From: Melioribacteraceae bacterium
GTDB lineage: Bacteria; Bacteroidota; Ignavibacteria; Ignavibacteriales; Melioribacteraceae
DNA: 64,000 bases
Reading direction: 5' to 3'
Assembly (NCBI GenBank): GCA_021739765.1
Contig: JAIPBD010000004.1
Coordinates: 186,001 to 250,000 of the forward strand
A model generated the notes under the pieces. The model was not told the origin of the DNA. It did no database searches and worked only from the letters and a program-made list of their open reading frames with translations. Below, one piece after another: positions 1-64,000 of this stretch. Numbering within the stretch: the stretch's first letter is position 1; every line of letters starts with the position of its first letter. A program made the translations under genes and the position numbers.

Positions 1-117
1 TTCGTATTGAGATAGATTTAATTGAGTCTGGTAGTTAATTGTAAATTTGGATTCATCAACAATCGGGATACGCGATGTATCCCGCGAAGTTTTTTTAAGA
101 ACGTACTTTTTTGCCAT
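1..117 (-). CDS. Start of a probable UvrD/PcrA-type helicase gene (partial)
   Basis: Only the first 39 codons lie in the window; the gene runs off the left edge. It starts with ATG at 117, overlapping the stop of the upstream gene in a TAATG junction, so it is the third gene of the floA run. The segment ends with INYQTQLNLSQYE, which resembles the Q-motif region that opens SF1 helicases (LNxxQxxAV). The visible part has no Walker motif, so the family call is an inference from a short stretch. Confidence 0.45.
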   Translation of the reverse strand, partial: MAKKYVLKKTSRDTSRIPIVDESKFTINYQTQLNLSQYE

Positions 118-620
118 TAACGTCGAAGTGCTTTCGGCTTGTTCAATATTTCACTAAAAATAATATAATCTTGCAAATTATCATGCTCTTTAAACATTTT
201 TCGAATCCTTTTCGCCCGTTTATTTACTTTCCTTTGGCTTGAAGGAGACGACATTTTGATGTTGAGCCTCTGACTCAACTTCGGTTGATCAGATGGTCTG
301 TATCTGATTTTATCCAATACTTCATTCGGATCAGTATAAACTACTTCCTGTTGAGTTTGCTTTTGTGGAATCTGACTTTCCGGTCGATACGATTGAGGAA
401 CCGGATTTCTCACCGGTTCCTCTGAATCTTCACCAAATAAATCGGGGACTTCAAAAAAGCTGTCATCTTTTTGATAAGTATCCGCCGAAGAATCTTCGTA
501 ACGATAATTTGAATTTGTCTCTTTGGGCGCATCCTTTGGCGCTTTTTTCTTCTTAAAAATGCTCAGCAAAAAACTGACTATAAAGAAGAGTAGAAACAGT
601 ATGTCAACTATATTATCCAT
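117..620 (-). CDS. Hypothetical N-terminally anchored protein with C-terminal SEIL-x-KPKALR motif
   Basis: I do not recognise a named family. Residues 4-22 form one hydrophobic segment followed by a KKKK stretch, consistent with a membrane anchor whose tail is cytoplasmic. Residues 25-110 are polar, rich in Pro, Gln, Asp and Ser, and probably disordered. The last 40 residues are basic then helical and end in FSEILNKPKALRR, a short C-terminal motif I recall from uncharacterised proteins in several phyla. The ATG overlaps the stop of floA by one base and its own stop overlaps the next start, so it is translationally coupled on both sides. A role at the membrane with flotillin is possible from context only. 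Confidence 0.6.
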   Translation of the reverse strand: MDNIVDILFLLFFIVSFLLSIFKKKKAPKDAPKETNSNYRYEDSSADTYQKDDSFFEVPDLFGEDSEEPVRNPVPQSYRPESQIPQKQTQQEVVYTDPNEVLDKIRYRPSDQPKLSQRLNIKMSSPSSQRKVNKRAKRIRKMFKEHDNLQDYIIFSEILNKPKALRR

Positions 621-1618
621 TAATTATCGTCTTGGTCTTTTTTATTTTCGTCTTCGGGATCCGCAATCGAGTTTCTCATATCGGTATCGGCTTGAATGTT
701 TCTCAAATTATAATAATCCATAACACCGAGATTTCCACTTCTAAATGCTTCAGCGATTGCCAAAGGAATTTCAGCTTCAGCTTCGACAACTTTGGCGCGC
801 ATCTTTGCCACCTCAGCGGTCATCTCTTGCTCCAACGCAACTGCTGCGGCTCGTCTTTCTTCTGCTTTTGCGCGGGCTACCTTTAGATCGGCATCAGCTT
901 GATCTGTCTGCAAAATCGCACCGATATTTGTCCCAACATCAACATCAGCGATATCAATCGATAAAATTTCAAATGCGGTTCCGCTATCTAATCCTTTCCC
1001 TAAAACTACCTTGGAGATGCTGTCCGGATTTTCAAGAACTTCTTTATGTGTATTGCTGGAACCGATCGTAGAAACAATTCCTTCACCAACTCTTGCCAAA
1101 ATCGTAGATTCTCCAGCCCCGCCAACCAATCGTTCAATATTTGCTCGAACCGTAATTCTTGCGATTGCTTTTAACTGAATACCATCTTTGGCAACAGCCG
1201 CGACTAAAGGAGTTTCTATTACTTTGGGAAGAACCGACATTTTTACGGCTTCGAGAACATCACGTCCGGCAAGGTCAATTGCGGCCGCTCTCTCAAAACT
1301 TAAATCCAAGTCCGCTTTACTTGCCGAAATTAGTGCATTTACCACTTTTGTAACATTTCCGCCTGCGAGGTAATGAGCTTCCAATAATCCGGTGTCAAGT
1401 ATAATTCCCGCCTTTGACGAGGAAATCATATTTCTGACGATTACAGCAGGTGAAACTTTTCTCAAACGCATCCCAACCAAATCTTTAAATATTTTTAGTT
1501 TTACGCCCGAGAAATAAGCTGTAATAAAAAGCCCAATCGGAACAAAATAAGTGAAGAGTATCAGAAAAAATACTGCTCCAATAATTACAATTATCGATAA
1601 TCCTGTTGTTGGATCCAT
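620..1618 (-). CDS. floA: Flotillin-like protein FloA
   Basis: FloA proteins scaffold ordered lipid microdomains in bacterial membranes. The 332-residue product matches the family in length and layout. A hydrophobic hairpin covers about residues 7-38, then comes the conserved stretch [13 protein letters not shown], then an SPFH/band-7-like domain with repeated [20 protein letters not shown]-type sequence. A helical Ala/Glu-rich region (about 240-290) fits the oligomerising coiled coil, and the C-terminus is acidic. AGAGG sits just ahead of the ATG on the minus strand. The usual partner NfeD is not next to it; a small anchored protein follows instead. The gene diverges from clpC. Confidence 0.92.
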
Positions 1619-1704
1619 CTTAAACCTCTAATAAAATGTATTAATAAGTATGTTGAAATTATGAAGATGTTTTGATTTATCCAACGCAAAACGAAATTAT
1701 TATC

Positions 1705-1729
1705 AGACCTTCGGAGGTTGGGTCCCACC
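1705..1729. promoter_or_regulatory. GC-rich imperfect palindrome between floA and clpC
   Basis: The divergent 212-bp spacer is AT-rich except for this block, which contains ACCT-TCGG-AGGT followed by GGGTCCCACC. It can fold as a small hairpin or act as a protein-binding site upstream of clpC. It is not a CIRCE element. Function is unproven. Confidence 0.25.
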
Positions 1730-1830
1730 AAAACCAATTACATTGATTATAGAATAGTCTATCTTTATATTTAATGAAACTAATTAGCCATAATTCTGTT
1801 GTAAATAGAAATTTAAAGGATACTTATATA

Positions 1831-4347
1831 ATGGACGGAAATTTTTCAGAAAGAGTGCAAGAAGTAATTAGACTCAGCAGAGAAGAAGCGTTACGATTGG
1901 GTCATGATTATATAGGAACCGAGCATCTTTTGCTTGGAATAATTAGAGAGGGACAAGGAGTCGCGGTTAAAATACTTCGGAATCTTGAAGTTGAACTCAT
2001 AAAACTAAAAAAAGCGATTGAAGACACCGTCAGAACATCCGGTGGCACGCTTACTATTGGAAATATCCCCCTAACAAAACAAGCTGAAAAAGTATTAAAA
2101 ATAACCCAAATTGAATCAAAAATATACAAATCTGATGTTATCGGAACGGAGCACATTTTGCTTTCCTTGCTCCGGGATGAAGATAATATCGCAACGCAAA
2201 TTTTGCACCAGTTCAATGTTACTTATGAAAACGTACGCTCCGAACTGAATAATATTTTAAGCAGTAAATCGACAGGGGACAGGACTTTTGGGCAACCGGC
2301 TTCCAGACAACAACCCGGTAAAAAGACAGATAAAAGCAAAACTCCGGTGCTAGATAACTTCGGAAGAGATCTTACTAAGTTGGCTGTAGACGATAAGTTA
2401 GACCCGGTTATTGGAAGGGAAAAAGAGATAGAAAGGGTTGCACAAGTTTTGAGTCGAAGAAAGAAAAACAATCCTGTACTAATCGGTGAACCCGGTGTTG
2501 GTAAAACGGCAATCGCCGAAGGACTCGCTCTCCGAATAATTAATCGGAAAGTGCCGAGGATTTTACAAGAAAAAAGAGTTGTTACTCTTGATCTTGCCGG
2601 ACTTGTAGCTGGAACCAAATATCGTGGTCAGTTTGAAGAAAGAATGAAAGCTTTGATGAATGAATTGGAAAAAGCGAACGATGTAATTTTGTTTATTGAT
2701 GAACTTCACACAATTGTGGGAGCAGGGGGAGCATCCGGTTCGCTCGACGCTTCCAATATGTTTAAACCGGCATTAGCGAGAGGCGATATTCAATGTATTG
2801 GCGCAACTACGCTTGATGAATATCGTAAATTTATTGAAACCGATGGTGCCTTGGATCGAAGATTCCAGAAAGTAATGGTTGAACCACCCACCGTAGATGA
2901 GACAAAATTGATTTTGGAGAACATAAAATTCAAATACGAGGAGCATCACCGAGTAAAATATTCTGATGAAGCTATTGAATCCGCTGTTAAATTAAGTGAC
3001 AGATACATCACCGACAGACACTTACCTGACAAAGCAATCGATGTTTTAGATGAAGCCGGATCACGGGTGCATCTTGGGAATTTTACAGTTTCTGATGAAA
3101 TTCTGAAGCTGGAAGAGCAAATCGAAGACGTAAAAAAGCAAAAGATACAAGTCGTTAAACAACAAGACTACGAAGAAGCGGCCAGGTTAAGAGATCAAGA
3201 ACGTACTTTACAATCTGATTTGGAAATTGCAAAGCAGGAATGGGACGTCAAAATGAACGATATTATTTATGACGTAAGCGAAGATGATATTGGAACGGTT
3301 GTTTCAATGATGACCGGAATTCCTGTTACCCGAGTCGTTCAAGCAGAATCTGAAAAACTCATGAAAATGGAAGATGCGCTCAAATCTAAGATTGTTGGAC
3401 AAGATGAAGCCGTTCTAACCTTGACCAAAGCTATAAGGCGAACAAGAGCCGGATTGAAAAATCGGAACAAACCGATAGGCAGTTTCATTTTTCTTGGTCC
3501 TACGGGTGTTGGTAAAACCGAATTAGCTAAAGTTTTGGCAAAGTATTTATTTGATTCCGAAGATGCCCTCATCAGAATTGATATGAGTGAATACATGGAG
3601 AAATATGCGGTTTCTCGATTGGTTGGAGCACCTCCCGGATATGTCGGATACGAAGAGGGTGGTCAATTAACGGAGAAGGTGAGAAGAAGACCTTATTCGG
3701 TAGTTCTTTTTGATGAGATTGAAAAAGCTCATCCGGATGTGTTTAACATTCTTCTTCAAGTTCTCGATGATGGTCAACTTACCGATAGTCTTGGCAGAAA
3801 AGTAGACTTTAAAAACACGATTATAATTATGACTTCAAACGTCGGAACACGGGATCTTAAATCGACCGGTGGTTTTGGATTTGGAGGTGATGACATTGCC
3901 GGGAAGTATGAAAACCTTAAAAACGTCGTAAATGAGGCATTGCAAAGATTATTTAATCCTGAGTTTCTAAATAGGATTGATGAAAGCATCGTTTTCAGAA
4001 ATCTTGAAAAAGATGATATTAAAGAAATTATCAAAATCGAATTGATTGACCTTATCGATAATATCAAAGAAAACAAAATGGAAATTGAAATTGATAAATC
4101 AGCGATGGAATTTCTTGCTGAAAAAGGGTTTGATCAAAAATACGGAGCACGGCCGCTCAAAAGGGGAATTCAAAAATTTGTTGAAGATCCTTTAGCGGAA
4201 GAACTTTTGATGGGCAACTTCAAAGACGGATCTAAAATTACCGTCAAACATAGAAAAAGTGCCGAGAAACTGCACTTTATTATTAAAGATGCTCCATCAA
4301 ATGAATCGACTGATGAAGAAAAAGAGAAAGTTGACGGAAAGGATTAG
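1831..4347 (+). CDS. clpC: AAA+ unfoldase ClpC
   Basis: ClpC unfolds substrates and feeds them to the ClpP protease. All family parts are present: two N-terminal Clp repeats (about residues 1-145), the first AAA+ module with Walker A GEPGVGKT near residue 219, a UVR-type motif (EEAARLRDQER, about 448) in the middle domain, and the second AAA+ module with GPTGVGKT near residue 556 followed by the C-terminal D2-small domain. I chose ATG 1831 because MDGNFSERVQEVI is the normal family start and AAAGGA lies 10 bases upstream; the frame stays open to 1774 but that extension is atypical. No McsA/McsB genes are adjacent. Confidence 0.95.
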   Translation: MDGNFSERVQEVIRLSREEALRLGHDYIGTEHLLLGIIREGQGVAVKILRNLEVELIKLKKAIEDTVRTSGGTLTIGNIPLTKQAEKVLKITQIESKIYKSDVIGTEHILLSLLRDEDNIATQILHQFNVTYENVRSELNNILSSKSTGDRTFGQPASRQQPGKKTDKSKTPVLDNFGRDLTKLAVDDKLDPVIGREKEIERVAQVLSRRKKNNPVLIGEPGVGKTAIAEGLALRIINRKVPRILQEKRVVTLDLAGLVAGTKYRGQFEERMKALMNELEKANDVILFIDELHTIVGAGGASGSLDASNMFKPALARGDIQCIGATTLDEYRKFIETDGALDRRFQKVMVEPPTVDETKLILENIKFKYEEHHRVKYSDEAIESAVKLSDRYITDRHLPDKAIDVLDEAGSRVHLGNFTVSDEILKLEEQIEDVKKQKIQVVKQQDYEEAARLRDQERTLQSDLEIAKQEWDVKMNDIIYDVSEDDIGTVVSMMTGIPVTRVVQAESEKLMKMEDALKSKIVGQDEAVLTLTKAIRRTRAGLKNRNKPIGSFIFLGPTGVGKTELAKVLAKYLFDSEDALIRIDMSEYMEKYAVSRLVGAPPGYVGYEEGGQLTEKVRRRPYSVVLFDEIEKAHPDVFNILLQVLDDGQLTDSLGRKVDFKNTIIIMTSNVGTRDLKSTGGFGFGGDDIAGKYENLKNVVNEALQRLFNPEFLNRIDESIVFRNLEKDDIKEIIKIELIDLIDNIKENKMEIEIDKSAMEFLAEKGFDQKYGARPLKRGIQKFVEDPLAEELLMGNFKDGSKITVKHRKSAEKLHFIIKDAPSNESTDEEKEKVDGKD

Positions 4348-4352
4348 TGTAA

Positions 4353-4625
4353 ATGTTACTTACTGAAGAAAAGATTAGGCAAATTCTTGAATCAAAAAAA
4401 GACTGGATGTTGAGAGATAACGCCCTGGTAAAAACTTTTGAGTGTAATGATTTTATCGATGCAATTTCATTCGTGACGAAAGTCGGAATGCTATCCGAAA
4501 AAGCTGACCATCATCCCAATATATCGATTCATTCCTGGAATAAAGTCGAATTAGCGATATCAACGCACGATGAAGGCGGAATAACCGAGAAGGATATTTC
4601 CCTTTTGAATGCAATTGATCCTTAA
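4353..4625 (+). CDS. phhB: Pterin-4a-carbinolamine dehydratase
   Basis: PCD/DCoH enzymes dehydrate 4a-hydroxytetrahydrobiopterin so the cofactor of aromatic amino acid hydroxylases can be recycled. The 90-residue product has the family length and the catalytic signature EKADHHPNI (about residues 47-55), followed by the typical tail in which TH and GGIT are conserved. It begins five bases after the clpC stop and is probably cotranscribed with it; a clear hairpin terminator follows. No hydroxylase gene is visible in the window. Confidence 0.93.
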   Translation: MLLTEEKIRQILESKKDWMLRDNALVKTFECNDFIDAISFVTKVGMLSEKADHHPNISIHSWNKVELAISTHDEGGITEKDISLLNAIDP

Positions 4626-4653
4626 TTCTATCTTTTTGCGACTATTGTTTGGA

Positions 4654-4690
4654 TGCTCTAATATTATTAAATATTAGGGCATTTTTATTA
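4654..4690 (+). terminator. Rho-independent terminator after clpC-phhB
   Basis: GCTCTAATAT and ATATTAGGGC form a ten-pair stem with one G-T wobble around a TATTAAA-region loop, directly followed by ATTTTTATTA. It lies 28 bases after the phhB stop and separates that pair from the next operon. Confidence 0.75.
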
Positions 4691-4720
4691 TCTTCGAAAA
4701 TCAAAAAATCAGACAATTCA

Positions 4721-5998
4721 ATGAAAAAAACACATTTATTTTTCACCCTCGTTTTTATCTCTATTACCACATTCGGTCAAGTTAATTTTGATGATCACTT
4801 TTTTGAAAAAACACTCAGATTCGATTACATTCATGCGGGCGACAAAGAATCTGAAGCATACTATTTTGATGAAATGATTGAAGAACAATACTGGGGCGGA
4901 TCAAAAAATAATCTGATTGATACGTTAGGACTCGGTAACAATATGTTTGAATTAATTGATATTGAGAGTAAAAATGTAATCTATTCTCGCGGTTATTCTA
5001 CTTTGTTCAGAGAATGGCAAACCACCGACGAGGCTAATATTACAAAAAGGGGAATTCACGAAACTGTCGTTATGCCTTTCCCGAAAAAAACATCAGAAAT
5101 AGTGATCTACTCAAGAGATAGAAACAATTCATTTGTTGAAAGATTCCGTTACCAAATCGATCCAAAAAATTACTTCATCAGAAAAGATAACAAACATGTT
5201 TTTGATAATTATCAAATTGAATATTCATCTGAACCCGCGAGTGCCTTGGATATCGTTTTTATTCCGGATGGTTATTCAATAGTTGAAATTGAGAAATTTA
5301 TTTCCGACGCGGAACGATTTCGTGACTATTTGTTCGAATATGAGCCGTTTAAGGAGTTTAGGGACAAAATTAATATCTGGGCCGTCTTAGCCCATTCTAT
5401 TGAATCCGGAATCGATAATCCTGCCAAAGGTGAATACAAAAAAAATATCGCTTCAACATCTTTTTATACATTTGATTCTGAACGTTATGTTATGACATAC
5501 GATACCAAGACAGTGAGGGATTTAGCCGCAAATGCTCCATACGATCAAATTTATATTCTATCCAATTCTGCGAAATATGGAGGCGGTGCAATCTACAATT
5601 ATTATTCCGCTACAACAGTTGATCACCCGAGCTCAAAACAAGTTTTTGTGCATGAATTAGCTCATGGATTTGCCGGCTTGGCCGACGAATATTTTACGAG
5701 CGATGTTTCTTACAACGAATTTTACCCCACAGACGTTGAGCCTTGGGAACCAAATATAACTACACTCGTAAATTTTGATTCAAAATGGAAAAGTTTATTA
5801 GATGAAGAAACACCTGTTCCAACTCCCGATACTGATGAATTTGAAAATAAAATCGGAGTTTTTGAAGGAGGGGGATATGCGGCTAAAAGTGTATTCAGAT
5901 CAACAAGAAATTCATTAATGAATTCTTTTTCCAGCAACGAATTTAACGCAGTATGCAAACAAGTTTTAATTAATACTCTGAAATTCTACACACAATAA
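4721..5998 (+). CDS. Secreted M64-family metallopeptidase (IgA-peptidase-like)
   Basis: The zinc-binding motif HELAHGFAGLADEYF matches HExxHxxGxxD/LxDEY of peptidase family M64, and the length (about 425 residues) suits the PF09471 family. ATG 4721 gives a clean signal peptide (KK, then a hydrophobic stretch ending TTFGQ); the frame extends upstream to 4649 but would place that peptide internally and run through the preceding terminator. The central segment ALDIVFIPDGY is also typical of M64. The stop overlaps the next ATG in TAATG, so it heads the five-gene run that ends in pduT. The substrate is unknown; the name IgA peptidase is historical for the family. Confidence 0.85.
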   Translation: MKKTHLFFTLVFISITTFGQVNFDDHFFEKTLRFDYIHAGDKESEAYYFDEMIEEQYWGGSKNNLIDTLGLGNNMFELIDIESKNVIYSRGYSTLFREWQTTDEANITKRGIHETVVMPFPKKTSEIVIYSRDRNNSFVERFRYQIDPKNYFIRKDNKHVFDNYQIEYSSEPASALDIVFIPDGYSIVEIEKFISDAERFRDYLFEYEPFKEFRDKINIWAVLAHSIESGIDNPAKGEYKKNIASTSFYTFDSERYVMTYDTKTVRDLAANAPYDQIYILSNSAKYGGGAIYNYYSATTVDHPSSKQVFVHELAHGFAGLADEYFTSDVSYNEFYPTDVEPWEPNITTLVNFDSKWKSLLDEETPVPTPDTDEFENKIGVFEGGGYAAKSVFRSTRNSLMNSFSSNEFNAVCKQVLINTLKFYTQ

Positions 5999-7212
5999 TG
6001 AACGAACAAAATCTAATTTTCAACATATATCAGCGTTACAGAAATGATCTGATTTCGCTTCCTTGGGATACTTCCTTAATTGACTGGCAAGAGGATGGAT
6101 TTAAATTCATATCTGTCAGAAAGAGCAAGTCGAGACATCCGGTCAGATTTATAAAAACCAAAAATTATTCTTTTGCCATAAAGCAGACCTCAAATCTGAA
6201 AGCGTATTTTGAATCCGTTACCTATAAAAAATTACTTGAGAAGGGAATTCCAACATTTGTTCCCGCCGGTCATGTGATTTACACCGATAAATTATTCACG
6301 GAAGAACACAAACTGCTTGCGGCAAACCAGGACGAAGAATTGGCATTTGTTGTTACAATGCTTGAAGATAATTCAATTCCACATTCTATATTATTTCAAT
6401 ATGATTTTAAGGAAGAGAATACTAAAGCAATTATAAAAGCGATTGCTGAATTAATCGCTTTGCTTCATCATAAAAATATTTACTGGGGAGATGCTCAACT
6501 TCAAAACAATTTAATAAAGTTCAACAAGTTGAAAGATACTAATGGACGAACAAAAACGGAATTAAAAGCATTTTTGGCCGATGCTGAAACCGTAGAAATC
6601 ACCTCTAAAATCTCGGATGAAATGAGAGAGAAGGATATTTCCAAATTCTTCGAGTCTATTGATCAGTACAATTTGCTTTTAATTGAACAAGGGAAAGAAA
6701 AAGATATTTCCTTTTTGAAAAGTTATTTTGGTGGAAAATACGAGCAATTTCGATCTTTATACAAAACAATCAAGGCATTTGAAAAAACTACGGGAATAAA
6801 TGTTCACGATCAGTTTGGAGAAATTAAAGATAAAAATACTATCGATGACATCTTAAAACAGATCGAAGAACACAAATGGTACTTAAATGAAAACCAGGTA
6901 AAAGAAATAACAATCCAAGAGGCAAGTATTGACTGGTTAAGAAATATTTATGCACCCATTATTAAAGAGTTCGAGGCACTTAAAATAGCCGATAACTTCC
7001 CAAATACCAATTCCGCAAGTTTGTACGCGCAAATTATGGCGCATAAATACTATATGAGTTTGGAAGTTAAAAAAGATGTTGGTGTAAAAAATGCAATTTT
7101 AGATTACGCTGAGAATTTTGCCACATCTGACAAATCATTTTTGAAGAACCTAAAACTTCTTGTTAAAAGAATTCTTGTAATCTACAATAATTATCCCGAT
7201 ACAAATAGTTAG
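5998..7212 (+). CDS. DUF4032 kinase-like protein
   Basis: The N-terminal half resembles lipopolysaccharide-kinase-like folds. FAIKQT may hold the phosphate-binding lysine, LHHKNIYWGDAQLQNNLI is the catalytic loop-like segment (WGD then N), and FLADAET (about residues 196-202) is the metal-binding DxE-like element. The C-terminal half contains IEEHKWYLNENQ, similar to the EHRWFLSE motif of DUF4032 proteins. Whether it phosphorylates anything is unknown. It overlaps the M64 gene by one base and is followed seven bases later by a phosphatase gene, so a kinase/phosphatase-type regulatory pair is a reasonable inference. Confidence 0.7.
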   Translation: MNEQNLIFNIYQRYRNDLISLPWDTSLIDWQEDGFKFISVRKSKSRHPVRFIKTKNYSFAIKQTSNLKAYFESVTYKKLLEKGIPTFVPAGHVIYTDKLFTEEHKLLAANQDEELAFVVTMLEDNSIPHSILFQYDFKEENTKAIIKAIAELIALLHHKNIYWGDAQLQNNLIKFNKLKDTNGRTKTELKAFLADAETVEITSKISDEMREKDISKFFESIDQYNLLLIEQGKEKDISFLKSYFGGKYEQFRSLYKTIKAFEKTTGINVHDQFGEIKDKNTIDDILKQIEEHKWYLNENQVKEITIQEASIDWLRNIYAPIIKEFEALKIADNFPNTNSASLYAQIMAHKYYMSLEVKKDVGVKNAILDYAENFATSDKSFLKNLKLLVKRILVIYNNYPDTNS

Positions 7213-7218
7213 AGTTAA

Positions 7219-8454
7219 ATGGAACAACGTAAATTACTCAGAACAGTTGAAACCGTAGCTTCAAAATCATTTCCTTCATTTCGTGAATTGATGCAGGAGG
7301 TTGTGGATCAATTAGTCGAAAATGAAGAAATTAAGGTAACCGGTGGAAGGGTTTGGAAACTAAACAGACCCGAAAAGGCTTACCAAATTTATTATCAGCA
7401 GGGAAGTGTAACACGAATTCGCAAAAATTACCGACTCCTGGTAGATGACTTCCCAATTTTTAGTAAAATAGCCCAAAAAAGAACTGTACTTGCCGACGAA
7501 ACGGACGAATTTCTGATTAAAAAGGGAATATTTAAATATTCTGCTTCCGGTTTCGGGTCAAAATTAAAAATTGGCGATAAAAGTTATTATGAATATCTGA
7601 TAGCTGTAAACAGTGATGACGTAGACGAAAATCTTGGTTACACGCTAAACATTGTCGCTACCATATTGACTTCCAAACTAAAAGAGAAGAGAATTACCGA
7701 ATCGAGGGTAAATTTGTTAGAAGATATCGATAGTGCAAAAAGACTTCAAAAAAGTATTCTACCGGAGCACGAGTACACTTTTCACGATTATCAACTTTTT
7801 GGTGTAACTGTCCCGGCCAGAACGCTTGGAGGAGATTTCTTCGATTATCTCCCGATTGGTGACGATGAAGAAAGGTTGGGAATTACAATCGGTGATGCGG
7901 CATCGAAAGGAATAGCCGCAGCGGCTGAAGCAATGTATATTTCCGGCGCAATTCGGATGGCGAGTAAGTTCCAGATTAAAATATCACCGTTAATGACCAG
8001 AATTAATGAAATAGTTAATAAAATATTTGCCGACGATCGATTCGCCAGTTTCTTTTATGGTGAAATTTCAAATGATAGAAAAGGACTTTTTCTATATTCG
8101 AACGCGGGACATAATCCGCCGATGTTTATATCTAAAAACGGAAAAAAGATCAGTTATTTAGATCCTACCGGTCCTTTACTTGGTCCGGCACCGCAGTCCA
8201 GATATGAAACTGATAGTCTTAATTTTTCAACCGGGGATGTATTATTACTCTATTCAGACGGAATTGTTGAAGCAGCGAATAATAAATTTCACTTTTTTGG
8301 AGAAAATCGGTTAAAAAATGTTCTTAGAAAGAACCACATAAATCCGCCTAAGAAAATAGCTTACGCCATTTTAGATGAAGTATATAAATTCTCTACTGAA
8401 GATTCTGAATATCAGGATGATAAAACTGTTGTGATAATTAAAAAGATAAAATAA
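7219..8454 (+). CDS. SpoIIE/RsbU-type PP2C serine/threonine phosphatase
   Basis: The C-terminal half (about residues 175-411) carries the PPM phosphatase motifs of the RsbU/SpoIIE group: LGGDFFDY, GDAASKG (in place of the more common GDVSGKG), SNAGHNPP, YSDGIVEA and QDDKTVVII. The N-terminal 160 residues look like a divergent GAF-type sensory domain, joined by a helical linker (SAKRLQKSILPE) typical of this group. These enzymes usually dephosphorylate anti-sigma-factor antagonists. No anti-sigma or antagonist gene is next to it; the neighbours are a kinase-like protein and pduS, which is unusual. Confidence 0.85.
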   Translation: MEQRKLLRTVETVASKSFPSFRELMQEVVDQLVENEEIKVTGGRVWKLNRPEKAYQIYYQQGSVTRIRKNYRLLVDDFPIFSKIAQKRTVLADETDEFLIKKGIFKYSASGFGSKLKIGDKSYYEYLIAVNSDDVDENLGYTLNIVATILTSKLKEKRITESRVNLLEDIDSAKRLQKSILPEHEYTFHDYQLFGVTVPARTLGGDFFDYLPIGDDEERLGITIGDAASKGIAAAAEAMYISGAIRMASKFQIKISPLMTRINEIVNKIFADDRFASFFYGEISNDRKGLFLYSNAGHNPPMFISKNGKKISYLDPTGPLLGPAPQSRYETDSLNFSTGDVLLLYSDGIVEAANNKFHFFGENRLKNVLRKNHINPPKKIAYAILDEVYKFSTEDSEYQDDKTVVIIKKIK

Positions 8455-8455
8455 T

Positions 8456-9775
8456 ATGAAATTTTCAGAAAAAATATTTGAGGCTGGAGTTGTGGGTGCG
8501 GGTGGAGCAGGATTTCCGACACACATCAAAGCTAAATCGAAAGTTGAATTTGTACTCGCAAACGGAGCCGAATGTGAACCGCTTATTCACAAAGATTTCG
8601 AAATTATGTTGAATCATGCTCCCGAAATTGTATCGGGGATGAAAATGATGATTGACAACACCGAGGCATCTAAAGGGTATTTCGGAATTAAAACCAAAAA
8701 TTCTAACGCAATTGAGAAAATTCAGAATGAAATTGAAAATTCATTGATCGATATGTGCAAATTGGGAGATTTTTATCCCTCCGGTGACGAATATGAGTTG
8801 GTTTACTCAGCGACAAACAGACTAATTCCTCCTCACGGTATTCCTCTGGATGTTGGCTGTTTGGTAAATAATGTTGAAACATTTTACAACATACACCAAG
8901 CCATTACATTTAGTCAGCCGGTTACGGAGAAGTTTGTTTGTATTGCTGGCGCTGTTAAAAATCCTTCTTCATTTTTTGCGCCTGTTGGAACCAGTTTTAA
9001 AGATATTTTGGATTTTGTTGGTGGAAGCCCACTTTCGGATTATGCGATTTTTGTAAGTGGTTTGTTGATGGGAAAACTTTCATTTGACCTGGAAGATACA
9101 ATTACTAAAACAACAGCCGGTTTAATCGTGCTACCGAAGGATCATTATTTAGTGAATAGGATGATAAGACCATTAGAGGATATGAACCGGATTGGTAAAT
9201 CGGCATGCGACCAATGTTCATATTGCACCGAATTTTGCCCCAGATATTTGTTAGGATACGATGTGCAACCTCATAAAGTCATGAGATCCCTCGGCTTCTC
9301 AAAAACCCGGGAAACACACTGGAACCAGTATGCTGATCTATGTTGTTCATGTGGTTTATGCTCTTTATACGCTTGTCCGGAGGATTTATATCCCAGAGAG
9401 GCGTGTGATCAAAGTAAAGTGAAATTAAGAGCTGAGGGAATTAAATATGAGCAGAAAAAACTCGTAAAAGTACATCCGATTAAGGAGGGGAGAAGGGTTC
9501 CTCTAAAACAACTGATGAAAAGAATTAATGTGGCAGAGTATGAAAAACCAACTCCTTTTATCTCTGAATCCCCTGTTCCTTCAACCGTAAAAATCAAGTT
9601 GAAACAACACGTCGGCAAACCTGCCGTTGCGGTCGTCAATATTTCGCAATCTGTGAAAAAAGGTACGCTCATTGCCGATATTGATGAAAATTCAATGGGA
9701 GCACGGATACATACCTCAATCGATGGTGCTGTAACTTCAATTACCGATGACTATATCGAAATTAAAGCTAATTAG
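8456..9775 (+). CDS. pduS: PduS-like iron-sulfur flavoprotein (RnfC-related)
   Basis: PduS is a microcompartment-associated reductase that passes electrons, classically to reduce cobalamin. The start region VGAGGAGFPTHIKA matches the FMN/NADH-binding N-terminus shared with RnfC/NuoF. An SLBB-like segment covers about residues 155-200. Two 4Fe-4S motifs follow: CDQCSYCTEFCP (about 252) and CCSCGLCSLYACP (about 296). A C-terminal barrel-sandwich-like region closes the protein. The gene starts one base after the phosphatase stop and is followed 11 bases later by pduT, the usual partner. Cobalamin as substrate is inferred from the family, not shown here. Confidence 0.88.
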   Translation: MKFSEKIFEAGVVGAGGAGFPTHIKAKSKVEFVLANGAECEPLIHKDFEIMLNHAPEIVSGMKMMIDNTEASKGYFGIKTKNSNAIEKIQNEIENSLIDMCKLGDFYPSGDEYELVYSATNRLIPPHGIPLDVGCLVNNVETFYNIHQAITFSQPVTEKFVCIAGAVKNPSSFFAPVGTSFKDILDFVGGSPLSDYAIFVSGLLMGKLSFDLEDTITKTTAGLIVLPKDHYLVNRMIRPLEDMNRIGKSACDQCSYCTEFCPRYLLGYDVQPHKVMRSLGFSKTRETHWNQYADLCCSCGLCSLYACPEDLYPREACDQSKVKLRAEGIKYEQKKLVKVHPIKEGRRVPLKQLMKRINVAEYEKPTPFISESPVPSTVKIKLKQHVGKPAVAVVNISQSVKKGTLIADIDENSMGARIHTSIDGAVTSITDDYIEIKAN

Positions 9776-9786
9776 CGGAGAAATAA

Positions 9787-10338
9787 ATGAAAATGAATTC
9801 GTTAGGATTGATAGAAATGACCAGTATTGCAGCCGGTATGCAAGCAGCTGATATAATGTTAAAAACCTCTGATGTTGAATTGGTTTTATCGAGAACGATC
9901 TGCTCAGGTAAATATATGGTTCTAATTGGCGGTGACGTTGCTGAAGTTCAATCAGCGATTGATGCTGCGACATCTGATATAGATTTTGCCGTAATTGATA
10001 CATTTGTTATACCAAACGTTCATCCGGACATATTTCCTGCGCTTTCTGGACATTCTAATACCGACGATCTCGAAGCACTTGGAATATTGGAATCGTTTTC
10101 GGTAGCTTCATTAATTGAAGGAGCAGATGCTGCTGTAAAATCAGCGAACGTCAAAATTATTGAGATTCGTCTTGCAATGGCCTTAGGTGGCAAAGCATTC
10201 GCGACATTTACCGGTGAAGTTGCGGCTGTGACTTCAGCAATCGATTCAGGCGCGGCAAAAGTCGCTGAAAAAGGATTGCTGGTGAATAAAGTTGTAATTG
10301 CTCAACCAAGAAAAGAATTGTTATCGGAGATGATCTAA
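9787..10338 (+). CDS. pduT: PduT-like tandem-BMC shell protein
   Basis: Two BMC domains in tandem (about residues 5-85 and 95-180) make this a pseudohexameric trimer-forming shell protein of bacterial microcompartments. TICSGKYMVLIGGDV places Cys39 where PduT binds the 4Fe-4S cluster at the trimer pore, so it probably carries electrons across a shell in partnership with PduS. GGAG six bases before the ATG supports the start. No other shell protein, vertex protein or core enzyme is in the window, so the compartment must be encoded elsewhere if it exists. After the TAA the frame stays open for 14 coding-like codons to TAG. Confidence 0.9.
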   Translation: MKMNSLGLIEMTSIAAGMQAADIMLKTSDVELVLSRTICSGKYMVLIGGDVAEVQSAIDAATSDIDFAVIDTFVIPNVHPDIFPALSGHSNTDDLEALGILESFSVASLIEGADAAVKSANVKIIEIRLAMALGGKAFATFTGEVAAVTSAIDSGAAKVAEKGLLVNKVVIAQPRKELLSEMI

Positions 10339-10434
10339 AAAGAGTTTGAAGCTGAGATGGTTGCAAAAGGAGTTAAAATTTAGTCACAATTGTCGCATAA
10401 TGTATATTATGTAAACTAAGTAATTGCCTGAATA

Positions 10435-10641
10435 TTAGAACATTCCCCTAAGTTTCATATAAAAAAGAATTACCGCGATTAGTATTATCACAGCAATTAC
10501 CGGCGATTTCTTCCTGTATTTTGATTTCCGCGCATATCTGAATCCCAATTTCTTTTTTCGTTTTTCTTTCACGTCAGTTTCCGGATTGTAATATCGTGGC
10601 GTGTAATCAAATACTCTGTGATTAGGTCGTTTCATGATCAT
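10435..10641 (-). CDS. Small basic protein with C-terminal membrane anchor
   Basis: The 68-residue product has an N-terminal half rich in Lys, Arg and Tyr (about residues 1-46) and a single hydrophobic segment (about 48-62) close to the C-terminus, consistent with a tail-anchored or single-pass protein. I recognise no family. The ATG follows the TAA of the lipid kinase gene directly, so the two are coupled. Function unknown. Confidence 0.55.
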   Translation of the reverse strand: MIMKRPNHRVFDYTPRYYNPETDVKEKRKKKLGFRYARKSKYRKKSPVIAVIILIAVILFYMKLRGMF

Positions 10642-11556
10642 TTATAATGCTCCATGAAATGTTAATTTTTTGCTTAGCTGCCTAATAATGACTTGTTTAC
10701 AATTAGTACTCAAAACTTCGCCATCACAATGAATAAAAGTTGGTCGCTCTAAATTAAGTTCCAACTTAGAAAATCTGTCCAAACTTGCCTCATGGATTTT
10801 TTCGGTTTTATTTAACAATACGAGCGGTAGTTTAAGGAAGATCTTCCATTTTTTAATGGAATTTATGAATGTAACATCAAATAATCCATCATTTATCAAA
10901 CCATTTGGAGTTAAATAAAAACCTCCGCCAGCGGTTTTACCATTGCCGATAGCGATCAACAATCTTTCAGATTGCGAGATCAATTGATCATCAATTTTCC
11001 CGCTTGATTGAATATAATTATATTTAAAAACACCTTCAAATACGGAGATAATGTATGAAAATAAGCCGGAAAACAACTTTTTATTATTGTTTAGATGACT
11101 TACAAATGCGTCGAATCCCAAACCACAACTATTGGCAAACCGTTTTTTGTAGACAGTTTCATCGCCGAAATTAATAAACTCAATCTCCCCCGCGTCAGTT
11201 TGAATCAGTTTATCTGAGACAATATTTTGGATTGCTGTCTCAAATTTTCTATCTCCACCTAATGCATAAACGAAATCATTTCCGGTGCCCAACGGGAGCA
11301 AGCCTATTTTTATATTTGAGGACAATTCAACTCCATTCACAACTTCGTGCAGTGTTCCATCGCCACCACCAACCAAAATATTGTTTCCGAGTCGCGAATG
11401 TTCTAAAGCGAGATTTTGTGCATGGCCGGGATACTCTGTGAAGATTATCTCCAGTTCGATACTGGAAGAGGCAAATATTTTTTTTAACGATTCAAGATGT
11501 TTTTTATATAATCCACTACCGGCTTTAGGATTAATAATAAAAGTATATTTATTCAA
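10642..11556 (-). CDS. Diacylglycerol/lipid kinase, DagK-YegS family
   Basis: The family phosphorylates diacylglycerol or related lipids with ATP at the membrane. The N-terminal INPKAGSG and the GGGDGTLHEVVNG loop (about residues 56-75) are the family nucleotide-binding signatures, and LPLGTGNDF follows as expected. Length (304) is typical. The start is a TTG at 11556 (LNKYTFIINPKAGSG); no ATG fits between it and the upstream ftsY stop. It follows ftsY and pgsA-like genes, so a phospholipid-turnover role fits the context. Confidence 0.88.
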   Translation of the reverse strand: MNKYTFIINPKAGSGLYKKHLESLKKIFASSSIELEIIFTEYPGHAQNLALEHSRLGNNILVGGGDGTLHEVVNGVELSSNIKIGLLPLGTGNDFVYALGGDRKFETAIQNIVSDKLIQTDAGEIEFINFGDETVYKKRFANSCGLGFDAFVSHLNNNKKLFSGLFSYIISVFEGVFKYNYIQSSGKIDDQLISQSERLLIAIGNGKTAGGGFYLTPNGLINDGLFDVTFINSIKKWKIFLKLPLVLLNKTEKIHEASLDRFSKLELNLERPTFIHCDGEVLSTNCKQVIIRQLSKKLTFHGAL

Positions 11557-11585
11557 AATGGGTTAACTACTTATTAAATAAAAGG

Positions 11586-12536
11586 TTAAGCGACTTCATT
11601 AAATAATGCGTCGAGGTATTTTTGTTTATCGAAATCTTGCAAATCGTCAATTCCCTCTCCAACTCCGATATATTTTACCGGGATTTGCAGCTCATTACAG
11701 ATTTGAAATATCATTCCACCTTTAGCTGTCCCGTCCAGTTTTGTAACTATTAATCCCGTGATCTGAGAAAATTTTGAAAATTCACGTGCTTGGGTTAAGG
11801 CATTTTGCCCGGAATTACCGTCGACGACAAGATAAGCTTCATTTGGAGCATGATCCACAACTTTTTTAATTACTCTCTCAATCTTGGAAAGTTCGTGCAT
11901 CAGATCATTTTTGGTGTGCAATCTTCCCGCTGTATCGATAAAAACTACATCGGCATTCATTTTATTAGCGGCTTCCATAGTTGCAAAAGCAACCGACGAA
12001 GGATCGCTACCCATTTTCCCGGAAATAATTTCTACGCCGGCCCTTCCAGCCCATACTTCTAATTGTTCGTTAGCAGCTGCTCTAAAAGTGTCGGCTGATC
12101 CTATTATTACTTTTTTCCCGGCATTCTTAAAATTACTCGCTAATTTTCCGATTGTTGTTGTCTTCCCTGCTCCGTTGACACCGACGATTAAAATAACGTA
12201 TGGTTTATATTTTTCCATTTCATCTGCACTATTTGATCTGGAATCAGCGTTTTTGGTGAGTACTTTTCCTAATTCGTGTTTTATCAGTTTTAGGAAATTA
12301 TCTTTAGATAAATCTTTTTCTTCTTTGAGTTTAATTCTTGCCATGTCAAGAATACTCTCCGATAATTCACTTCCGATATCACTGCTGATAAGAATCGATT
12401 CAACTTCATCGAGTGTATCTTCATTAACAAGCTCGATTCCGGTAAATGCTTCATTAAGGTTGTTAATGAATTTATTTCGGGTTTTGGAGAGACCCGATCT
12501 AAGTTTTTCAAAATTTATATTACTAAAGAGAGCCAT
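11586..12536 (-). CDS. ftsY: Signal recognition particle receptor FtsY
   Basis: FtsY is the membrane-associated GTPase that docks SRP-ribosome complexes at the translocon. The N domain is about residues 1-95. The G domain shows GVNGAGKTTTIGKLA (P loop, about 119), DTFRAAANEQL, DTAGRLHTKNDLM and TKLDGTAKGG. The acidic A domain of enterobacterial FtsY is absent, as in many other phyla, giving 316 residues. The ATG lies inside the end of the pgsA-like gene (14-base overlap), showing coupling. Confidence 0.95.
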   Translation of the reverse strand: MALFSNINFEKLRSGLSKTRNKFINNLNEAFTGIELVNEDTLDEVESILISSDIGSELSESILDMARIKLKEEKDLSKDNFLKLIKHELGKVLTKNADSRSNSADEMEKYKPYVILIVGVNGAGKTTTIGKLASNFKNAGKKVIIGSADTFRAAANEQLEVWAGRAGVEIISGKMGSDPSSVAFATMEAANKMNADVVFIDTAGRLHTKNDLMHELSKIERVIKKVVDHAPNEAYLVVDGNSGQNALTQAREFSKFSQITGLIVTKLDGTAKGGMIFQICNELQIPVKYIGVGEGIDDLQDFDKQKYLDALFNEVA

Positions 12537-13098
12537 TTCTATGATACCTAACGGATTCTACACCTCGAATTGTATATCCGATCGCGGATACAACAATCAG
12601 CAATGTACTTGAATAAAGCAGTATTGAATGAAGCCATTCAATCTGTTGAACATTTAAAACCACACCGGTAAAATATGCTCCAATCACTAAAACAGTAATT
12701 TTACCTAATAAATTGGATGGTAGAACTTTTCCAATAATTTTTGTCACGATCAATCCACCCGTAAAAATATAAAGATCTCTGATGATTACGGCCCAAAAGA
12801 AAAAGTCGGGGATCGCCGAAATCATGTAAAGCTTTATTACGATCAATGCATAAGAAATTTTATCTGCCAGCGGATCTATTATTTTACCAAATTCGGTAAC
12901 CTGGTTTAATTTACGGGCAAAATAGCCATCAAGCATATCTGTAGCGGCAGAGAGCATCATTAATCCAAATGCATACAATCTGTAGACGTAATCAGTTTCA
13001 ATTTCGTCAAGAATCGATAAAATCGGAAGCAATATAATAAAACGGGACAAACTCAGGTAGTTCGAGACCGTATTAAACTCTTTCCATGTTATTTTCAT
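12523..13098 (-). CDS. CDP-alcohol phosphatidyltransferase (PgsA-like)
   Basis: The signature D-x2-DG-x2-AR-x8-G-x3-D-x3-D is intact in DMLDGYFARKLNQVTEFGKIIDPLADK-type sequence (about residues 59-81, written here in motif form: DG, AR, G, D, D). Several hydrophobic helices follow, as in this integral-membrane family. It most likely makes phosphatidylglycerol phosphate from CDP-diacylglycerol, but other alcohol acceptors cannot be excluded. Its ATG overlaps the TGA of the subtilase (ATGA), and its end overlaps ftsY, so three unrelated functions share one coupled transcript. Confidence 0.85.
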   Translation of the reverse strand: MKITWKEFNTVSNYLSLSRFIILLPILSILDEIETDYVYRLYAFGLMMLSAATDMLDGYFARKLNQVTEFGKIIDPLADKISYALIVIKLYMISAIPDFFFWAVIIRDLYIFTGGLIVTKIIGKVLPSNLLGKITVLVIGAYFTGVVLNVQQIEWLHSILLYSSTLLIVVSAIGYTIRGVESVRYHRNGSL

Positions 13099-16000
13099 CT
13101 TACCACCGCAAATTTACCGGTTTTAACTTCTGTTTCATTTCCCATATCATCAAATAAAATTGCTCTGTAAATATAAATACCGGAATTGATTGTTTCGCCT
13201 GAATCGTCTTTCAAATCCCAAGAAACTCCGCCGTTATTATCATCTTCGATGATCGTAATGATTTTAGAACCACTCAGACTATAGATCGAAATTTCCGTGT
13301 TTACTACCAAATTAGCAAATGTAATTCCAACATTATTTGAATTTGTCCTAAAAGGATTGGGGAAAACATACATTTCCGAAAGATTTGTTTTCTGCGAACT
13401 TAAATTGATAACACTTCCTGCTCCCTCTTTCAGTTTGACAGAATTAGTATTTACTGATGAATAAATGTCACTTAACTGAAGAGAATATTCAATTCCTACC
13501 GCATTAATTGGATGTTTGGTGGAGAGCCGAAACTGAGTTGGGTCGTTTGTATTTGAAATTTTTTCAATTTGATTTGATGGAGTGAATGAAAAATCGGATG
13601 GATCGATGCTTGAAAAATCAAGCTCAAGATTAAAATTCAGTTGAACTGTATTAGAATTCAATATTTTGAAAGAAGTGATGTATAATTCTTCCACTTCCGG
13701 ATTGCTCGAATACGGAAAAAGAAACGTGCTATCCGCAATGGGTGAATTATAATAATCTCTAAGATTTTTGATTGAGATTGAATTTTGTCCGTTAGAAAAG
13801 TCGCTCTCAAATTGAACTAAAATTGTATTTTGGTTCAATTGAGCAATCGAACTAAAATTCGAGCTCCCATTTAGGAAAAATGAGTTTTTTGTAATCATAT
13901 CCTTATCCACTCTTCCATCAAACTGAATTTGGAGCGAAGTCGAAGTTTTAGCATCAACGGACACAAATTTCACCGGATGATGCGTATAGACTTCACTCGA
14001 GTTTGCTAACCCCAGCGAATTTATAATTGCGTCAGAATTCGATACTGTATACATATAACGTGTAGAAATTTCCAAACCGGTGTCAATTAGCACATTCTCA
14101 AACCCGGAATAGACTACATTAAAAGTAAGACTATCATCTGATCTAAAAACGAAGCTTTTATCAGAACCGGAAATTTTCCATTCTAATCGCACTTTATCAT
14201 TAGAAATTGAGTAAATGTCGGTTATCTCCATCAGATTATTAGCCGCTGATCCGAATTCAAGTAAGGACGAAAATTCATTGCCCGGAAGGATCACATCTAA
14301 AATTCCATTCATGTTTAGGTCACCGGTGTAAATTTCCGCGAAAGATGATTTATTTTCGAGATTACCTGAATTTGAATAATATATTGGAAAGGTTTTATCA
14401 TCTTCATGACGAAAAATGTAAGTATATGGAAAAATATTAATTATTAAATCATCACTTTTATCGTTATTTAAATCCGCTAACTTTATACTGGCTTCCGACT
14501 TATTAAATAGAAATGAATTAAATGCGGCTTCACTTGAAGCGAAATTCAAATTTGCAATTGTGTTTATTTTGTTCTGGAGTAAATTAAATACCAACACTTT
14601 ATAATACGGAGCAATGTGTAAATAATCGGAAGAATTTAAGATTATGGCGAGATCAGTTTTGTTATCACCATCAAAATCCCCGGCCGTTAAAGCACCTTCA
14701 GAAAATAAATAACCTGTTTCTATTGAATAAGAATTGCTGTACGAATTAGGAGCATCAATCGAATATCCAAGAATATCACCTTCGCTATCAACAATAATAA
14801 TTTCCATGCTCCCGTTATTGTCCAAATCACCGATTACCACATTTGCCGAATTAAACGTGTTTAAGTTAATTGACCGGTTCATAATCCGGCGAGGTGAAAA
14901 ATTTACCAAAGTCGCCTCCTCCGTAAGAATCATTTCAGAGGAAGATAATTCGTAAATAGTTAGAGTTGAGTCGCTGCTCACAACAATTATTTCAATTTTA
15001 CTGTCATTATCTAAATCCTGAACCAACACCGGCCAAAAATCACCTGATTCATCCTTCACTAAATTTTGAAATACATCAGTAGAATTTTCATTTATTTGAT
15101 CGATATAACCATTACGAGCAAAAAGAGAAACCAATTCATTGTGATTATCATTGTTGAAATCGCCGAAAGCCTTTACAATTCTGTTCTCGATTTGATCGAT
15201 AAAAATGAACTCTTCATTTATATATTTGTAGAATTTGGAATAATTCCCGTCATCATCGTTTGAATTAATGATTATTTCTGAAGGAACTCCATCATTGTAG
15301 AAATCAATCGGCTCACCAAAAGGGCGTCCGTGTGATATTTGGGTAATTGTATTATGATCGGATGGTAAAATTTTATTTTGTGTTGTTACTAAAATATTCT
15401 CACCATTATTATCGATTTTATTCTCTAATCCGCTGCTGTTCGTAAGCATGAAATAAACTTCATATTGAGTCTGATATTCTAAATTACGGATCAATTTATG
15501 ATGAGTATTTTTTACAAAAGAGATGTTATTTTGCGCGTCATCCATTTGATGAATTGTAAAATTATCCGTGCTCCCGGATTTTCTAATGTAAATGTCGACA
15601 AGTGTAGGATCATCTGATTCTAATGCGGCGATAATTGAAGGCTGATTTTCCGAATATGCAGATTCAACGGTTAAATAATTTATTTTTGGTTCCGATCGGT
15701 CAACAATAAAGTTAACACGTTCCTCAATCACAGAATTATTGGTCAAGGTTACTTTAATTCTTGCGGTATAAGTAGTGTCAATTAAATTACTTAAATCAAG
15801 TGAATAAACCAGTTCATTAAAAATTTGTTTATCCGAATTATAGATTACAGTCCAATCGAGCGGTGATATGCCTTTGCCAATTTCAATACCAAAACTTGCA
15901 AAATTTGGATGCAGAACAGAAAGATTAAAATCGATATCAGAATTTGAAAAGCCAGAACCTTGTAAAGGCGAAATAAATGAAACTTCTCCTCGCGTGCCGC

Positions 16001-17312
16001 TCAAAGCACTTTTTACAGCTTTACCGGCGTTCAATCTACCAGAACCGGTTTTTCCATCCCAATTTGGTGTCTGAATATCATCCGAAGTAGATTTGAGAAT
16101 AGTTTTTATATCGTTGAATGAAAAGTCATTTATGGATAATAAAAGTCCGATCGTTCCACTCACATGCGGAGCTGAAGCTGAGGTTCCACTTGCGGAAGCA
16201 TAATTTCCGTTAAATTCTGTCGAAATAATATCGGTTCCCGGAGCTACTAAGTCCACCGTGCTCCCAAATGTTGAACTTGATGACAAATTATCGGATTTAT
16301 TCGAATTACCGACGCTGATAACGTCATTAAAACCCGAGGGATAATGCTCTTCATCTGTTCCCGAATTTCCGGCACTACCGACGAAAATAATTCCATTAGC
16401 CGACGCATATTTGATAATATCCCTAAGTACTTTGGAGTAAATTTTATCTCCAAAACTCATATTAATAACTTTCACGCCCGAATTCATCGCGTACAATATT
16501 GCAGAAACTACATCATCTTCTTCCCCATATCCGTCGGGATCAAACGCGCGTAGTGGAAGAATTTTACAATTCGGAGCTATTCCTGCTATTCCAATTATAT
16601 TATCTGATTGAGCCCCTATAATACCACTTACAAATGTACCGTGACCATTTTCATCTGTTGGGTCATTATCCCAATTAAAATAGTCACCGGATTGATTTTG
16701 GAGGCTTGCGCCGGATTTATCAACAAAATCAAATCCGGATATGTCATCGATAAATCCATTGGAATCGTTATCCTTTCCGTCTAAATCCGAAAGATCAATT
16801 CGTCCATTTTTATTTAAATCTTCGGCCGGATTAATGTAAATCTGATTTAACAGATCAGGATGTAATAAATCTATTCCGGTATCGATGACGCCAATTGTGA
16901 TTGTAGAGTCTCCCGTAGTGTGCTCCCATGCTCCGGTTATATCTATTTTTTCTAATGACCATTGTTGTGAATACAAGCTGTCATTTGGAGTAGAATCTAT
17001 CCGGTATGTATAATTTGGCTGAATATATTCAATTCGAGAATCTTTCATAAGAGTATTATAAAGTGAGAGTGAATCTATCACCCCTTCGAATTGGATAAAG
17101 AACAAATTGGCAGTATAACTTTTGTTTAACTGAACAAGGTTAAAGTCTTTTATTAGAACGACTTGATTGCTTTTAGAAATGGAATGATTCTGATTATAAA
17201 GATCTCGAATTGAGGTAGAATTAACGTATCCATGCGTTCTGACGAAAAAAGCTGATTGAGATAGAATTGGAAATGATAATAAAAAAATGAAGATTATTAT
17301 CTTTTTAATCAT
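13095..17312 (-). CDS. Large secreted subtilisin-like protease with C-terminal sorting domain
   Basis: This 1405-residue exoprotein begins with a signal peptide (KKIIIFIFLLSFPILSQS) and a propeptide. An S8 catalytic domain follows, with Asp in IGVIDTGID, His in NGHGTFVSG and Ser in SGTSASAPHVSG. The catalytic domain contains a calcium-site-like insert (NKNGRIDLSDLDGKDNDSNG). The middle holds FG-GAP/VCBS-like repeats with DLDNNG and DFDGDN motifs, then fibronectin-like modules. The last 85 residues (FPNPF, then GSKI, then SGIYIYR) match type IX secretion sorting domains. ATG 17312 overlaps the purF stop by eight bases and fits the signal peptide; the open frame extends to 17396 inside purF. 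Confidence 0.88.
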   Translation of the reverse strand: MIKKIIIFIFLLSFPILSQSAFFVRTHGYVNSTSIRDLYNQNHSISKSNQVVLIKDFNLVQLNKSYTANLFFIQFEGVIDSLSLYNTLMKDSRIEYIQPNYTYRIDSTPNDSLYSQQWSLEKIDITGAWEHTTGDSTITIGVIDTGIDLLHPDLLNQIYINPAEDLNKNGRIDLSDLDGKDNDSNGFIDDISGFDFVDKSGASLQNQSGDYFNWDNDPTDENGHGTFVSGIIGAQSDNIIGIAGIAPNCKILPLRAFDPDGYGEEDDVVSAILYAMNSGVKVINMSFGDKIYSKVLRDIIKYASANGIIFVGSAGNSGTDEEHYPSGFNDVISVGNSNKSDNLSSSSTFGSTVDLVAPGTDIISTEFNGNYASASGTSASAPHVSGTIGLLLSINDFSFNDIKTILKSTSDDIQTPNWDGKTGSGRLNAGKAVKSALSGTRGEVSFISPLQGSGFSNSDIDFNLSVLHPNFASFGIEIGKGISPLDWTVIYNSDKQIFNELVYSLDLSNLIDTTYTARIKVTLTNNSVIEERVNFIVDRSEPKINYLTVESAYSENQPSIIAALESDDPTLVDIYIRKSGSTDNFTIHQMDDAQNNISFVKNTHHKLIRNLEYQTQYEVYFMLTNSSGLENKIDNNGENILVTTQNKILPSDHNTITQISHGRPFGEPIDFYNDGVPSEIIINSNDDDGNYSKFYKYINEEFIFIDQIENRIVKAFGDFNNDNHNELVSLFARNGYIDQINENSTDVFQNLVKDESGDFWPVLVQDLDNDSKIEIIVVSSDSTLTIYELSSSEMILTEEATLVNFSPRRIMNRSINLNTFNSANVVIGDLDNNGSMEIIIVDSEGDILGYSIDAPNSYSNSYSIETGYLFSEGALTAGDFDGDNKTDLAIILNSSDYLHIAPYYKVLVFNLLQNKINTIANLNFASSEAAFNSFLFNKSEASIKLADLNNDKSDDLIINIFPYTYIFRHEDDKTFPIYYSNSGNLENKSSFAEIYTGDLNMNGILDVILPGNEFSSLLEFGSAANNLMEITDIYSISNDKVRLEWKISGSDKSFVFRSDDSLTFNVVYSGFENVLIDTGLEISTRYMYTVSNSDAIINSLGLANSSEVYTHHPVKFVSVDAKTSTSLQIQFDGRVDKDMITKNSFFLNGSSNFSSIAQLNQNTILVQFESDFSNGQNSISIKNLRDYYNSPIADSTFLFPYSSNPEVEELYITSFKILNSNTVQLNFNLELDFSSIDPSDFSFTPSNQIEKISNTNDPTQFRLSTKHPINAVGIEYSLQLSDIYSSVNTNSVKLKEGAGSVINLSSQKTNLSEMYVFPNPFRTNSNNVGITFANLVVNTEISIYSLSGSKIITIIEDDNNGGVSWDLKDDSGETINSGIYIYRAILFDDMGNETEVKTGKFAVVR

Positions 17313-18786
17313 CAAGTTCTTCTTTATTGTAAGCTGTATGAATAGGTATCGGATATTTTCCTGTAAAACAAGCAGTACAAAAATGCTCCCGATCATGATC
17401 GATCATAGCTGAAAGTAATTCATCTTCCGTCATATACCTAAGTGAATCAACACCAAGGAAACTTTCAATTTCGCCAATATTATTCCCGAACCTGTTTGCA
17501 ATCAATTCTTCTTTTGAAGGGAAATCCATTCCATAATGGCATGGATTTAAAATTGGAGGTGAAGAAATCCGGATATGAATTGACTTGGGATTGGCTTCTT
17601 TCAATAACTTAACCAGCTGCCGGGACGTCGTGCCGCGTACAATCGAGTCATCAACTAATACAACGGTTCTGTTTTCAAGTACTCCACGAACGATATTAAA
17701 TTTAATTCTAACTCCGATATCCCGTTTGGTTTGACCGGGTAAAATAAAAGTTCTTCCCACATAATGACTACGAATCAGCCCGATTTCAAATCTTGAATCA
17801 ATTCCCATCTTGATAAGTTGATTTTGATAACCCAAAGCGGCGGTATTGGAGGAATCGGGAACGCTGATAACAACAACTTTTTTACCGTCCGGATCTTCAA
17901 CCGGATGATGCTCCGCTAGTACTTTCCCTAATTTTCGTCTAATTTTATCAACATTTGACCCGAATATCCTGCTATCAGGTCTTGAAAAATAAATAAACTC
18001 AAAAACGCAATGTTTTGAAGGTGAATTGTTTTCATGGATTCGGTAGCTTTTTATATCACCCGTAGTTATCGTATTTTGGTCTAAAACAACTAATTCGCCC
18101 GGTTCAACCTCTCTAATTTCTTTAGCCAGATTAATATCCAGTGCGCATGTTTCTGATGTAGCAATAAAAGAACCGTTTAATTTTCCTAATGTAAGAGGCC
18201 GAAATCCGTGGGGATCACGAGCTGCAATAATTTTGTCGTCAGTCATGATGATCAAACTGTAAGAACCTTCGATCTTTTTAAGCGCGTCCCTAACTTGATC
18301 AACATGATTATCAAGTTTACTCTTTGCTATGAGATGAAGAATAACTTCTGTATCGCTCGTAGTCTGAAATATGCTTCCTTCTTCGATCAAATCCTTTCGA
18401 ATAGCACGGGCGTTTGTCAAATTGCCATTATGGGCGATCGCAAGATTCCCCATTCTGTAATTTACGGTGAAGGGTTGAATGTTTTTTCTTGCATCGGAAG
18501 AACCGGCGGTTGAATATCGATTATGCCCGACTGCCATAGTTCCAGTCAGTTTATCCGAAAATATATCTTTTTGAGCGAAAATGTCAGAGACCAATCCAAA
18601 CGACTTATAACGTTTAAAGATGGTTTTACCTTTTTCATTTTTATCGCAAGATATTATACCGGCGGCTTCTTGTCCCCTATGCTGCAGTGCATGAAGCGCG
18701 TAATAAGTAGGTAAAGAAGCGTTATCATGGCCTATTATCCCAAAAACACCACAATTACAAGTAGGTTTATCTGTAAAATTGTTCAT
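17305..18786 (-). CDS. purF: Amidophosphoribosyltransferase
   Basis: PurF makes 5-phosphoribosylamine from PRPP and glutamine, the first committed step of purine synthesis. CGVFGI places the N-terminal nucleophile at Cys12 after a short propeptide, as in the Bacillus-type enzyme. The PRTase signature VVLVDDSIVRGTTSRQL is intact, and the C-terminus has cysteines in CHYGMDFPS and FCTACF consistent with the Fe-S-containing class. Length 493 is normal. It is the first gene of the minus-strand run that continues into the subtilase. Confidence 0.95.
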   Translation of the reverse strand: MNNFTDKPTCNCGVFGIIGHDNASLPTYYALHALQHRGQEAAGIISCDKNEKGKTIFKRYKSFGLVSDIFAQKDIFSDKLTGTMAVGHNRYSTAGSSDARKNIQPFTVNYRMGNLAIAHNGNLTNARAIRKDLIEEGSIFQTTSDTEVILHLIAKSKLDNHVDQVRDALKKIEGSYSLIIMTDDKIIAARDPHGFRPLTLGKLNGSFIATSETCALDINLAKEIREVEPGELVVLDQNTITTGDIKSYRIHENNSPSKHCVFEFIYFSRPDSRIFGSNVDKIRRKLGKVLAEHHPVEDPDGKKVVVISVPDSSNTAALGYQNQLIKMGIDSRFEIGLIRSHYVGRTFILPGQTKRDIGVRIKFNIVRGVLENRTVVLVDDSIVRGTTSRQLVKLLKEANPKSIHIRISSPPILNPCHYGMDFPSKEELIANRFGNNIGEIESFLGVDSLRYMTEDELLSAMIDHDREHFCTACFTGKYPIPIHTAYNKEELDD

Positions 18787-18950
18787 TATTCGATTGTATT
18801 ATTTAAAGGAAAATTGAAATAAGATATGGAATGCAAAATAGTAATTTCTGGGTGATAATCTCTTAAAAAATTGGGAAGTCGGTATGATACATTTGTAAAT
18901 AAATGTCACGAATACGAGCGGTTTTAAAGTTGTTTCTAACTTTGAGCCAT

Positions 18951-18978
18951 AAAAAAGCCGAATCTAATGATTCGGCTT
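18951..18978 (-). terminator. Stranded terminator of the original tRNA-Pro gene
   Basis: On the minus strand AAGCCGAATC and GATTCGGCTT form a perfect ten-pair stem with an ATTA loop, followed by a T run. It lies 26 bases beyond the 3' end of the tRNA-Pro copy at the left junction, so before island insertion it would have ended the tRNA-Pro transcript. Confidence 0.75.
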
Positions 18979-19003
18979 ACCTGTTGTAAACATTTAGTTT
19001 ACA

Positions 19004-19052
19004 GAGTCGGAACGACAGGATTTGAACCTGCGACCACTTGACCCCCAGTCAA
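19004..19052. repeat. Left attachment-site repeat (3' half of tRNA-Pro)
   Basis: This 49-base stretch is identical to 47502-47550. It covers the tRNA-Pro gene from the anticodon stem to the 3' end plus a few flanking bases. The sequence beyond 19052 does not continue as a tRNA, so it is an attachment-site duplicate rather than a gene. Confidence 0.92.
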
Positions 19053-19105
19053 ACTTAATTGCCCCATATCTTTTGTTTTTGGACTATAAACGAATATTTT
19101 TTGAT

Positions 19106-19128
19106 AATGTGCCTATTGATGTGCTTAT
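19106..19128 (+). repeat. Candidate integrase arm-type repeat pair, left end
   Basis: Two direct copies of ATGTGCYTA (ATGTGCCTA, then ATGTGCTTAT) lie four bases apart, 54 bases inside the left repeat. The same pair in the same orientation occurs at 47371-47392 near the right end. Matching repeats inside both ends of a tyrosine-integrase element are what arm-type binding sites look like. Confidence 0.55.
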
Positions 19129-19396
19129 ATATTGCCCGTTAAAACTCATAAAATTGGTTGAAATCGATAATTTATGAATCCCTCGAAACACAGAATATTA
19201 CTTCGATAATCAAAGTGATTCCAGACATTTATGAATAGAAAACAAAATCGAGTCTTTCCGGTAATTTAGGAGTCATTTTATTGAATTCGAATTTACCATC
19301 ACAGCTTCTAATTGGATTTCGTAACAAATAATTGCCGAATTCCACTATAATTAAAAAATATTAGTTATATTTAAAGTGTTTGCTCGAGATTAGAGA

Positions 19397-20503
19397 ATGA
19401 ATATGACAAAAACTGAATTTATAACAGCAATTAATCAACTCGATAAAGCAGTTAGCACAACCGGAAAAGTCTATAGATCAATAACTGCTGACGAGAAAAA
19501 CATATCCTTCCTTAGACCCAATAAGACAGAACATGAAACAATCGATTTAAGAGAATTACTTGACCTTTTTGTGAGTGAAAAATCGCCAAATACTACCATA
19601 GCCAAAAAATATATCACGGGAAGAGTTCAATCACCTGCTATTGCAATAATTAATTCAATTAAATCTTCGTCATTATCACTCATTGCCAATTCAAGTGGAA
19701 TGAAAATTAAGAGCAAAAAATCCACTCAGAATATCAAAAAGGAAGTTAAATCAAAGACTAATGCAGAAACTAAATTCTTTACTGAGTTTGCTAAGCTGAT
19801 TGGTAATAAATATTTATTATCTGAGAGTGTTGGCAAACCAATCAAATCGGATCACACATTTCTCAATAGCAACTTCCGGGAATATGATTTTGATCAGAAA
19901 GTCCTCTACTCCATCGAAAAATTGTTAGATGCCCTCAATTCTGATAAAAATTTCAATTCAAAAAGTCTTTCTCACTATGTGGATGGAATGACCATTTATC
20001 ATCCGATTCTTAAAACGAGAATAGTAGAATTTGATGAGGAACAACATTTTACACCTGCTCGAAATGAAACTCTAATTGCAACTTCAGCTTTTTTAGAATC
20101 CAATCTCTACAAGCTATATAAGAAGATTTGTGGTGATCTTGATTATATAAACGAAGATGTTCTAAAAAAACATCGTATCCGATCTGAATTGGTCAAAGTT
20201 CCAAAAACATTTAAAGCTTTTGTGCAATGGTTAGATGATAATTCGGTAAAATCCTCGGGTTATATCAAAGAGAAGTCTGGTTTCGAATTTCTTGGTGGTA
20301 GAATTGCTCAACGAGCATACTATGATTCGCTAAGAGATTTAGCTCATTTATCACCTAAAAATCAAGGTTTTGAATCAATTATTCGATTCCCAAAGAAATA
20401 CTTCGAGGATAAGGCAAATTGCAATTTCCTTAATATTAAAAATGATGAGATTCGAGTAATGATTCATTTGTATTTAAAAGATATTTACGATCTAAAGTTG
20501 TAA
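19397..20503 (+). CDS. Uncharacterised island protein, possible nuclease-like core
   Basis: I do not recognise this 368-residue protein. The N-terminal 120 residues are basic and Ser/Lys-rich. The central segment TIYHPILKTRIVEFDEEQHFTPAR (in part: IVEFDEEQHFT, about residues 212-222) resembles the strand-turn-strand with acidic residues seen in DUF559/Vsr-like endonuclease folds (compare IEVDGxQH), which suggests but does not prove a nuclease. The C-terminal part is mixed alpha/beta. It is the first gene inside the left island end, and a PD-(D/E)XK-like gene follows 55 bases later on the same strand. Confidence 0.5.
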   Translation: MNMTKTEFITAINQLDKAVSTTGKVYRSITADEKNISFLRPNKTEHETIDLRELLDLFVSEKSPNTTIAKKYITGRVQSPAIAIINSIKSSSLSLIANSSGMKIKSKKSTQNIKKEVKSKTNAETKFFTEFAKLIGNKYLLSESVGKPIKSDHTFLNSNFREYDFDQKVLYSIEKLLDALNSDKNFNSKSLSHYVDGMTIYHPILKTRIVEFDEEQHFTPARNETLIATSAFLESNLYKLYKKICGDLDYINEDVLKKHRIRSELVKVPKTFKAFVQWLDDNSVKSSGYIKEKSGFEFLGGRIAQRAYYDSLRDLAHLSPKNQGFESIIRFPKKYFEDKANCNFLNIKNDEIRVMIHLYLKDIYDLKL

Positions 20504-20558
20504 GACTGAATTACTCGATAATTGTAATAATGAAAAGAATAAATGAAGCGGACTTCAC

Positions 20559-21200
20559 ATGAACGAATTTATCAATCATCTCACTGAATTTAATCGTAAA
20601 GAACGGTTTTTCTTGATTGGTCAAGCCTTAGGAAATGAAAACTTTATACTTTCTCCCGAGTTTAGAATTGAACTAAAATTAGCTCTTCCTAATCTTTCAA
20701 AAGAAATACCAGACAATGCGTTTGCAGCTATGGATTATCATCTGGATTGGATTTATGGCAGTGCATTTTTATCGGAAAATAAAAATCAAGTGAAACTGCA
20801 CCCATTGGACAAGAAATACATCTCAGCAACTCAGGAGGATATTGACTTAATTGTAGCATTTGAAGATAGATTTCAGAATCAAACCCACTTGATTATGTGT
20901 GAATGCAAAGCCGAAACTGGATGGACCAATAAGCAAATCCAGTCAAAAGGTAGTCGTCTAAAAAATATCTTTGGGAAAGATGGTAAAAATTTTCAATCAA
21001 TAATTCCTTATTTTATTTTAATTTCACCAAGAAAACCACTTAGAATTGATACTTTAGAATTACCCTCGTTTATGATAAATAATGGCGAAATCCCTTGGAT
21101 GAGTTTGCGCATTCCCGAAAAGCTGAAAAAGATAACAAGAAGCAATGAACTCGGTAGGAATGATAAAGATGGACGCAATTGGAGAATCGAGTACACTTAA
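20559..21200 (+). CDS. PD-(D/E)XK-like nuclease-fold protein
   Basis: Residues about 88-118 read EDIDLIVAF, a short loop, then LIMCECKAETGW: an Asp, followed by E-x-K on the next strand (ECKA), the hallmark of the PD-(D/E)XK restriction-endonuclease fold. The following helix has Gln/Lys residues often seen in this superfamily. The 213-residue length suits a stand-alone nuclease domain. No methyltransferase is adjacent; the type I system is 16 kb away and on the other strand. The target, if any, is unknown. Confidence 0.6.
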   Translation: MNEFINHLTEFNRKERFFLIGQALGNENFILSPEFRIELKLALPNLSKEIPDNAFAAMDYHLDWIYGSAFLSENKNQVKLHPLDKKYISATQEDIDLIVAFEDRFQNQTHLIMCECKAETGWTNKQIQSKGSRLKNIFGKDGKNFQSIIPYFILISPRKPLRIDTLELPSFMINNGEIPWMSLRIPEKLKKITRSNELGRNDKDGRNWRIEYT

Positions 21201-21285
21201 CCATTACGTTAAAAACGTATTTCTTCCCAAATGATTTATAAAATTATTTTCGTCTTATAGAATAATTAAAATTAAAGGAGCAATA

Positions 21286-21603
21286 ATGACGGAAAAAATC
21301 GAAATAAATTCAATTGATTTTTGGTTTAAAGTCACAGGTATGCTACAGCAGAATTGGGCATTGATCGAAAGTACACCAAATCAAAGCGTAATAGTTTATT
21401 TCATACATGATGCTTCTGGATTATTTGACCAGATGATCTTCCCTACTATTAATGAAGCAATCGAGGGACTGAAAAGAAATGGATTTAGACGTTATGTTGA
21501 AGATAGAGAATTTCAAGAAATTACACTTCCGCCATCAAAACCCTATCACATTGCTAAACACCCAAGTGGCAAGATTTATTCATCAGGAAAATATTGGGTC
21601 TAA
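21286..21603 (+). CDS. Small island protein of unknown function
   Basis: The 105-residue product has no family I recognise. It has a mixed alpha/beta pattern, with DFWFKVTGMLQQNWALIES at the start, FIHDASGLFDQMIF in the middle, and a Gly/Ser/Tyr-rich end (HPSGKIYSSGKYWV). A good Shine-Dalgarno (AAAGGAG) stands six bases ahead of the ATG, so it is very likely translated. It follows the nuclease-like gene on the same strand and might be its partner or a regulator; that is guesswork from position. Confidence 0.6.
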   Translation: MTEKIEINSIDFWFKVTGMLQQNWALIESTPNQSVIVYFIHDASGLFDQMIFPTINEAIEGLKRNGFRRYVEDREFQEITLPPSKPYHIAKHPSGKIYSSGKYWV

Positions 21604-21738
21604 ATTCCATTTCTTCTAAAATGTATTAAAAAAAGGGTATCTCGTTTGGACTTTTAAATCATTGTAAAATAACGAGTTAATTTGTACTTTTACTGTATCA
21701 ATAAAGGAACATTATTTAATACACTAAGTTGAGTTAAA

Positions 21739-22326
21739 ATGAAAGTTGCTATTTATTCACGAGTCTCCACAAAAGACAAAGGACAAGACACTCAAAATCA
21801 AATCCTCCAACTTAAAAAGTATTGCAAATCACGGAATTTCACTATTTACCACATCTATGAAGATTACGAATCTGGTGCAAAAGGTCGGAAAGAAAGAGAG
21901 TCCTTTAATCAACTCTTCAAAGATGCAAGACAGCATAAATTTTCAATGGTTCTTTTTTGGAGTCTGGATCGATTTACCAGAGAAGGGATCTTCAAAACAA
22001 TGATCTATTTGAAACAACTTGATGAATATGGCATAAAATTTCACTCATACAGTGAAGAATATCTGACAACGGATAATGAACTTGTGTCCCAAATTCTATT
22101 ATCTGTAATGAGCTATTTCGCCAAACTTGAGAGAGAAAAAATATCTGAAAGGACTAAAGCTGGAATTGAGCGCGCGAGAGCAAAAGGTAAACAGATTGGT
22201 AGACCCAAAAAAGATAAATTGAGATTAGAGATCACTGAAATGCGAAAATCATTGTCTGTCAGACAAGTAGCAACGAAGCTGAGAATATCACCCAATACTG
22301 TTCAGAAGTATTCTCAGATTAATTGA
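21739..22326 (+). CDS. Small serine recombinase (resolvase/invertase family)
   Basis: The N-terminal catalytic domain opens with AIYSRVSTKDKGQDTQNQ, placing the nucleophile at Ser10. It continues with YEDYESGAKGRKERESF, FWSLDRFTREG and the long E helix (FAKLEREKISERTKAGIERARAKGKQIGRP). A short HTH closes the protein (LSVRQVATKLRISPNTVQKYSQ). At 195 residues it is full length for a Tn3-resolvase/DNA-invertase enzyme. It ends 11 bases from the convergent helicase gene. Its target could be resolution or inversion of sequence in the island; I found no obvious inverted crossover sites beside it. Confidence 0.9.
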   Translation: MKVAIYSRVSTKDKGQDTQNQILQLKKYCKSRNFTIYHIYEDYESGAKGRKERESFNQLFKDARQHKFSMVLFWSLDRFTREGIFKTMIYLKQLDEYGIKFHSYSEEYLTTDNELVSQILLSVMSYFAKLEREKISERTKAGIERARAKGKQIGRPKKDKLRLEITEMRKSLSVRQVATKLRISPNTVQKYSQIN

Positions 22327-22337
22327 ATTATTGGTCT

Positions 22338-25300
22338 CTATTCATGCAAAAATCCTTCGAACCCAACTAAATATATATACCCCATTTCTTGTGCCTCATG
22401 ATCCCAATCATTTGAATAATTCGTATTATTAATTTCATCATATACTACTGAATCTGAATAATAATATCTTACTACGTTGCTACAAAACAGTCCTTTGAGA
22501 ATTAAACCTGGATCCGGTGTAAATTTTGTCGCAATAAATTCATTAAAATTATTAGACATCTTAAATAGTTTGTGAGATGCGTGAGTTAGAAACCAACCAT
22601 TGTCAAACTCGATCTCAAGATTGTCACTTTGAATGACTTCATCGTTTATATACTTCAAATAGGCTTTTCTTGAAACAAATCCCAACCAATGACATTTTTC
22701 ATCAGAGACACCTGATGATATGATTATAGATCCAAGTCTATTAGGACATAATAATCCATTCTGCGGAAATTTTGAGGTGTCTAATTCAAATGAAGTGTTT
22801 GAATCAAGTGCTCTTTCCCGTTCAGACCGATAAATAATAAGTTTATTTTTGGCTCTTGAAGTGGCCACATACAGGAGCCTTCTCTCTTCATCAAAAAACT
22901 GAGGGTCTTTCTCTTTAAAAGGCAATTCAACAATACTGAATGGTAAAATCACAGAATCAAATTCAAGTCCTTTAGACTTATGTATAGTCGACAATATGAT
23001 TCTTGTATTATCTGAATTCGACAACTGTTGCATTTGTACTAATTTATATAGGCCGGCATCGTCCACATCACGAATTTCATCAAAATAATTCAGTAGGTCG
23101 CCCACAGTTATTGAACCAACGCTGGATGCCTTAAACTCCTCAATGAGAGATTTAAATACTTCAAAGGTTCGTGGATTCCATTTTGAATACTTTTTAAGAA
23201 TCCTTTCAATTGTAGCTTCAAAAATGTTATTATAAAATTCATCAAAAGATTTTCCACTATGCTTTCGAATTTGATCTACTAAAATTGATATCTCTCTAAG
23301 TTTGAAAAAATTTGTTGAACTGCCTTGAATAATAATTTCATGATTTTTAAGTGATTCATTTTTAAGCAGCAGAGAATTAAAATAGTACAACTCTGAATTT
23401 GTTCTGAATAGAACAGCACAATCTTGGTATTTCTCGACATTGCTTTTTGTCTCATTAATTAATTTAATTAGTCGATTTACAATTGACTCGTAATCAAAAT
23501 CTGATATTTCTATTTTTTCAAGTGATTGAGGGTTTTTAGATTTATCCAATCCCACTAAAATTTCTGTATTCATTCTGTCTTCATTCTTATCAATAATTCT
23601 ACTCACTTCTGAAATAATCTCTTCAGTAGATCGATAATTCATATTTAGATACATTTTTTTTGCATCATTCTGCTGAATAAATTTCTGAAAGTATGGAACA
23701 GCAGAAATATCCGCACTATGTAATTTTCTCTCATAGCCGTAAATACTTTGATCAGGATCTCCGATAACCATTGTGGGTTTTTTAGAATTAATGTGATTAA
23801 GCATATCAAGTCGTTCTTTTGATATATCCTGATATTCATCGACAAAAAAGTATTGAGGATTTTGTAATCTGTTTGAGATTATTCCAGCGTGTTCAGCGTA
23901 GTCATTATTAAATGTTTCAATCCATTTATTTACATCTATATCTTTGACTAAATCATGTAAACAGTACTTTACAAGACTATGAAAAGTATGAATTTTTATA
24001 CCTCGGGCTAAGTTTCCATATCCAAGCTTTCTCAGAAGAGAATTGATTCTATGCTTTAGTTCATTAACTATTGCACGATTATAAGCAAGAACAAGAATCT
24101 TCTCTGGTTTAACATTAAATTCGTGTATTAATCGTACGATACACATAATCAATGTATGAGTCTTCCCTGTGCCGGGACCTGCTATAACAGATAAACTATT
24201 ATTGGGATCCGATTTATATATTTCCAATTGTTTTTCATTTAAGCCCCCAATTTTAGTATTAGTTTTCTCATCGTATACACCTTCTACTTCTTTATTCAGA
24301 GCTTCCTGTCTTAACTCCGATAAAATATGATTAACATTGTCTGCTTTTGGTACGAAATTTTCAAAAAGAGCAAGGATGTTTTTTGAATTATCGCATTCAA
24401 AATATTCTGTTATAAATTGGGTTCTGTCTTCATTTGATTGGAGATTAGCGAATATTTCTAATGAATAAATTCTGAGTTTTTTAAGATAATTGTATTCATT
24501 AAAAATTTGATTGACCTTATAATCATCACCTTCTCCACTTTCAGAATCTATTGGTTCAAAGTTTGTAAACTGAACTTCTATTCCCATATGAAGTAAAGGA
24601 GAGTTAAAATTAATATAACCTATTCCTTTAAGAAAAAGTAAAGAGCTTTCTAAATATTCTAAAGATAGATCGGGGGTATTCAGACTTAGCAGTTCATCGA
24701 ATACATTAAACTCACGATTTTGTTTAAATAAATTATATATTCGCTGTAATAGAGACAATGAATACATGCTAAATTGATCAAGTTCCTCACTGACAAATTG
24801 ATTGTCTTTTGAGATAATAAGGATTTTTTCTTGGTCAAGAACTTTTTGATTAATATGTATACCCTGGAAAGAATTAATAAGACTTATTAGACTCTTTATT
24901 CTGTAACCTCCTCCAAATGATCTTCTAAATTTTTCTTCATTTTTTAGAAAATATTCTTCGGTAAGCCAACTAAAATTTTCTTGTGTTATAAATTCTTTGA
25001 AAGTTTTCTCAAGAAGTTCATTTATATCATTTTCATTTATTTCAATCTTTTCATCTAATGCGGCAGCTTTGATAAGCGAACTAACAATTTTCAAATACGC
25101 TTCCAAGTAGATGTATCTTGAGTTTCTATTTTCTTCGGCTACCTGCATTTCCTTTGTTCTTTGCTCTGTTATTTTAATCCTAATCGATTGAGCCATCTTA
25201 ATCATTTTTTTATCATGCATTCTCGCCAGTAGACCAAATAGTTTATCATATGATCCCGTGGATGTATGATTCAACAACTCGACAATTGGTACAATCGTTA

Positions 25301-26165
25301 TCATCGAATCCGCAAAATTATTCTTTCGATAATTTTCTATAATGTCTAAAACTATCTTCTCATTTGTATTTTTTTCTGTTTCGGGGATTTCAATTGATTC
25401 GAATTCAAGATGAACAGGAAGATAATTCAGTAGTTTAACTCGCTGCAAAGTTTCAAGCCAATGCAGAGACATACGTAGAAGATTTGCCTTATCATTACTA
25501 TCTCTGAAGTCCTCCAATTTACCCAAGAAATTATTACTTACAGGTAAAATAGAATTGATTGGTTTGACAAGATTAAATTGATCCAAAAGATTATTGAAAA
25601 TTAATACAATGTCATCCCACCTAATAGTGCTGCGATGGATAAGATCTCGTTTTCTTTTAAAACTTTTCTCATTTGCAAAGAAATAGCAATTAATAGGATT
25701 GTTTAATGAAAATCCTGCATCCTCGAGACACTTAGCATCTCGACCTGCCCTGCCAACTTCTTGTAAATAGTCTTCAAGTGATGAGGGTGGATCGAAATGG
25801 AAAATATAATGTATGTTTGGAATGTCCATTCCCATCCCAAATGCTTTGGTAGCACTTAAAATTGATATTTCACCCCTCAAGAACTCCTGATATGTGTTAT
25901 TTCTCTCTTCTCCCGACATGCCCGCATGGAAAGGAGCAATACTAATTTCTTTATTTACTTCTGTTAATAACTCAGCAATTTGTTCGGTTTTTTTTCTTGA
26001 GGAACAAAATATTATTGCTCTACTTTTCTCAATATCAAAGTTTTCATTTAGTATCATTACAATACTTGAAATTTTTTCGCTATCATCCCCAGCAGATAAC
26101 GGGAATATCTCAAGATGTTCTCTAATTGGATTATAGTTTAGTAGATCTTCGAACCTTTCAATCAT
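22338..26165 (-). CDS. RecQ-type helicase C-lobe fused to UvrD-type SF1 helicase
   Basis: This 1275-residue protein begins with only the second RecA lobe of a RecQ-like SF2 helicase: SRAIIFCSSRKKTEQIAELL, SATKAFGMGMDIPN and EVGRAGRDA (about residues 45-150). No SF2 Walker A is present; that lobe is encoded by the preceding gene. A middle region without recognised domain lacks RecQ zinc-binding cysteines. From about residue 645 a complete SF1 helicase follows: AGPGTGKT (about 663), VDEYQDIS, GDPDQSIYGYE, NYRSTEEI, STIHKSKGLEFDSV and YVATSRAKNKLII. ATG 26165 has AGGAG eight bases upstream and overlaps the previous stop (ATGATTGA). Confidence 0.85.
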   Translation of the reverse strand: MIERFEDLLNYNPIREHLEIFPLSAGDDSEKISSIVMILNENFDIEKSRAIIFCSSRKKTEQIAELLTEVNKEISIAPFHAGMSGEERNNTYQEFLRGEISILSATKAFGMGMDIPNIHYIFHFDPPSSLEDYLQEVGRAGRDAKCLEDAGFSLNNPINCYFFANEKSFKRKRDLIHRSTIRWDDIVLIFNNLLDQFNLVKPINSILPVSNNFLGKLEDFRDSNDKANLLRMSLHWLETLQRVKLLNYLPVHLEFESIEIPETEKNTNEKIVLDIIENYRKNNFADSMITIVPIVELLNHTSTGSYDKLFGLLARMHDKKMIKMAQSIRIKITEQRTKEMQVAEENRNSRYIYLEAYLKIVSSLIKAAALDEKIEINENDINELLEKTFKEFITQENFSWLTEEYFLKNEEKFRRSFGGGYRIKSLISLINSFQGIHINQKVLDQEKILIISKDNQFVSEELDQFSMYSLSLLQRIYNLFKQNREFNVFDELLSLNTPDLSLEYLESSLLFLKGIGYINFNSPLLHMGIEVQFTNFEPIDSESGEGDDYKVNQIFNEYNYLKKLRIYSLEIFANLQSNEDRTQFITEYFECDNSKNILALFENFVPKADNVNHILSELRQEALNKEVEGVYDEKTNTKIGGLNEKQLEIYKSDPNNSLSVIAGPGTGKTHTLIMCIVRLIHEFNVKPEKILVLAYNRAIVNELKHRINSLLRKLGYGNLARGIKIHTFHSLVKYCLHDLVKDIDVNKWIETFNNDYAEHAGIISNRLQNPQYFFVDEYQDISKERLDMLNHINSKKPTMVIGDPDQSIYGYERKLHSADISAVPYFQKFIQQNDAKKMYLNMNYRSTEEIISEVSRIIDKNEDRMNTEILVGLDKSKNPQSLEKIEISDFDYESIVNRLIKLINETKSNVEKYQDCAVLFRTNSELYYFNSLLLKNESLKNHEIIIQGSSTNFFKLREISILVDQIRKHSGKSFDEFYNNIFEATIERILKKYSKWNPRTFEVFKSLIEEFKASSVGSITVGDLLNYFDEIRDVDDAGLYKLVQMQQLSNSDNTRIILSTIHKSKGLEFDSVILPFSIVELPFKEKDPQFFDEERRLLYVATSRAKNKLIIYRSERERALDSNTSFELDTSKFPQNGLLCPNRLGSIIISSGVSDEKCHWLGFVSRKAYLKYINDEVIQSDNLEIEFDNGWFLTHASHKLFKMSNNFNEFIATKFTPDPGLILKGLFCSNVVRYYYSDSVVYDEINNTNYSNDWDHEAQEMGYIYLVGFEGFLHE

Positions 26166-29100
26166 CAAATATTCTCCTCAAATCTTCGAAGACTTGATTA
26201 GTCACTGTAGCCGACATAAACAATACTTTAGCATTGTAGCCCTCCTTAATTTTATTCGCCACATATTTGGCTGCATATAGATAGTCCGGTCTAAAATCTA
26301 ACCCCCATTGGGAAATACAGTGAGCCTCATCAAAAATCCAATACTCCGGACCATCGTCGTTCAAGAGCCGGAATTCAAAGTTCTTTATAAATTTTCTTGA
26401 CCTAAATCGCTCTGGAGAAGTGTAAAGTAATTTTATATCTCCATTAGAAAACCTTCTGTAAATATCGTTTATTTCGAACCTCGAAAGATCTCCAGTCGGA
26501 GAATCAACTGAGTTATAAAAACCAGCATTAATGAGATTTTGTACTTGGTCAATCATAAGAGCCTTCAGGGGTGAAATCACTACGGAAAATTTACCCGATA
26601 TTTCTCCTTTTAATAATGCAGGACCTTGGAATAGAATTGATTTGCCACCTCCAGTAGGTAGGCTGACCAGTATGCTGTTTGAATCTTTACTTAAAATTGA
26701 CTTTAAATATCTTTCCTGAATTTCAGTCAAACTTCCGTTAGCACCATTTAGCCCTTTTGACTTTAAGAATGTTGATTCAATTGTTTTCTTCATCGTATCA
26801 AAATCATATTCCAATTCAGGTTTATTGTTATTAAATAATGCATCGATTTTTCGTTTTCTTTCTAAAAAAACTGACTTATCGTCCCAAATTTTTAGATCCA
26901 CTGTGTTTTGATTAATATGCTTTAATTCTTCTGATAAATTGTTTTCAAGTAGATAAATTGTATTCAGATGCTTCGATTGCAAAATTAAATGCGATAATAT
27001 CAAAAAGGTATCGATCTGATCTTCTTCCAACTTCGATGTGGGTTTAACAAAATTTCGAGGTTGAGTTTCAGTCAATTCCTCTTCATTTTCAGGTTGATCA
27101 AATGAATCATTTTCAACATCTTCATTATCGCTTGGATTTTCGATTAACTCTTTATCAACATCATTTAAAATCCTTGTTGCTTCACATTGAACTGTTTGAA
27201 AAATAAATATCATTTTAACAGTAGATGATTTTAAAATACTGACGATATCCTTCCTTGTTGTAAGCATAAGAGTAGTATGAAGTATATCAATCCTAAAAGT
27301 TGATAATTCTTGTGGTTCTGTAAATACAGTATAGCCGAGAGTTTGAAAAATTTTGGATACAATTTTTGTTTCTGAATCTTCGTTTAACACAATAATAGGC
27401 AAGAATTCTGGTCCCCCGGGGTGATTAGCGAAGATCAACTCAATCACCAATGAATTATATGACCAGTAGTGCGATCTATATTTTGAACTGTTTGATAACG
27501 CAAAAAGATCTTGACCATCTTCTCGAGATTTATCAAACAATAGGTTAGGAACAGTGACCGAATGATTTTTATTACTAATGAAATAATGACTAAAAGGAAT
27601 TTCTTCGGTCATTCGAAAAATTTTATCACTTTCAACTTTCACATAGAAATAAAATACATTATCAATTTTCCTAGCATAAACACTTGAAAAGTCTAATATA
27701 CTTTTCGATTCAACGATAAGTGGTAAAGTAGATACCGAAATTGGTGATTTGTTATTTACTGATCTTATTAAAGCAAATTTTTCATCCTCCGATAGGGATT
27801 CTAAAAGCAATTCTGATTTTAAAGAACCTAAATTTAGAACATCCTCTGACAGCATTTTTTTCGAAAGAAAGAATATATTTATTTCCTCTTTGAGAATATT
27901 TAGCTTTTCATATATAATTGACCTATAAGTGAATATATCCATGAAGATAGTATTCACATTTTCAGAAAATTCATTTTCAATACTTTCAATACTAAGTGGA
28001 ATAGTTGGACCAGAAAATAAATCTCTTTCAATTTTGAAATTCATTCTAATAAATGGCGGAATTAAAGAAAGTGATTTACCAATATTTTCAACCTCCAATT
28101 CGTGTGAGAAATTTTTAAAAAAAGTGAAGAGAAAATCTGATTCTGTGATTTGTTCGACTGGGATTTTAGAAGAATTATAATAGGTGAAATACTTTGTGGC
28201 TATTCTTGAATTTGGAATATGATTGAAATTACTCAATAAGCATGTGGGAATAATTATTAAATTTTTACGCCCTCTATTAGTGAAATCAAGTTCTAAAAGT
28301 TCTGCATTGTTGTTTTTTTTAAAAAATTTATGAGATTGTTCCCTAAATTTTTCTAAAACAGAATCATCCACGTTTTCAAAAAAACGAAAATATTCTTCAC
28401 ATAAGTCTGAAAATACTTTGTTCCTTCCTAAATAATCAAATGAGAGTTCCTTAGAACAAAGAATTCGCATTATCTGTGAAATAAATAGTTTTTTGGCAAG
28501 TAATACGTCACTCTCCGCAGTATGGGCTGAATTTAGGGCATAAGATTGCTTAATTGGTTCCAGTAGACATTCAACCAAAATTGTATCCCATACATTATTT
28601 ACATCTATATTATAGAGTCCGAACTCAGCAAGAATCGGCAAATCCCATTTTAAAATATTGTGTCCGATAAAAACATATTCTGAGTAATCTTTACTCAATT
28701 GCTGTATCAGCTCCTCCGATTTCGATTTATCTAAATTCTTAGTGGTCTTGAGTTCACCATGTGCGATATAAGAAATTTCATGGATTATTTTACCGTTTGA
28801 CTCGATATCAATGAAGACATAGTCCTTTTTGTCTATTATCGGCTCAATTTGATTCAGGTAATACTTATTTGCATAATTGGAATCGATATGATTTAAAAGA
28901 TCTATAAGGGCTGTGTTTACATTAAAATCTTGCTCGTGAAATTTTTCTAAAAATACTTTTTTAATTTCTGGATTAATCCGAATTAATTTGACGAGCTCAT
29001 CTAAAACATCAAGTGATACTAACTGTTGAAAGATGTATTCAGTTAGTTCTGTTAAAAAAAACGGATTCAGAATTCCATTAGACAAATTATCAAATGGCGC

Positions 29101-29595
29101 TATGAAACTATTTAATTCCTCAATCCCCGTAATCCAGTACTCATCTCCTAATCCAGATTGGGTTATTGTTTTCGAATAAGACACAGAATAAAACCGCCTC
29201 GGTTTTAATTTTCTATTTACTGAGCATCGAAAGAGGTTGACGCTATTCGGCGAAATAAATTTTTTACCGTCATAAAATAATAGCCCATTTAGTGTTGTAT
29301 TATATATCTGTATGTCTACTGCTCTGCGTTTTTCGTCCTCATCAGCAACTTCAAATGACAATTGGGGAATTTTGGAAGGGATAAGAGAAACATCCTTAAT
29401 TTGTCTAAAGTCTATTAGTTTCTTAACATCCTCAGGCATATCATTGATATGGAAAAATATAGGATCTTGATCTTCCACTAAAAACCCAAAACCACGAGTA
29501 ATATCGGGCTTATATTGACGATTGAAATTTCTTCTGGAGATTTCTACTTGGTCTACTAATAATATACGTTGAGCAATTCGCATTCTATCATCCAA
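26158..29595 (-). CDS. DEDDh exonuclease fused to RecQ-type helicase N-lobe
   Basis: The N-terminal 250 residues are unassigned. Residues about 256-362 form a DEDDh 3'-5' exonuclease domain: FIDIESNG (D-x-E), GHNILKWDLPIL (HN and D) and HTAESD (H-x-A-x2-D). A long middle region with an acidic linker (about 820-860) leads to the first RecA lobe of a RecQ-like helicase: SLPTGGGKS (about 983), ISPLKALMIDQ, TSPERFRS, DEAHCISQWGLDFRPDY (about 1088) and SATVTNQ. The protein then stops, exactly before the second lobe, which opens the next gene. Exonuclease plus RecQ recalls WRN. Start TTG 29595 overlaps the upstream stop; ATG 29583 is the alternative. Confidence 0.82.
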   Translation of the reverse strand: MDDRMRIAQRILLVDQVEISRRNFNRQYKPDITRGFGFLVEDQDPIFFHINDMPEDVKKLIDFRQIKDVSLIPSKIPQLSFEVADEDEKRRAVDIQIYNTTLNGLLFYDGKKFISPNSVNLFRCSVNRKLKPRRFYSVSYSKTITQSGLGDEYWITGIEELNSFIAPFDNLSNGILNPFFLTELTEYIFQQLVSLDVLDELVKLIRINPEIKKVFLEKFHEQDFNVNTALIDLLNHIDSNYANKYYLNQIEPIIDKKDYVFIDIESNGKIIHEISYIAHGELKTTKNLDKSKSEELIQQLSKDYSEYVFIGHNILKWDLPILAEFGLYNIDVNNVWDTILVECLLEPIKQSYALNSAHTAESDVLLAKKLFISQIMRILCSKELSFDYLGRNKVFSDLCEEYFRFFENVDDSVLEKFREQSHKFFKKNNNAELLELDFTNRGRKNLIIIPTCLLSNFNHIPNSRIATKYFTYYNSSKIPVEQITESDFLFTFFKNFSHELEVENIGKSLSLIPPFIRMNFKIERDLFSGPTIPLSIESIENEFSENVNTIFMDIFTYRSIIYEKLNILKEEINIFFLSKKMLSEDVLNLGSLKSELLLESLSEDEKFALIRSVNNKSPISVSTLPLIVESKSILDFSSVYARKIDNVFYFYVKVESDKIFRMTEEIPFSHYFISNKNHSVTVPNLLFDKSREDGQDLFALSNSSKYRSHYWSYNSLVIELIFANHPGGPEFLPIIVLNEDSETKIVSKIFQTLGYTVFTEPQELSTFRIDILHTTLMLTTRKDIVSILKSSTVKMIFIFQTVQCEATRILNDVDKELIENPSDNEDVENDSFDQPENEEELTETQPRNFVKPTSKLEEDQIDTFLILSHLILQSKHLNTIYLLENNLSEELKHINQNTVDLKIWDDKSVFLERKRKIDALFNNNKPELEYDFDTMKKTIESTFLKSKGLNGANGSLTEIQERYLKSILSKDSNSILVSLPTGGGKSILFQGPALLKGEISGKFSVVISPLKALMIDQVQNLINAGFYNSVDSPTGDLSRFEINDIYRRFSNGDIKLLYTSPERFRSRKFIKNFEFRLLNDDGPEYWIFDEAHCISQWGLDFRPDYLYAAKYVANKIKEGYNAKVLFMSATVTNQVFEDLRRIFDD

Positions 29596-31213
29596 AATTT
29601 ATAATAAATAGTTTATGCTTAGCTCGAGATGCAGCAACATACATCTGGTAATCCGTTCCGTGATTTATATGATTTATGATTATCAATGCGTCTGCTTCCA
29701 ATCCTTTGAATCGATTTATTGTATCATATATAATTTCATTACTTCTTGGAGGACTTGTTGAATATTTTCGATGCATTCTACCTTGAATCATCCTCATTTT
29801 ATAAGGATCTTCATCGCTAAAATTATGAATTATTGAGAAGTTCTTTGATGTTAGCTTATATTCATCTCTGAGCCGAGTGAGCAATATCTTAATGATTTCG
29901 TCAAGTTTCTCAAATGTTGTAGCTGTAAAGAGTTCGACATCCTCACCATCGTAGTTTTCCTCAAATTCAAGAATCTCCACTTTGCCATATTTTTTGACTA
30001 CTTGATTAATATTCTTTGTGTTTCTGCAATTCTCATCCAAAGGGATAATCGTTGAACTTATCGGGAGCTTAATTAGTGTATTCCTCACGTTCTGATTTGG
30101 GTCAAAAAAGATATAAAAATAGCTGTCTTCTACCATCAATAGCTTTATGAATTCCCACCATTCCGAATTAAAATCCTGTGCTTCATCAACCAAAATTGCG
30201 GAGTAGGAATACTTCTTTAGATCGCACTCCATCAAAGTATAAACTATCTCATTTTCCCAAAAATCCTGGTTTGGATTTTCAGGCCATTTTTGTGGATTAC
30301 TTTCGGTGATAATTTTTCTTGCTAAACTATGGAATGTAAATACATCGACATTTTCCAATTGAGATTTAAGATAATCAGCCAAATTGTTGTTATAACACAA
30401 TAACAGTGTTTTGGTACCATTCTCAGCTAATTCCCTCGCCTTAATTGATGCAATAATTGTTTTACCAGTTCCGGCAAATCCTTCAATTACTGCTCTTTTA
30501 TTTCTCTTTGACATTTTATCGAAGACGTTCTTCTGTTTCTCCGTCAACCTGACAAACACTTCCTCTTCATCTTTTAATGATACTTTGAAACTACGGTGTA
30601 ATTGAAATATTGGAGCCAAAACCTTATCTCTTATCAGCTCCAACTTATCTCGTGTAATCATTGCGGAAGAGGTATTTTTACGTGCCCAATAGTGATAAAT
30701 GGATCCCAATTTTGATTCGAGATTGTCCAAGTCATTCGAATCAACTATTATCTCTCGGGAATAGTTGGGCGGCATTACGAGCAGGTTAAATTCCACACCT
30801 GGGAACACTGCAACATTACCATATGTAAAATTTATATGCTCGCGTGAGATATATATACCATTGTTGATAAGATTATCAATCAGCGCATGCATATTTTTTC
30901 TACCCTGTGCCATGGGTTCGCTTTTTAACTTATGCTTATTTCCAAATTCATCGGTGGAGTACATCGTGTTGGTATGTCCATCGTAATCAATTTCTTTTCC
31001 ACCCTTTACTTCTAAGACTAATATTCCCAACTCAGGATGTAAAATTATAAAATCTGCTTCACCCTGTTGTAATGTTCCCTTGATATTACTAATAAACTCT
31101 ACACTATGGAAGACCCAATATTCATCAGATAATTGTTCTTTAAGTTTACGAAGAAACTTTCTTTCAGATTGGGGTCCCGAAATATTTTTTACATTTGGAT
31201 AGATTATTGCCAT
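29588..31213 (-). CDS. NERD nuclease-related domain fused to SF1 helicase
   Basis: The N-terminus (about residues 8-125) is a NERD domain: GEADFIILHPELGILVLEVKGG supplies the D...E-x-K pattern of nuclease folds. From about residue 225 an SF1 helicase of the UvrD/DUF2075 type follows, with GFAGTGKT (about 245), LCYNNNLADYL, VDEAQDFNSEWW, ENCRNTKNI, INRFKGLEADALII and YVAASRAKHKL. The ATG has GGGAGC a few bases upstream. The stop overlaps the exonuclease-RecQ gene start by eight bases, so this protein is made in register with the split RecQ pair and likely works with it. Comparable NERD-helicases occur in phage-defence contexts. Confidence 0.85.
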   Translation of the reverse strand: MAIIYPNVKNISGPQSERKFLRKLKEQLSDEYWVFHSVEFISNIKGTLQQGEADFIILHPELGILVLEVKGGKEIDYDGHTNTMYSTDEFGNKHKLKSEPMAQGRKNMHALIDNLINNGIYISREHINFTYGNVAVFPGVEFNLLVMPPNYSREIIVDSNDLDNLESKLGSIYHYWARKNTSSAMITRDKLELIRDKVLAPIFQLHRSFKVSLKDEEEVFVRLTEKQKNVFDKMSKRNKRAVIEGFAGTGKTIIASIKARELAENGTKTLLLCYNNNLADYLKSQLENVDVFTFHSLARKIITESNPQKWPENPNQDFWENEIVYTLMECDLKKYSYSAILVDEAQDFNSEWWEFIKLLMVEDSYFYIFFDPNQNVRNTLIKLPISSTIIPLDENCRNTKNINQVVKKYGKVEILEFEENYDGEDVELFTATTFEKLDEIIKILLTRLRDEYKLTSKNFSIIHNFSDEDPYKMRMIQGRMHRKYSTSPPRSNEIIYDTINRFKGLEADALIIINHINHGTDYQMYVAASRAKHKLFIINFG

Positions 31214-31278
31214 TTATAGCTCCCGAGCTTAATTATTTTTAATGATTACAATGGTTCTTTTTTACTATTTAGTCATCG

Positions 31279-31830
31279 CTAATTTATTGGTATATCTCCA
31301 TTCAACCTTTTATCGGCCATATAGAGTATTCGATCGGAATCCATAAATGGAATATCCTTTGCTTCGCAAAAAACTTTTAAATCGATCAAATAAGTCAAAT
31401 ATTTATTGATGTTATTTTGAATTTTGAGAGGTGTCGAATTATCATTAACGTAAAGTTTATTTCCCATGAGTATTCTATAAACCCTACGATCAACGATCTG
31501 ATAAATATTGGGATTTTTAAATCTCAATATTGTTGATGCCATTGGGAGATTAATCCCATCTGAAGTAAGAAGAGCAGAAAGCACTTTTTCAGATTGTTTT
31601 ACATCAATTTTTCGTTTACTTCGTGAAATTTCATTAACAAGTTTAATCGTATCCTCTTTTAGAGCTGGGAAACGGTTTAGTTTCCAAAGTACGATCTCAT
31701 TTATAATATCCGCATTATAGTCACCAGAATAAGTGTCAAGATTCTTCGTCAAATCAGGCTGATATTCATATTTTTTGTCGCTTTCGGTTAGCTTGAATTC
31801 TTCGCTACTTATTGTAATCAGTTTTGCCAT
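31279..31830 (-). CDS. HhH DNA-glycosylase-like protein
   Basis: The 183-residue product contains GINLPMASTILRFKNPNIYQIVDRRVYRIL-type sequence (key part GINLPMASTILRF, about residues 93-105), resembling the helix-hairpin-helix segment of endonuclease III/AlkA-like proteins (GVGxxxAxxIL), followed by the conserved YxIxDxRV region. It is smaller than a typical glycosylase, no catalytic Lys is evident, and the four-Cys Fe-S motif is absent. It lies 65 bases upstream of the NERD-helicase gene on the same strand, so it is probably part of that module, perhaps as its DNA-recognition component. Confidence 0.5.
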   Translation of the reverse strand: MAKLITISSEEFKLTESDKKYEYQPDLTKNLDTYSGDYNADIINEIVLWKLNRFPALKEDTIKLVNEISRSKRKIDVKQSEKVLSALLTSDGINLPMASTILRFKNPNIYQIVDRRVYRILMGNKLYVNDNSTPLKIQNNINKYLTYLIDLKVFCEAKDIPFMDSDRILYMADKRLNGDIPIN

Positions 31831-31845
31831 TAATAAGTTACCGGT

Positions 31846-32514
31846 TTAATTTAAGATCTCAATTTCATCAATCATCCAAATTTTACTTTTGCCGACAACT
31901 TCATGCACAACAATTCGAGAGGCAATTTTTATTTTTTGGGCTAATTTCAGCTGATCTGAGAGTTTTGACGCAATAATCACTTTATACTCTCTATATTCAT
32001 TCGAATAATGATCTTGAACAAGCAAATGCATTTCGTTAAACTCTTCTTTCCCAAGAATTCCAAGCAGTTTTGTAGCAATATCAGATTTTGGCATATCAAA
32101 TCTTTTAAAAAAGTTTATCTTTCTGTCAATATTAGTAATTTCACCCACAACTGTAGCTGAATCATTCCCAGGTGTAACTTGGATGCGAAATGGTGCATTC
32201 TTACCATGTTTGAGAAAATGTTCGATTGTTGCTAATTGCTTCGAATCGAATTCGAGATCTTTCTCCCTTGCATGAGCTTTCAAATCATTAAGAATTTGAT
32301 CATTGACAGTTCCATAAACATCAATAAGTTGTTCTATAATTGATGTTGTTTCCGTAGTGAGACAACTGTGCAATGGCCAAGGTGGTCCAAGATCATCGAA
32401 AAACACTTTTGATCCACATGAGCAGAAGAAATAGAAAACTTCCTCCCCACAATATTTACATTTAAGTGGAAATGCTCGAGTACTACATGATGAACTATGT
32501 GTTGGAATGGGCAA
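31846..32514 (-). CDS. Zinc-ribbon protein with OB-like C-terminus
   Basis: The N-terminus MPIPTHSSSCSTRAFPLKC continues into CKYCGEEVFYFFCSCGSKVFFDDLGPPWPLHSC, with Cys and His residues spaced for one zinc ribbon or two half-sites. This leader looks familiar from uncharacterised defence-neighbourhood proteins, but I cannot name the family. Residues about 105-222 are beta-rich (GEITNIDRK, IKIASRIVVHEVVGKSKIWMIDEIEIL), compatible with an OB-type nucleic-acid-binding fold. The start is TTG, supported by AAGGAG eight bases upstream and by the conserved leader. The gene ends 15 bases before the HhH gene. Confidence 0.6.
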   Translation of the reverse strand: MPIPTHSSSCSTRAFPLKCKYCGEEVFYFFCSCGSKVFFDDLGPPWPLHSCLTTETTSIIEQLIDVYGTVNDQILNDLKAHAREKDLEFDSKQLATIEHFLKHGKNAPFRIQVTPGNDSATVVGEITNIDRKINFFKRFDMPKSDIATKLLGILGKEEFNEMHLLVQDHYSNEYREYKVIIASKLSDQLKLAQKIKIASRIVVHEVVGKSKIWMIDEIEILN

Positions 32515-32537
32515 GTCTAAACTCCTTACTTAAATTT

Positions 32538-32999
32538 CTATGGTTTGCTTCCCGGATGAATTTGTTTGCTCCGCGATTTTCGAAATCTATAAATCTCTGT
32601 AAAAAAAATTGATCTGTAAATTAATTGTCTTTGTTTCGCATTCATCAAATTTGCAAAGGTTAGTCGGAATTTTTCAATTGTATTGATGGATTTGGTTAAT
32701 TCCGCACAACCAAAACAACTCGTCATTTCTGATTCAGTTTTATCAATTTTTTGTAATTCACTATTCTCTCTAAAAATCCACTTATATTGGTTTATATCTT
32801 CCACTAAATAACTTTGCATTGGAATTTTGAAAATTGTTCTAATAAATCTATTGTCACCTATTGTTTTAGACTTAATTTTATCGATATCAAATTTTAGCTT
32901 CCATTTTGGAATGTCTGATTTATTAATCTGTCGCAACAGACCAATTTTCAGATCCATTACTATCCCATAATCCGGTTTAAAATTGGTATTGACTTTCAT
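32538..32999 (-). CDS. Uncharacterised island protein
   Basis: I do not recognise this product of about 153 residues. It is Lys/Ile-rich with alternating strands in the first half (FKPDYGIVMDLKIGLLRQ), a CFGCAEL segment in the middle and a basic Arg/Lys-rich C-terminus (YRFRKSRSKQIHPGSKP). The frame can be extended six codons upstream to a TTG at 33017; ATG 32999 is the simpler start. It lies between the two-TM gene and the zinc-ribbon gene with short gaps (23 bases downstream), so it belongs to the same train. Confidence 0.45.
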   Translation of the reverse strand: MKVNTNFKPDYGIVMDLKIGLLRQINKSDIPKWKLKFDIDKIKSKTIGDNRFIRTIFKIPMQSYLVEDINQYKWIFRENSELQKIDKTESEMTSCFGCAELTKSINTIEKFRLTFANLMNAKQRQLIYRSIFFTEIYRFRKSRSKQIHPGSKP

Positions 33000-33052
33000 A
33001 TTCAAATCCACATTCAAATTAAACCCGATACACTGCGTAATTATTTAATTGC

Positions 33053-33919
33053 CTACCATACTTCTGAATGGTTTTCATAATCAACTATCATCAGGTCTAT
33101 CTTTCCTCTCAGATAATCAAAACGATCATACATGTAAACTGGTTCACCACTAAAAGCCAGCATAGAATTAAAGAAATCAGCAAAGAAACTAAGTTTTTTA
33201 AGTATTTTATATATTGCTTCAAACTTGTCTGGATCAAAAGAATCAATATGCGCACTAATTAAAATAGGAATCGATTCATCAAGTCTTTCATCGATCAAAG
33301 AATTTAATTCGCCAAACGGTGCAAAATGAATTTTATTTAAGAACAAATCGATCTCTTTAATATCCAAATGTCTTAGCTGTTCCTTATTTGAGAAATAACT
33401 TCCTATTTCGGCTAAAGTTCGTATTCCCTTATTTTTGAACTCTTTTTTTATTTTACCGCTGAACTCTTCAGGATTGGTCGAGTAGGCAAGATTATAGATC
33501 ATAACAGTATAATTTTTGATATTGGCATGCTTATTTGAGGGAAATTGTGTAAATACTTGACGATTTAGCATGAAATTTACAAACTCTTCCTTGTGTTTAT
33601 AAAAATTATTAAACCGATTATTTGAAACAATTGAGTCGATCTGTTTTTCGGTCTGCTTCATTCTTTCAATCGTAAGCCAAAGACCAAATAGAACCGCACC
33701 TGCTGTAAGTAGTTTTACTGGGAAATCAAATAGATCAAAGAAAAATGTAAAACCTTCTTGGGAGAAATCAAGTTGGATCTGCGAAAATTTATCAACAATG
33801 ATGAAGAAGAAGAATATCACTGTGCTTAGAAGTGAAAGCATCCATAATATTTTTAGAATATAACTATAATTCTTAAGTTCTTCCTCTGTATTTGATTTTG
33901 TAAATAATCTGAGTTTCAC
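33053..33919 (-). CDS. Two-TM membrane protein with cytoplasmic domain (copy B)
   Basis: Two hydrophobic segments (about residues 24-44 and 64-86) precede a conserved junction: FPVKLLTAGAVLFGLWLTIERMKQT, then SNNRFNNFYKHKEEF (about residues 100-114). The remaining 170 residues look cytoplasmic and alpha-helical. The junction is shared nearly word for word with the protein at 36883-37761, while the C-terminal parts diverge, so the two are paralogues with different tails. The start is GTG, with AAGAG just upstream. It begins five bases after the DUF6161 gene. Two-TM proteins near defence genes are often membrane-acting effectors; that role is inferred. Confidence 0.7.
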   Translation of the reverse strand: MKLRLFTKSNTEEELKNYSYILKILWMLSLLSTVIFFFFIIVDKFSQIQLDFSQEGFTFFFDLFDFPVKLLTAGAVLFGLWLTIERMKQTEKQIDSIVSNNRFNNFYKHKEEFVNFMLNRQVFTQFPSNKHANIKNYTVMIYNLAYSTNPEEFSGKIKKEFKNKGIRTLAEIGSYFSNKEQLRHLDIKEIDLFLNKIHFAPFGELNSLIDERLDESIPILISAHIDSFDPDKFEAIYKILKKLSFFADFFNSMLAFSGEPVYMYDRFDYLRGKIDLMIVDYENHSEVW

Positions 33920-33924
33920 TTCTC

Positions 33925-35151
33925 TTACCTGGTATTGGCACTTTCCATTACTTTAGAAACCAATGGATTAATAAAAGGCATCTGTGGTGTTCCATCCCCT
34001 TTTATTAAGCCTGTGTCTGCACGTGCGAATAGTGCTTGAAGTACAATTTCCCTTTCAGATGGTTCAACAGCCCCATCTTTGAGTAATGATAAGTATAAAT
34101 AGGTTAGTTGACGACGTTCATCCGCATCTCTTGATAGATGATATGCACTTGTTGCTAAACGAATAAATGTATATATGAGATAGGAAAATGTTGATGCAAT
34201 AATGGTGAAAATAATTATTCCCTTCACTTGATCTAAACCAATATTTCCTTTCATCCATTCTGGGAAAAACCATAATGAAATTACAAGAAAAATGACAAAT
34301 ATTGCAGAAACCCAAATTGCCAAATGAACCCATTTCTTGCCTTTTTCTTCATAATTAGTCTTTAATGCTTTCCAATATTGAGCTGGTTTTTGGAGTTTTA
34401 GCAAATCATCATAGGCGTTTGCTAAATCTGTTTTTTCTTCTTCCCAAACTTTAAGTTTCGTATTAAACACATTTTCAAAGCCTGGTAAATGTGTGTCAGT
34501 ATATTCTTTTTCAATTACTTCGATCTTTTTCTGTAAATCTTGTTTTGCTTTAACTAACTGATCTAATTCAGATTCCGATTTCTGATTATATTTAGTTAAG
34601 TTATTTTGAAAATCTGTTTTTAGTTTATTTAAAATCCTAAAGTCATTTACTTCAATATCCTCCGAAATCGGATACAAAAATCTCATTGCATCGAGTAGAC
34701 CTTGAAATTTTTCATGCGAATTGAAACTTGGGATATTTAGCTGATTTTGTACAATAATTACATAAGCAATTGAGGATCGATTTGGATTTTTTTCATACAA
34801 ATCAGTTAGATATGTGGCTAATTCGGAGTCAGAAAATAATATATTCGATGAATTATTTATGTGCTGATTAAGTTTTTGTATCTGATTCATCAAAGAAGGT
34901 TCGTTATCCATTTTCTTAATTAAATCAATTATCCCATTTACTTGATTATAGAAATTATAAATATTCCTTATTCTATCATGTTGGTATTTTTCCCAATACT
35001 CGACCTCATTATGAATGAATTTTGAGAATTCGTCAAATTTACTGAAATGTTTATCGTTACTTGCATGTGTCGAGGATAGATTAATTCCATGCTCATAGGC
35101 GGACTTTAATACTTCCTCTCTCCTCACCTCAAAACTATTCTCTTCACCCAT
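33925..35151 (-). CDS. DUF6161-type membrane protein
   Basis: The 408-residue protein has a soluble N-terminal region with coiled-coil-prone helices (about residues 170-260). Two TM segments follow (about 277-296 and 311-331), then the conserved C-terminal stretch SAYHLSRDADERRQLTYLYLSLLKDGA and IVLQALFARADTGLIKGDGTPQMP. I associate that stretch with DUF6161 proteins, whose biochemical role is unknown. It lies between the EVE-like gene and two-TM copy B, with only five bases to the latter, so a membrane-associated pair is plausible. Confidence 0.65.
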   Translation of the reverse strand: MGEENSFEVRREEVLKSAYEHGINLSSTHASNDKHFSKFDEFSKFIHNEVEYWEKYQHDRIRNIYNFYNQVNGIIDLIKKMDNEPSLMNQIQKLNQHINNSSNILFSDSELATYLTDLYEKNPNRSSIAYVIIVQNQLNIPSFNSHEKFQGLLDAMRFLYPISEDIEVNDFRILNKLKTDFQNNLTKYNQKSESELDQLVKAKQDLQKKIEVIEKEYTDTHLPGFENVFNTKLKVWEEEKTDLANAYDDLLKLQKPAQYWKALKTNYEEKGKKWVHLAIWVSAIFVIFLVISLWFFPEWMKGNIGLDQVKGIIIFTIIASTFSYLIYTFIRLATSAYHLSRDADERRQLTYLYLSLLKDGAVEPSEREIVLQALFARADTGLIKGDGTPQMPFINPLVSKVMESANTR

Positions 35152-35205
35152 AAATACACCCTATTTTTAAATGATCTTTGGATATTTGTTCGCACATTGA
35201 TTCGA

Positions 35206-35640
35206 TTAACTGCTTCTCCTCTCCCTCAACAATTTTTTAACCTTTTCCACATCCCATTTCTTAGGATCAATTTTTGCATGATATCCTCGATAAGGCAAAT
35301 ATTCTTTTCCAATTAAAGGATTATTCCTTGTATCATATTCCGGTTTCCAATCCACAGCTATTCGGTATTCAAATTCATCAATGGAATAAAACAAGCGTTC
35401 GGCTTTTGTATAAGTCTTTCCATCCCATTCTTCAACAATTTCGCCAAGTCCAACTATTCCTTCGCCACTTTGATACATAAAAACATAATCGCCAACGCTC
35501 ACTCTTTTGAAAAACCCTTTGTGTTTGTCATAAGTAGGTTTATTATCTCCGGCAAATGCCATCTCTGTTTTGTACCAAATATCGTATGCTTTAAGGCTAA
35601 TTCCATTCAATTTGTCGGTGTTTATTACCCAATAAGTCAC
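35206..35640 (-). CDS. EVE/PUA-like domain protein
   Basis: YWVINTDKLNG at the start, VGDYVFMYQSGEGIVGLGEIVEEW in the middle and the aromatic-rich remainder fit the EVE branch of PUA-like domains, a single 144-residue module. EVE domains bind modified bases and are recurrent in restriction systems that read DNA modification. The start is GTG with AGAGG six bases upstream. It sits downstream of the type I RM genes in the same direction, so a modification-sensing role is a reasonable but unproven inference. Confidence 0.7.
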   Translation of the reverse strand: MTYWVINTDKLNGISLKAYDIWYKTEMAFAGDNKPTYDKHKGFFKRVSVGDYVFMYQSGEGIVGLGEIVEEWDGKTYTKAERLFYSIDEFEYRIAVDWKPEYDTRNNPLIGKEYLPYRGYHAKIDPKKWDVEKVKKLLRERRSS

Positions 35641-35720
35641 GGTTAACCTCTTTTATTTATTATTTCTTCTGAAAATGAATTATAGATTTTAATTTTTTTA
35701 TCGCTTTTGAGCATATAGAA

Positions 35721-36143
35721 TTACCAGTCAACTATATGATCTAATGCTTGATTAGGTAAATAAGGAATACATTCTTCATCTCCCAAATCTATAAAATGTG
35801 GAGAATCAAGTCCGGCTCCTGCACTCATTCTATCATTCATATAAGCAAGCATACACATGAAATCGAGAGCATCATCATTGAGTGTATATTCCGCTTTAAC
35901 TTCTGGATTGAAGTAGTTGAATCCACCAATCCGGTTTTCATATTTGTTCAATTCTTTTGGAGCATATTTGAGCAGAATGTCGTACAATCTTTCCCAGTAA
36001 GGTCCGGTATAACGGTAAACATGCTGAGGATTGTTAATCCACAGCCCCAAAAGAACTCTACATTTCTCTTTAAGAAATTCTTCATCAGTCAGATTTCCTT
36101 TTGCTTCTTTTAACCTTTGTTCAATTACTACTTTCTTATACAT
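35721..36143 (-). CDS. Uncharacterised 140-residue protein
   Basis: No family recognised. The protein is acidic, apparently soluble and mostly helical, with conserved-looking aromatic stretches (WINNPQHVYRYTGPYWERLYDIL; GGFNYFNPEVKAEY) and an end in LPNQALDHIVDW. It lies 37 bases after the deoxynucleotidase-like gene on the same strand and 80 bases before the EVE-like gene. Confidence 0.55.
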   Translation of the reverse strand: MYKKVVIEQRLKEAKGNLTDEEFLKEKCRVLLGLWINNPQHVYRYTGPYWERLYDILLKYAPKELNKYENRIGGFNYFNPEVKAEYTLNDDALDFMCMLAYMNDRMSAGAGLDSPHFIDLGDEECIPYLPNQALDHIVDW

Positions 36144-36180
36144 TTATTTACCCAAACTATTATTTCGGAGCATGCTCCGA

Positions 36181-36741
36181 TTACATGTATTCTTTAACCA
36201 ATTTAAGTGTTCTATCATATTTGTCCGGCCAGCTCATTTCTGCTAAATCAGCGAACTTATTCCAAGTTTGAGGTATTACAATTCCTTTACCTCCGGCATT
36301 TACGAAATCTTCAACATTTTTATCTTTATCATCAATAAGGATTGTATTTGGTTTGGCTAAATAGTGTTTTTGGGGAGTGAGTATGTAATCTCTAAATCGT
36401 TTTCCGTAGCGTATCTGCATCCATTCGAGTTTACCGCTTGCGCTAATTGGATGTCTGCTGGGTTTGGAGCAGTAAACTACATTTGACACAATTTCGTTAA
36501 GATTCTTGTAGAAGTCATCAAATCCCGGATATGGTTCAAGTGTTGACCAAAATTCAAATGTATCAACCTTTTCCCAAAATCCATCTTCATTAAAACCATA
36601 AGCTTCTTCAATTCCCCAATCGTCTAAAGTCTTACCGGGTTCACCTAATAAATTTTTAACACCTCCAACAAAATCTACTGAGACTCCATCCATATCAAGG
36701 AATACTGTAAAATCGTCCAATTGATTTGTCTCCTTTATCAT
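36181..36741 (-). CDS. HAD-family 5'(3')-deoxyribonucleotidase-like protein
   Basis: FTVFLDMDGVSVDF supplies the HAD nucleophile motif DxDG. VVYCSKPSRHP is the position of motif II (Ser after the hydrophobic strand), KHYLAKPNTILIDDKDKNVEDF gives the motif III Lys and motif IV DD. This matches the NT5C/5'(3')-deoxyribonucleotidase branch. ATG 36741, with AAAGGA upstream, gives about 186 residues, the usual size; the frame remains open to a TTG at 36831. In an island of restriction and helicase genes, dNMP hydrolysis could deplete nucleotides or process degradation products; that is inference. Confidence 0.72.
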   Translation of the reverse strand: MIKETNQLDDFTVFLDMDGVSVDFVGGVKNLLGEPGKTLDDWGIEEAYGFNEDGFWEKVDTFEFWSTLEPYPGFDDFYKNLNEIVSNVVYCSKPSRHPISASGKLEWMQIRYGKRFRDYILTPQKHYLAKPNTILIDDKDKNVEDFVNAGGKGIVIPQTWNKFADLAEMSWPDKYDRTLKLVKEYM

Positions 36742-36882
36742 TTTATCTAATCCTTTATGTTCTGCTAAAGTATTCAGTAACCGAATAATTTGAGAATAAT
36801 CATGTATAACTTTCCAAGAAATGTCTTCCAAATGTTGAAAGTCAAGTATTTGTTGATTTTTGATTTTTCTATAGCTTTTGTT

Positions 36883-37761
36883 TCAAGACCCCTTTTCAAC
36901 TCTGAAAGCACTATAATCTATAATAAAGTCGTTAATTTCTTTTGAATAACTCCCATCATATATCAGAATATCTTGTAAAATAATGACTGCCCAGTAAATT
37001 ATATTTAGCTTTGTAAATAGTCCTTTGTCTATATCACCAAATTCACTATTCTCTAATTCTAACTTGTCAATATTGACCAAAGATGTTGTAATTGCTGAAA
37101 CAACTCCCGGAATATTACCTAAGATTTTGTACAATGCGTCACGACTCACTTTCTCATATTGGATACTAATTCCCTGGGATTTAGGTAAAGATTTTAATTC
37201 AGAAATCAGTAATGAAACTTTTGCATTTACTTCCGAGTTGATTGTATCTTGAAATATTTTTGACTTAGTGTAGTAAAACTCTTCATAAAATCTTGAGGCC
37301 CATTCGTTTATACTCAATTCAAATTTTATTTTTTTATCGGGTGGAATTGCTCTATTCTTTATGTGCTTTTCATGGTAACTTTGGATTTTCCCAATAAAAC
37401 TAAATTCTTTAAATTTCTTTTGAAACTCTTCTCTATGCTTATAAAAATTATTAAATCGATTATTAGATGTAATTGATCTTATTTGCTCATTAGTTTGTTC
37501 CATTCGTTTAATTGTAAGCCATAAACCGAAGCAAACAACACTTGCGGTAAGTAATTTTATTGGGAATTCAAATATTGTGAGAAAACCAGAAAATCCTTTG
37601 ACAGTGGGATTAAAATTATATTCTGAAGTTTGAAAAATAAGTAAATAAAGAAAAGTTATAATTGATATCGCTATCCCCGCGATCCAAATCCATAATAAAA
37701 CTTTGCTGTAAAAATCTATTGTACTTAGTTTATGACTTATGTGTAATTCTTTTGTTTTCAT
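36883..37761 (-). CDS. Two-TM membrane protein with cytoplasmic domain (copy A)
   Basis: Two TM segments (about residues 20-43 and 66-88) lead into FPIKLLTASVVCFGLWLTIKRMEQT and SNNRFNNFYKHREEF, the junction shared with the protein at 33053-33919. The cytoplasmic tail of about 185 residues differs from that paralogue. It is the first accessory gene after hsdS, 17 bases from it, in the same direction. I know related two-TM proteins mainly as companions of defence genes. No enzymatic motif is visible, so an effector or membrane sensor is the likely class. Confidence 0.7.
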   Translation of the reverse strand: MKTKELHISHKLSTIDFYSKVLLWIWIAGIAISIITFLYLLIFQTSEYNFNPTVKGFSGFLTIFEFPIKLLTASVVCFGLWLTIKRMEQTNEQIRSITSNNRFNNFYKHREEFQKKFKEFSFIGKIQSYHEKHIKNRAIPPDKKIKFELSINEWASRFYEEFYYTKSKIFQDTINSEVNAKVSLLISELKSLPKSQGISIQYEKVSRDALYKILGNIPGVVSAITTSLVNIDKLELENSEFGDIDKGLFTKLNIIYWAVIILQDILIYDGSYSKEINDFIIDYSAFRVEKGS

Positions 37762-37778
37762 TGCCTTTACTAATTTTA

Positions 37779-39431
37779 TTAACTCGCCAACTTACTTACC
37801 ACCGCCTCAACCAACTTCTCTTGCTCTTCTGTCTTTAACTTAATTTTATCCTCAAGCTTTTTACATAAACTCATGAACTGGTCAACTTTTTTGACAATTT
37901 GCTTTTGTTCAAGTATTGGTGGAAGCGCAATTTTCGAAACATTTAGTTTTGCTAAAGTTACTCTCGTAATTGCTACTCCGGTCATACTACCTCTGGTTTG
38001 GGCGTAATAGTAGGGTGATCTTAGATTAAGGAGAATATATTTTTCAATAATAAATGATGATGTTTTTATTAAAGCAACACTGGATAACATGCTAAACTCT
38101 TCTTTTAGGTTATTTAGTGTTGCCACACCTGTAGTTGCCCCATCCTTGATATATAGGATGTCACCGTATTCTGGATTGCACCTTTCATAAATAGCCCTAT
38201 GAACTTGCGCCTCAACGAAGGTTATTTTTTTCGGAACTACACCTTCTAACTTTATATCTTTAGCTGATATATATTTAAAGTCACCTTTAGAATGATTAGG
38301 TGGCGAATTATGAGTACCATCAGTAATTTTAGTAGAAATATCTTGTAGACTCACCCACTCCCATCCATCCGGTAAACTAAACGGTTTTTCCTCTTCTGTG
38401 ATTGCAGGCAATTCCTTCCCACCACGGCGGGCAGGCTGCTTTTTAATTTTCCCTTCAGCGATTAGTTTTTCTTTTTCTGCTTTTATATTTTTCAAGAGTT
38501 CTGATGCTGGTTCTACATCCGGGTTTTCTTTTCGCCATTGTTCGGTTAGTTTGCCTTGAACTGCGAGTTGAAGTATTGTCTGTTTAAGTTTGTTTACATT
38601 TTCCGGCACTGAGTAAAGTATTTCAAAGTTTTGGGTGATTCTGTTCCAGTTTAGTTGAAATTCTTTTTCATTTTGGGATTTGGTGAGTTTGTCTAATGCT
38701 GAGTTGCTAAGTTTAATTCTATTTGCTTCTTTGCGGTTTTTCTTCTCTTCCAGTTCATCCAACAAAGACATTAAGCTGTTTACTTTTTTTACTATTTCGT
38801 GCTGTTCTTGAAGTGGGGGAAGCAAAATATTGTTCTCTAAAAGCGATTTAAAGTGTCTTGCGTAACCCTTTGATACTATTCTAATACTTTTTAATGCCCA
38901 GTAAAAATACTTCGCATTAATAGGATTTATTGGTAATAGAAGCTTGGTCCCATCAGCACCGGGGATAAAATCAAAATCGACAAACTTTATCTCTCGAGTA
39001 TGGTCACCGAAAACTATGAGAGGGCTCTGAATCTTAATTAGTTTACTATCATTATCAGAATAAGCTGTAATCTTTTCGATTCCTTGACCGACTACTGGAT
39101 ATTTTCCTGTATTTTTATATTCATTTGTTTTAATCTGATGTTTTTTTATCGAAATCGAATAAAACAACTTTCTAAGTGGTAAAATTCTCCATTCCGGCTT
39201 CCATGGAATACGTGAAACCGAATTCAGTGAATACTGGTTATTAATGCATCTCCTTCTTACCAAAGATGAAATTTCACTATTCAGAGCAAAAATTAATTTG
39301 TCAATAGAATCTTCCTTTTTTGTTTCTGTCAGCTTACCCTGAACTGCGAGTTGCAAAACCAATTCACGGGCTTTTGTTATTCCATTTGGGGCATCAATTA
39401 TTTTTTCGAAGTTCTGAAAGAGTAGATTCAT
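37779..39431 (-). CDS. hsdS: Type I restriction-modification specificity subunit
   Basis: HsdS chooses the bipartite DNA target of the HsdR2M2S complex. The 550-residue protein has the two-fold repeat of the family: two target-recognition domains (about residues 60-200 and 350-500) separated and closed by similar helical spacers (LPPLQEQHEIVKKVNSLMSLLDELEEK-type and LPPILEQKQIVKKVDQFMSLCKKLEDK-type sequence; key shared element EQxxIVKKV). Each TRD is preceded by a LVLQLAVQGKLTE / TILQLAVQGKLTE segment. Its ATG overlaps the hsdM stop (TAATG). Confidence 0.93.
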   Translation of the reverse strand: MNLLFQNFEKIIDAPNGITKARELVLQLAVQGKLTETKKEDSIDKLIFALNSEISSLVRRRCINNQYSLNSVSRIPWKPEWRILPLRKLFYSISIKKHQIKTNEYKNTGKYPVVGQGIEKITAYSDNDSKLIKIQSPLIVFGDHTREIKFVDFDFIPGADGTKLLLPINPINAKYFYWALKSIRIVSKGYARHFKSLLENNILLPPLQEQHEIVKKVNSLMSLLDELEEKKNRKEANRIKLSNSALDKLTKSQNEKEFQLNWNRITQNFEILYSVPENVNKLKQTILQLAVQGKLTEQWRKENPDVEPASELLKNIKAEKEKLIAEGKIKKQPARRGGKELPAITEEEKPFSLPDGWEWVSLQDISTKITDGTHNSPPNHSKGDFKYISAKDIKLEGVVPKKITFVEAQVHRAIYERCNPEYGDILYIKDGATTGVATLNNLKEEFSMLSSVALIKTSSFIIEKYILLNLRSPYYYAQTRGSMTGVAITRVTLAKLNVSKIALPPILEQKQIVKKVDQFMSLCKKLEDKIKLKTEEQEKLVEAVVSKLAS

Positions 39432-40897
39432 TAATTACCCAATGCCTCACTCAATTCATCTTTTAATTTGTTTTGCAGTTCTTTTATCTCAAGTTCCAGT
39501 TTATTGTACTTTTCTAAAATTTCTTCGGGGTCACCATTATCTTCATCTGCTGAATGTGGATTTTTATTATCAAGATTAAAGTTGTTTGCTTTTATATCCT
39601 CAAACTTAACTCTCCATGCATTCTCATTTTCCTTCCTTCCATCCCTTCCCTTTTTGGTATTTTTCCCCCACCAATCTTTAATTACATCAAATTCACTAAG
39701 TTGTATTGGCCTTGTTTTGTTGTAATTTTTAACTCCTTGGGGATGTTTCATTTCGTAGTACCAAACTTCCCTTGTCGGTTCACCTTTTGTGAAGAATAAC
39801 AGATTGGTTCGTATTCCGGCGTAAGGGTTAAAAACACCATTTGGCAGACGAACAATTGTATGGAGATTGCAAGTTTCGAGAAGTTTTTCTTTAATTCTGG
39901 TTTTAATTCCTTCACCAAATAGAGTCCCATCCGGTAAAACTACTGCTGCTCTACCATTATTTTTAAGAAGATTCATTATCAGGACGAGAAATAAATCTGC
40001 TGTTTCCCTTGTTTGGAATTCTTTGGGGAAATTACTTTCTATTCCATCTTCTTCCATTCCACCAAAAGGAGGATTGGTTACGATGCAATGAACTCTATCA
40101 GCCGGACCGTAATCTTTTAATGGTCGGGAAAGTGAATTATCATGTTTAATGTTTACCGGAATTTCAATTCCGTGAAGAAACATATTGGTAATAGCCAACA
40201 TGTGCGGAAGTGGTTTTTTCTCAATTCCTCTTATCGAATCTTGGAGTAACTTTTCATCTTCCTTACTTACGATTTGTTTTTTAAGATTATCGATAGCGCA
40301 AGTGAGAAAACCTCCGGTTCCACAAGCGGGATCATATACAATTTCACCAAGCTGTGGATTAATAATATCCACCATAAATTGAGTTACTGCTCTCGGTGTG
40401 TAGTATTCTCCGGCATTTCCGGCAGATTGTAAATCCTTTAGTATTTTCTCATAAATATCATTAAAAAGATGTCGGTCTTCGCTTCTGTTAAAATCGATAT
40501 CTTCTTCAATTTTATTTATAACTTCCCGAAGCAAGTTCCCGGATTTCATGTAGTTGTATCCATCTTCGAATACTGAACCAACAACCTTTCCAAGTGGAGA
40601 GATACCGGAAACTGTTGAGAGTTTTTTCAGTTCGGGGAAAAGTGTGTTATTCACAAAACCGATTAATTCATCTCCGGTTAAACCTTCATCGTCTTTTGCC
40701 CAATTACTCCACCGTAAATCTTTTCTAATCGGAGATTTATAGTTTGGAATTGTTAATTCCCATTCTTGTTCCTTGTCGTCAAATATTTTTAGAAAAATTA
40801 ACCAAACCATCTGGCTAATACGTTGTGCGTCTCCATCCACACCAACGTCTTTACGCATAATGTCTTGAATGGATTTAATAAGGGTTGTAATGCTCAA
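39431..40897 (-). CDS. hsdM: Type I restriction-modification N6-adenine methyltransferase subunit
   Basis: HsdM methylates adenine at the HsdS-specified site. SAM-binding motif I appears as DPACGTGGF (about residue 189) and the catalytic NPPF motif IV as TNPPFGG (about 273-279). An N-terminal helical domain (about residues 1-150) precedes them, as in the family. Length 488 is normal. The start is TTG with GGAG six bases upstream. It lies 13 bases after hsdR and overlaps hsdS. Confidence 0.95.
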   Translation of the reverse strand: MSITTLIKSIQDIMRKDVGVDGDAQRISQMVWLIFLKIFDDKEQEWELTIPNYKSPIRKDLRWSNWAKDDEGLTGDELIGFVNNTLFPELKKLSTVSGISPLGKVVGSVFEDGYNYMKSGNLLREVINKIEEDIDFNRSEDRHLFNDIYEKILKDLQSAGNAGEYYTPRAVTQFMVDIINPQLGEIVYDPACGTGGFLTCAIDNLKKQIVSKEDEKLLQDSIRGIEKKPLPHMLAITNMFLHGIEIPVNIKHDNSLSRPLKDYGPADRVHCIVTNPPFGGMEEDGIESNFPKEFQTRETADLFLVLIMNLLKNNGRAAVVLPDGTLFGEGIKTRIKEKLLETCNLHTIVRLPNGVFNPYAGIRTNLLFFTKGEPTREVWYYEMKHPQGVKNYNKTRPIQLSEFDVIKDWWGKNTKKGRDGRKENENAWRVKFEDIKANNFNLDNKNPHSADEDNGDPEEILEKYNKLELEIKELQNKLKDELSEALGN

Positions 40898-40910
40898 ATA
40901 AAACTCCTAT

Positions 40911-43280
40911 TTATGCAGCATAAAGGTCATTTTCCATTTCCTTTATCAGTTCTTCATATCTTTCTTTTCCACCAATTGATCTTACAATTTCAATAGGTGT
41001 TCCGAGTTTGTTAAATGGATCAAGTGTCAGAATTTCAGTTCCTTCGATATTCTGAATACCATCTTTCGAATATTTATCAAGGAGTGCTTCAACTACTTTA
41101 ATGGATTGTTCACCGTACTTTTCGAAGTAATTTCTCTTTTTTACGTTGAGGGCACGTTCTTTTCTGGTCAAAGGTGGTTTACCCCATGCTACATGACAAA
41201 CCAAATCAAATGCATCTATATCTTTCCCTACTTCATCTGCCAATTCTTCCCAAAAGACACCTTGTTTTTCAAGTTCTTCCATAATCACTTTTTTCTTTTC
41301 TGCATTAGTCCAACTGATCAGAAATTCATCAAGAGATTTGTATTTTCTGTAGATAGTTTTCTTAGTGTAGTCTTTCAATGATTCGGTAATAAGCTTTCCA
41401 TCTTTATCGTAATATTGAACCCTTTCGGCAACAACGTAAACATGTACATCATCCACATAGTATTTTTTAGGTTTTTCACCTTCTTTGGGGGCGATATTTA
41501 TATCTGGTGGAATAAAATCATTTGGATTTGTTGGAGGTGCTTCCATTCCTCCATCAGTACCTTCAGCCGGGTCATCTGGTGGTATCGGAGTTTCATCCAG
41601 TTTTGGTTTATAAATTTGAACGGGATCACCATCAAAATCTTTATCAGCAAATAGTTCTGTGGCCTTTTTGAAATCCATTATTGTGAAATAGAATTTGTCA
41701 AAATCTTCTCTTATTCTGGTTCCTCTACCAATAATCTGTTTGAACTCAGTCATGGACTGAATTCTTTGGTCGAGCACAATTAATTTACAAGTTTGTGCAT
41801 CAACTCCGGTTGTCATTAATTTTGAAGTTGTTGCAATTACCGGATACCTTTCTTCAGGAGTGATGAAGTTATCTAATTGTAATTTCCCCTCTTCATTATC
41901 CCCGGTTATTCGCATTACATATTTGTAGTTTTCTTTTGCCCTATCGGGATTTCTATTTACAATCGCTTGCCTCATCCTTTCGGCATGATCGATATTATCG
42001 CAGAATACTATCGTTTTTGAATAGGGATCGGTTCCCTCTAAAAATTCTACAATCTTAGATGCTACAAGCTTTGTTCTATTATCCAATACAAGTGTTTTAT
42101 CAAAATCCTTTTGATTGTAGATGCGATCTTCAATCTCTTGACCATATTTATCAACTTTACCTTTCGGAGGTCGCCATCCGGCTAAATCTTTGTCTGTATC
42201 AATCCTAACAACTTTGTACGGAGCTAAAAAGCCATCTTCAATACCTTGTTTTAAGGAATAAGTGTAGAGGGGGTCTCCGAAGTAATCTATGTTTGAAACG
42301 TCAACAGTTTCTTTGGGAGTTGCGGTTAAACCAATTTGAGATGCTGATTTGAAGTATTCAAGAATCTCCCTCCATGCTGAATCTTCTGCAGCACTTCCCC
42401 TGTGGCACTCGTCAATAACAATTAGATCAAAAAAGTCTGGAGAAAATTGTTTGTATATATTTTTTTCTTCTTCCGATCCGGTAACAGCTTGATAAAGAGA
42501 TAGGTAAATTTCGTATGCTTTGTTTACTTGACGTTTGGAAATTTTTGTCATCGCACCTTTGAAAGGTTTGAAATCATTTGTCATTGTCTGGTCAACGAGA
42601 ATATTTCTATCGGCCAAGAATAGAATCCTCTTTTTTGCCTTCGATTTCCAGAGTCTCCAAATAATTTGAAAAGCAGTAAAAGTCTTTCCTGTTCCGGTTG
42701 CCATCACCAGCAATACCCTATCTTGACCATTTGTGATAGCCTCAACGGATTTATTTATCGCCACTAATTGATAATATCTTGGAAGTTTTCCAGAATCGTC
42801 TGAATAATAATCTTGCCCTACAATTTCCTTTTTTTCCGGTGAGTCAAATCCCTTCCAAACACAATACTTCTCCCAAAGTTTTTTCGGTGATGGAAAATTA
42901 TTCATCGATAATTCGATTTCCGGTTGTTCCTCATTTGTTTTATCATGAAAAAGGAAACCATCGCCATTTGAGGAAAAAACAAAAGGTATGTGCAGTGTTT
43001 CTGAATATCTAAGAGCTTGCTGCATTCCAGCACCGATTGAATTTTTGTTGTCTTTTGCCTCGATGATTGCAATTGGAATATTGGGCTTGTAATAAAGAAT
43101 GTAGTCTGCCCGTTTTGTCTCTCCCCTTTTGAACATCTTACCACGGACTATAATACGTCCATTTGTAAAACTAACTTCTTCACGGATTTGCGAATCTATA
43201 TCCCAACCGGCAGATGTTACTGCAGGAGTAACATATTTTGTACAAATATCCCGTTCGGAGAGAGTTTTCTTATCAGACAC
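40911..43280 (-). CDS. hsdR: Type I restriction-modification restriction subunit (EcoEI-like)
   Basis: HsdR translocates DNA and cleaves it when the target is unmethylated. An N-terminal PD-(D/E)XK nuclease region holds ADYILYY...[12 protein letters not shown] (E-x-K near residue 69). The SF2 motor has MATGTGKT (about 191), DECHRGS (about 289), LTATPKET and RGTRIRED. The C-terminal portion ([14 protein letters not shown] onward) fits the EcoEI-R C-terminal domain, explaining the compact 789 residues against about 1000 for other classes. The start is GTG. It is the first gene of the long minus-strand train, with a 461-base noncoding region upstream. Confidence 0.93.
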
Positions 43281-43741
43281 GATTATCCAGAATCTGTTTA
43301 ATTGAATAAATTAAATTTATGTAAAAATTTCTAAATATTTCAAATATTATCGACTCAATCTATCTATTTAAGAATATGATTATTATTAAATTTTCTTTAG
43401 TTACTGTTGCCAAATTCACGCATTTTAGAAGAAACAGTTTTAAAATACGGTGTTATTTTTGCTGCAAATTGACAAAAATATCAATACGAGTATTATTTTT
43501 GCCAACCCCTCGATTTGACGAATAGAGAAAATATTTGCGCAATATGTTTATTGTTATTCAAATTAACAGCTGTTATCAAACAAAGAATAGTCTTTTCAAA
43601 CTGTACTATCATCAGATTTAAGCAAATTGATAGTTTTTTCTATTCTAACTCAACATAAAAAAATCTAATACGGTTGAACCTCAAGATCAGAGTGAAAATT
43701 CAAAATTCAATTAAATTTCACTATCACGAAATGATATCCTT
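43281..43741. other. Noncoding region upstream of hsdR
   Basis: No ORF of useful length is visible on either strand. The stretch is AT-rich and must contain the hsdR promoter. It also holds a perfect 12-bp palindrome TAACAGCTGTTA (43564-43575), copies of TATTTTTG on both strands around 43455-43500, and a plus-strand inverted repeat ACTATCA/TGATAGT followed by a T run near 43604-43640. It could hold a small RNA or an operator; neither is demonstrated. Confidence 0.4.
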
Positions 43742-45037
43742 TTAATTATAATATGAATCTGGGATCGAGATATTGTTAAGGATAGGAGTAATACTCCCTT
43801 TTGTAACCCTGGCACGCAACCCGGTTTTTCTAAAAACACAATCTCTCATTAATTCACTAACATAGTCAGCAAATTCATATAATGTTAGAATTGAGTCATG
43901 TATTGTAATTGCATAGATTCCTTTCTTTCTAAGTTCGGAGATTACATCATTAAACATTAATTCAGCTTCGATCCGCTGAAGTAATATTGGAAGATTCCGA
44001 TAGTCATGCCTCTTAAAATATTTGATTGCGCCAGCTACAGTCGGGAACACTCCACGAAAGATCAAAAAATCATTAGTGGTATATGAATTCTTGGCATAAA
44101 AAATAGTTTTTAATATATGTTTTTTCAGCTCACTTTTAGACATATCTTTTAATTTTAAGAGATCACGCAGATAATCATACAATGTACCCTCCTCAACAAG
44201 CTTTCTATAGAATAATACATCCGCTGTTAAATAGGACAAATCTATATCCTTTTGGTGAACATAGGGAGTTGTTCCTTGTAGAGACATCGTTTGTTTATAA
44301 ACCTGATATGATGTTATTGTTTGATTGTTGTTATCACAATTGCAGTATTTGTCTAAAAGTGATGCAAATAATATCGGTTGACTGTTCTTAATATCGATTT
44401 CAACAAGATGATTTGATGAAAAGTGCAAGTATTGTCGGAGCGTTTTCTTTAAACTTGAAACATTGTGAAAAATGCGCCCACTTTTTTTGCCGAGGCTAAA
44501 ATGAATATTTTTTTCGGCAATTTTTTCTATTGATAATTTTTGAAAATTGTAGCTATTTAATGTTATTAACCCTTTTTCCAATTGAGAATTTATATCATTT
44601 AGAGCATTGGAATGATGAATTTCCAATTTTTGCAGATTATTGTAAACGAATTCATGATTAATGTTTTGTATAGCTTCTTGAATTTTTTCTTCTCTGAAAT
44701 TCCAAACTTTTTCAATGATTTTTTTGTCCACTAATATATCCCTTTTCATTTTTGAAGCCAGATATCTTTCTGATAAACGGTATCCCATCGACTTTTCTCC
44801 ACAGATGTATCGGTTATCAGTTTCTAAATAACCTTCCAATAGTAGCTCTTTGACGTATTCTTTGTACCTACCCCCTAATATGCGCTTCAGAATTTCAGAA
44901 TTGAGAGGTAAAAAGTCATCTTCTTCGTATGATTTGACAAAATTGCTCCTCTCAAACAAATTATTAAGAATGTAGTAGTATTTGTCTCGATGGCGGACCC
45001 GAAATGGCTTAAAGTTTTCTGATATTCTTACTTTCAT
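43742..45037 (-). CDS. Family-A DNA-polymerase-like palm protein of mobile elements
   Basis: LVEIDIKNSQP (motif A position, metal-binding Asp) and, much later, AELMFNDVISELRKKGIYAITIHDSI (motif C-like HDS) resemble the palm of family A polymerases; the helical stretch between, with KTIFYAKNSY and FPTVAGAIKYF, occupies the place of motif B. No exonuclease domain is present. The N-terminal 150 residues look like a winged-helix-type DNA-binding region (LKRILGGRYKEYVKELLLEGYLETDNRY). I chose ATG 45037 because GAGGA stands just upstream; the frame extends to a TTG at 45070. A role in replicating the excised element is inferred. Confidence 0.5.
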   Translation of the reverse strand: MKVRISENFKPFRVRHRDKYYYILNNLFERSNFVKSYEEDDFLPLNSEILKRILGGRYKEYVKELLLEGYLETDNRYICGEKSMGYRLSERYLASKMKRDILVDKKIIEKVWNFREEKIQEAIQNINHEFVYNNLQKLEIHHSNALNDINSQLEKGLITLNSYNFQKLSIEKIAEKNIHFSLGKKSGRIFHNVSSLKKTLRQYLHFSSNHLVEIDIKNSQPILFASLLDKYCNCDNNNQTITSYQVYKQTMSLQGTTPYVHQKDIDLSYLTADVLFYRKLVEEGTLYDYLRDLLKLKDMSKSELKKHILKTIFYAKNSYTTNDFLIFRGVFPTVAGAIKYFKRHDYRNLPILLQRIEAELMFNDVISELRKKGIYAITIHDSILTLYEFADYVSELMRDCVFRKTGLRARVTKGSITPILNNISIPDSYYN

Positions 45038-45248
45038 AGAATCCTCATTCTTTTCTGGATTTAATGACAACTCACAGATTCAAGAAAGAAAATGACTTAG
45101 AGTCACTTTTCATTCTTCTCAAAAGTGGATTTGTAAATTACTCTTATACATATGTTAACAACAATACATAATTTTATGTTAGTTTTTCAACTATTTTTTT
45201 TATATTTGGATACTATTTTGTTGACAACAGGCAAATGTGGAGTACTTC

Positions 45249-46217
45249 ATGAGTAAATCAAGTAAAAAAGCATATTGGAGTGGATATGTTCCCCCTTATG
45301 GATACCGTTATAATTCCGCGAATAAATCATTAGATATAGACCAGAATGAAAATGAAATACTATTGAGTATTTTTTCCTTGGCCCGAGCGAATAAATCTGC
45401 TTTAGAAATCGCTAAAGAATTGAATAGACACGGTATTAAGACAAGGCGAGGGAAAATGTGGAATTACACAACGATTTCAAATCTCCTGTCAAAAGACCGA
45501 ATTGCATTTGCCGCTGGAATCATAGATGATAAACCAGGGGCAAATTGGGAGCCCATCATTGATAAAAGTCAATATCATGATTTAAGAAAAATCGAGCTTT
45601 CTCGGGAAAAGTCAAAACATCACCGGAAACGAGATTCTCTACTAACCGGACAAAACATCCTAAAGTGCGGATATTGCGGAGGAGCTGTTAAATCGGCAAA
45701 AACAAAGAAAAATGTCGGTGAAATTTACTATTACCGATGTTCAGATAAGCAGATTCGCGGAGCCGATTACTGTCCTGAATCAAAACTAATTCAACAATCA
45801 AAAGTTGATGATATTGTAATTAATAACCTTTCCCAAATTTTAAATAATCCCCTCCTATTAAAACAACTAACAGAATATAATCGAAAAAGTACCGAACTGT
45901 TTACCAATCGGATGTCACAAATTCAGGATAAGATTACAAGCCTTTTGATGATTGAGAAAAACTTATTCACTAATAAAGAAATGGTAGATGAAGAAATCAA
46001 GTCGTTAAAAAAGGATAGAAAAAAGATAATCGATCAGATTGACTCCCTCCTATCTCCCGATGATATACCATTCAGAATTTCAAAAAAACAAATAAATATC
46101 AGTGTGATTAAAAAAACAATCTCCCGAATTGAGATATTTGAAAAATATGTTACGATTCACTTTAGCATACCTATTGATGAAAATCTCAAAACCACAGAGA
46201 ATTTCAACTATGGCTAA
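45249..46217 (+). CDS. Orphan DNA-binding half of a large serine recombinase
   Basis: The 322-residue product contains the Recombinase domain (VPPYGYRYN ... NEILLSIFSLARANKSALEIAKELNRHGIKTRRGKMW, in parts, about residues 13-100), a zinc-ribbon with CGYCGGAV and C...C spacing (about 135-175) and a coiled-coil (about 205-265). Those are the normal C-terminal parts of a large serine recombinase. The catalytic N-terminal domain with its Ser is missing, and nothing like it lies in the 200 bases upstream. ATG 45249 has GGAG six bases before it, so the gene is translated as such. Its stop overlaps the tyrosine integrase ATG by eight bases. Confidence 0.85.
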   Translation: MSKSSKKAYWSGYVPPYGYRYNSANKSLDIDQNENEILLSIFSLARANKSALEIAKELNRHGIKTRRGKMWNYTTISNLLSKDRIAFAAGIIDDKPGANWEPIIDKSQYHDLRKIELSREKSKHHRKRDSLLTGQNILKCGYCGGAVKSAKTKKNVGEIYYYRCSDKQIRGADYCPESKLIQQSKVDDIVINNLSQILNNPLLLKQLTEYNRKSTELFTNRMSQIQDKITSLLMIEKNLFTNKEMVDEEIKSLKKDRKKIIDQIDSLLSPDDIPFRISKKQINISVIKKTISRIEIFEKYVTIHFSIPIDENLKTTENFNYG

Positions 46218-47361
46218 TTGGTACGAAAGAGAAAACTCAAAGTACATTTGGATTCAGTATTATGACGCTGACGGTATGCAAGTTAGAGTTTCAACCAATA
46301 AGTATGTCCGAGTCAATGGAATTGTCATTCCACTCCTAAAAGGATTGAAAACCCACAGAAAGGAAGCACGTGAAATTTGTAAAGAAATTGAGGCGCAGAG
46401 GAAATTAAATTTATTCCAATCACGCTATACCTCCCAATACGGTGGGAGCAAAAATCTGAGTAGTGCATTCCAATCTTATCTTCAAACAAAAGGTTATCGA
46501 AAGAATGAGAAATTATCTGTGTCTTCGATTACTAATTGCAAAATTGCAGTAAGATATTTGATCAAAATAGCTGATGATAAACAAGTTTCCAAGTATACCG
46601 AATTCGATATGGAAAAATTTGAATTTTATCTTGATACGAAAGAACTTTCTCAAAACTCTCAGGCGATTTATTCACGTCATTTGAGAGCGATATTCAATTT
46701 TTTCATAAAACAAAAGTGGATTAAGGAGAATCCAATTTACGCCATCAGAGCTGAAAAAGTAAAACCAAGATCGATTCCTTTTGAAGATATGAATAGGATA
46801 TTTAAATATATAAAGAAACACCAACCCTATTTATTTTATTATAACTTATTTCTTCTTATGTCTGGGGTGCGATCAAATGAAGCACTTACCGTAAAAATCA
46901 GTGATATAGATTTTAATCTTAAATTCCTTCGGATCCAGAATCAAAAAGCTAAGAGACAAAATGAAATCATCCCACTTTACAAAGAATTTGGATTTTTTTT
47001 AAAGAGACTCATCGGAGAAAGGAATTCTGGATTATTATTTAATTACTATAAAAACTATGAAGGTTATCAATCCGCCTGGAGAAGATCAATGAAAGCGATT
47101 GAAAAAAATCTTAGAAAAGAAAAAAATGATGAGACAATTATATTTAAATATCAGATGAAGCAATTTCGAAAAACTTTTGCAACATATTTACTCGAAAGCG
47201 GTTTGAGTCCACACGATGTCCAGTCTTTACTTCGTCATACAGATGTAAGAATACTATTAGAACACTATGCTGAAGTTAAAATGAATCGGATCAGAGATGA
47301 AATAGATACTAAAGTGCAATTCTTCAATAAAATTCTGCCTTTCAACCTGGAAGATATTTAG
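46210..47361 (+). CDS. Tyrosine recombinase (island integrase)
   Basis: Residues about 90-180 form the SAM-like core-binding domain. The catalytic domain shows Arg in MSGVRSNEALT, then KQFRKTFATYLLESG (second Arg, with Lys where HxxR usually has His), LLRHTDVRILLEHYAEV (His, then the Tyr nucleophile). The N-terminal 80 residues are the probable arm-binding domain. ATG 46210 (MANWYERENSKYIW) is chosen because the longer frame from 46129 would lie wholly inside the previous gene. The gene ends 140 bases from the right repeat and points toward tRNA-Pro, as island integrases do. Confidence 0.92.
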   Translation: MANWYERENSKYIWIQYYDADGMQVRVSTNKYVRVNGIVIPLLKGLKTHRKEAREICKEIEAQRKLNLFQSRYTSQYGGSKNLSSAFQSYLQTKGYRKNEKLSVSSITNCKIAVRYLIKIADDKQVSKYTEFDMEKFEFYLDTKELSQNSQAIYSRHLRAIFNFFIKQKWIKENPIYAIRAEKVKPRSIPFEDMNRIFKYIKKHQPYLFYYNLFLLMSGVRSNEALTVKISDIDFNLKFLRIQNQKAKRQNEIIPLYKEFGFFLKRLIGERNSGLLFNYYKNYEGYQSAWRRSMKAIEKNLRKEKNDETIIFKYQMKQFRKTFATYLLESGLSPHDVQSLLRHTDVRILLEHYAEVKMNRIRDEIDTKVQFFNKILPFNLEDI

Positions 47362-47370
47362 ACAGATAAA

Positions 47371-47392
47371 AATGTGCCTAAAATGTGCTTAT
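47371..47392 (+). repeat. Candidate integrase arm-type repeat pair, right end
   Basis: ATGTGCCTA and ATGTGCTTAT repeat in direct orientation three bases apart, matching the pair at 19106-19128 near the other end in sequence and orientation. It begins ten bases after the integrase stop. Confidence 0.55.
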
Positions 47393-47463
47393 TTAAATCC
47401 CAAAATATCCCTAAAAAGCCCTATATAGATCATTACAAATGAGATTAAAAAAAGTGTGGACAT

Positions 47464-47501
47464 AAAAAAACCTTGAAAACAAGCTGTAATCAAGGTTTTT
47501 T
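47464..47501. terminator. Bidirectional terminator between integrase and tRNA-Pro
   Basis: AAAAAACCTTGA and TCAAGGTTTTTT pair over 12 bases around a 13-base loop, with T runs on both strands. It can end the integrase transcript on the plus strand and the tRNA-Pro transcript on the minus strand. It belongs to the island, so the element supplies a replacement tRNA terminator. Confidence 0.75.
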
Positions 47502-47550
47502 GAGTCGGAACGACAGGATTTGAACCTGCGACCACTTGACCCCCAGTCAA
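47502..47550. repeat. Right attachment-site repeat (3' half of intact tRNA-Pro)
   Basis: Identical over 49 bases to 19004-19052. Here it continues into the 5' half of a complete tRNA, so this copy keeps the tRNA gene functional after integration. Confidence 0.92.
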
Positions 47551-47578
47551 GTACGCTACCGGGCTGCGCCACGTTCCG
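47505..47578 (-). tRNA. tRNA-Pro(GGG)
   Basis: The minus strand starts CGGAACG and ends CGTTCCGA, giving a perfect seven-pair acceptor stem with discriminator A; CCA is not encoded. The anticodon stem CTTGA/TCAAG holds the loop CTGGGGG, so the anticodon is GGG. The T arm carries GGTTCAAATCC. The D arm contains GCGCAGCCCGGTAGCG. The 3' half is the integration target of the island. Confidence 0.97.
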
Positions 47579-47582
47579 ATAA

Positions 47583-47981
47583 TTATTTTAATTGTTGTTG
47601 TAAAGATAATAAAAAGCCTTTGATCTCTTCAAGGTCTTCTTTTAATGATGGTTCTTTTGTGACGTGTTCCTTAGTTTTTGAAATTGCTGCTTCTTCTCTG
47701 ATTTTAGGTTCACTAACAACTTTTGTAGGAATTGAGCCACCTTCTAAAAGTATTTTTTTTGCACCTTCTATCGTATATTTTTCCTCTCGGAGCAGCTCTT
47801 TAATTTTAATAATCAATTTAATGTCTTTATTTGTATAAATTCGATTCCCTGCTCTATTTTTAGCCGGTTTCAATTGATCGAATTCAGTTTCCCAATATCT
47901 GAGAATATACTGTTCAAGACCTGTGAGTTTACTTACTTCACTTATCGAGTAATACAATTTTTTTAAGCCAAAGTCTTTCAT
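47583..47981 (-). CDS. MerR-family transcriptional regulator
   Basis: The N-terminal 70 residues are a MerR winged helix: YSISEVSKLTGLEQYILRYWETEF, then NRAGNRIYTNKDIKLIIKIKELLREEKYTIEGAKKIL (in parts). The C-terminal part is Lys/Glu-rich and coiled-coil-like, with no effector-binding cysteines, so the ligand is unknown. It starts seven bases from an 11-bp inverted repeat (47988-48011) that could be its own operator. It ends four bases before the 5' end of tRNA-Pro, just outside the island. Confidence 0.85.
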   Translation of the reverse strand: MKDFGLKKLYYSISEVSKLTGLEQYILRYWETEFDQLKPAKNRAGNRIYTNKDIKLIIKIKELLREEKYTIEGAKKILLEGGSIPTKVVSEPKIREEAAISKTKEHVTKEPSLKEDLEEIKGFLLSLQQQLK

Positions 47982-47987
47982 ATAACA

Positions 47988-48011
47988 CTTTTATTAAATG
48001 TTTAATAAAAG
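47988..48011. promoter_or_regulatory. Palindrome upstream of the MerR-like gene
   Basis: CTTTTATTAAA and TTTAATAAAAG form a perfect 11-bp inverted repeat with a two-base centre, seven bases before the merR-like ATG. Location and symmetry fit an autoregulatory operator; its AT content means chance or a weak terminator cannot be excluded. Confidence 0.5.
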
Positions 48012-48080
48012 TATATAATTTCAATTAAAGTATCAAGTTAGAATGATTGATTAAATCTTTTGTTTAATGAGAAAAGATAA

Positions 48081-48099
48081 ATCGTTGAAATGAAACGAT
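48081..48099 (-). terminator. Weak hairpin after aroQ
   Basis: On the minus strand ATCGTT and AACGAT flank a seven-base loop five bases after the aroQ stop, followed by a T-rich but interrupted tract. It may terminate the aroQ transcript. Confidence 0.35.
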
Positions 48100-48103
48100 A
48101 TAG

Positions 48104-48532
48104 CTATTGCTTTATTATTAGGCTGATTAAGTGTACAGCTGCTGAATAGCCATTAAATTTGAATCCGCTCAGATAACCGTTACAAGCGGTTGCCGTTATG
48201 GAAACATGTCTAAAATCTTCACGTGTGGCAAGATTTGATAAATGAACTTCGATTTTTGGTATCGTGCAAATTTCAAGAGCATCTCTGATCGCTACTGAGG
48301 TGTGCGAGTACCCTCCGGGATTTATAATCAATCCATCAAAAAAAGATGACGCTTTTTGGATTTTGTCGATGATTTCCCCTTCATAATTGGATTGAATGAA
48401 CTCGAATTTATCCTCGGGGTGTTTTTTGGTCAGAAATATTTCCAAATCAACCAGACTCTCCTTCCCGTATTGCGATGGATCTCGTTTTCCGAGAAAATTG
48501 AGATTTGGTCCGTTAATCACTAATATTTTCAT
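48104..48532 (-). CDS. aroQ: Type II 3-dehydroquinate dehydratase
   Basis: AroQ removes water from 3-dehydroquinate in the shikimate pathway. INGPNLNFLGKRDPSQYG carries the catalytic Arg and Tyr, NPGGYSHTSVAIRDAL the substrate-binding region, and EVHLSN the catalytic His segment. The 142-residue length is typical of the dodecameric type II enzyme. Its ATG overlaps the stop of the preceding 90-residue gene (ATGA). Confidence 0.95.
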   Translation of the reverse strand: MKILVINGPNLNFLGKRDPSQYGKESLVDLEIFLTKKHPEDKFEFIQSNYEGEIIDKIQKASSFFDGLIINPGGYSHTSVAIRDALEICTIPKIEVHLSNLATREDFRHVSITATACNGYLSGFKFNGYSAAVHLISLIIKQ

Positions 48533-48801
48533 TGACCATCGTCCATTTCTTCAATTACTTCCCTTAATTTAGGTGTAAGATACATCTCATCTATTCCGAG
48601 CTCATTCAGTGCTGCGGCAAGTGTTTTAACTTTCCTTTGAAAATTAGCTAGTTTATTAATCACAATAATTTTATCCGTCTTTAACAAGCAATAACCACCC
48701 TTAAAGTCTCCTCTTTCGAATCTGACTTTGGCACCCATTTGTGCTGCAAGTGACTTCAAGTCCTGCAAAGTGGCTTCAAATTCTTTTTCTTTTAGTTTCA
48801 T
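48529..48801 (-). CDS. Conserved small protein coupled to aroQ
   Basis: This 90-residue protein is unassigned. It has an amphipathic N-terminal helix (KEKEFEATLQDLKSLAAQMG), a beta hairpin (KVRFERGDFKGGYCLLKTDKIIVINKL) and a further helix, which looks like a compact alpha/beta fold. It overlaps aroQ by four bases and is divergent from the Ppx/GppA gene. Confidence 0.65.
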   Translation of the reverse strand: MKLKEKEFEATLQDLKSLAAQMGAKVRFERGDFKGGYCLLKTDKIIVINKLANFQRKVKTLAAALNELGIDEMYLTPKLREVIEEMDDGQ

Positions 48802-48858
48802 TAATGCTTTAATTTATATAAGATTGAGACTCTTAAAAACCAAAAATAGTCATTTACT

Positions 48859-49776
48859 ATGAATGTTGCCTCAATTGATATTGGAACAAATACTGTAATT
48901 CTGTTAATATGCAAACTAGATGAACAATCAAAGCAATTAAAAGAACTGGAAAGTCGATACCTAATTCCAAGAATTGGTAAAGGTTTGGTTAATGGAGCGC
49001 CTTTTAATGTGTTACAAATACAAAAGTTAGAGGAAGTCTTATACAAATATTCTGATATCATCCAAAACTACAATTGCAAGCGCGTGCACGCTCTGGCTAC
49101 AAATGCTTTTAGAATTGCCTCGAATAGTGATCAGGTTATTCATCAATTAAACGAAAAAATAGGAATTAATATCGAGATTATTTCGGGATTGCGAGAGGCC
49201 GAATTAACTTTCTTAGGCGCTTATTCCGCAACGGTTTCCCACGGGAACAAACTGTTAATTGATATTGGCGGTGGAAGCACGGAAATAATACTTGGTAATA
49301 AAAATGAAATATTATTTTCAAAAAGTTTTGATGTTGGTGTTGTATCGTTAACCGAAAAATTTATAATTGATACACCGGCGGAAGAAAAAATATTACTAAA
49401 AATGTTGGAGCATGTTGAGCATAAATTTGGAGATTTGTCAAAAGTCCTGCCCGGTCAATTCGAAGCTATTGCGGTTGCGGGAACACCAACTACTCTCTCA
49501 TGTTTGCTGCAAAACCGGAAAGAATTTGATGAGGAAATTGTTGAAGGAAGTGAAATTTTACAAGATCAGTTATTCGAATTGTATAATTCTGTTAAATTAA
49601 AAAGTAATGAGCAAATTCTAAATCAATTCGGCAATGTAACAAAAGGAAGGGACGATCTTTTATTAGCCGGAATTATTATACTTAAACAAATCATGCAACT
49701 TGCTGAAATAAAAAGACTTACCGTAAGTAGTAAAGGATTGAGATATGGCATTTTGGTCGAAAAATATTTACGGTAA
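48859..49776 (+). CDS. Ppx/GppA-family phosphatase (exopolyphosphatase-like)
   Basis: The family hydrolyses polyphosphate ends or pppGpp using an actin-like ATPase fold. ASIDIGTNTVILLI and LLIDIGGGSTEIIL are the two phosphate-binding signatures; AVAGTPTTL gives the adenosine-type motif. At 305 residues only the catalytic two-domain core is present, without the C-terminal HD-like domain of the long enzymes. Polyphosphate versus pppGpp preference cannot be read from the sequence. Confidence 0.9.
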   Translation: MNVASIDIGTNTVILLICKLDEQSKQLKELESRYLIPRIGKGLVNGAPFNVLQIQKLEEVLYKYSDIIQNYNCKRVHALATNAFRIASNSDQVIHQLNEKIGINIEIISGLREAELTFLGAYSATVSHGNKLLIDIGGGSTEIILGNKNEILFSKSFDVGVVSLTEKFIIDTPAEEKILLKMLEHVEHKFGDLSKVLPGQFEAIAVAGTPTTLSCLLQNRKEFDEEIVEGSEILQDQLFELYNSVKLKSNEQILNQFGNVTKGRDDLLLAGIIILKQIMQLAEIKRLTVSSKGLRYGILVEKYLR

Positions 49777-49778
49777 AA

Positions 49779-50477
49779 CTAAATTAAAGGGAAAAAGATT
49801 AATCCGGCGCCGATAATTCCGGATATAAAAAGCGTTAAAACCACACTTAAAATTAGTGAATCCGATTGGATTTTGACCGCCATGAACAACAAAAATAATG
49901 TCCAAATCACCATGAGACCTTCGATTAGTGACAAAGCGTTAGCAGCGCCGGATCGAATTAGAAACGGAGATGGATTAAACGTTAACATATACTGACCGAA
50001 TAACGCGTACTCAACCGGAAATAAGAAGAAAAAAGCGAAAAGTATAGGAATGAAAGAATAGATGAGAAGTGCGTAATTATCCTTAAATCGTGTTTCAATT
50101 TTTAGCATTTTAAAAAGCCATCGAAGGCAAACCGAAAATAGCGCAAGAATTCCCAAAGTTCCGACAATTGATAAAATTATATTTATCTCGTAATTCCCTA
50201 CTTCTAATTGATTTACTCCTAGTGCTGCCCGTAGTGACGATGCAAGTAGGAATATTTTAACTCCAAGAAGAATGCTCAAAACAACACTGAAATTTTTATG
50301 ATCGGCAAACACGATATTTGAAAGTGTATCTTTTGGGGATTCGAAAATGCGCCATGCCGTTTGCCAGAAATCTACATTTTCAATTCTTTTTCTTATATAA
50401 GCACCGCAATTGGTGCAAATATGTCGGTAAAATGAATTTTCCGATTCGCAATTACCACATTTCACGCTATTCTTCAT
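49779..50477 (-). CDS. Zinc-ribbon Yip1-like membrane protein
   Basis: An N-terminal zinc ribbon (CGNCESENSFYRHICTNCG, about residues 7-25) precedes five hydrophobic segments that fit the Yip1 domain, with FWQTAWRIFESPKDTL marking the entry. The function of bacterial Yip1 proteins is unknown. ATG 50477 overlaps the TGA of the DUF5683 gene (TGATG); the frame can be opened one codon earlier at a TTG. Confidence 0.75.
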   Translation of the reverse strand: MKNSVKCGNCESENSFYRHICTNCGAYIRKRIENVDFWQTAWRIFESPKDTLSNIVFADHKNFSVVLSILLGVKIFLLASSLRAALGVNQLEVGNYEINIILSIVGTLGILALFSVCLRWLFKMLKIETRFKDNYALLIYSFIPILFAFFFLFPVEYALFGQYMLTFNPSPFLIRSGAANALSLIEGLMVIWTLFLLFMAVKIQSDSLILSVVLTLFISGIIGAGLIFFPLI

Positions 50478-50974
50478 CAAAACCTCATCCTCATATTTAA
50501 TTGCGGAGTACCACTGCGCAAATCTTCGCTAACATTAAAATCGAACAGGTGCGCATCTACATACGCATCCACCAAATTGAGTAAATAAGTTAAGGCAAAA
50601 TAAACCGCAAACAAATCCCTCTGATCTCGGTAAAGCTCTCTCAAATCTTTATAACCTTCTGTTTTAAATTCACTATCAATATATGCTTGCCGATACAATT
50701 CGTAATTGTTATCACTCGAAATCCATCCGTAAGTATAATAACCTATTAAACCCCAAATTATCGGAATTTTCCAATATGATTGGTTGTAGAATTGACCGAA
50801 TCCAGGCAAAATGGCACTTCTTCCAACCGCTCCCCAGGGTGATTTTGTCATAACGAATGTTGAATCTTCACTTATGACGGTGGAATCCTGAACAAGTTCG
50901 TTTTGTGCCAATGAAAACGAAAGCGATAAAAAGAATAACAGCGTGAGTAATATTTTAAATGTTGGCGTCTTCAA
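50477..50974 (-). CDS. DUF5683 membrane protein
   Basis: A signal peptide (LLTLLFFLSLSFSLAQ) is followed by SPWGAVGRSAILPGFGQFYNQSYWKIPIIWG, the DUF5683 hallmark, and further hydrophobic stretches. In Bacteroidota this family commonly follows parA-parB, as here; it overlaps parB by 20 bases. The role is unknown, probably envelope-associated. Confidence 0.85.
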   Translation of the reverse strand: MKTPTFKILLTLLFFLSLSFSLAQNELVQDSTVISEDSTFVMTKSPWGAVGRSAILPGFGQFYNQSYWKIPIIWGLIGYYTYGWISSDNNYELYRQAYIDSEFKTEGYKDLRELYRDQRDLFAVYFALTYLLNLVDAYVDAHLFDFNVSEDLRSGTPQLNMRMRF

Positions 50975-51908
50975 TTAGACTGAGCAGATCAAAAAGTCTT
51001 TCAAGTTCATCGTTGGAATAAAATTCAATTTTAAGTTCACCGGTTCCATCCTTTTTCTGACTGCAAGATACTTTTGTTCCTAAAATTGAGCGTAATTTAT
51101 TTTCAATATCTGTTTTCGATATTGAATATCTGGTTTTCCCTTCAGTTTTTTTCTGTTCTTTTGGTTTATTGCTAGCCGGTTTTGACATTTCCTGAACAAG
51201 AGCTTCTACTTTTCGAACGGTTAGGGAATTTTTTACAATATTTCTAAATATCGCCAATTGGAATTCACGATTATTAATTGTTATAAGTGCTCTCGCATGA
51301 CCGGCGGATATTTCTCCCTGTATTAAACTTTTTTGAATTTCTTCAGGTAATTTCAATAAACGAATTGTGTTTGTAACGGTAGATCGATTTTTGCCGACTC
51401 TTTCGGCAATTTCTTCTTGCGAAAGTGAGCATTCCTCCATCAATCTTTTATAAGCGACAGCAACTTCAATCGGATTAAGGTCTTCCCGTTGGATGTTTTC
51501 AATTAATGAAAGTGCTAAAATTGCTTCTTTAGAATCAACTTTTATAATATATGCCGGGATCTCTTTATAACCGATTTCTCGACAAGCTCTTAATCTCCTC
51601 TCACCGGAAATTAACTCATAATTTGTCTCGTCAAGCCTTCTTACCGTAACCGGCTGAATTAAACCGTTTTCTAAAATCGACTTTGTAAGATCGGCAAGCG
51701 CTTCGGGATTAAATTCGGTTCTTGGTTGATAAGGATTGTTGGAAATCAGATTAACCGGAATTTTTGCCAATATATTTACGGACTTGCCATCATCTTTAGA
51801 TAGTTCTTCAATATTGGTTTTGGTTGATAACTTGTTCGAATTAATCACCGCTTCAGGATTAATTAAAGCGTCTAAGCCCCGCCCAAGTCCTGGTTTTATT
51901 TTACTCAT
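50955..51908 (-). CDS. parB: Chromosome partitioning protein ParB
   Basis: ParB binds parS sites and spreads using CTP to organise the origin region. The N-terminal leader GLGRGLDALI is the ParA-stimulating motif. SNPYQPR is Box I, ISGERRLRACREIG the CTPase motif GERRxRA, and the HTH (SLSQEEIAERVGKNRSTVTNTIRLLKLP) follows. The C-terminal 90 residues are the dimerisation domain. It overlaps parA by eight bases. I did not find a clear parS copy in this window. Confidence 0.95.
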   Translation of the reverse strand: MSKIKPGLGRGLDALINPEAVINSNKLSTKTNIEELSKDDGKSVNILAKIPVNLISNNPYQPRTEFNPEALADLTKSILENGLIQPVTVRRLDETNYELISGERRLRACREIGYKEIPAYIIKVDSKEAILALSLIENIQREDLNPIEVAVAYKRLMEECSLSQEEIAERVGKNRSTVTNTIRLLKLPEEIQKSLIQGEISAGHARALITINNREFQLAIFRNIVKNSLTVRKVEALVQEMSKPASNKPKEQKKTEGKTRYSISKTDIENKLRSILGTKVSCSQKKDGTGELKIEFYSNDELERLFDLLSLIEDANI

Positions 51909-52683
51909 CTGTGGATTTTTGTTCTAATTGTTGTGTTCGTCTAATTAACTCTGTTGCCAAAGAAATGTAGTTTTTCGCTCCCGAAGAAATCGCGTCATAC
52001 ATTAGGACCGGTTTTGAGTGGCTTGGAGCTTCTGCTATTCTTACATTTCTGCTAATCAATGTATCAAATACTTTCTCGCCAAAATATTTTTTCACTTCAT
52101 CTACGACTTGATTTGCAATTCTCAGCCTGCTGTCGTACATCGTTAATACCACACCATCGATTATTAAGTCTTCATTAAAATGTTTTTTTACGATGTTAAT
52201 TGTGTTTAAAAGCTGACCCAATCCCTCAAGAGCAAAATATTCACATTGGACGGGAATTATTACTGAATTTGAAGCAACAAGCGAATTCAAAGTTAAAAGT
52301 CCTAAGGAAGGAGGACAGTCGATAAAAATATAATCATATTTTTCATTCAGGCTTTGAACGGCTTCTTGAAGTATAAATTCTCTTTTTTCCATTGAAACCA
52401 GCTCGATTTCAGCACCGACCAAATTTATATTCGCGGGTAAAATATCAAGATATGGGATGTAAGTTGTTTGAACGCAGTCTGCCGCTTCTTCAGAACCGGC
52501 GATAACTTCATAAATCGATTTATCGGCTGTGATTCCAATACCGGATGAAGAATTCCCTTGGGGATCAATATCAATTAAAAGTGTTTTATATTCCGCTGCC
52601 GCGATTGAAGCCGAAAGATTGATTGAGGTTGTTGTTTTACCAACTCCCCCTTTTTGATTAGCTATTGAGATTATTCTTGCCAT
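51901..52683 (-). CDS. parA: Chromosome partitioning ATPase ParA/Soj
   Basis: ParA is the deviant-Walker ATPase that moves ParB-origin complexes. QKGGVGKTTTSINLSA (about residues 9-24) holds the signature Lys and P loop, DIDPQGNSSSG and FIDCPPSLGLLT the other motifs. The 260-residue length without an N-terminal HTH marks it as the chromosomal Soj type. Confidence 0.96.
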   Translation of the reverse strand: MARIISIANQKGGVGKTTTSINLSASIAAAEYKTLLIDIDPQGNSSSGIGITADKSIYEVIAGSEEAADCVQTTYIPYLDILPANINLVGAEIELVSMEKREFILQEAVQSLNEKYDYIFIDCPPSLGLLTLNSLVASNSVIIPVQCEYFALEGLGQLLNTINIVKKHFNEDLIIDGVVLTMYDSRLRIANQVVDEVKKYFGEKVFDTLISRNVRIAEAPSHSKPVLMYDAISSGAKNYISLATELIRRTQQLEQKSTDE

Positions 52684-52763
52684 AAATTTTGATTAACGAT
52701 CTCCAGACGGATAACAACATTTTAAATAAGTCAAAAGTTAGTAAAAAATGAGACGAATTAGAA

Positions 52764-53447
52764 TTAATTTTCCTTAGAATTACTTAGGATCAATTTAATA
52801 AACCCGATCGTGGTTGCAAAATGTTTCATTTTACTATTATTGGAATTATAAATTGTTGGGATGTTTACAAATCCAACCAATAATCCGCATCTAACAGCAT
52901 TTATAATGATTTCAGTTTCTGCAAGAAAATCATTCCTTCTCCATGAAATATTTTTTATCGAATTCACCCTGAAAGCTCTAAACCCACACTGACTGTCCTT
53001 TATCTCTGTTCCCAATTTTAGTGACAATAGTTTACTGGTTAAATAATTGCTCAACTTTCGGTGAAACGGCATCGTTTTTCGGTTTATTCTATTCGCTATT
53101 ACAATATCACACGTTTCCAATTCAGTTAACAATCCGGGTATGTGTTCGGGTGGATGCTGAAGGTCTGAATCGATTGTAATAAAAACTTCCGCTCCTGAAT
53201 CAATTGCGCGCTTAAATCCCCTTTTTAAGGAAAAACCTTTGCCCGAATTTTTATCGTTTTTAAGGAGAATAATTTTTTCTGATTTGGGAATTACCAACGA
53301 TCCCCCATCATCCGAACAGTCATCAATAAAAATAACTTGATCGACATAGGCTAGCAGCGAACTTGTCAAAAGAGGAAGAGATTCTTTTTCATTAAAGAAT
53401 GGAACAATGGCGATCGTTTTATTTTTTGATTTTTGTAAAATGGTCAA
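52764..53447 (-). CDS. Family 2 glycosyltransferase (dolichol-phosphate mannose synthase-like)
   Basis: IAIVPFFNEKESLP, VIFIDDCSDDG, TIDSDLQHPPEHI (DxD-type DSD, then QHP) and the SQCGFRAF segment match GT2 enzymes that move a sugar from NDP-sugar to polyprenyl phosphate. No C-terminal TM is evident. The start is uncertain: the frame opens at 53495 within cdaA, and a TTG at 53447 keeps the normal N-terminus with a shorter overlap. The acceptor and sugar are unknown. Confidence 0.8.
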   Translation of the reverse strand: MTILQKSKNKTIAIVPFFNEKESLPLLTSSLLAYVDQVIFIDDCSDDGGSLVIPKSEKIILLKNDKNSGKGFSLKRGFKRAIDSGAEVFITIDSDLQHPPEHIPGLLTELETCDIVIANRINRKTMPFHRKLSNYLTSKLLSLKLGTEIKDSQCGFRAFRVNSIKNISWRRNDFLAETEIIINAVRCGLLVGFVNIPTIYNSNNSKMKHFATTIGFIKLILSNSKEN

Positions 53448-54240
53448 ATACGCCCTTCCAACCTTTTTCTCTAGACATTTGCATACTACTTTCAAGTCTT
53501 CGTCTTAGTTTGTCGCGCGAGAGTCCAACTTCGAGCACTCCATCCTCTGCGATCGAAATACTTCCGGTTTCCTCGGAGACAATAATTGATATTACATCCG
53601 CTTGTTCGGAAATCCCCAGTCCGGCTCTGTGCCGCATTCCTAAATCACGTCCACTGATTTTTGTAGCAGACGTGAGAGGCAATGTACATCTCGCGGCTTC
53701 AATAATATCATTTCGGATAATTACGGCACCGTCATGTAACGGTGAACGCGGGAAAAATATCGATCGGAGTAAATTATGATTTACTTTAGCATTTAACAGT
53801 TCTCCGGTTTCAACAACACCTTTTATTCCGGTTGATTTAACCACTACCATAAGTGCTCCGTGTTGGTATTGAGCCATATCGAAAGCTACCTCAACAAGTA
53901 TATCGGATGTGCTCCGTTCCTCGCTTTTGAGGAATAACCTCAAAAACGGATTTCTTCCGAGAACTATTAAAATTCTTCTAATTTCCGGTTGGAATAGCAC
54001 AATAAACGCAATTACCCAAATATCTGTTATCAGCCGGAGTAAATAACCGAGTGCAAGGAAATTAGCTGCCTGGGCAAGAAATGACAACACTAAAACAAAG
54101 ATTAGACCGAGAAATATCTGAGCGGCAATAGTTCCTTTGGTTAGTTCATATAACTTATAGATCAGAAAGGATACTATCGCAATATCGAATAAATCGACGA
54201 TGGTAAAACTGATGAATCCGATTTTAAATAACTCAAACAT
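53419..54240 (-). CDS. cdaA: Diadenylate cyclase CdaA
   Basis: CdaA makes c-di-AMP from two ATP at the membrane. Three TM segments fill about residues 8-90. The DAC domain follows with its two active-site motifs, LHDGAVII (DGA, about 168) and LGMRHRAGLG (RHR, about 200). Length 273 is typical. It overlaps folP by eight bases, an arrangement I know from other Bacteroidota/Chlorobi genomes. No glmM or cdaR neighbour is present. Confidence 0.93.
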   Translation of the reverse strand: MFELFKIGFISFTIVDLFDIAIVSFLIYKLYELTKGTIAAQIFLGLIFVLVLSFLAQAANFLALGYLLRLITDIWVIAFIVLFQPEIRRILIVLGRNPFLRLFLKSEERSTSDILVEVAFDMAQYQHGALMVVVKSTGIKGVVETGELLNAKVNHNLLRSIFFPRSPLHDGAVIIRNDIIEAARCTLPLTSATKISGRDLGMRHRAGLGISEQADVISIIVSEETGSISIAEDGVLEVGLSRDKLRRRLESSMQMSREKGWKGVFDHFTKIKK

Positions 54241-55411
54241 TAGATATTTCGTATGGATTTAACAATGCCTGAGCCATCTTTTTTGTATGTGCGGCAATTT
54301 TGGCGTTGTGTGTTCTAAAAAAACGTGCTCCGTTCATAATCGAATATAACTCAAGGGATGAAGTAGCACTGTCCCGGTTTCTGATATTAACTTTTAATAA
54401 ATCACCAATCAGCGACTTTCGAGAGACACCCACCATGATGGATTTCCCGATTCCTTTAAACTCATCCAATCTTCTTAGCAATTCATAATTATCTTCAATT
54501 CGTTTCCCGAATCCAATACCAGGATCGATGATTATATTATTAATTTGATTTTTTTCCAGTTCGGCAACCCTTTCGGCAAGAAAATCGTACACTTCGCTCA
54601 CTACATCTGAATATTTTGGTGAATCCTGCATTGTTTTCGGAGTTCCCTTGATATGCATTATCATAATTGTGGCTTTGAATTTAGACACAACACCCATCAT
54701 TTTTTTATCGAATGTCATAGCACTGATATCATTCACAATCTTTGCTCCGCTCTCCAGGGCAAGTTCCGCGACTTTCGCTTTTGTTGTATCCACTGAAATT
54801 AGTGTCTCTGGCCGTTTCGATAAGATTTTTCGAATTATGGGAATTACTCTCTCGATCTCCAAATCTTCATCAACCGGATTTGCTCCCGGTCTGGTAGATT
54901 CACCGCCGATATCTAAAATATCAATCCCCGATCTCAGCATAAATAATGCTCGTCGATACGCTTTATCAACCGTTGAAAATTTGCCGCCATCGGAAAAAGA
55001 ATCCGGCGTTACGTTTAAAATTCCGACCGAATATGATTTTGTTAAATCGAATTCTCTTCCGGCAATCGTAATACTTTTAGTTGAATAATCAGAATAATTA
55101 TGAAAAAGGCGGTTTATTTTAAAGCCAAGATCTTCGTATCCAAGAGGAATAATCTCTTTCGAAATTTCATGCAAAATCGAAAAATTGCCAAGTGCGAGAA
55201 GATTAACAGTATTATCATTGTTGACAATTTTGTAGCAGATTTCTTTCTTTTCAAGATAAATTTTCATCAGATCATCCGCCAGTTTCTTCTCGATATAGCG
55301 GATTTCCAACGCTCTAAGATCATTTGAAAGCAAATCTTTAAAAATGTTATATTTATCGCTGTAGCGTTTAAATACTTCAGGGAGCGATATATTGACGAGT
55401 TGGTAAATCAA
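54233..55411 (-). CDS. folP: Dihydropteroate synthase with N-terminal extension
   Basis: FolP joins p-aminobenzoate to the pterin pyrophosphate in folate synthesis. The TIM-barrel core starts near residue 128 with YSVGILNVTPDSFSDGGKF and carries DIGGESTRPGA, VSVDTTKA-type and IIDPGIGFGK signatures. The first 125 residues are an additional domain outside the minimal 280-residue enzyme, of unknown role, seen in some other lineages. It overlaps cdaA downstream and starts 13 bases upstream of the rpe end. Confidence 0.92.
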   Translation of the reverse strand: MIYQLVNISLPEVFKRYSDKYNIFKDLLSNDLRALEIRYIEKKLADDLMKIYLEKKEICYKIVNNDNTVNLLALGNFSILHEISKEIIPLGYEDLGFKINRLFHNYSDYSTKSITIAGREFDLTKSYSVGILNVTPDSFSDGGKFSTVDKAYRRALFMLRSGIDILDIGGESTRPGANPVDEDLEIERVIPIIRKILSKRPETLISVDTTKAKVAELALESGAKIVNDISAMTFDKKMMGVVSKFKATIMIMHIKGTPKTMQDSPKYSDVVSEVYDFLAERVAELEKNQINNIIIDPGIGFGKRIEDNYELLRRLDEFKGIGKSIMVGVSRKSLIGDLLKVNIRNRDSATSSLELYSIMNGARFFRTHNAKIAAHTKKMAQALLNPYEISNV

Positions 55412-55423
55412 TTTTAGGTTAAA

Positions 55424-56077
55424 TTAATCAATCAGGTTTTTCAATTCAATTACGGCGGCAGTAATATTTTCCGCTCCGAATACTGATGAACCGGCGATAA
55501 ATACATCACAACCGGAATCAGATACCTTTTTTATATTTGAAGAATCAATACCACCATCGACCTGAATTAGAAAATGTAATCTGTGTTTTTTACGCATTTC
55601 AGAAAGCCGAGAAATTTTTGAAACGGAATTTTCGATAAATTTTTGACCGCCAAAACCCGGATTAACTGACATTATTAAAACATGATCCAATTCATGTAAA
55701 ATTTCCGAAAGACTCTCAAGCGGTGTGGAAGGATTTAGAGCAACTCCGGCTTTTGCTCCCAACTGCTTTATTTTTGATATTGTTCTATGAAGGTGAACGA
55801 CTTCCTCTTGATGTACGGTAAGTGAATCGGCTCCTGCCTTAACAAATGCTTCAAGATAATCATCCGGTTTCTCGATCATCAGATGAACATCAAGCGGCAA
55901 CTTTGTTGCTTGATTCACTGCGTTAACAATCACCGGACCAAAAGAAATATTGGGTACAAATTTGCCATCCATAATATCACAATGAATGAGGTCGGCGCCC
56001 CCCATTTCTACAGAACGAATCTGCTTCGAAAGGTTGCTGAAATCGGAGGCCAATATAGAAGGAGCGATAAATTTCAT
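55424..56077 (-). CDS. rpe: Ribulose-phosphate 3-epimerase
   Basis: Rpe interconverts ribulose-5-phosphate and xylulose-5-phosphate. IAPSILASDFSNL, HCDIMDGKFVPNISFGP, LDVHLMI, MSVNPGFGGQKF and QVDGGID are the family signatures with the metal-binding His/Asp residues. ATG 56077 directly follows the PASTA gene stop and gives the standard start (MKFIAPSI); a TTG five codons upstream would overlap that gene. Confidence 0.95.
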   Translation of the reverse strand: MKFIAPSILASDFSNLSKQIRSVEMGGADLIHCDIMDGKFVPNISFGPVIVNAVNQATKLPLDVHLMIEKPDDYLEAFVKAGADSLTVHQEEVVHLHRTISKIKQLGAKAGVALNPSTPLESLSEILHELDHVLIMSVNPGFGGQKFIENSVSKISRLSEMRKKHRLHFLIQVDGGIDSSNIKKVSDSGCDVFIAGSSVFGAENITAAVIELKNLID

Positions 56078-56078
56078 A

Positions 56079-56813
56079 TTAATTTGAACCAAATTTTATA
56101 ATTGTTAAATCGACGGTTGAACCAACTTTTACAATTGCGTCCTCGCTTGGGATCTGACTAATTACAGTGTTCGGGAGAAGGTCATTCGATCTCTGAAAAT
56201 AAATCTCTCCCACCGCAAGCGAATTTCGCTGAAGGATTGTTTCAGCTTCCTTTCTAGATTTACCAAGCAAATTTGGAACCCTGACCATTCCCACTCGTGG
56301 TCCGACACTAACTTTTAGATTAATCTCAGTTCCTCTGGCTACATTATCTCCTTTTGGAACGCTTTGTTCAACGATAATATCTGCAGGAAACTCTGAACGA
56401 ACAGATTCAATTTCTCCGACGATCAAATTGTATTTTTCGATAGTAATTTTTGCATCTCGGATTGATTTCCCTTCAAGCTCAGGCATCGTTATCAAAGGCT
56501 CTCCGCCGCTTACCCAAATGTAAATTCTACGGTTGATTTTAACCTCCGATCCCGCTTCCGGTTTCTGAAAAATTATATCTCCCTTCTTGAATTTTTCGTC
56601 GAATTTTATCCCTTCTTCAATCGGATTCAGATCACTCTCAACTATAAGATTTAAAGCCTGTTCTTTACTCATACCAACAACATTAGGGACAATTGTAGTT
56701 GGAGAAGAAACCAGCCAGGGCATTACAACGAGATCCATAATAACTAAAAATCCGATTATCGGAATTATCGTGTAAAATCCGATTTTTATCATTTTTAAAA
56801 GTAGTTTTTTCAT
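56079..56813 (-). CDS. Membrane-anchored triple-PASTA protein
   Basis: One TM segment (about residues 11-33) anchors three PASTA repeats (about 38-105, 106-175 and 176-243), each with the V-P-x-VGMSKEQA / MPELEGKSIRDA / VPNLLGKSRKEA opening. PASTA domains bind peptidoglycan fragments on penicillin-binding proteins and Ser/Thr kinases, but here neither catalytic domain is present. It is therefore a stand-alone envelope protein, possibly a sensor or a cell-wall adaptor. Stop and rpe start are separated by one base. Confidence 0.88.
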   Translation of the reverse strand: MKKLLLKMIKIGFYTIIPIIGFLVIMDLVVMPWLVSSPTTIVPNVVGMSKEQALNLIVESDLNPIEEGIKFDEKFKKGDIIFQKPEAGSEVKINRRIYIWVSGGEPLITMPELEGKSIRDAKITIEKYNLIVGEIESVRSEFPADIIVEQSVPKGDNVARGTEINLKVSVGPRVGMVRVPNLLGKSRKEAETILQRNSLAVGEIYFQRSNDLLPNTVISQIPSEDAIVKVGSTVDLTIIKFGSN

Positions 56814-57007
56814 TTAATTACGAAGCTTTTTGATGAAGATGATCAAGGAAACTAAATTCATTACGATCAGAAAATAATAATTATTTCTTTTACTTATCTC
56901 AAAATAATAATATCTTTTCGTCTTTCACTTACAAATTACTGCATAATAATTAATGATTAGTATAAGTAATTTCCTTCCTCAACCTTTAATCAACAAAAGG
57001 AGCAATT

Positions 57008-58657
57008 ATGTTTAAAAATCACCCGAAGGGTCTTCCAGTGCTTTTCTTTACTGAATTATGGGAAAGATTCGGTTTCTACCTCATGCTCGGTATTTTTACA
57101 CTTTATATGATCGACCCGGATGGAATGGGCTTTAGTGATTTCAAAGCTGCTGACGTTTATGGTACTTACCTCGCTTTGGTTTATTTAACACCATTTTTAG
57201 GCGGATTGTTAGCCGATAGAGTGCTCGGATACCGCCTTTCTATCACAATTGGTGGCGCACTAATGGGAGTAGGATATATTATGCTGGCTATTCCCGGCGA
57301 CACTGTTTTCTTTTTCTCACTTGGACTAATAATTATCGGAAACGGCTTTTTCAAACCAAATATTTCCACTTTAGTTGGCAATCTTTATAATGATGATCGG
57401 TTCAGAGATTATAAAGACTCGGGGTTTAATATTTTCTATATGGGAATAAACGTCGGCGCCTTTGTCTGTAATTTTGTCGCGGCCTATCTAAGAAATCAAT
57501 ATGGTTGGGGATATGCATTTGCCGCAGCCGGAATTGGGATGTTTTTAGGATTGATCTGGTTTTGGGCAGGACAAAAACATGTTAAAGAAGCTGATGTTAT
57601 TAAACCGACTCAACCTGAAGATACTCCTCTACCGAAATTGCTCGGTACAATTTTTATTCCGGCATTGGCAGCCGGATTTATCGGCTGGATCGTTCCAACT
57701 TTACTTTTTGGAGAACCGATACTAGGCTCTCAATCAACCGATGCATTTCTTTTTGCTTCTTTACCGATAATATATTTTTACGCTTCTCTCTGGATTAAAG
57801 CAGGCGAAAAGGATAAAAGACCAATCGCGGCCTTACTCGCGGTTATGGGTGTTGTTATTATTTTTTGGGCAATTTTCCATCAAAATGGTTCCGCTCTAAC
57901 GATTTGGGCGGAAAGGTATACCGATCGAACTATGCCTACAGTTTTGGAAGGATTTTCGGATACTTTTAATTTGACCCAAGAAGTTGATACTTCTCCCCGA
58001 GTTGTACCTCAACTTGATGCTCATGGTGTTCCTGTTACCGGAGACGATGGAAAAATCGTAACCGAAATTGGGCCGGATCCGTACTTTAATAATCTGGCAA
58101 AAGAGAATTGGCCTGAAGAAGGAAAAAGCCTCAAGTTAATTTCTACAGAAATATTTCAGTCTATAAATCCGTTCTTCGTGGTTGTTTTAACGCCGGTTGT
58201 AGTTGGATTCTTTAATATTTTAAGGCGGAGGAAAAAAGAACCCTCCACGCCCGGTAAAATTGGTTGGGGTATGTTGATCACTGCCCTTTCCACTGTTGTG
58301 ATGATGATTGCCGTACTCGCTTCTCAAAACGGCGAGGTGAAAAGTTCTGCCTTTTGGCTCTTTTTGACATACGGTGTTGTTACAATCGGTGAGCTGTGTT
58401 TATCACCGATGGGACTTGCTTTAGTCTCCAAACTAAGTCCTCCACGCCTTACAGCACTGATGATGGGCGGATGGTTTTTGGCAACAGCGATTGGAAATAA
58501 ACTCTCCGGAGTACTTTCCGGCTTATGGGGCGGAATTGATAATAAAGTCTTCTTCTTTATGATTAATTTTGTCGGAGCACTTATTGGCGCAGCATTAATT
58601 TTTATGCTGTTAAAATGGTTGAAAGAAATTATTAGGGAGCATACCGGATCTCACTAA
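57008..58657 (+). CDS. Proton-dependent oligopeptide transporter (POT family)
   Basis: The FFTELWERFGFYLMLGIFTLYM motif near the N-terminus (ExxERFxYY-type) and GFNIFYMGINVGAF are POT/PTR2 signatures; about 14 hydrophobic segments are spread over 549 residues, with a hydrophilic insert around 290-370. It would import di/tripeptides with protons. AAAGGAG stands about seven bases before the ATG. A strong terminator follows (58678-58722), so it is a single-gene unit. Confidence 0.92.
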   Translation: MFKNHPKGLPVLFFTELWERFGFYLMLGIFTLYMIDPDGMGFSDFKAADVYGTYLALVYLTPFLGGLLADRVLGYRLSITIGGALMGVGYIMLAIPGDTVFFFSLGLIIIGNGFFKPNISTLVGNLYNDDRFRDYKDSGFNIFYMGINVGAFVCNFVAAYLRNQYGWGYAFAAAGIGMFLGLIWFWAGQKHVKEADVIKPTQPEDTPLPKLLGTIFIPALAAGFIGWIVPTLLFGEPILGSQSTDAFLFASLPIIYFYASLWIKAGEKDKRPIAALLAVMGVVIIFWAIFHQNGSALTIWAERYTDRTMPTVLEGFSDTFNLTQEVDTSPRVVPQLDAHGVPVTGDDGKIVTEIGPDPYFNNLAKENWPEEGKSLKLISTEIFQSINPFFVVVLTPVVVGFFNILRRRKKEPSTPGKIGWGMLITALSTVVMMIAVLASQNGEVKSSAFWLFLTYGVVTIGELCLSPMGLALVSKLSPPRLTALMMGGWFLATAIGNKLSGVLSGLWGGIDNKVFFFMINFVGALIGAALIFMLLKWLKEIIREHTGSH

Positions 58658-58677
58658 TTTCCGAAAAATCTAAAATT

Positions 58678-58722
58678 AAACCGGGTGCAAATATTTTATT
58701 TGTATCCGGTTTTTTTATTTTT
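58678..58722 (+). terminator. Rho-independent terminator after the POT transporter
   Basis: A 15-pair stem (AAACCGGGTGCAAAT against ATTTGTATCCGGTTT, two G-T wobbles) encloses a five-base loop and runs into TTTTTTTATTTTT. It begins 20 bases after the transporter stop. Confidence 0.9.
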
Positions 58723-58756
58723 GAAAGACTTTTCCAATTCTTGAAGGAGTTTGAAC

Positions 58757-59989
58757 ATGACCATTTGTTTATTTGAAGACCAAAAAGTACGTAATCTTAA
58801 TCCACTTGTTTATTTAAGACCGGTTTATGATTTACGATGTGGAATACTTTCGCTTAGAAAAAAAGTTGAATATTATTTTGAAGGTGCTGAGTTACTGCTG
58901 CATGTAAGAAATCCTCTTGAAAATGTTACAAAAGAGAAAAATTCCGGCATCGTTGTAAACGATTTTCCTTCCAAAGAAATAATATTTATTAACGGCAGAC
59001 TGTTGATTGATTATAAGCTATCAGTAAAAATCAAAGCACTGAAGCCCGGAAATGCAATCGTACAAAATGAGGACACTGTTGCTTTATGTTTAAAGAATGT
59101 ATCAGAAGATGTTTTTGATTCCGAAGGAAATGCCAATATTAAAAATGCTGGCTTAAATGCTGAAAAGATTGATTCGGCGGTATTTATTAATTATCCGTGG
59201 GATTTGATATCAAATAACGAATTTGAACTGCTCGCAGATTATAAAAGGTTGGTGAAATCAAGTAAAAAATTCCTAAAAGAACAATACTACGGTGTTCATT
59301 TCATTGAAGAAGACTCAATCTTTTTAGGTGAAAAGGTTGAATTAAAACCCGGTGTAATATTGGATGCGACCGACGGACCAATTTATATTTCCAAAGGTGT
59401 AAAAATTCTGCACAATGCGGTGGTGATGGGACCTGCTTTTATCGGCAAAGATTCGATTATTAAAATGGGAGCAACTCTTTATCATAATACGAATATTGGT
59501 GAAGTTTGTAAAATTGGCGGTGAAGTTGAAGACTCAATTATTCAGGGGTTTTCGAATAAACAACACGACGGATTTTTAGGACATTCTGTGCTTGGCGAGT
59601 GGGTTAATCTCGGTGCGGGAACAAATAATTCCGATCTCAAAAATAATTATGGAAATATTTCTGTTGTGATAAATGGTGAGAGTGTAAACAGTGGATTGCA
59701 ATTTGTGGGTTTAACTATGGGTGATCATTCTAAATCGGCAATTGGGACACAATTTAACACAGGAACGGTTGTCGGACTTTCTTCAAATATTTTTGGGAGC
59801 GGATTTCCACCTAAATATGTGCCTTCGTTTGCATGGGGTGGAGCTGATGAACTAATGGAATATAAAATTGAAAAAGCTTTAGAAGTTGCAGAAAAAGTTA
59901 TGGCTCGAAGGAAAATTGTATTATCGGAAGCTGAAAAGGAATTGATAAGGAGTGTTTATGAGGAAACGTCATCTGAGCGTAATTTTTGA
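58757..59989 (+). CDS. GlmU-like sugar-nucleotidyltransferase/acyltransferase (Bacteroidota type)
   Basis: The family (known as alternative GlmU, TIGR03991) is thought to make UDP-GlcNAc. The N-terminal half (about residues 1-190, opening ICLFEDQKVRNLNPLVYLRPVYDLRCG) is a degenerate nucleotidyltransferase domain; residues about 195-380 are left-handed beta-helix hexapeptide repeats (VILDATDGPIYISKGVKI, LGEWVNLGAGTNNSDLKNNYG in part). AAGGAG eight bases before ATG 58757 fixes the start; the frame is open two codons earlier at a TTG. It is ten bases ahead of rqcH. Confidence 0.88.
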   Translation: MTICLFEDQKVRNLNPLVYLRPVYDLRCGILSLRKKVEYYFEGAELLLHVRNPLENVTKEKNSGIVVNDFPSKEIIFINGRLLIDYKLSVKIKALKPGNAIVQNEDTVALCLKNVSEDVFDSEGNANIKNAGLNAEKIDSAVFINYPWDLISNNEFELLADYKRLVKSSKKFLKEQYYGVHFIEEDSIFLGEKVELKPGVILDATDGPIYISKGVKILHNAVVMGPAFIGKDSIIKMGATLYHNTNIGEVCKIGGEVEDSIIQGFSNKQHDGFLGHSVLGEWVNLGAGTNNSDLKNNYGNISVVINGESVNSGLQFVGLTMGDHSKSAIGTQFNTGTVVGLSSNIFGSGFPPKYVPSFAWGGADELMEYKIEKALEVAEKVMARRKIVLSEAEKELIRSVYEETSSERNF

Positions 59990-59998
59990 ATCGAAATA

Positions 59999-61624
59999 AT
60001 GTTTAAGAATTATTTTTATCTTAACCGGGGAATTGTTGAGCTTCGAGAAAAATTAATCGGAAAAGCGATTTACGAAATTTACACGCAAGAAAAAGATCAA
60101 ATTTTTATTCGATTAGAATCGGAGCACGAAACTTTCGATCATCTGATTTTGTCATGTGTTCCCCACCTCCCCTATTTTTTGCTTCGGTCCGATCACAGGA
60201 AAGCTAAAAAAAATACCATAAACTTTTTCGATTCATTTCTTCCCTCAAAAATTGTTGATTTATCGATCGCTGAAAATGACAGAATAATCAAAATAGAACT
60301 CGAATTTTCATCTCTGTTTTTTCTGATAAGAGGAGGAAGTTCTAATGTCGTGATGTTTTCAGAAAAAACAGCCGAAGCTTTTCAGAAAAAGGAGCATGCC
60401 ACACTTGCCGAATTACACACTGAAATCAGCAAGCTTAATTTCATCAAAGGATATAACCAAGCACATTTTATTAATCCAAAATCCTTCGAGGACCTTAAAA
60501 ATCTGAGAAAGTCATTTCCGTTCGTTCCGAAAGAATTGATACAAAATGTTGGCATTACGGCTGGTGAAGATGAATCTTTGATTTCCGAAGAATTCCAGAG
60601 CAGTTTAAAGATGATATTGTATCAAGATATAATAATAGGTGAATTAGACGGTAAAACGAGTTTTTCACCGAATAATTTTGTAAAACATGATGGATTTAAT
60701 CAGAAATATATCTTAGATAATTATAACGATGCGGTACAAAAATTCATTCAAAATTATCACTATTCGGGAAGAAAAGTAAAAGAAGAAAAAGTAATTAATC
60801 ATGAGATTGAAGCCAATTTAGAAAAGCTATCCAACAAGATTAACAAACTCCGAAACCGTCTTGATCAAGGATCGAAAGAGAGCATATACCGAAGAAATGG
60901 AGAATTACTGCTTGCGAATATATATAGATTAAATCGCGGAATGGAAACGGTTGAAGTAGAAGATTACAACACCGGTGAATCGGTAAAAGTTACGCTGGAT
61001 ACCAAACTTTCACCGCAAAAAAACATAGACAAGTATTTTGAAAAAGCGAAAGATGAAAAAATCAATTATGAAAAATCGCAAATCTTACTTGAAGAAAGTC
61101 AGTCTAAGTACAATTATTATAAAGACTTAGAGAATAAATTAAACCAGACCGATTCATTTTCTGATTTAAATGAACTAAAAAATCAAATGGGTATTAGAAA
61201 CAGTGGCAAAAAGAGAAAAATGAAAGACGAGATCAGCAGTAAATTTAGACATTTTGTTTTAGATGGGAAATATCACGTTTTCGTCGGTCGAGATGGGAAA
61301 AGCAACGATTATTTATCGATTAAGTTCGCAAAACAAAATGATTATTGGTTCCACGCCAGGGGTTTACCGGGATCACATACCATGCTCCGTGTTGATGATC
61401 CAAAAGAAGGAATTCCTAAAAATATTATAAAAAATGCGGCGTCCATTGCCGCTTACTTCAGCAAGGCGAAGACAGCCGGAACAGCACCGGTTTCATATAC
61501 ATTCGCAAAATTTGTAACGAAAAAGAAAGGTATGGATCCGGGTAAAGTTGCCGTGGCAAAGGAAAAAGTACTTTTAGTTACCCCCGAAATTCCCAAAAAT
61601 GCAGAACAAATTGAAGACGAATAA
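59999..61624 (+). CDS. rqcH: NFACT/RqcH-like ribosome quality-control protein
   Basis: RqcH binds obstructed large ribosomal subunits and adds alanine tails to stalled chains. An NFACT-N domain (about residues 1-180), a helical/coiled-coil middle with long charged helices (about 250-400) and the NFACT-R domain (FVLDGKYHVFVGRDGKSNDYLS, then DYWFHARGLPGSHTMLR, in parts) appear in order. At 541 residues it is about the family size. A role in alanine tailing here is by family. The earlier label for such proteins was fibronectin-binding. Confidence 0.88.
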   Translation: MFKNYFYLNRGIVELREKLIGKAIYEIYTQEKDQIFIRLESEHETFDHLILSCVPHLPYFLLRSDHRKAKKNTINFFDSFLPSKIVDLSIAENDRIIKIELEFSSLFFLIRGGSSNVVMFSEKTAEAFQKKEHATLAELHTEISKLNFIKGYNQAHFINPKSFEDLKNLRKSFPFVPKELIQNVGITAGEDESLISEEFQSSLKMILYQDIIIGELDGKTSFSPNNFVKHDGFNQKYILDNYNDAVQKFIQNYHYSGRKVKEEKVINHEIEANLEKLSNKINKLRNRLDQGSKESIYRRNGELLLANIYRLNRGMETVEVEDYNTGESVKVTLDTKLSPQKNIDKYFEKAKDEKINYEKSQILLEESQSKYNYYKDLENKLNQTDSFSDLNELKNQMGIRNSGKKRKMKDEISSKFRHFVLDGKYHVFVGRDGKSNDYLSIKFAKQNDYWFHARGLPGSHTMLRVDDPKEGIPKNIIKNAASIAAYFSKAKTAGTAPVSYTFAKFVTKKKGMDPGKVAVAKEKVLLVTPEIPKNAEQIEDE

Positions 61625-61844
61625 TAAAATTCAACTGATCTGCGAAGTGACCGGAAGTCCAAATTATTTGAATCAAGTTTGATTTATGTCTTGTTCGTCA
61701 ACTTGAAGTTAGGACTAAGAATCGATATCTTAGAATATATGTTTCAAAACACTACTTATTTGTCATCTTAAACAATCAAAACTTTCTAACATACCATCTT
61801 AAAACTCTAATCTTTTTCGCACTTATTCAAATGGTGCCTTGAAA

Positions 61845-62540
61845 ATGAATTTAGCAATTTATTTGCGTGATCACCTGACAGATCCCGCCCCTTTGGTTTC
61901 CCGAGATATATTTGAAATTGGATGTTCAATTTTGGATTTGTCACAAAATAATCCAAAACTGGAAATTTTGAATACAAATCGAGTTGAAGAATTTTCAAAT
62001 TATGTAGAAAGTGTAATTTCAGACAGAAAAGTGAAAATCGCGGTTGGCGGTTATGCTGAAAATCGGGTTATTTATGATAAAAGCGCTGTTTTTGAAGGCA
62101 TTGAAAGGCGAACAATCCATCTCGGAGTAGATATCTGGAGTAAGGCTTATACGCCGATCTATGCTCCCTTAGAAGGTAAAATCCATAGTTTTAAAAATAA
62201 TACGGCGATTGGTGATTATGGCCCTACAATAATATTGGAGCACGACCTGAAAAAAAGAAAATTTTATACGCTTTATGGTCATTTGTCGGAAGATTCAATA
62301 AATGGGTTAAATGTTGGTCGGAAAATCTCAAAGGGAGAACAATTCGCAAAAATTGGGAATTATCCCTCTAATGGAAATTGGCCCCCGCACCTGCATTTCC
62401 AGATCATCAACGATTTGGAAGGTAATTCCGGAGACTATCCGGGAGTTTGTGCCGCATCACAGGCGGAAAAATATTTGCAAAATTGTCCCGATCCTCAAAT
62501 AATGATGCCGTTTTTAAATAAATCAAGTATAATAAAATAA
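61845..62540 (+). CDS. M23 family peptidase (LytM domain)
   Basis: The zinc site is complete in outline: HLGVDIW (H-x3-D), YGHLS and PPHLHFQI (H-x-H). The first 90 residues are not part of the LytM fold. No signal peptide or TM is visible, so it may act in the cytoplasm or be exported another way. The proteins I know of this subgroup are found next to or fused with aminotransferases, not only on cell walls, so a peptidoglycan substrate is not assured. ATG 61845 follows a TTG at 61839 in frame; neither has a strong Shine-Dalgarno. Confidence 0.8.
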   Translation: MNLAIYLRDHLTDPAPLVSRDIFEIGCSILDLSQNNPKLEILNTNRVEEFSNYVESVISDRKVKIAVGGYAENRVIYDKSAVFEGIERRTIHLGVDIWSKAYTPIYAPLEGKIHSFKNNTAIGDYGPTIILEHDLKKRKFYTLYGHLSEDSINGLNVGRKISKGEQFAKIGNYPSNGNWPPHLHFQIINDLEGNSGDYPGVCAASQAEKYLQNCPDPQIMMPFLNKSSIIK

Positions 62541-62550
62541 ATAGGTTAGA

Positions 62551-62994
62551 ATGTTACAGTTAAAGAAGATTGTAAAAGAATCAGATTTTGATGAAAAATT
62601 AACAAGAGAGTCCTTCGTGGATTTCCTTTTCACACACCTGGATAAGTTTGGTGATCCAAAGCAAGCAATTAACAAATGTATTGATTACGCCTTTGGCAAG
62701 GAAAATGCCAAGGGTGGATTTTGTATCGCTGCTTTTTACGATGGGAAATTGGTTGGAGCACTAATTATGAACGAAACCGGAATGGGTGGGTACATCCCTG
62801 AAAACGTTTTAGTATATGTCGCTGTCGATGCAAGTTACCGAGGGAAAGGATTCGGAAGAGAAATAGTTGAAAAATCTATTGCGATGACAAATGGCGATGT
62901 AAAATTGCACGTCGAATATGACAATCCGGCAAAACGTCTTTATGAACGAATTGGATTTACTACAAAATACGCTGAAATGCGTTTCAATAAATAA
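62551..62994 (+). CDS. GNAT-family N-acetyltransferase
   Basis: The acetyl-CoA-binding motif appears as VDASYRGKGFGREIVEKSI (Q/RxxGxG/A type, about residues 92-110), with the C-terminal NPAKRLYERIGF segment typical of GNAT. The 147-residue length is a single domain. It starts ten bases after the M23 gene and ends eight bases before the racemase-like gene, so the three probably form an operon; the substrate may be an amino acid or peptide but cannot be read from sequence. Confidence 0.88.
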   Translation: MLQLKKIVKESDFDEKLTRESFVDFLFTHLDKFGDPKQAINKCIDYAFGKENAKGGFCIAAFYDGKLVGALIMNETGMGGYIPENVLVYVAVDASYRGKGFGREIVEKSIAMTNGDVKLHVEYDNPAKRLYERIGFTTKYAEMRFNK

Positions 62995-63002
62995 CGGATA
63001 AA

Positions 63003-64000
63003 ATGGCAACTCTAAAAGTATATTCTGAAAGAATATTAAATAACATTAGAAAATTAAACAGTTATTTGGGATCAAGAGACGCGCAATGGTCCATGGTTAC
63101 AAAAATGCTCGGTGGAAATCGGAAAGTCCTTGAAAGTTTTTTGCACGATGATTCAATGAAACAAATTCATTCGCTCGCCGATTCGAGAATTTCAAATCTA
63201 AAAACCATAAAAAGCATTCGACCGGATTTAGTGACGATGTACATTAAACCCCCTGCGCCTACAATAGCAAAAAGTATTGTAAATTACGCTGATATATCTA
63301 CTAACTCCTCTCTTCGGACAATCGAAGCACTTAATGCAGCTGCCAAAGCCGAAGGGAAAATACACCGGGTAGTTGTGATGATAGAAATGGGAGAATTGAG
63401 AGAAGGTGTGCTCCGCGAAAATATTCTAAAATTCTACGATAGGATTTTCAATCTTTCAAATATTGGCGTGATTGGTATCGGTACCAATCTTGGCTGCATG
63501 TACGGTATAGAACCAACTTATGATAAGTTGATTCAACTCAATTTATTCAAGCAGCTTATTGACGCTAAATTTGATCAAAATTTAGAGTTGGTTTCAGCGG
63601 GCAGTTCTATCACTTTACCTTTGATTCCTAAAGGGAAAATTCCTAAAGGAATAAACCATTACAGAATTGGGGAATCGGTTTTTCTCGGGGTCTCCCCTCT
63701 TGACAACAAAAGATTCAACGGATTATCAACTACAGCGTTTGAATTTTGCGCCGAGGTCTTGGAACTTGAAAAGAAAAGTAATGTGCCGGACGGCAGGCTC
63801 AGTGAAGCGAGCATTGGACATACAGCTTTAGATGAATTTGAAGATACCGAACACGAAGAGTCGTACCGCGCAATAGTCGATTTTGGCGTTCTTGATGTTG
63901 ATGTCAACAACCTTACCCCGAAGGATAAAGATGTGGAATTTTTTGGAACCACATCGGACATGACGGTATACGACCTTGGACAGAAAAAAAACCTCTCAAG
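63003..64000 (+). CDS. Alanine/ornithine racemase-like PLP enzyme (partial)
   Basis: ATG 63003 opens MATLKVYSERILNNIRKLNSYL, followed by VTKMLGGN with the likely PLP-binding Lys (about residue 32) and SLADSRISNLKTIKS, as in the Ala_racemase_N fold of alanine/ornithine racemases. Downstream VVVMIEMGELREG, IGIGTNLGCMYG and YRIGESVFLG fit the same family. At least 332 codons are present with no stop before the window edge, so the C-terminus is missing. The specific amino acid cannot be assigned. Confidence 0.8.
   Translation, partial: MATLKVYSERILNNIRKLNSYLGSRDAQWSMVTKMLGGNRKVLESFLHDDSMKQIHSLADSRISNLKTIKSIRPDLVTMYIKPPAPTIAKSIVNYADISTNSSLRTIEALNAAAKAEGKIHRVVVMIEMGELREGVLRENILKFYDRIFNLSNIGVIGIGTNLGCMYGIEPTYDKLIQLNLFKQLIDAKFDQNLELVSAGSSITLPLIPKGKIPKGINHYRIGESVFLGVSPLDNKRFNGLSTTAFEFCAEVLELEKKSNVPDGRLSEASIGHTALDEFEDTEHEESYRAIVDFGVLDVDVNNLTPKDKDVEFFGTTSDMTVYDLGQKKNLS

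Follow-up and report, generated by a model that had tools for sequence, protein, structure and literature searches.

Two neighbouring genes in the 64,000-nt stretch of Melioribacteraceae DNA analysed here (hereafter the window) each encode, judging from their sequences, half of a single RecQ-based protein whose helicase motor is divided between its two RecA lobes. Gene 2 (26158..29595, minus strand, 1145 aa from a TTG start) comprises a CSD-like motif, a helical region, a DEDDh exonuclease, a middle region and RecQ RecA lobe 1, and gene 1 (22338..26165, minus strand, 1275 aa with the ATG at 26165 as start, or 1276 aa over 22338-26168 with an alternative TTG start at 26168) comprises RecA lobe 2, a linker, a UvrD-type SF1 helicase and a C-terminal domain. 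Together with gene 0 (29588..31213, minus strand, 541 aa), which combines a NERD (PD-(D/E)xK-type) nuclease-related domain and an SF1 (UvrD/Schlafen-like) helicase, they form the module of three overlapping genes described in an earlier note from the letters alone; all three ORFs are intact on the minus strand at the positions given there. The 8-base overlaps of that description hold as well, given the TTG start of gene 2 and the ATG start of gene 1: on the minus strand, the gene 0 stop overlaps the gene 2 TTG start by 8 nt (29588..29595), and an 8-nt stop/ATG overlap forms the gene 2/gene 1 junction (26158..26165), where the break falls between RecA lobes 1 and 2. A promoter and terminator scan gave signal at chance level. 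The Walker and other catalytic motifs sought are present in the three proteins, and the catalytic residues are invariant in two alignments (54 and 45 sequences). Since the RecQ lobes are split between them, the gene 2 and gene 1 proteins likely form a pair; a single complex of fixed stoichiometry, as the note had it, could extend to all three products.

Regarding the motor, RecQ-type motifs were found across the two genes, namely those of RecA lobe 1 (GxGKS, DEAH, SAT) at residues 928-1145 of gene 2 (Pfam DEAD, structure model) and that of RecA lobe 2 (QExGRxGR) at about residues 9-170 of gene 1 (Pfam Helicase_C), the UvrD-type SF1 helicase following at about residues 619-1123 (Pfam UvrD). Along with NERD and UvrD-type SF1 in gene 0, these Pfam matches bear out the domain set of NERD, SF1 and RecQ-like motor. 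TIGR01389 and TIGR00614 match both lobes, each below the cut-off as half a motor. Aligned with human RECQ1, the structure model of gene 2 covers 71-273 and that of gene 1 covers 278-552, and with BLM they cover 648-848 and 854-1047, again complementary stretches, so that the former labels RecQ(N) and RecQ(C) rightly designate complementary halves of one motor. RecQ and UvrD proteins fill the matches listed for the models of genes 2 and 1 in the fold searches.

A CSD-like motif, absent from the earlier note, is weakly indicated at residues 33-60, and Pfam returned no match for it at the start of gene 2. The DEDDh exonuclease (about residues 259-380) stands in its residues, with D263, E265, D318, H358 and D363 invariant in 54 of 54 aligned sequences, rather than in its profile match, which is weak (PADLOC DEDDh, E 8.5e-4). 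The middle region (about 430-930) has no firm fold, with mixed pLDDT and parts below 50. With Foldseek, gene 2 matched S. aureus DinG (PDB 8zef), an exonuclease joined to an SF2 helicase, over 970 aligned columns (E 7.9e-7, TMq 0.22, rmsd 18.6), which hints that a degenerate DinG-like part may make up the middle region. The TM-score is low, however, and the module possesses additional RecQ and UvrD motors.

Helicases bind and hydrolyse ATP between two RecA lobes, and since the ATP site lies there, a helicase core is normally one chain. Relatives of the module were searched with the RecQ-free parts of gene 2, because the whole gene drew ordinary RecQ genes, and they mostly carry the equivalents of gene 2 and gene 1 as a single chain of ~2,400-3,100 residues. 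The RecQ is split in 23 of the 91 loci examined (the window and 22 others, one spurious pair, L024, having been dropped from 24), and the lobes are likewise on separate polypeptides in L088, which was added by hand. The break in the split loci comes 13-20 residues past motif III, the genes overlap by 1-26 nt (taking the nearest ATG), and the frame relation goes one way in 10 loci and the other way in 13. As the same break occurs in 23 loci with two frame relations, it is, on this comparison of sequences, a genuine split and not a frameshift; programmed frameshifting is rejected on the same two frame relations. Besides, dN/dS is 0.06-0.17 in three close pairs, a fourth, saturated pair being left out. 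A single split clade is rejected by the AU test (p 4.8e-5 with 13 rows, L088 omitted; 0.0029 with 12 rows, L088 and L076 omitted), in which the window and L076 are long branches, the omitted rows were picked after a first tree and 46 of the 83 tree rows were left out. On the 83-row tree, built without L024 and chains of less than 1,000 residues, at least 4 changes between split and fused states are needed, a pattern compatible with repeated splitting as well as with one early split and later re-fusions. The distribution is sparse, 1 of 395 genomes in a sample of the phylum, namely the window's own.

The module lies inside a 28.5-kb island reaching from 19004 to 47550, a position that the earlier reading had also missed. 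The left attachment site (19004..19052, plus strand) reproduces 49 bp of the tRNA-Pro 3' part without mismatch, and the right one (47502..47550, plus strand) lies within tRNA-Pro(GGG) itself (47504-47578, minus strand), beside which a tyrosine (phage-type) integrase gene (46129..47361, plus strand, Pfam Phage_integrase 7.4e-19) probably encodes the island integrase. In 21 of 29 loci from relatives the site is unoccupied, with tRNA-Pro facing the GATase gene across it, within about 0.2 kb in 20. The direct repeat of the tRNA 3' end, the integrase and the unoccupied site in relatives define an integrative genomic island, whose GC content is 0.328 vs. 0.364 in both flanks. The same island carries, on the module's strand, type I restriction-modification genes (37779..43280, minus strand; hsdS 37779-39431, hsdM 39431-40897, hsdR 40911-43280). 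The defence-rich location claimed for the module is borne out to the extent that this island is mobile and carries defence genes. The co-directional genes upstream of gene 0 (31279..35151, minus strand), encoding proteins of 183, 222 and 159 aa without match, a 288-aa 2TM_IV-like and a 408-aa DUF6161/AbiZ-like protein, count as island cargo, any link to the module being putative.

The module looks like an anti-virus defence of an undescribed kind. We infer, with a confidence only slightly better than even, a mobile defence machine that acts by unwinding and degrading foreign DNA, with a RecQ motor assembled in trans. The gene 2 and gene 1 proteins would pair via their lobes and rebuild an active RecQ ATPase, linking the DEDDh 3'-5' exonuclease of gene 2 to the UvrD-type motor of gene 1 in a two-motor exonuclease-helicase with a WRN-like plan plus a UvrD motor. 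Once loaded on invader DNA at ssDNA tails, forks or recombination intermediates, this complex would unwind that DNA and digest its 3' strand, while the displaced strand would be cut by the NERD-SF1 protein as an added endonuclease-helicase. The two motor halves would be kept in balance by coupled translation, and the two-part motor may tie activation to assembly at the target. More tentatively, and rather doubtfully, a family of immune machines can be envisaged with RecQ divided at the RecA lobes, DEDDh on one part and UvrD on the other, repeatedly split or re-fused at one hinge, in which assembly in trans arms the nuclease. A RecQ split exactly between its lobes and kept by selection across many genera would be a natural two-part motor, which could show how the lobes meet and whether a defence nuclease waits for motor assembly, and could supply a ready split-helicase tool. 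Should the module stop phages, a WRN-like exonuclease-helicase, a design familiar from genome maintenance in eukaryotes, would join bacterial immunity.

An RNA-directed or abortive system, in which CSD/S1 OB folds and the Schlafen-like SF1 helicase sense viral RNA or stalled transcription or translation and phage growth is stopped by nuclease damage to RNA or host nucleic acid, seems unlikely. The N-termini of relatives (62 of 78 scanned) do include CSD (18), S1 (3) and IF2_N (3), in 6 of 83 loci the giant gene has a small gene immediately before it, with Pfam S1 in both of the two scanned separately, and SLFN-g3 and Viral_helicase1 matches were obtained for gene 0 or its relatives, but the two motors of the core are of DNA-helicase families (RecQ, UvrD/PcrA) and OB folds also bind ssDNA. 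TOTE-type systems join OB folds to effectors (PMC12458937), and TOTE/TALON as presented there has domain kinds in common with the module, i.e. OB fold (CSD), RNase H-fold nuclease, NERD and helicase, whereas its YprA helicase, TBP and TPR are without match in the scanned window proteins; TBP and TPR are also absent from the 25 families listed of 108. A role in island or plasmid maintenance or in mobile-element competition, through plasmid clearance or the processing of recombination intermediates and without acting on phages directly, is also improbable. It agrees with the integrative island here, with relatives on plasmids in Hymenobacter and Rhodobacter and with conjugation genes near the H. 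cellulosilyticus copy, but no conjugation or replication match was found among the window-island proteins scanned, and defence-type genes neighbour part of the loci. Type I RM genes are near 10 of 83 loci, the other 73 having no such match (a count without matched control loci), hsdR lies directly downstream of the core by 3-34 bp in L033, L036 and L063, and PADLOC matches in the 135 neighbours scanned (of 214 candidates, after 19 loci including the window's had been set aside as broken or nearly identical copies) include REase_I (4), pAgo (2), AbiEi (2) and a DrmD-like protein. That the RecQ break in the window is a frameshift error or a decaying pseudogene is very improbable: decay or errors do occur in the family, the H. 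cellulosilyticus copy being broken at several places other than the RecQ split, but the break is common to 23 loci, with starts and stops coupled in two frame relations, the motifs are intact and selection is purifying, which refutes it for the family.

Returning to the proposed DNA-degrading defence machine, no single PADLOC or NCBIfam model covers the genes, in agreement with the lack of a named system stated earlier, and neither the domain set nor a split helicase is described in the open-licence papers searched. WRN unites an exonuclease and a RecQ helicase in one plan; compared with WRN and the RecQ family, the module has its motor in two genes, joined to a UvrD-type motor, a CSD-like N-terminus and an island location. 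Unlike the two-motor helicase-nucleases AddAB, RecBCD and AdnAB, its first motor is an SF2 RecQ, its nuclease is DEDDh/NERD and its locus is not one of core repair. The UvrD part matches GajB of Gabija (best 4.3e-46), which reads as the general UvrD fold, and GajA is not among the matches listed for the 20 window proteins scanned (the best 25 matches for one helicase and two RM proteins). The RecQ lobes also match DpdF models of Dpd, with NCBIfam DpdF scores of 53 and 98.5 vs. a cut-off of 550 bits.

Gene 0 (Pfam NERD 5.3e-11, UvrD-helicase 7.3e-11; motifs EADF, LEVKGG, GFAGTGKT, DEAQD and YVAASRAK) matches over its whole length the PADLOC model of the DRT-associated NERD helicase, RTasNERD-Hel (reverse-transcriptase-associated, E 4.8e-70), and no reverse transcriptase match was found among the window proteins scanned, some small ORFs lying outside the scan. 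The gene 2 and gene 1 pair recurs elsewhere, partly near defence genes, but the recurrent triplet anticipated by the note does not, the exact three-gene set being seen at no other locus and no NERD-SF1 gene adjoining the pair at other split loci (within flanks reaching at most about 10 kb, and for L088 on the downstream side alone). The triplet is thus rejected as a fixed unit: in 12 of 82 other loci the core has a related SF1 partner next to it, always downstream rather than upstream and always with the core fused. NERD-SF1 relatives on plasmids have varying neighbours, and NERD-SF1 looks like an optional partner, portable between contexts. Among the non-NERD Bacteroidales partners, Pfam gave no match for the N-terminal domain in the three scanned, and in the eight listed this N-terminus appears HEPN-like by eye. 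Of note, a neighbour in Leisingera reads by eye as DUF1998-type.

Three ORFs on the - strand make up the module, and their positions and the 8-nt overlaps between neighbours, as read in the earlier note, were confirmed on the sequence. Gene 0 (29588-31213, - strand) encodes a NERD domain joined to an SF1 helicase, gene 2 (26158-29595, - strand) has a DEAD-type RecA lobe as its C-terminal end, and gene 1 (22338-26165, - strand) begins with an N-terminal Helicase_C lobe followed by a UvrD-type SF1 helicase. The DEDDh exonuclease assigned to gene 2 is matched weakly by a PADLOC model, but its five catalytic residues do not vary across the 54 aligned sequences. At about residues 34-49, gene 2 also exhibits a CSD-like motif (RGFGFL...IFFH), for which there was no Pfam call and which was matched by a small profile from relatives at E 7e-7, a partly circular value as these relatives were picked by the same motif.

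RecQ(N) and RecQ(C) are indeed present but had been listed as separate domains, when they actually form one motor, with each of the two genes encoding one of its lobes. Predicted models of gene 2 (mean pLDDT 69, residues 1-50 and 60-151 being under 50) and of gene 1 (residues 1-1130, mean pLDDT 83) align respectively with positions 71-273 and 278-552 of human RECQ1, and with positions 648-848 and 854-1047 of BLM; on both solved RecQ proteins, the stretches covered by the two models complement each other. Using the RecQ-free part of gene 2 as tblastn query, plasmid homologues were found in two Hymenobacter and one Rhodobacter. The homologue on the H. swuensis plasmid has the same break at the same place as the window, and the Rhodobacter homologue unites the two RecQ lobes with the UvrD portion in one chain of 1,774 residues, its CSD-DEDDh portion being encoded by a gene of its own. 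Relatives were also scanned for in a genome collection (80 loci obtained of 105 relatives) and in viral contigs (7 relatives). When domains were mapped at 91 loci, the arrangement met most often was one chain of about 2,400-3,100 residues, running from an N-terminal region through DEDDh, a middle region, RecQ, a linker and SF1 to a C-terminal domain. In Anaerobiospirillum the protein is as long as 4,008 residues, with no DEDDh detected by the queries used, and one contig from this genus (L081/L104) carries tandem giant helicase genes of 3,545 and 3,802 residues. At loci L067, L069, L071, L077, L084 and L089, a small gene lies 10-15 bp before the giant gene or just overlaps it, with an S1 domain in the two scanned, as if an OB-fold part had a separate gene.

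The module resides in a 28.5-kb island (19004-47550) with a GC content of 0.328 vs. 0.364 in both flanks, bounded by a 49-bp exact direct repeat (19004-19052 and 47502-47550) corresponding to the 3' part of tRNA-Pro(GGG), which a tyrosine integrase gene (46129-47361) adjoins. The MerR gene flanking the island is present in 55 of 59 genomes, the window's included. Among the loci of 29 relatives fetched to examine the integration site, tRNA-Pro was found at 28, and a GATase gene follows it at 21 (within about 0.2 kb in 20), which are unoccupied sites; in the window, the GATase gene lies at the opposite end of the island. Some of the remaining eight loci stop at contig ends. Beyond the 21, seven relatives with tRNA-Pro and without the GATase gene within the short stretch examined may hold their own islands. 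In Zobellia (L032), a tRNA-Pro (13993-14067) lies 360 bp past the module and may be an integration site of this kind. Other cargo of the window's island includes type I RM genes, an AbiZ/DUF6161-like gene, a 2TM-like gene and an EVE-domain gene. The 2TM_IV-like and DUF6161/AbiZ-like genes (33053-35151), in the same gene train as the module, may form another defence pair. A serine resolvase gene (21739-22326) and an apparently incomplete serine recombinase (45237-46217; Recombinase and zinc-ribbon parts only), overlapping the integrase ORF, are also found.

The family is rare in the phylum sample, where the linker profile, as well as gene 2, retrieved it in one of 395 genomes, i.e. the window's own. 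Type I RM genes occur at 10 of 83 loci, window included, and in L036, L033 and L063 the distance from the module to the start of a following hsdR is 3, 5 and 34 bp, respectively. The neighbour scan covered 135 proteins of 214 candidates, and its counts stand without a matched control, the intended control loci being too short: the PADLOC matches listed (E <= 1e-10, 25 of 249 families) include REase_I (4), Specificity_I (2), pAgo (2) and AbiEi (2), and those listed for Pfam (25 of 108 families) include McrBC (2), S1 (5) and GIY-YIG (2). A DrmD-like protein beside the H. swuensis core was among the PADLOC matches listed at the same threshold.

A split motor, intact catalytic motifs, a mobile island and nearby defence genes form the observed base of the proposed mechanism. 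The two lobes would assemble in trans, the RecQ and UvrD motors would feed the 3' strand to the DEDDh exonuclease for digestion, and NERD-SF1 could cut further, the presumed targets being forks or ends of foreign DNA. On balance, we lean slightly towards DNA-directed defence. RNA-directed action is kept as a live alternative because CSD and S1 domains are found in or beside relatives.

Recurrence of the triplet, set as a test in the earlier note, was not borne out, the window's three-gene order appearing in none of the other loci examined. By clustering, a gene 0 relative adjoins the core in 12 of 82 other loci, in every case 7-177 bp downstream from a core in fused form, on Bacteroidales-type contigs. 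The N-terminus of the partner in L061 is a Pfam NERD domain, nearly identical to that in L059 and unlike that of the eight other partners compared. On a viral contig (L110, 5414-10721), a full-length relative of gene 0 comes immediately after a RecQ-like gene. Plasmids hold gene 0 relatives in 53 records, and the neighbours inspected for four of them differ: one comes after a DUF3883 gene, one in Leisingera (L119, 2713-10740) directly after the gene for a giant helicase of 2,094 aa that by eye looks to be of DUF1998 type, one has a convergent DUF1998 gene beside it, and one is followed by an AAA ATPase gene. This variety of settings makes gene 0 look like a portable effector.

Regarding the break itself, the lobes lie in separate genes at 23 loci (the window, L023, L024 and 20 found by scanning genomes); at L088, outside this set, the motor is likewise split, but the two genes stand a short gap apart and do not overlap. 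The stop of the first gene comes 13-20 residues past the SAT motif, and the overlaps, measured to the ATG nearest the stop, are of 1 nt (3 loci), 4 (10), 8 (4), 11 (1), 14 (2), 17 (2) and 26 (1), a pattern suggestive of coupled translation. A conserved frameshift signal as cause of the split was rejected since the second gene is in one frame relation at 10 loci and in the other at 13. For three close pairs, dN/dS is 0.12, 0.17 and 0.14 in gene 2 and 0.06, 0.09 and 0.08 in gene 1, a fourth pair being saturated. The split label (23 rows) needs four changes on the 83-row tree, and a 37-row tree rejects a single split clade (AU p 4.8e-5 leaving out L088; 0.0029 leaving out L088 and L076), within the limits set by long branches (window row, L076) and a quick LG+G4 model; this is compatible with repeated splitting as well as with a single ancient split followed by re-fusions. 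The copy on the H. cellulosilyticus plasmid (L024, 10531-18557) has its core in several ORFs, broken beyond the conserved lobe split by decay or sequencing errors.
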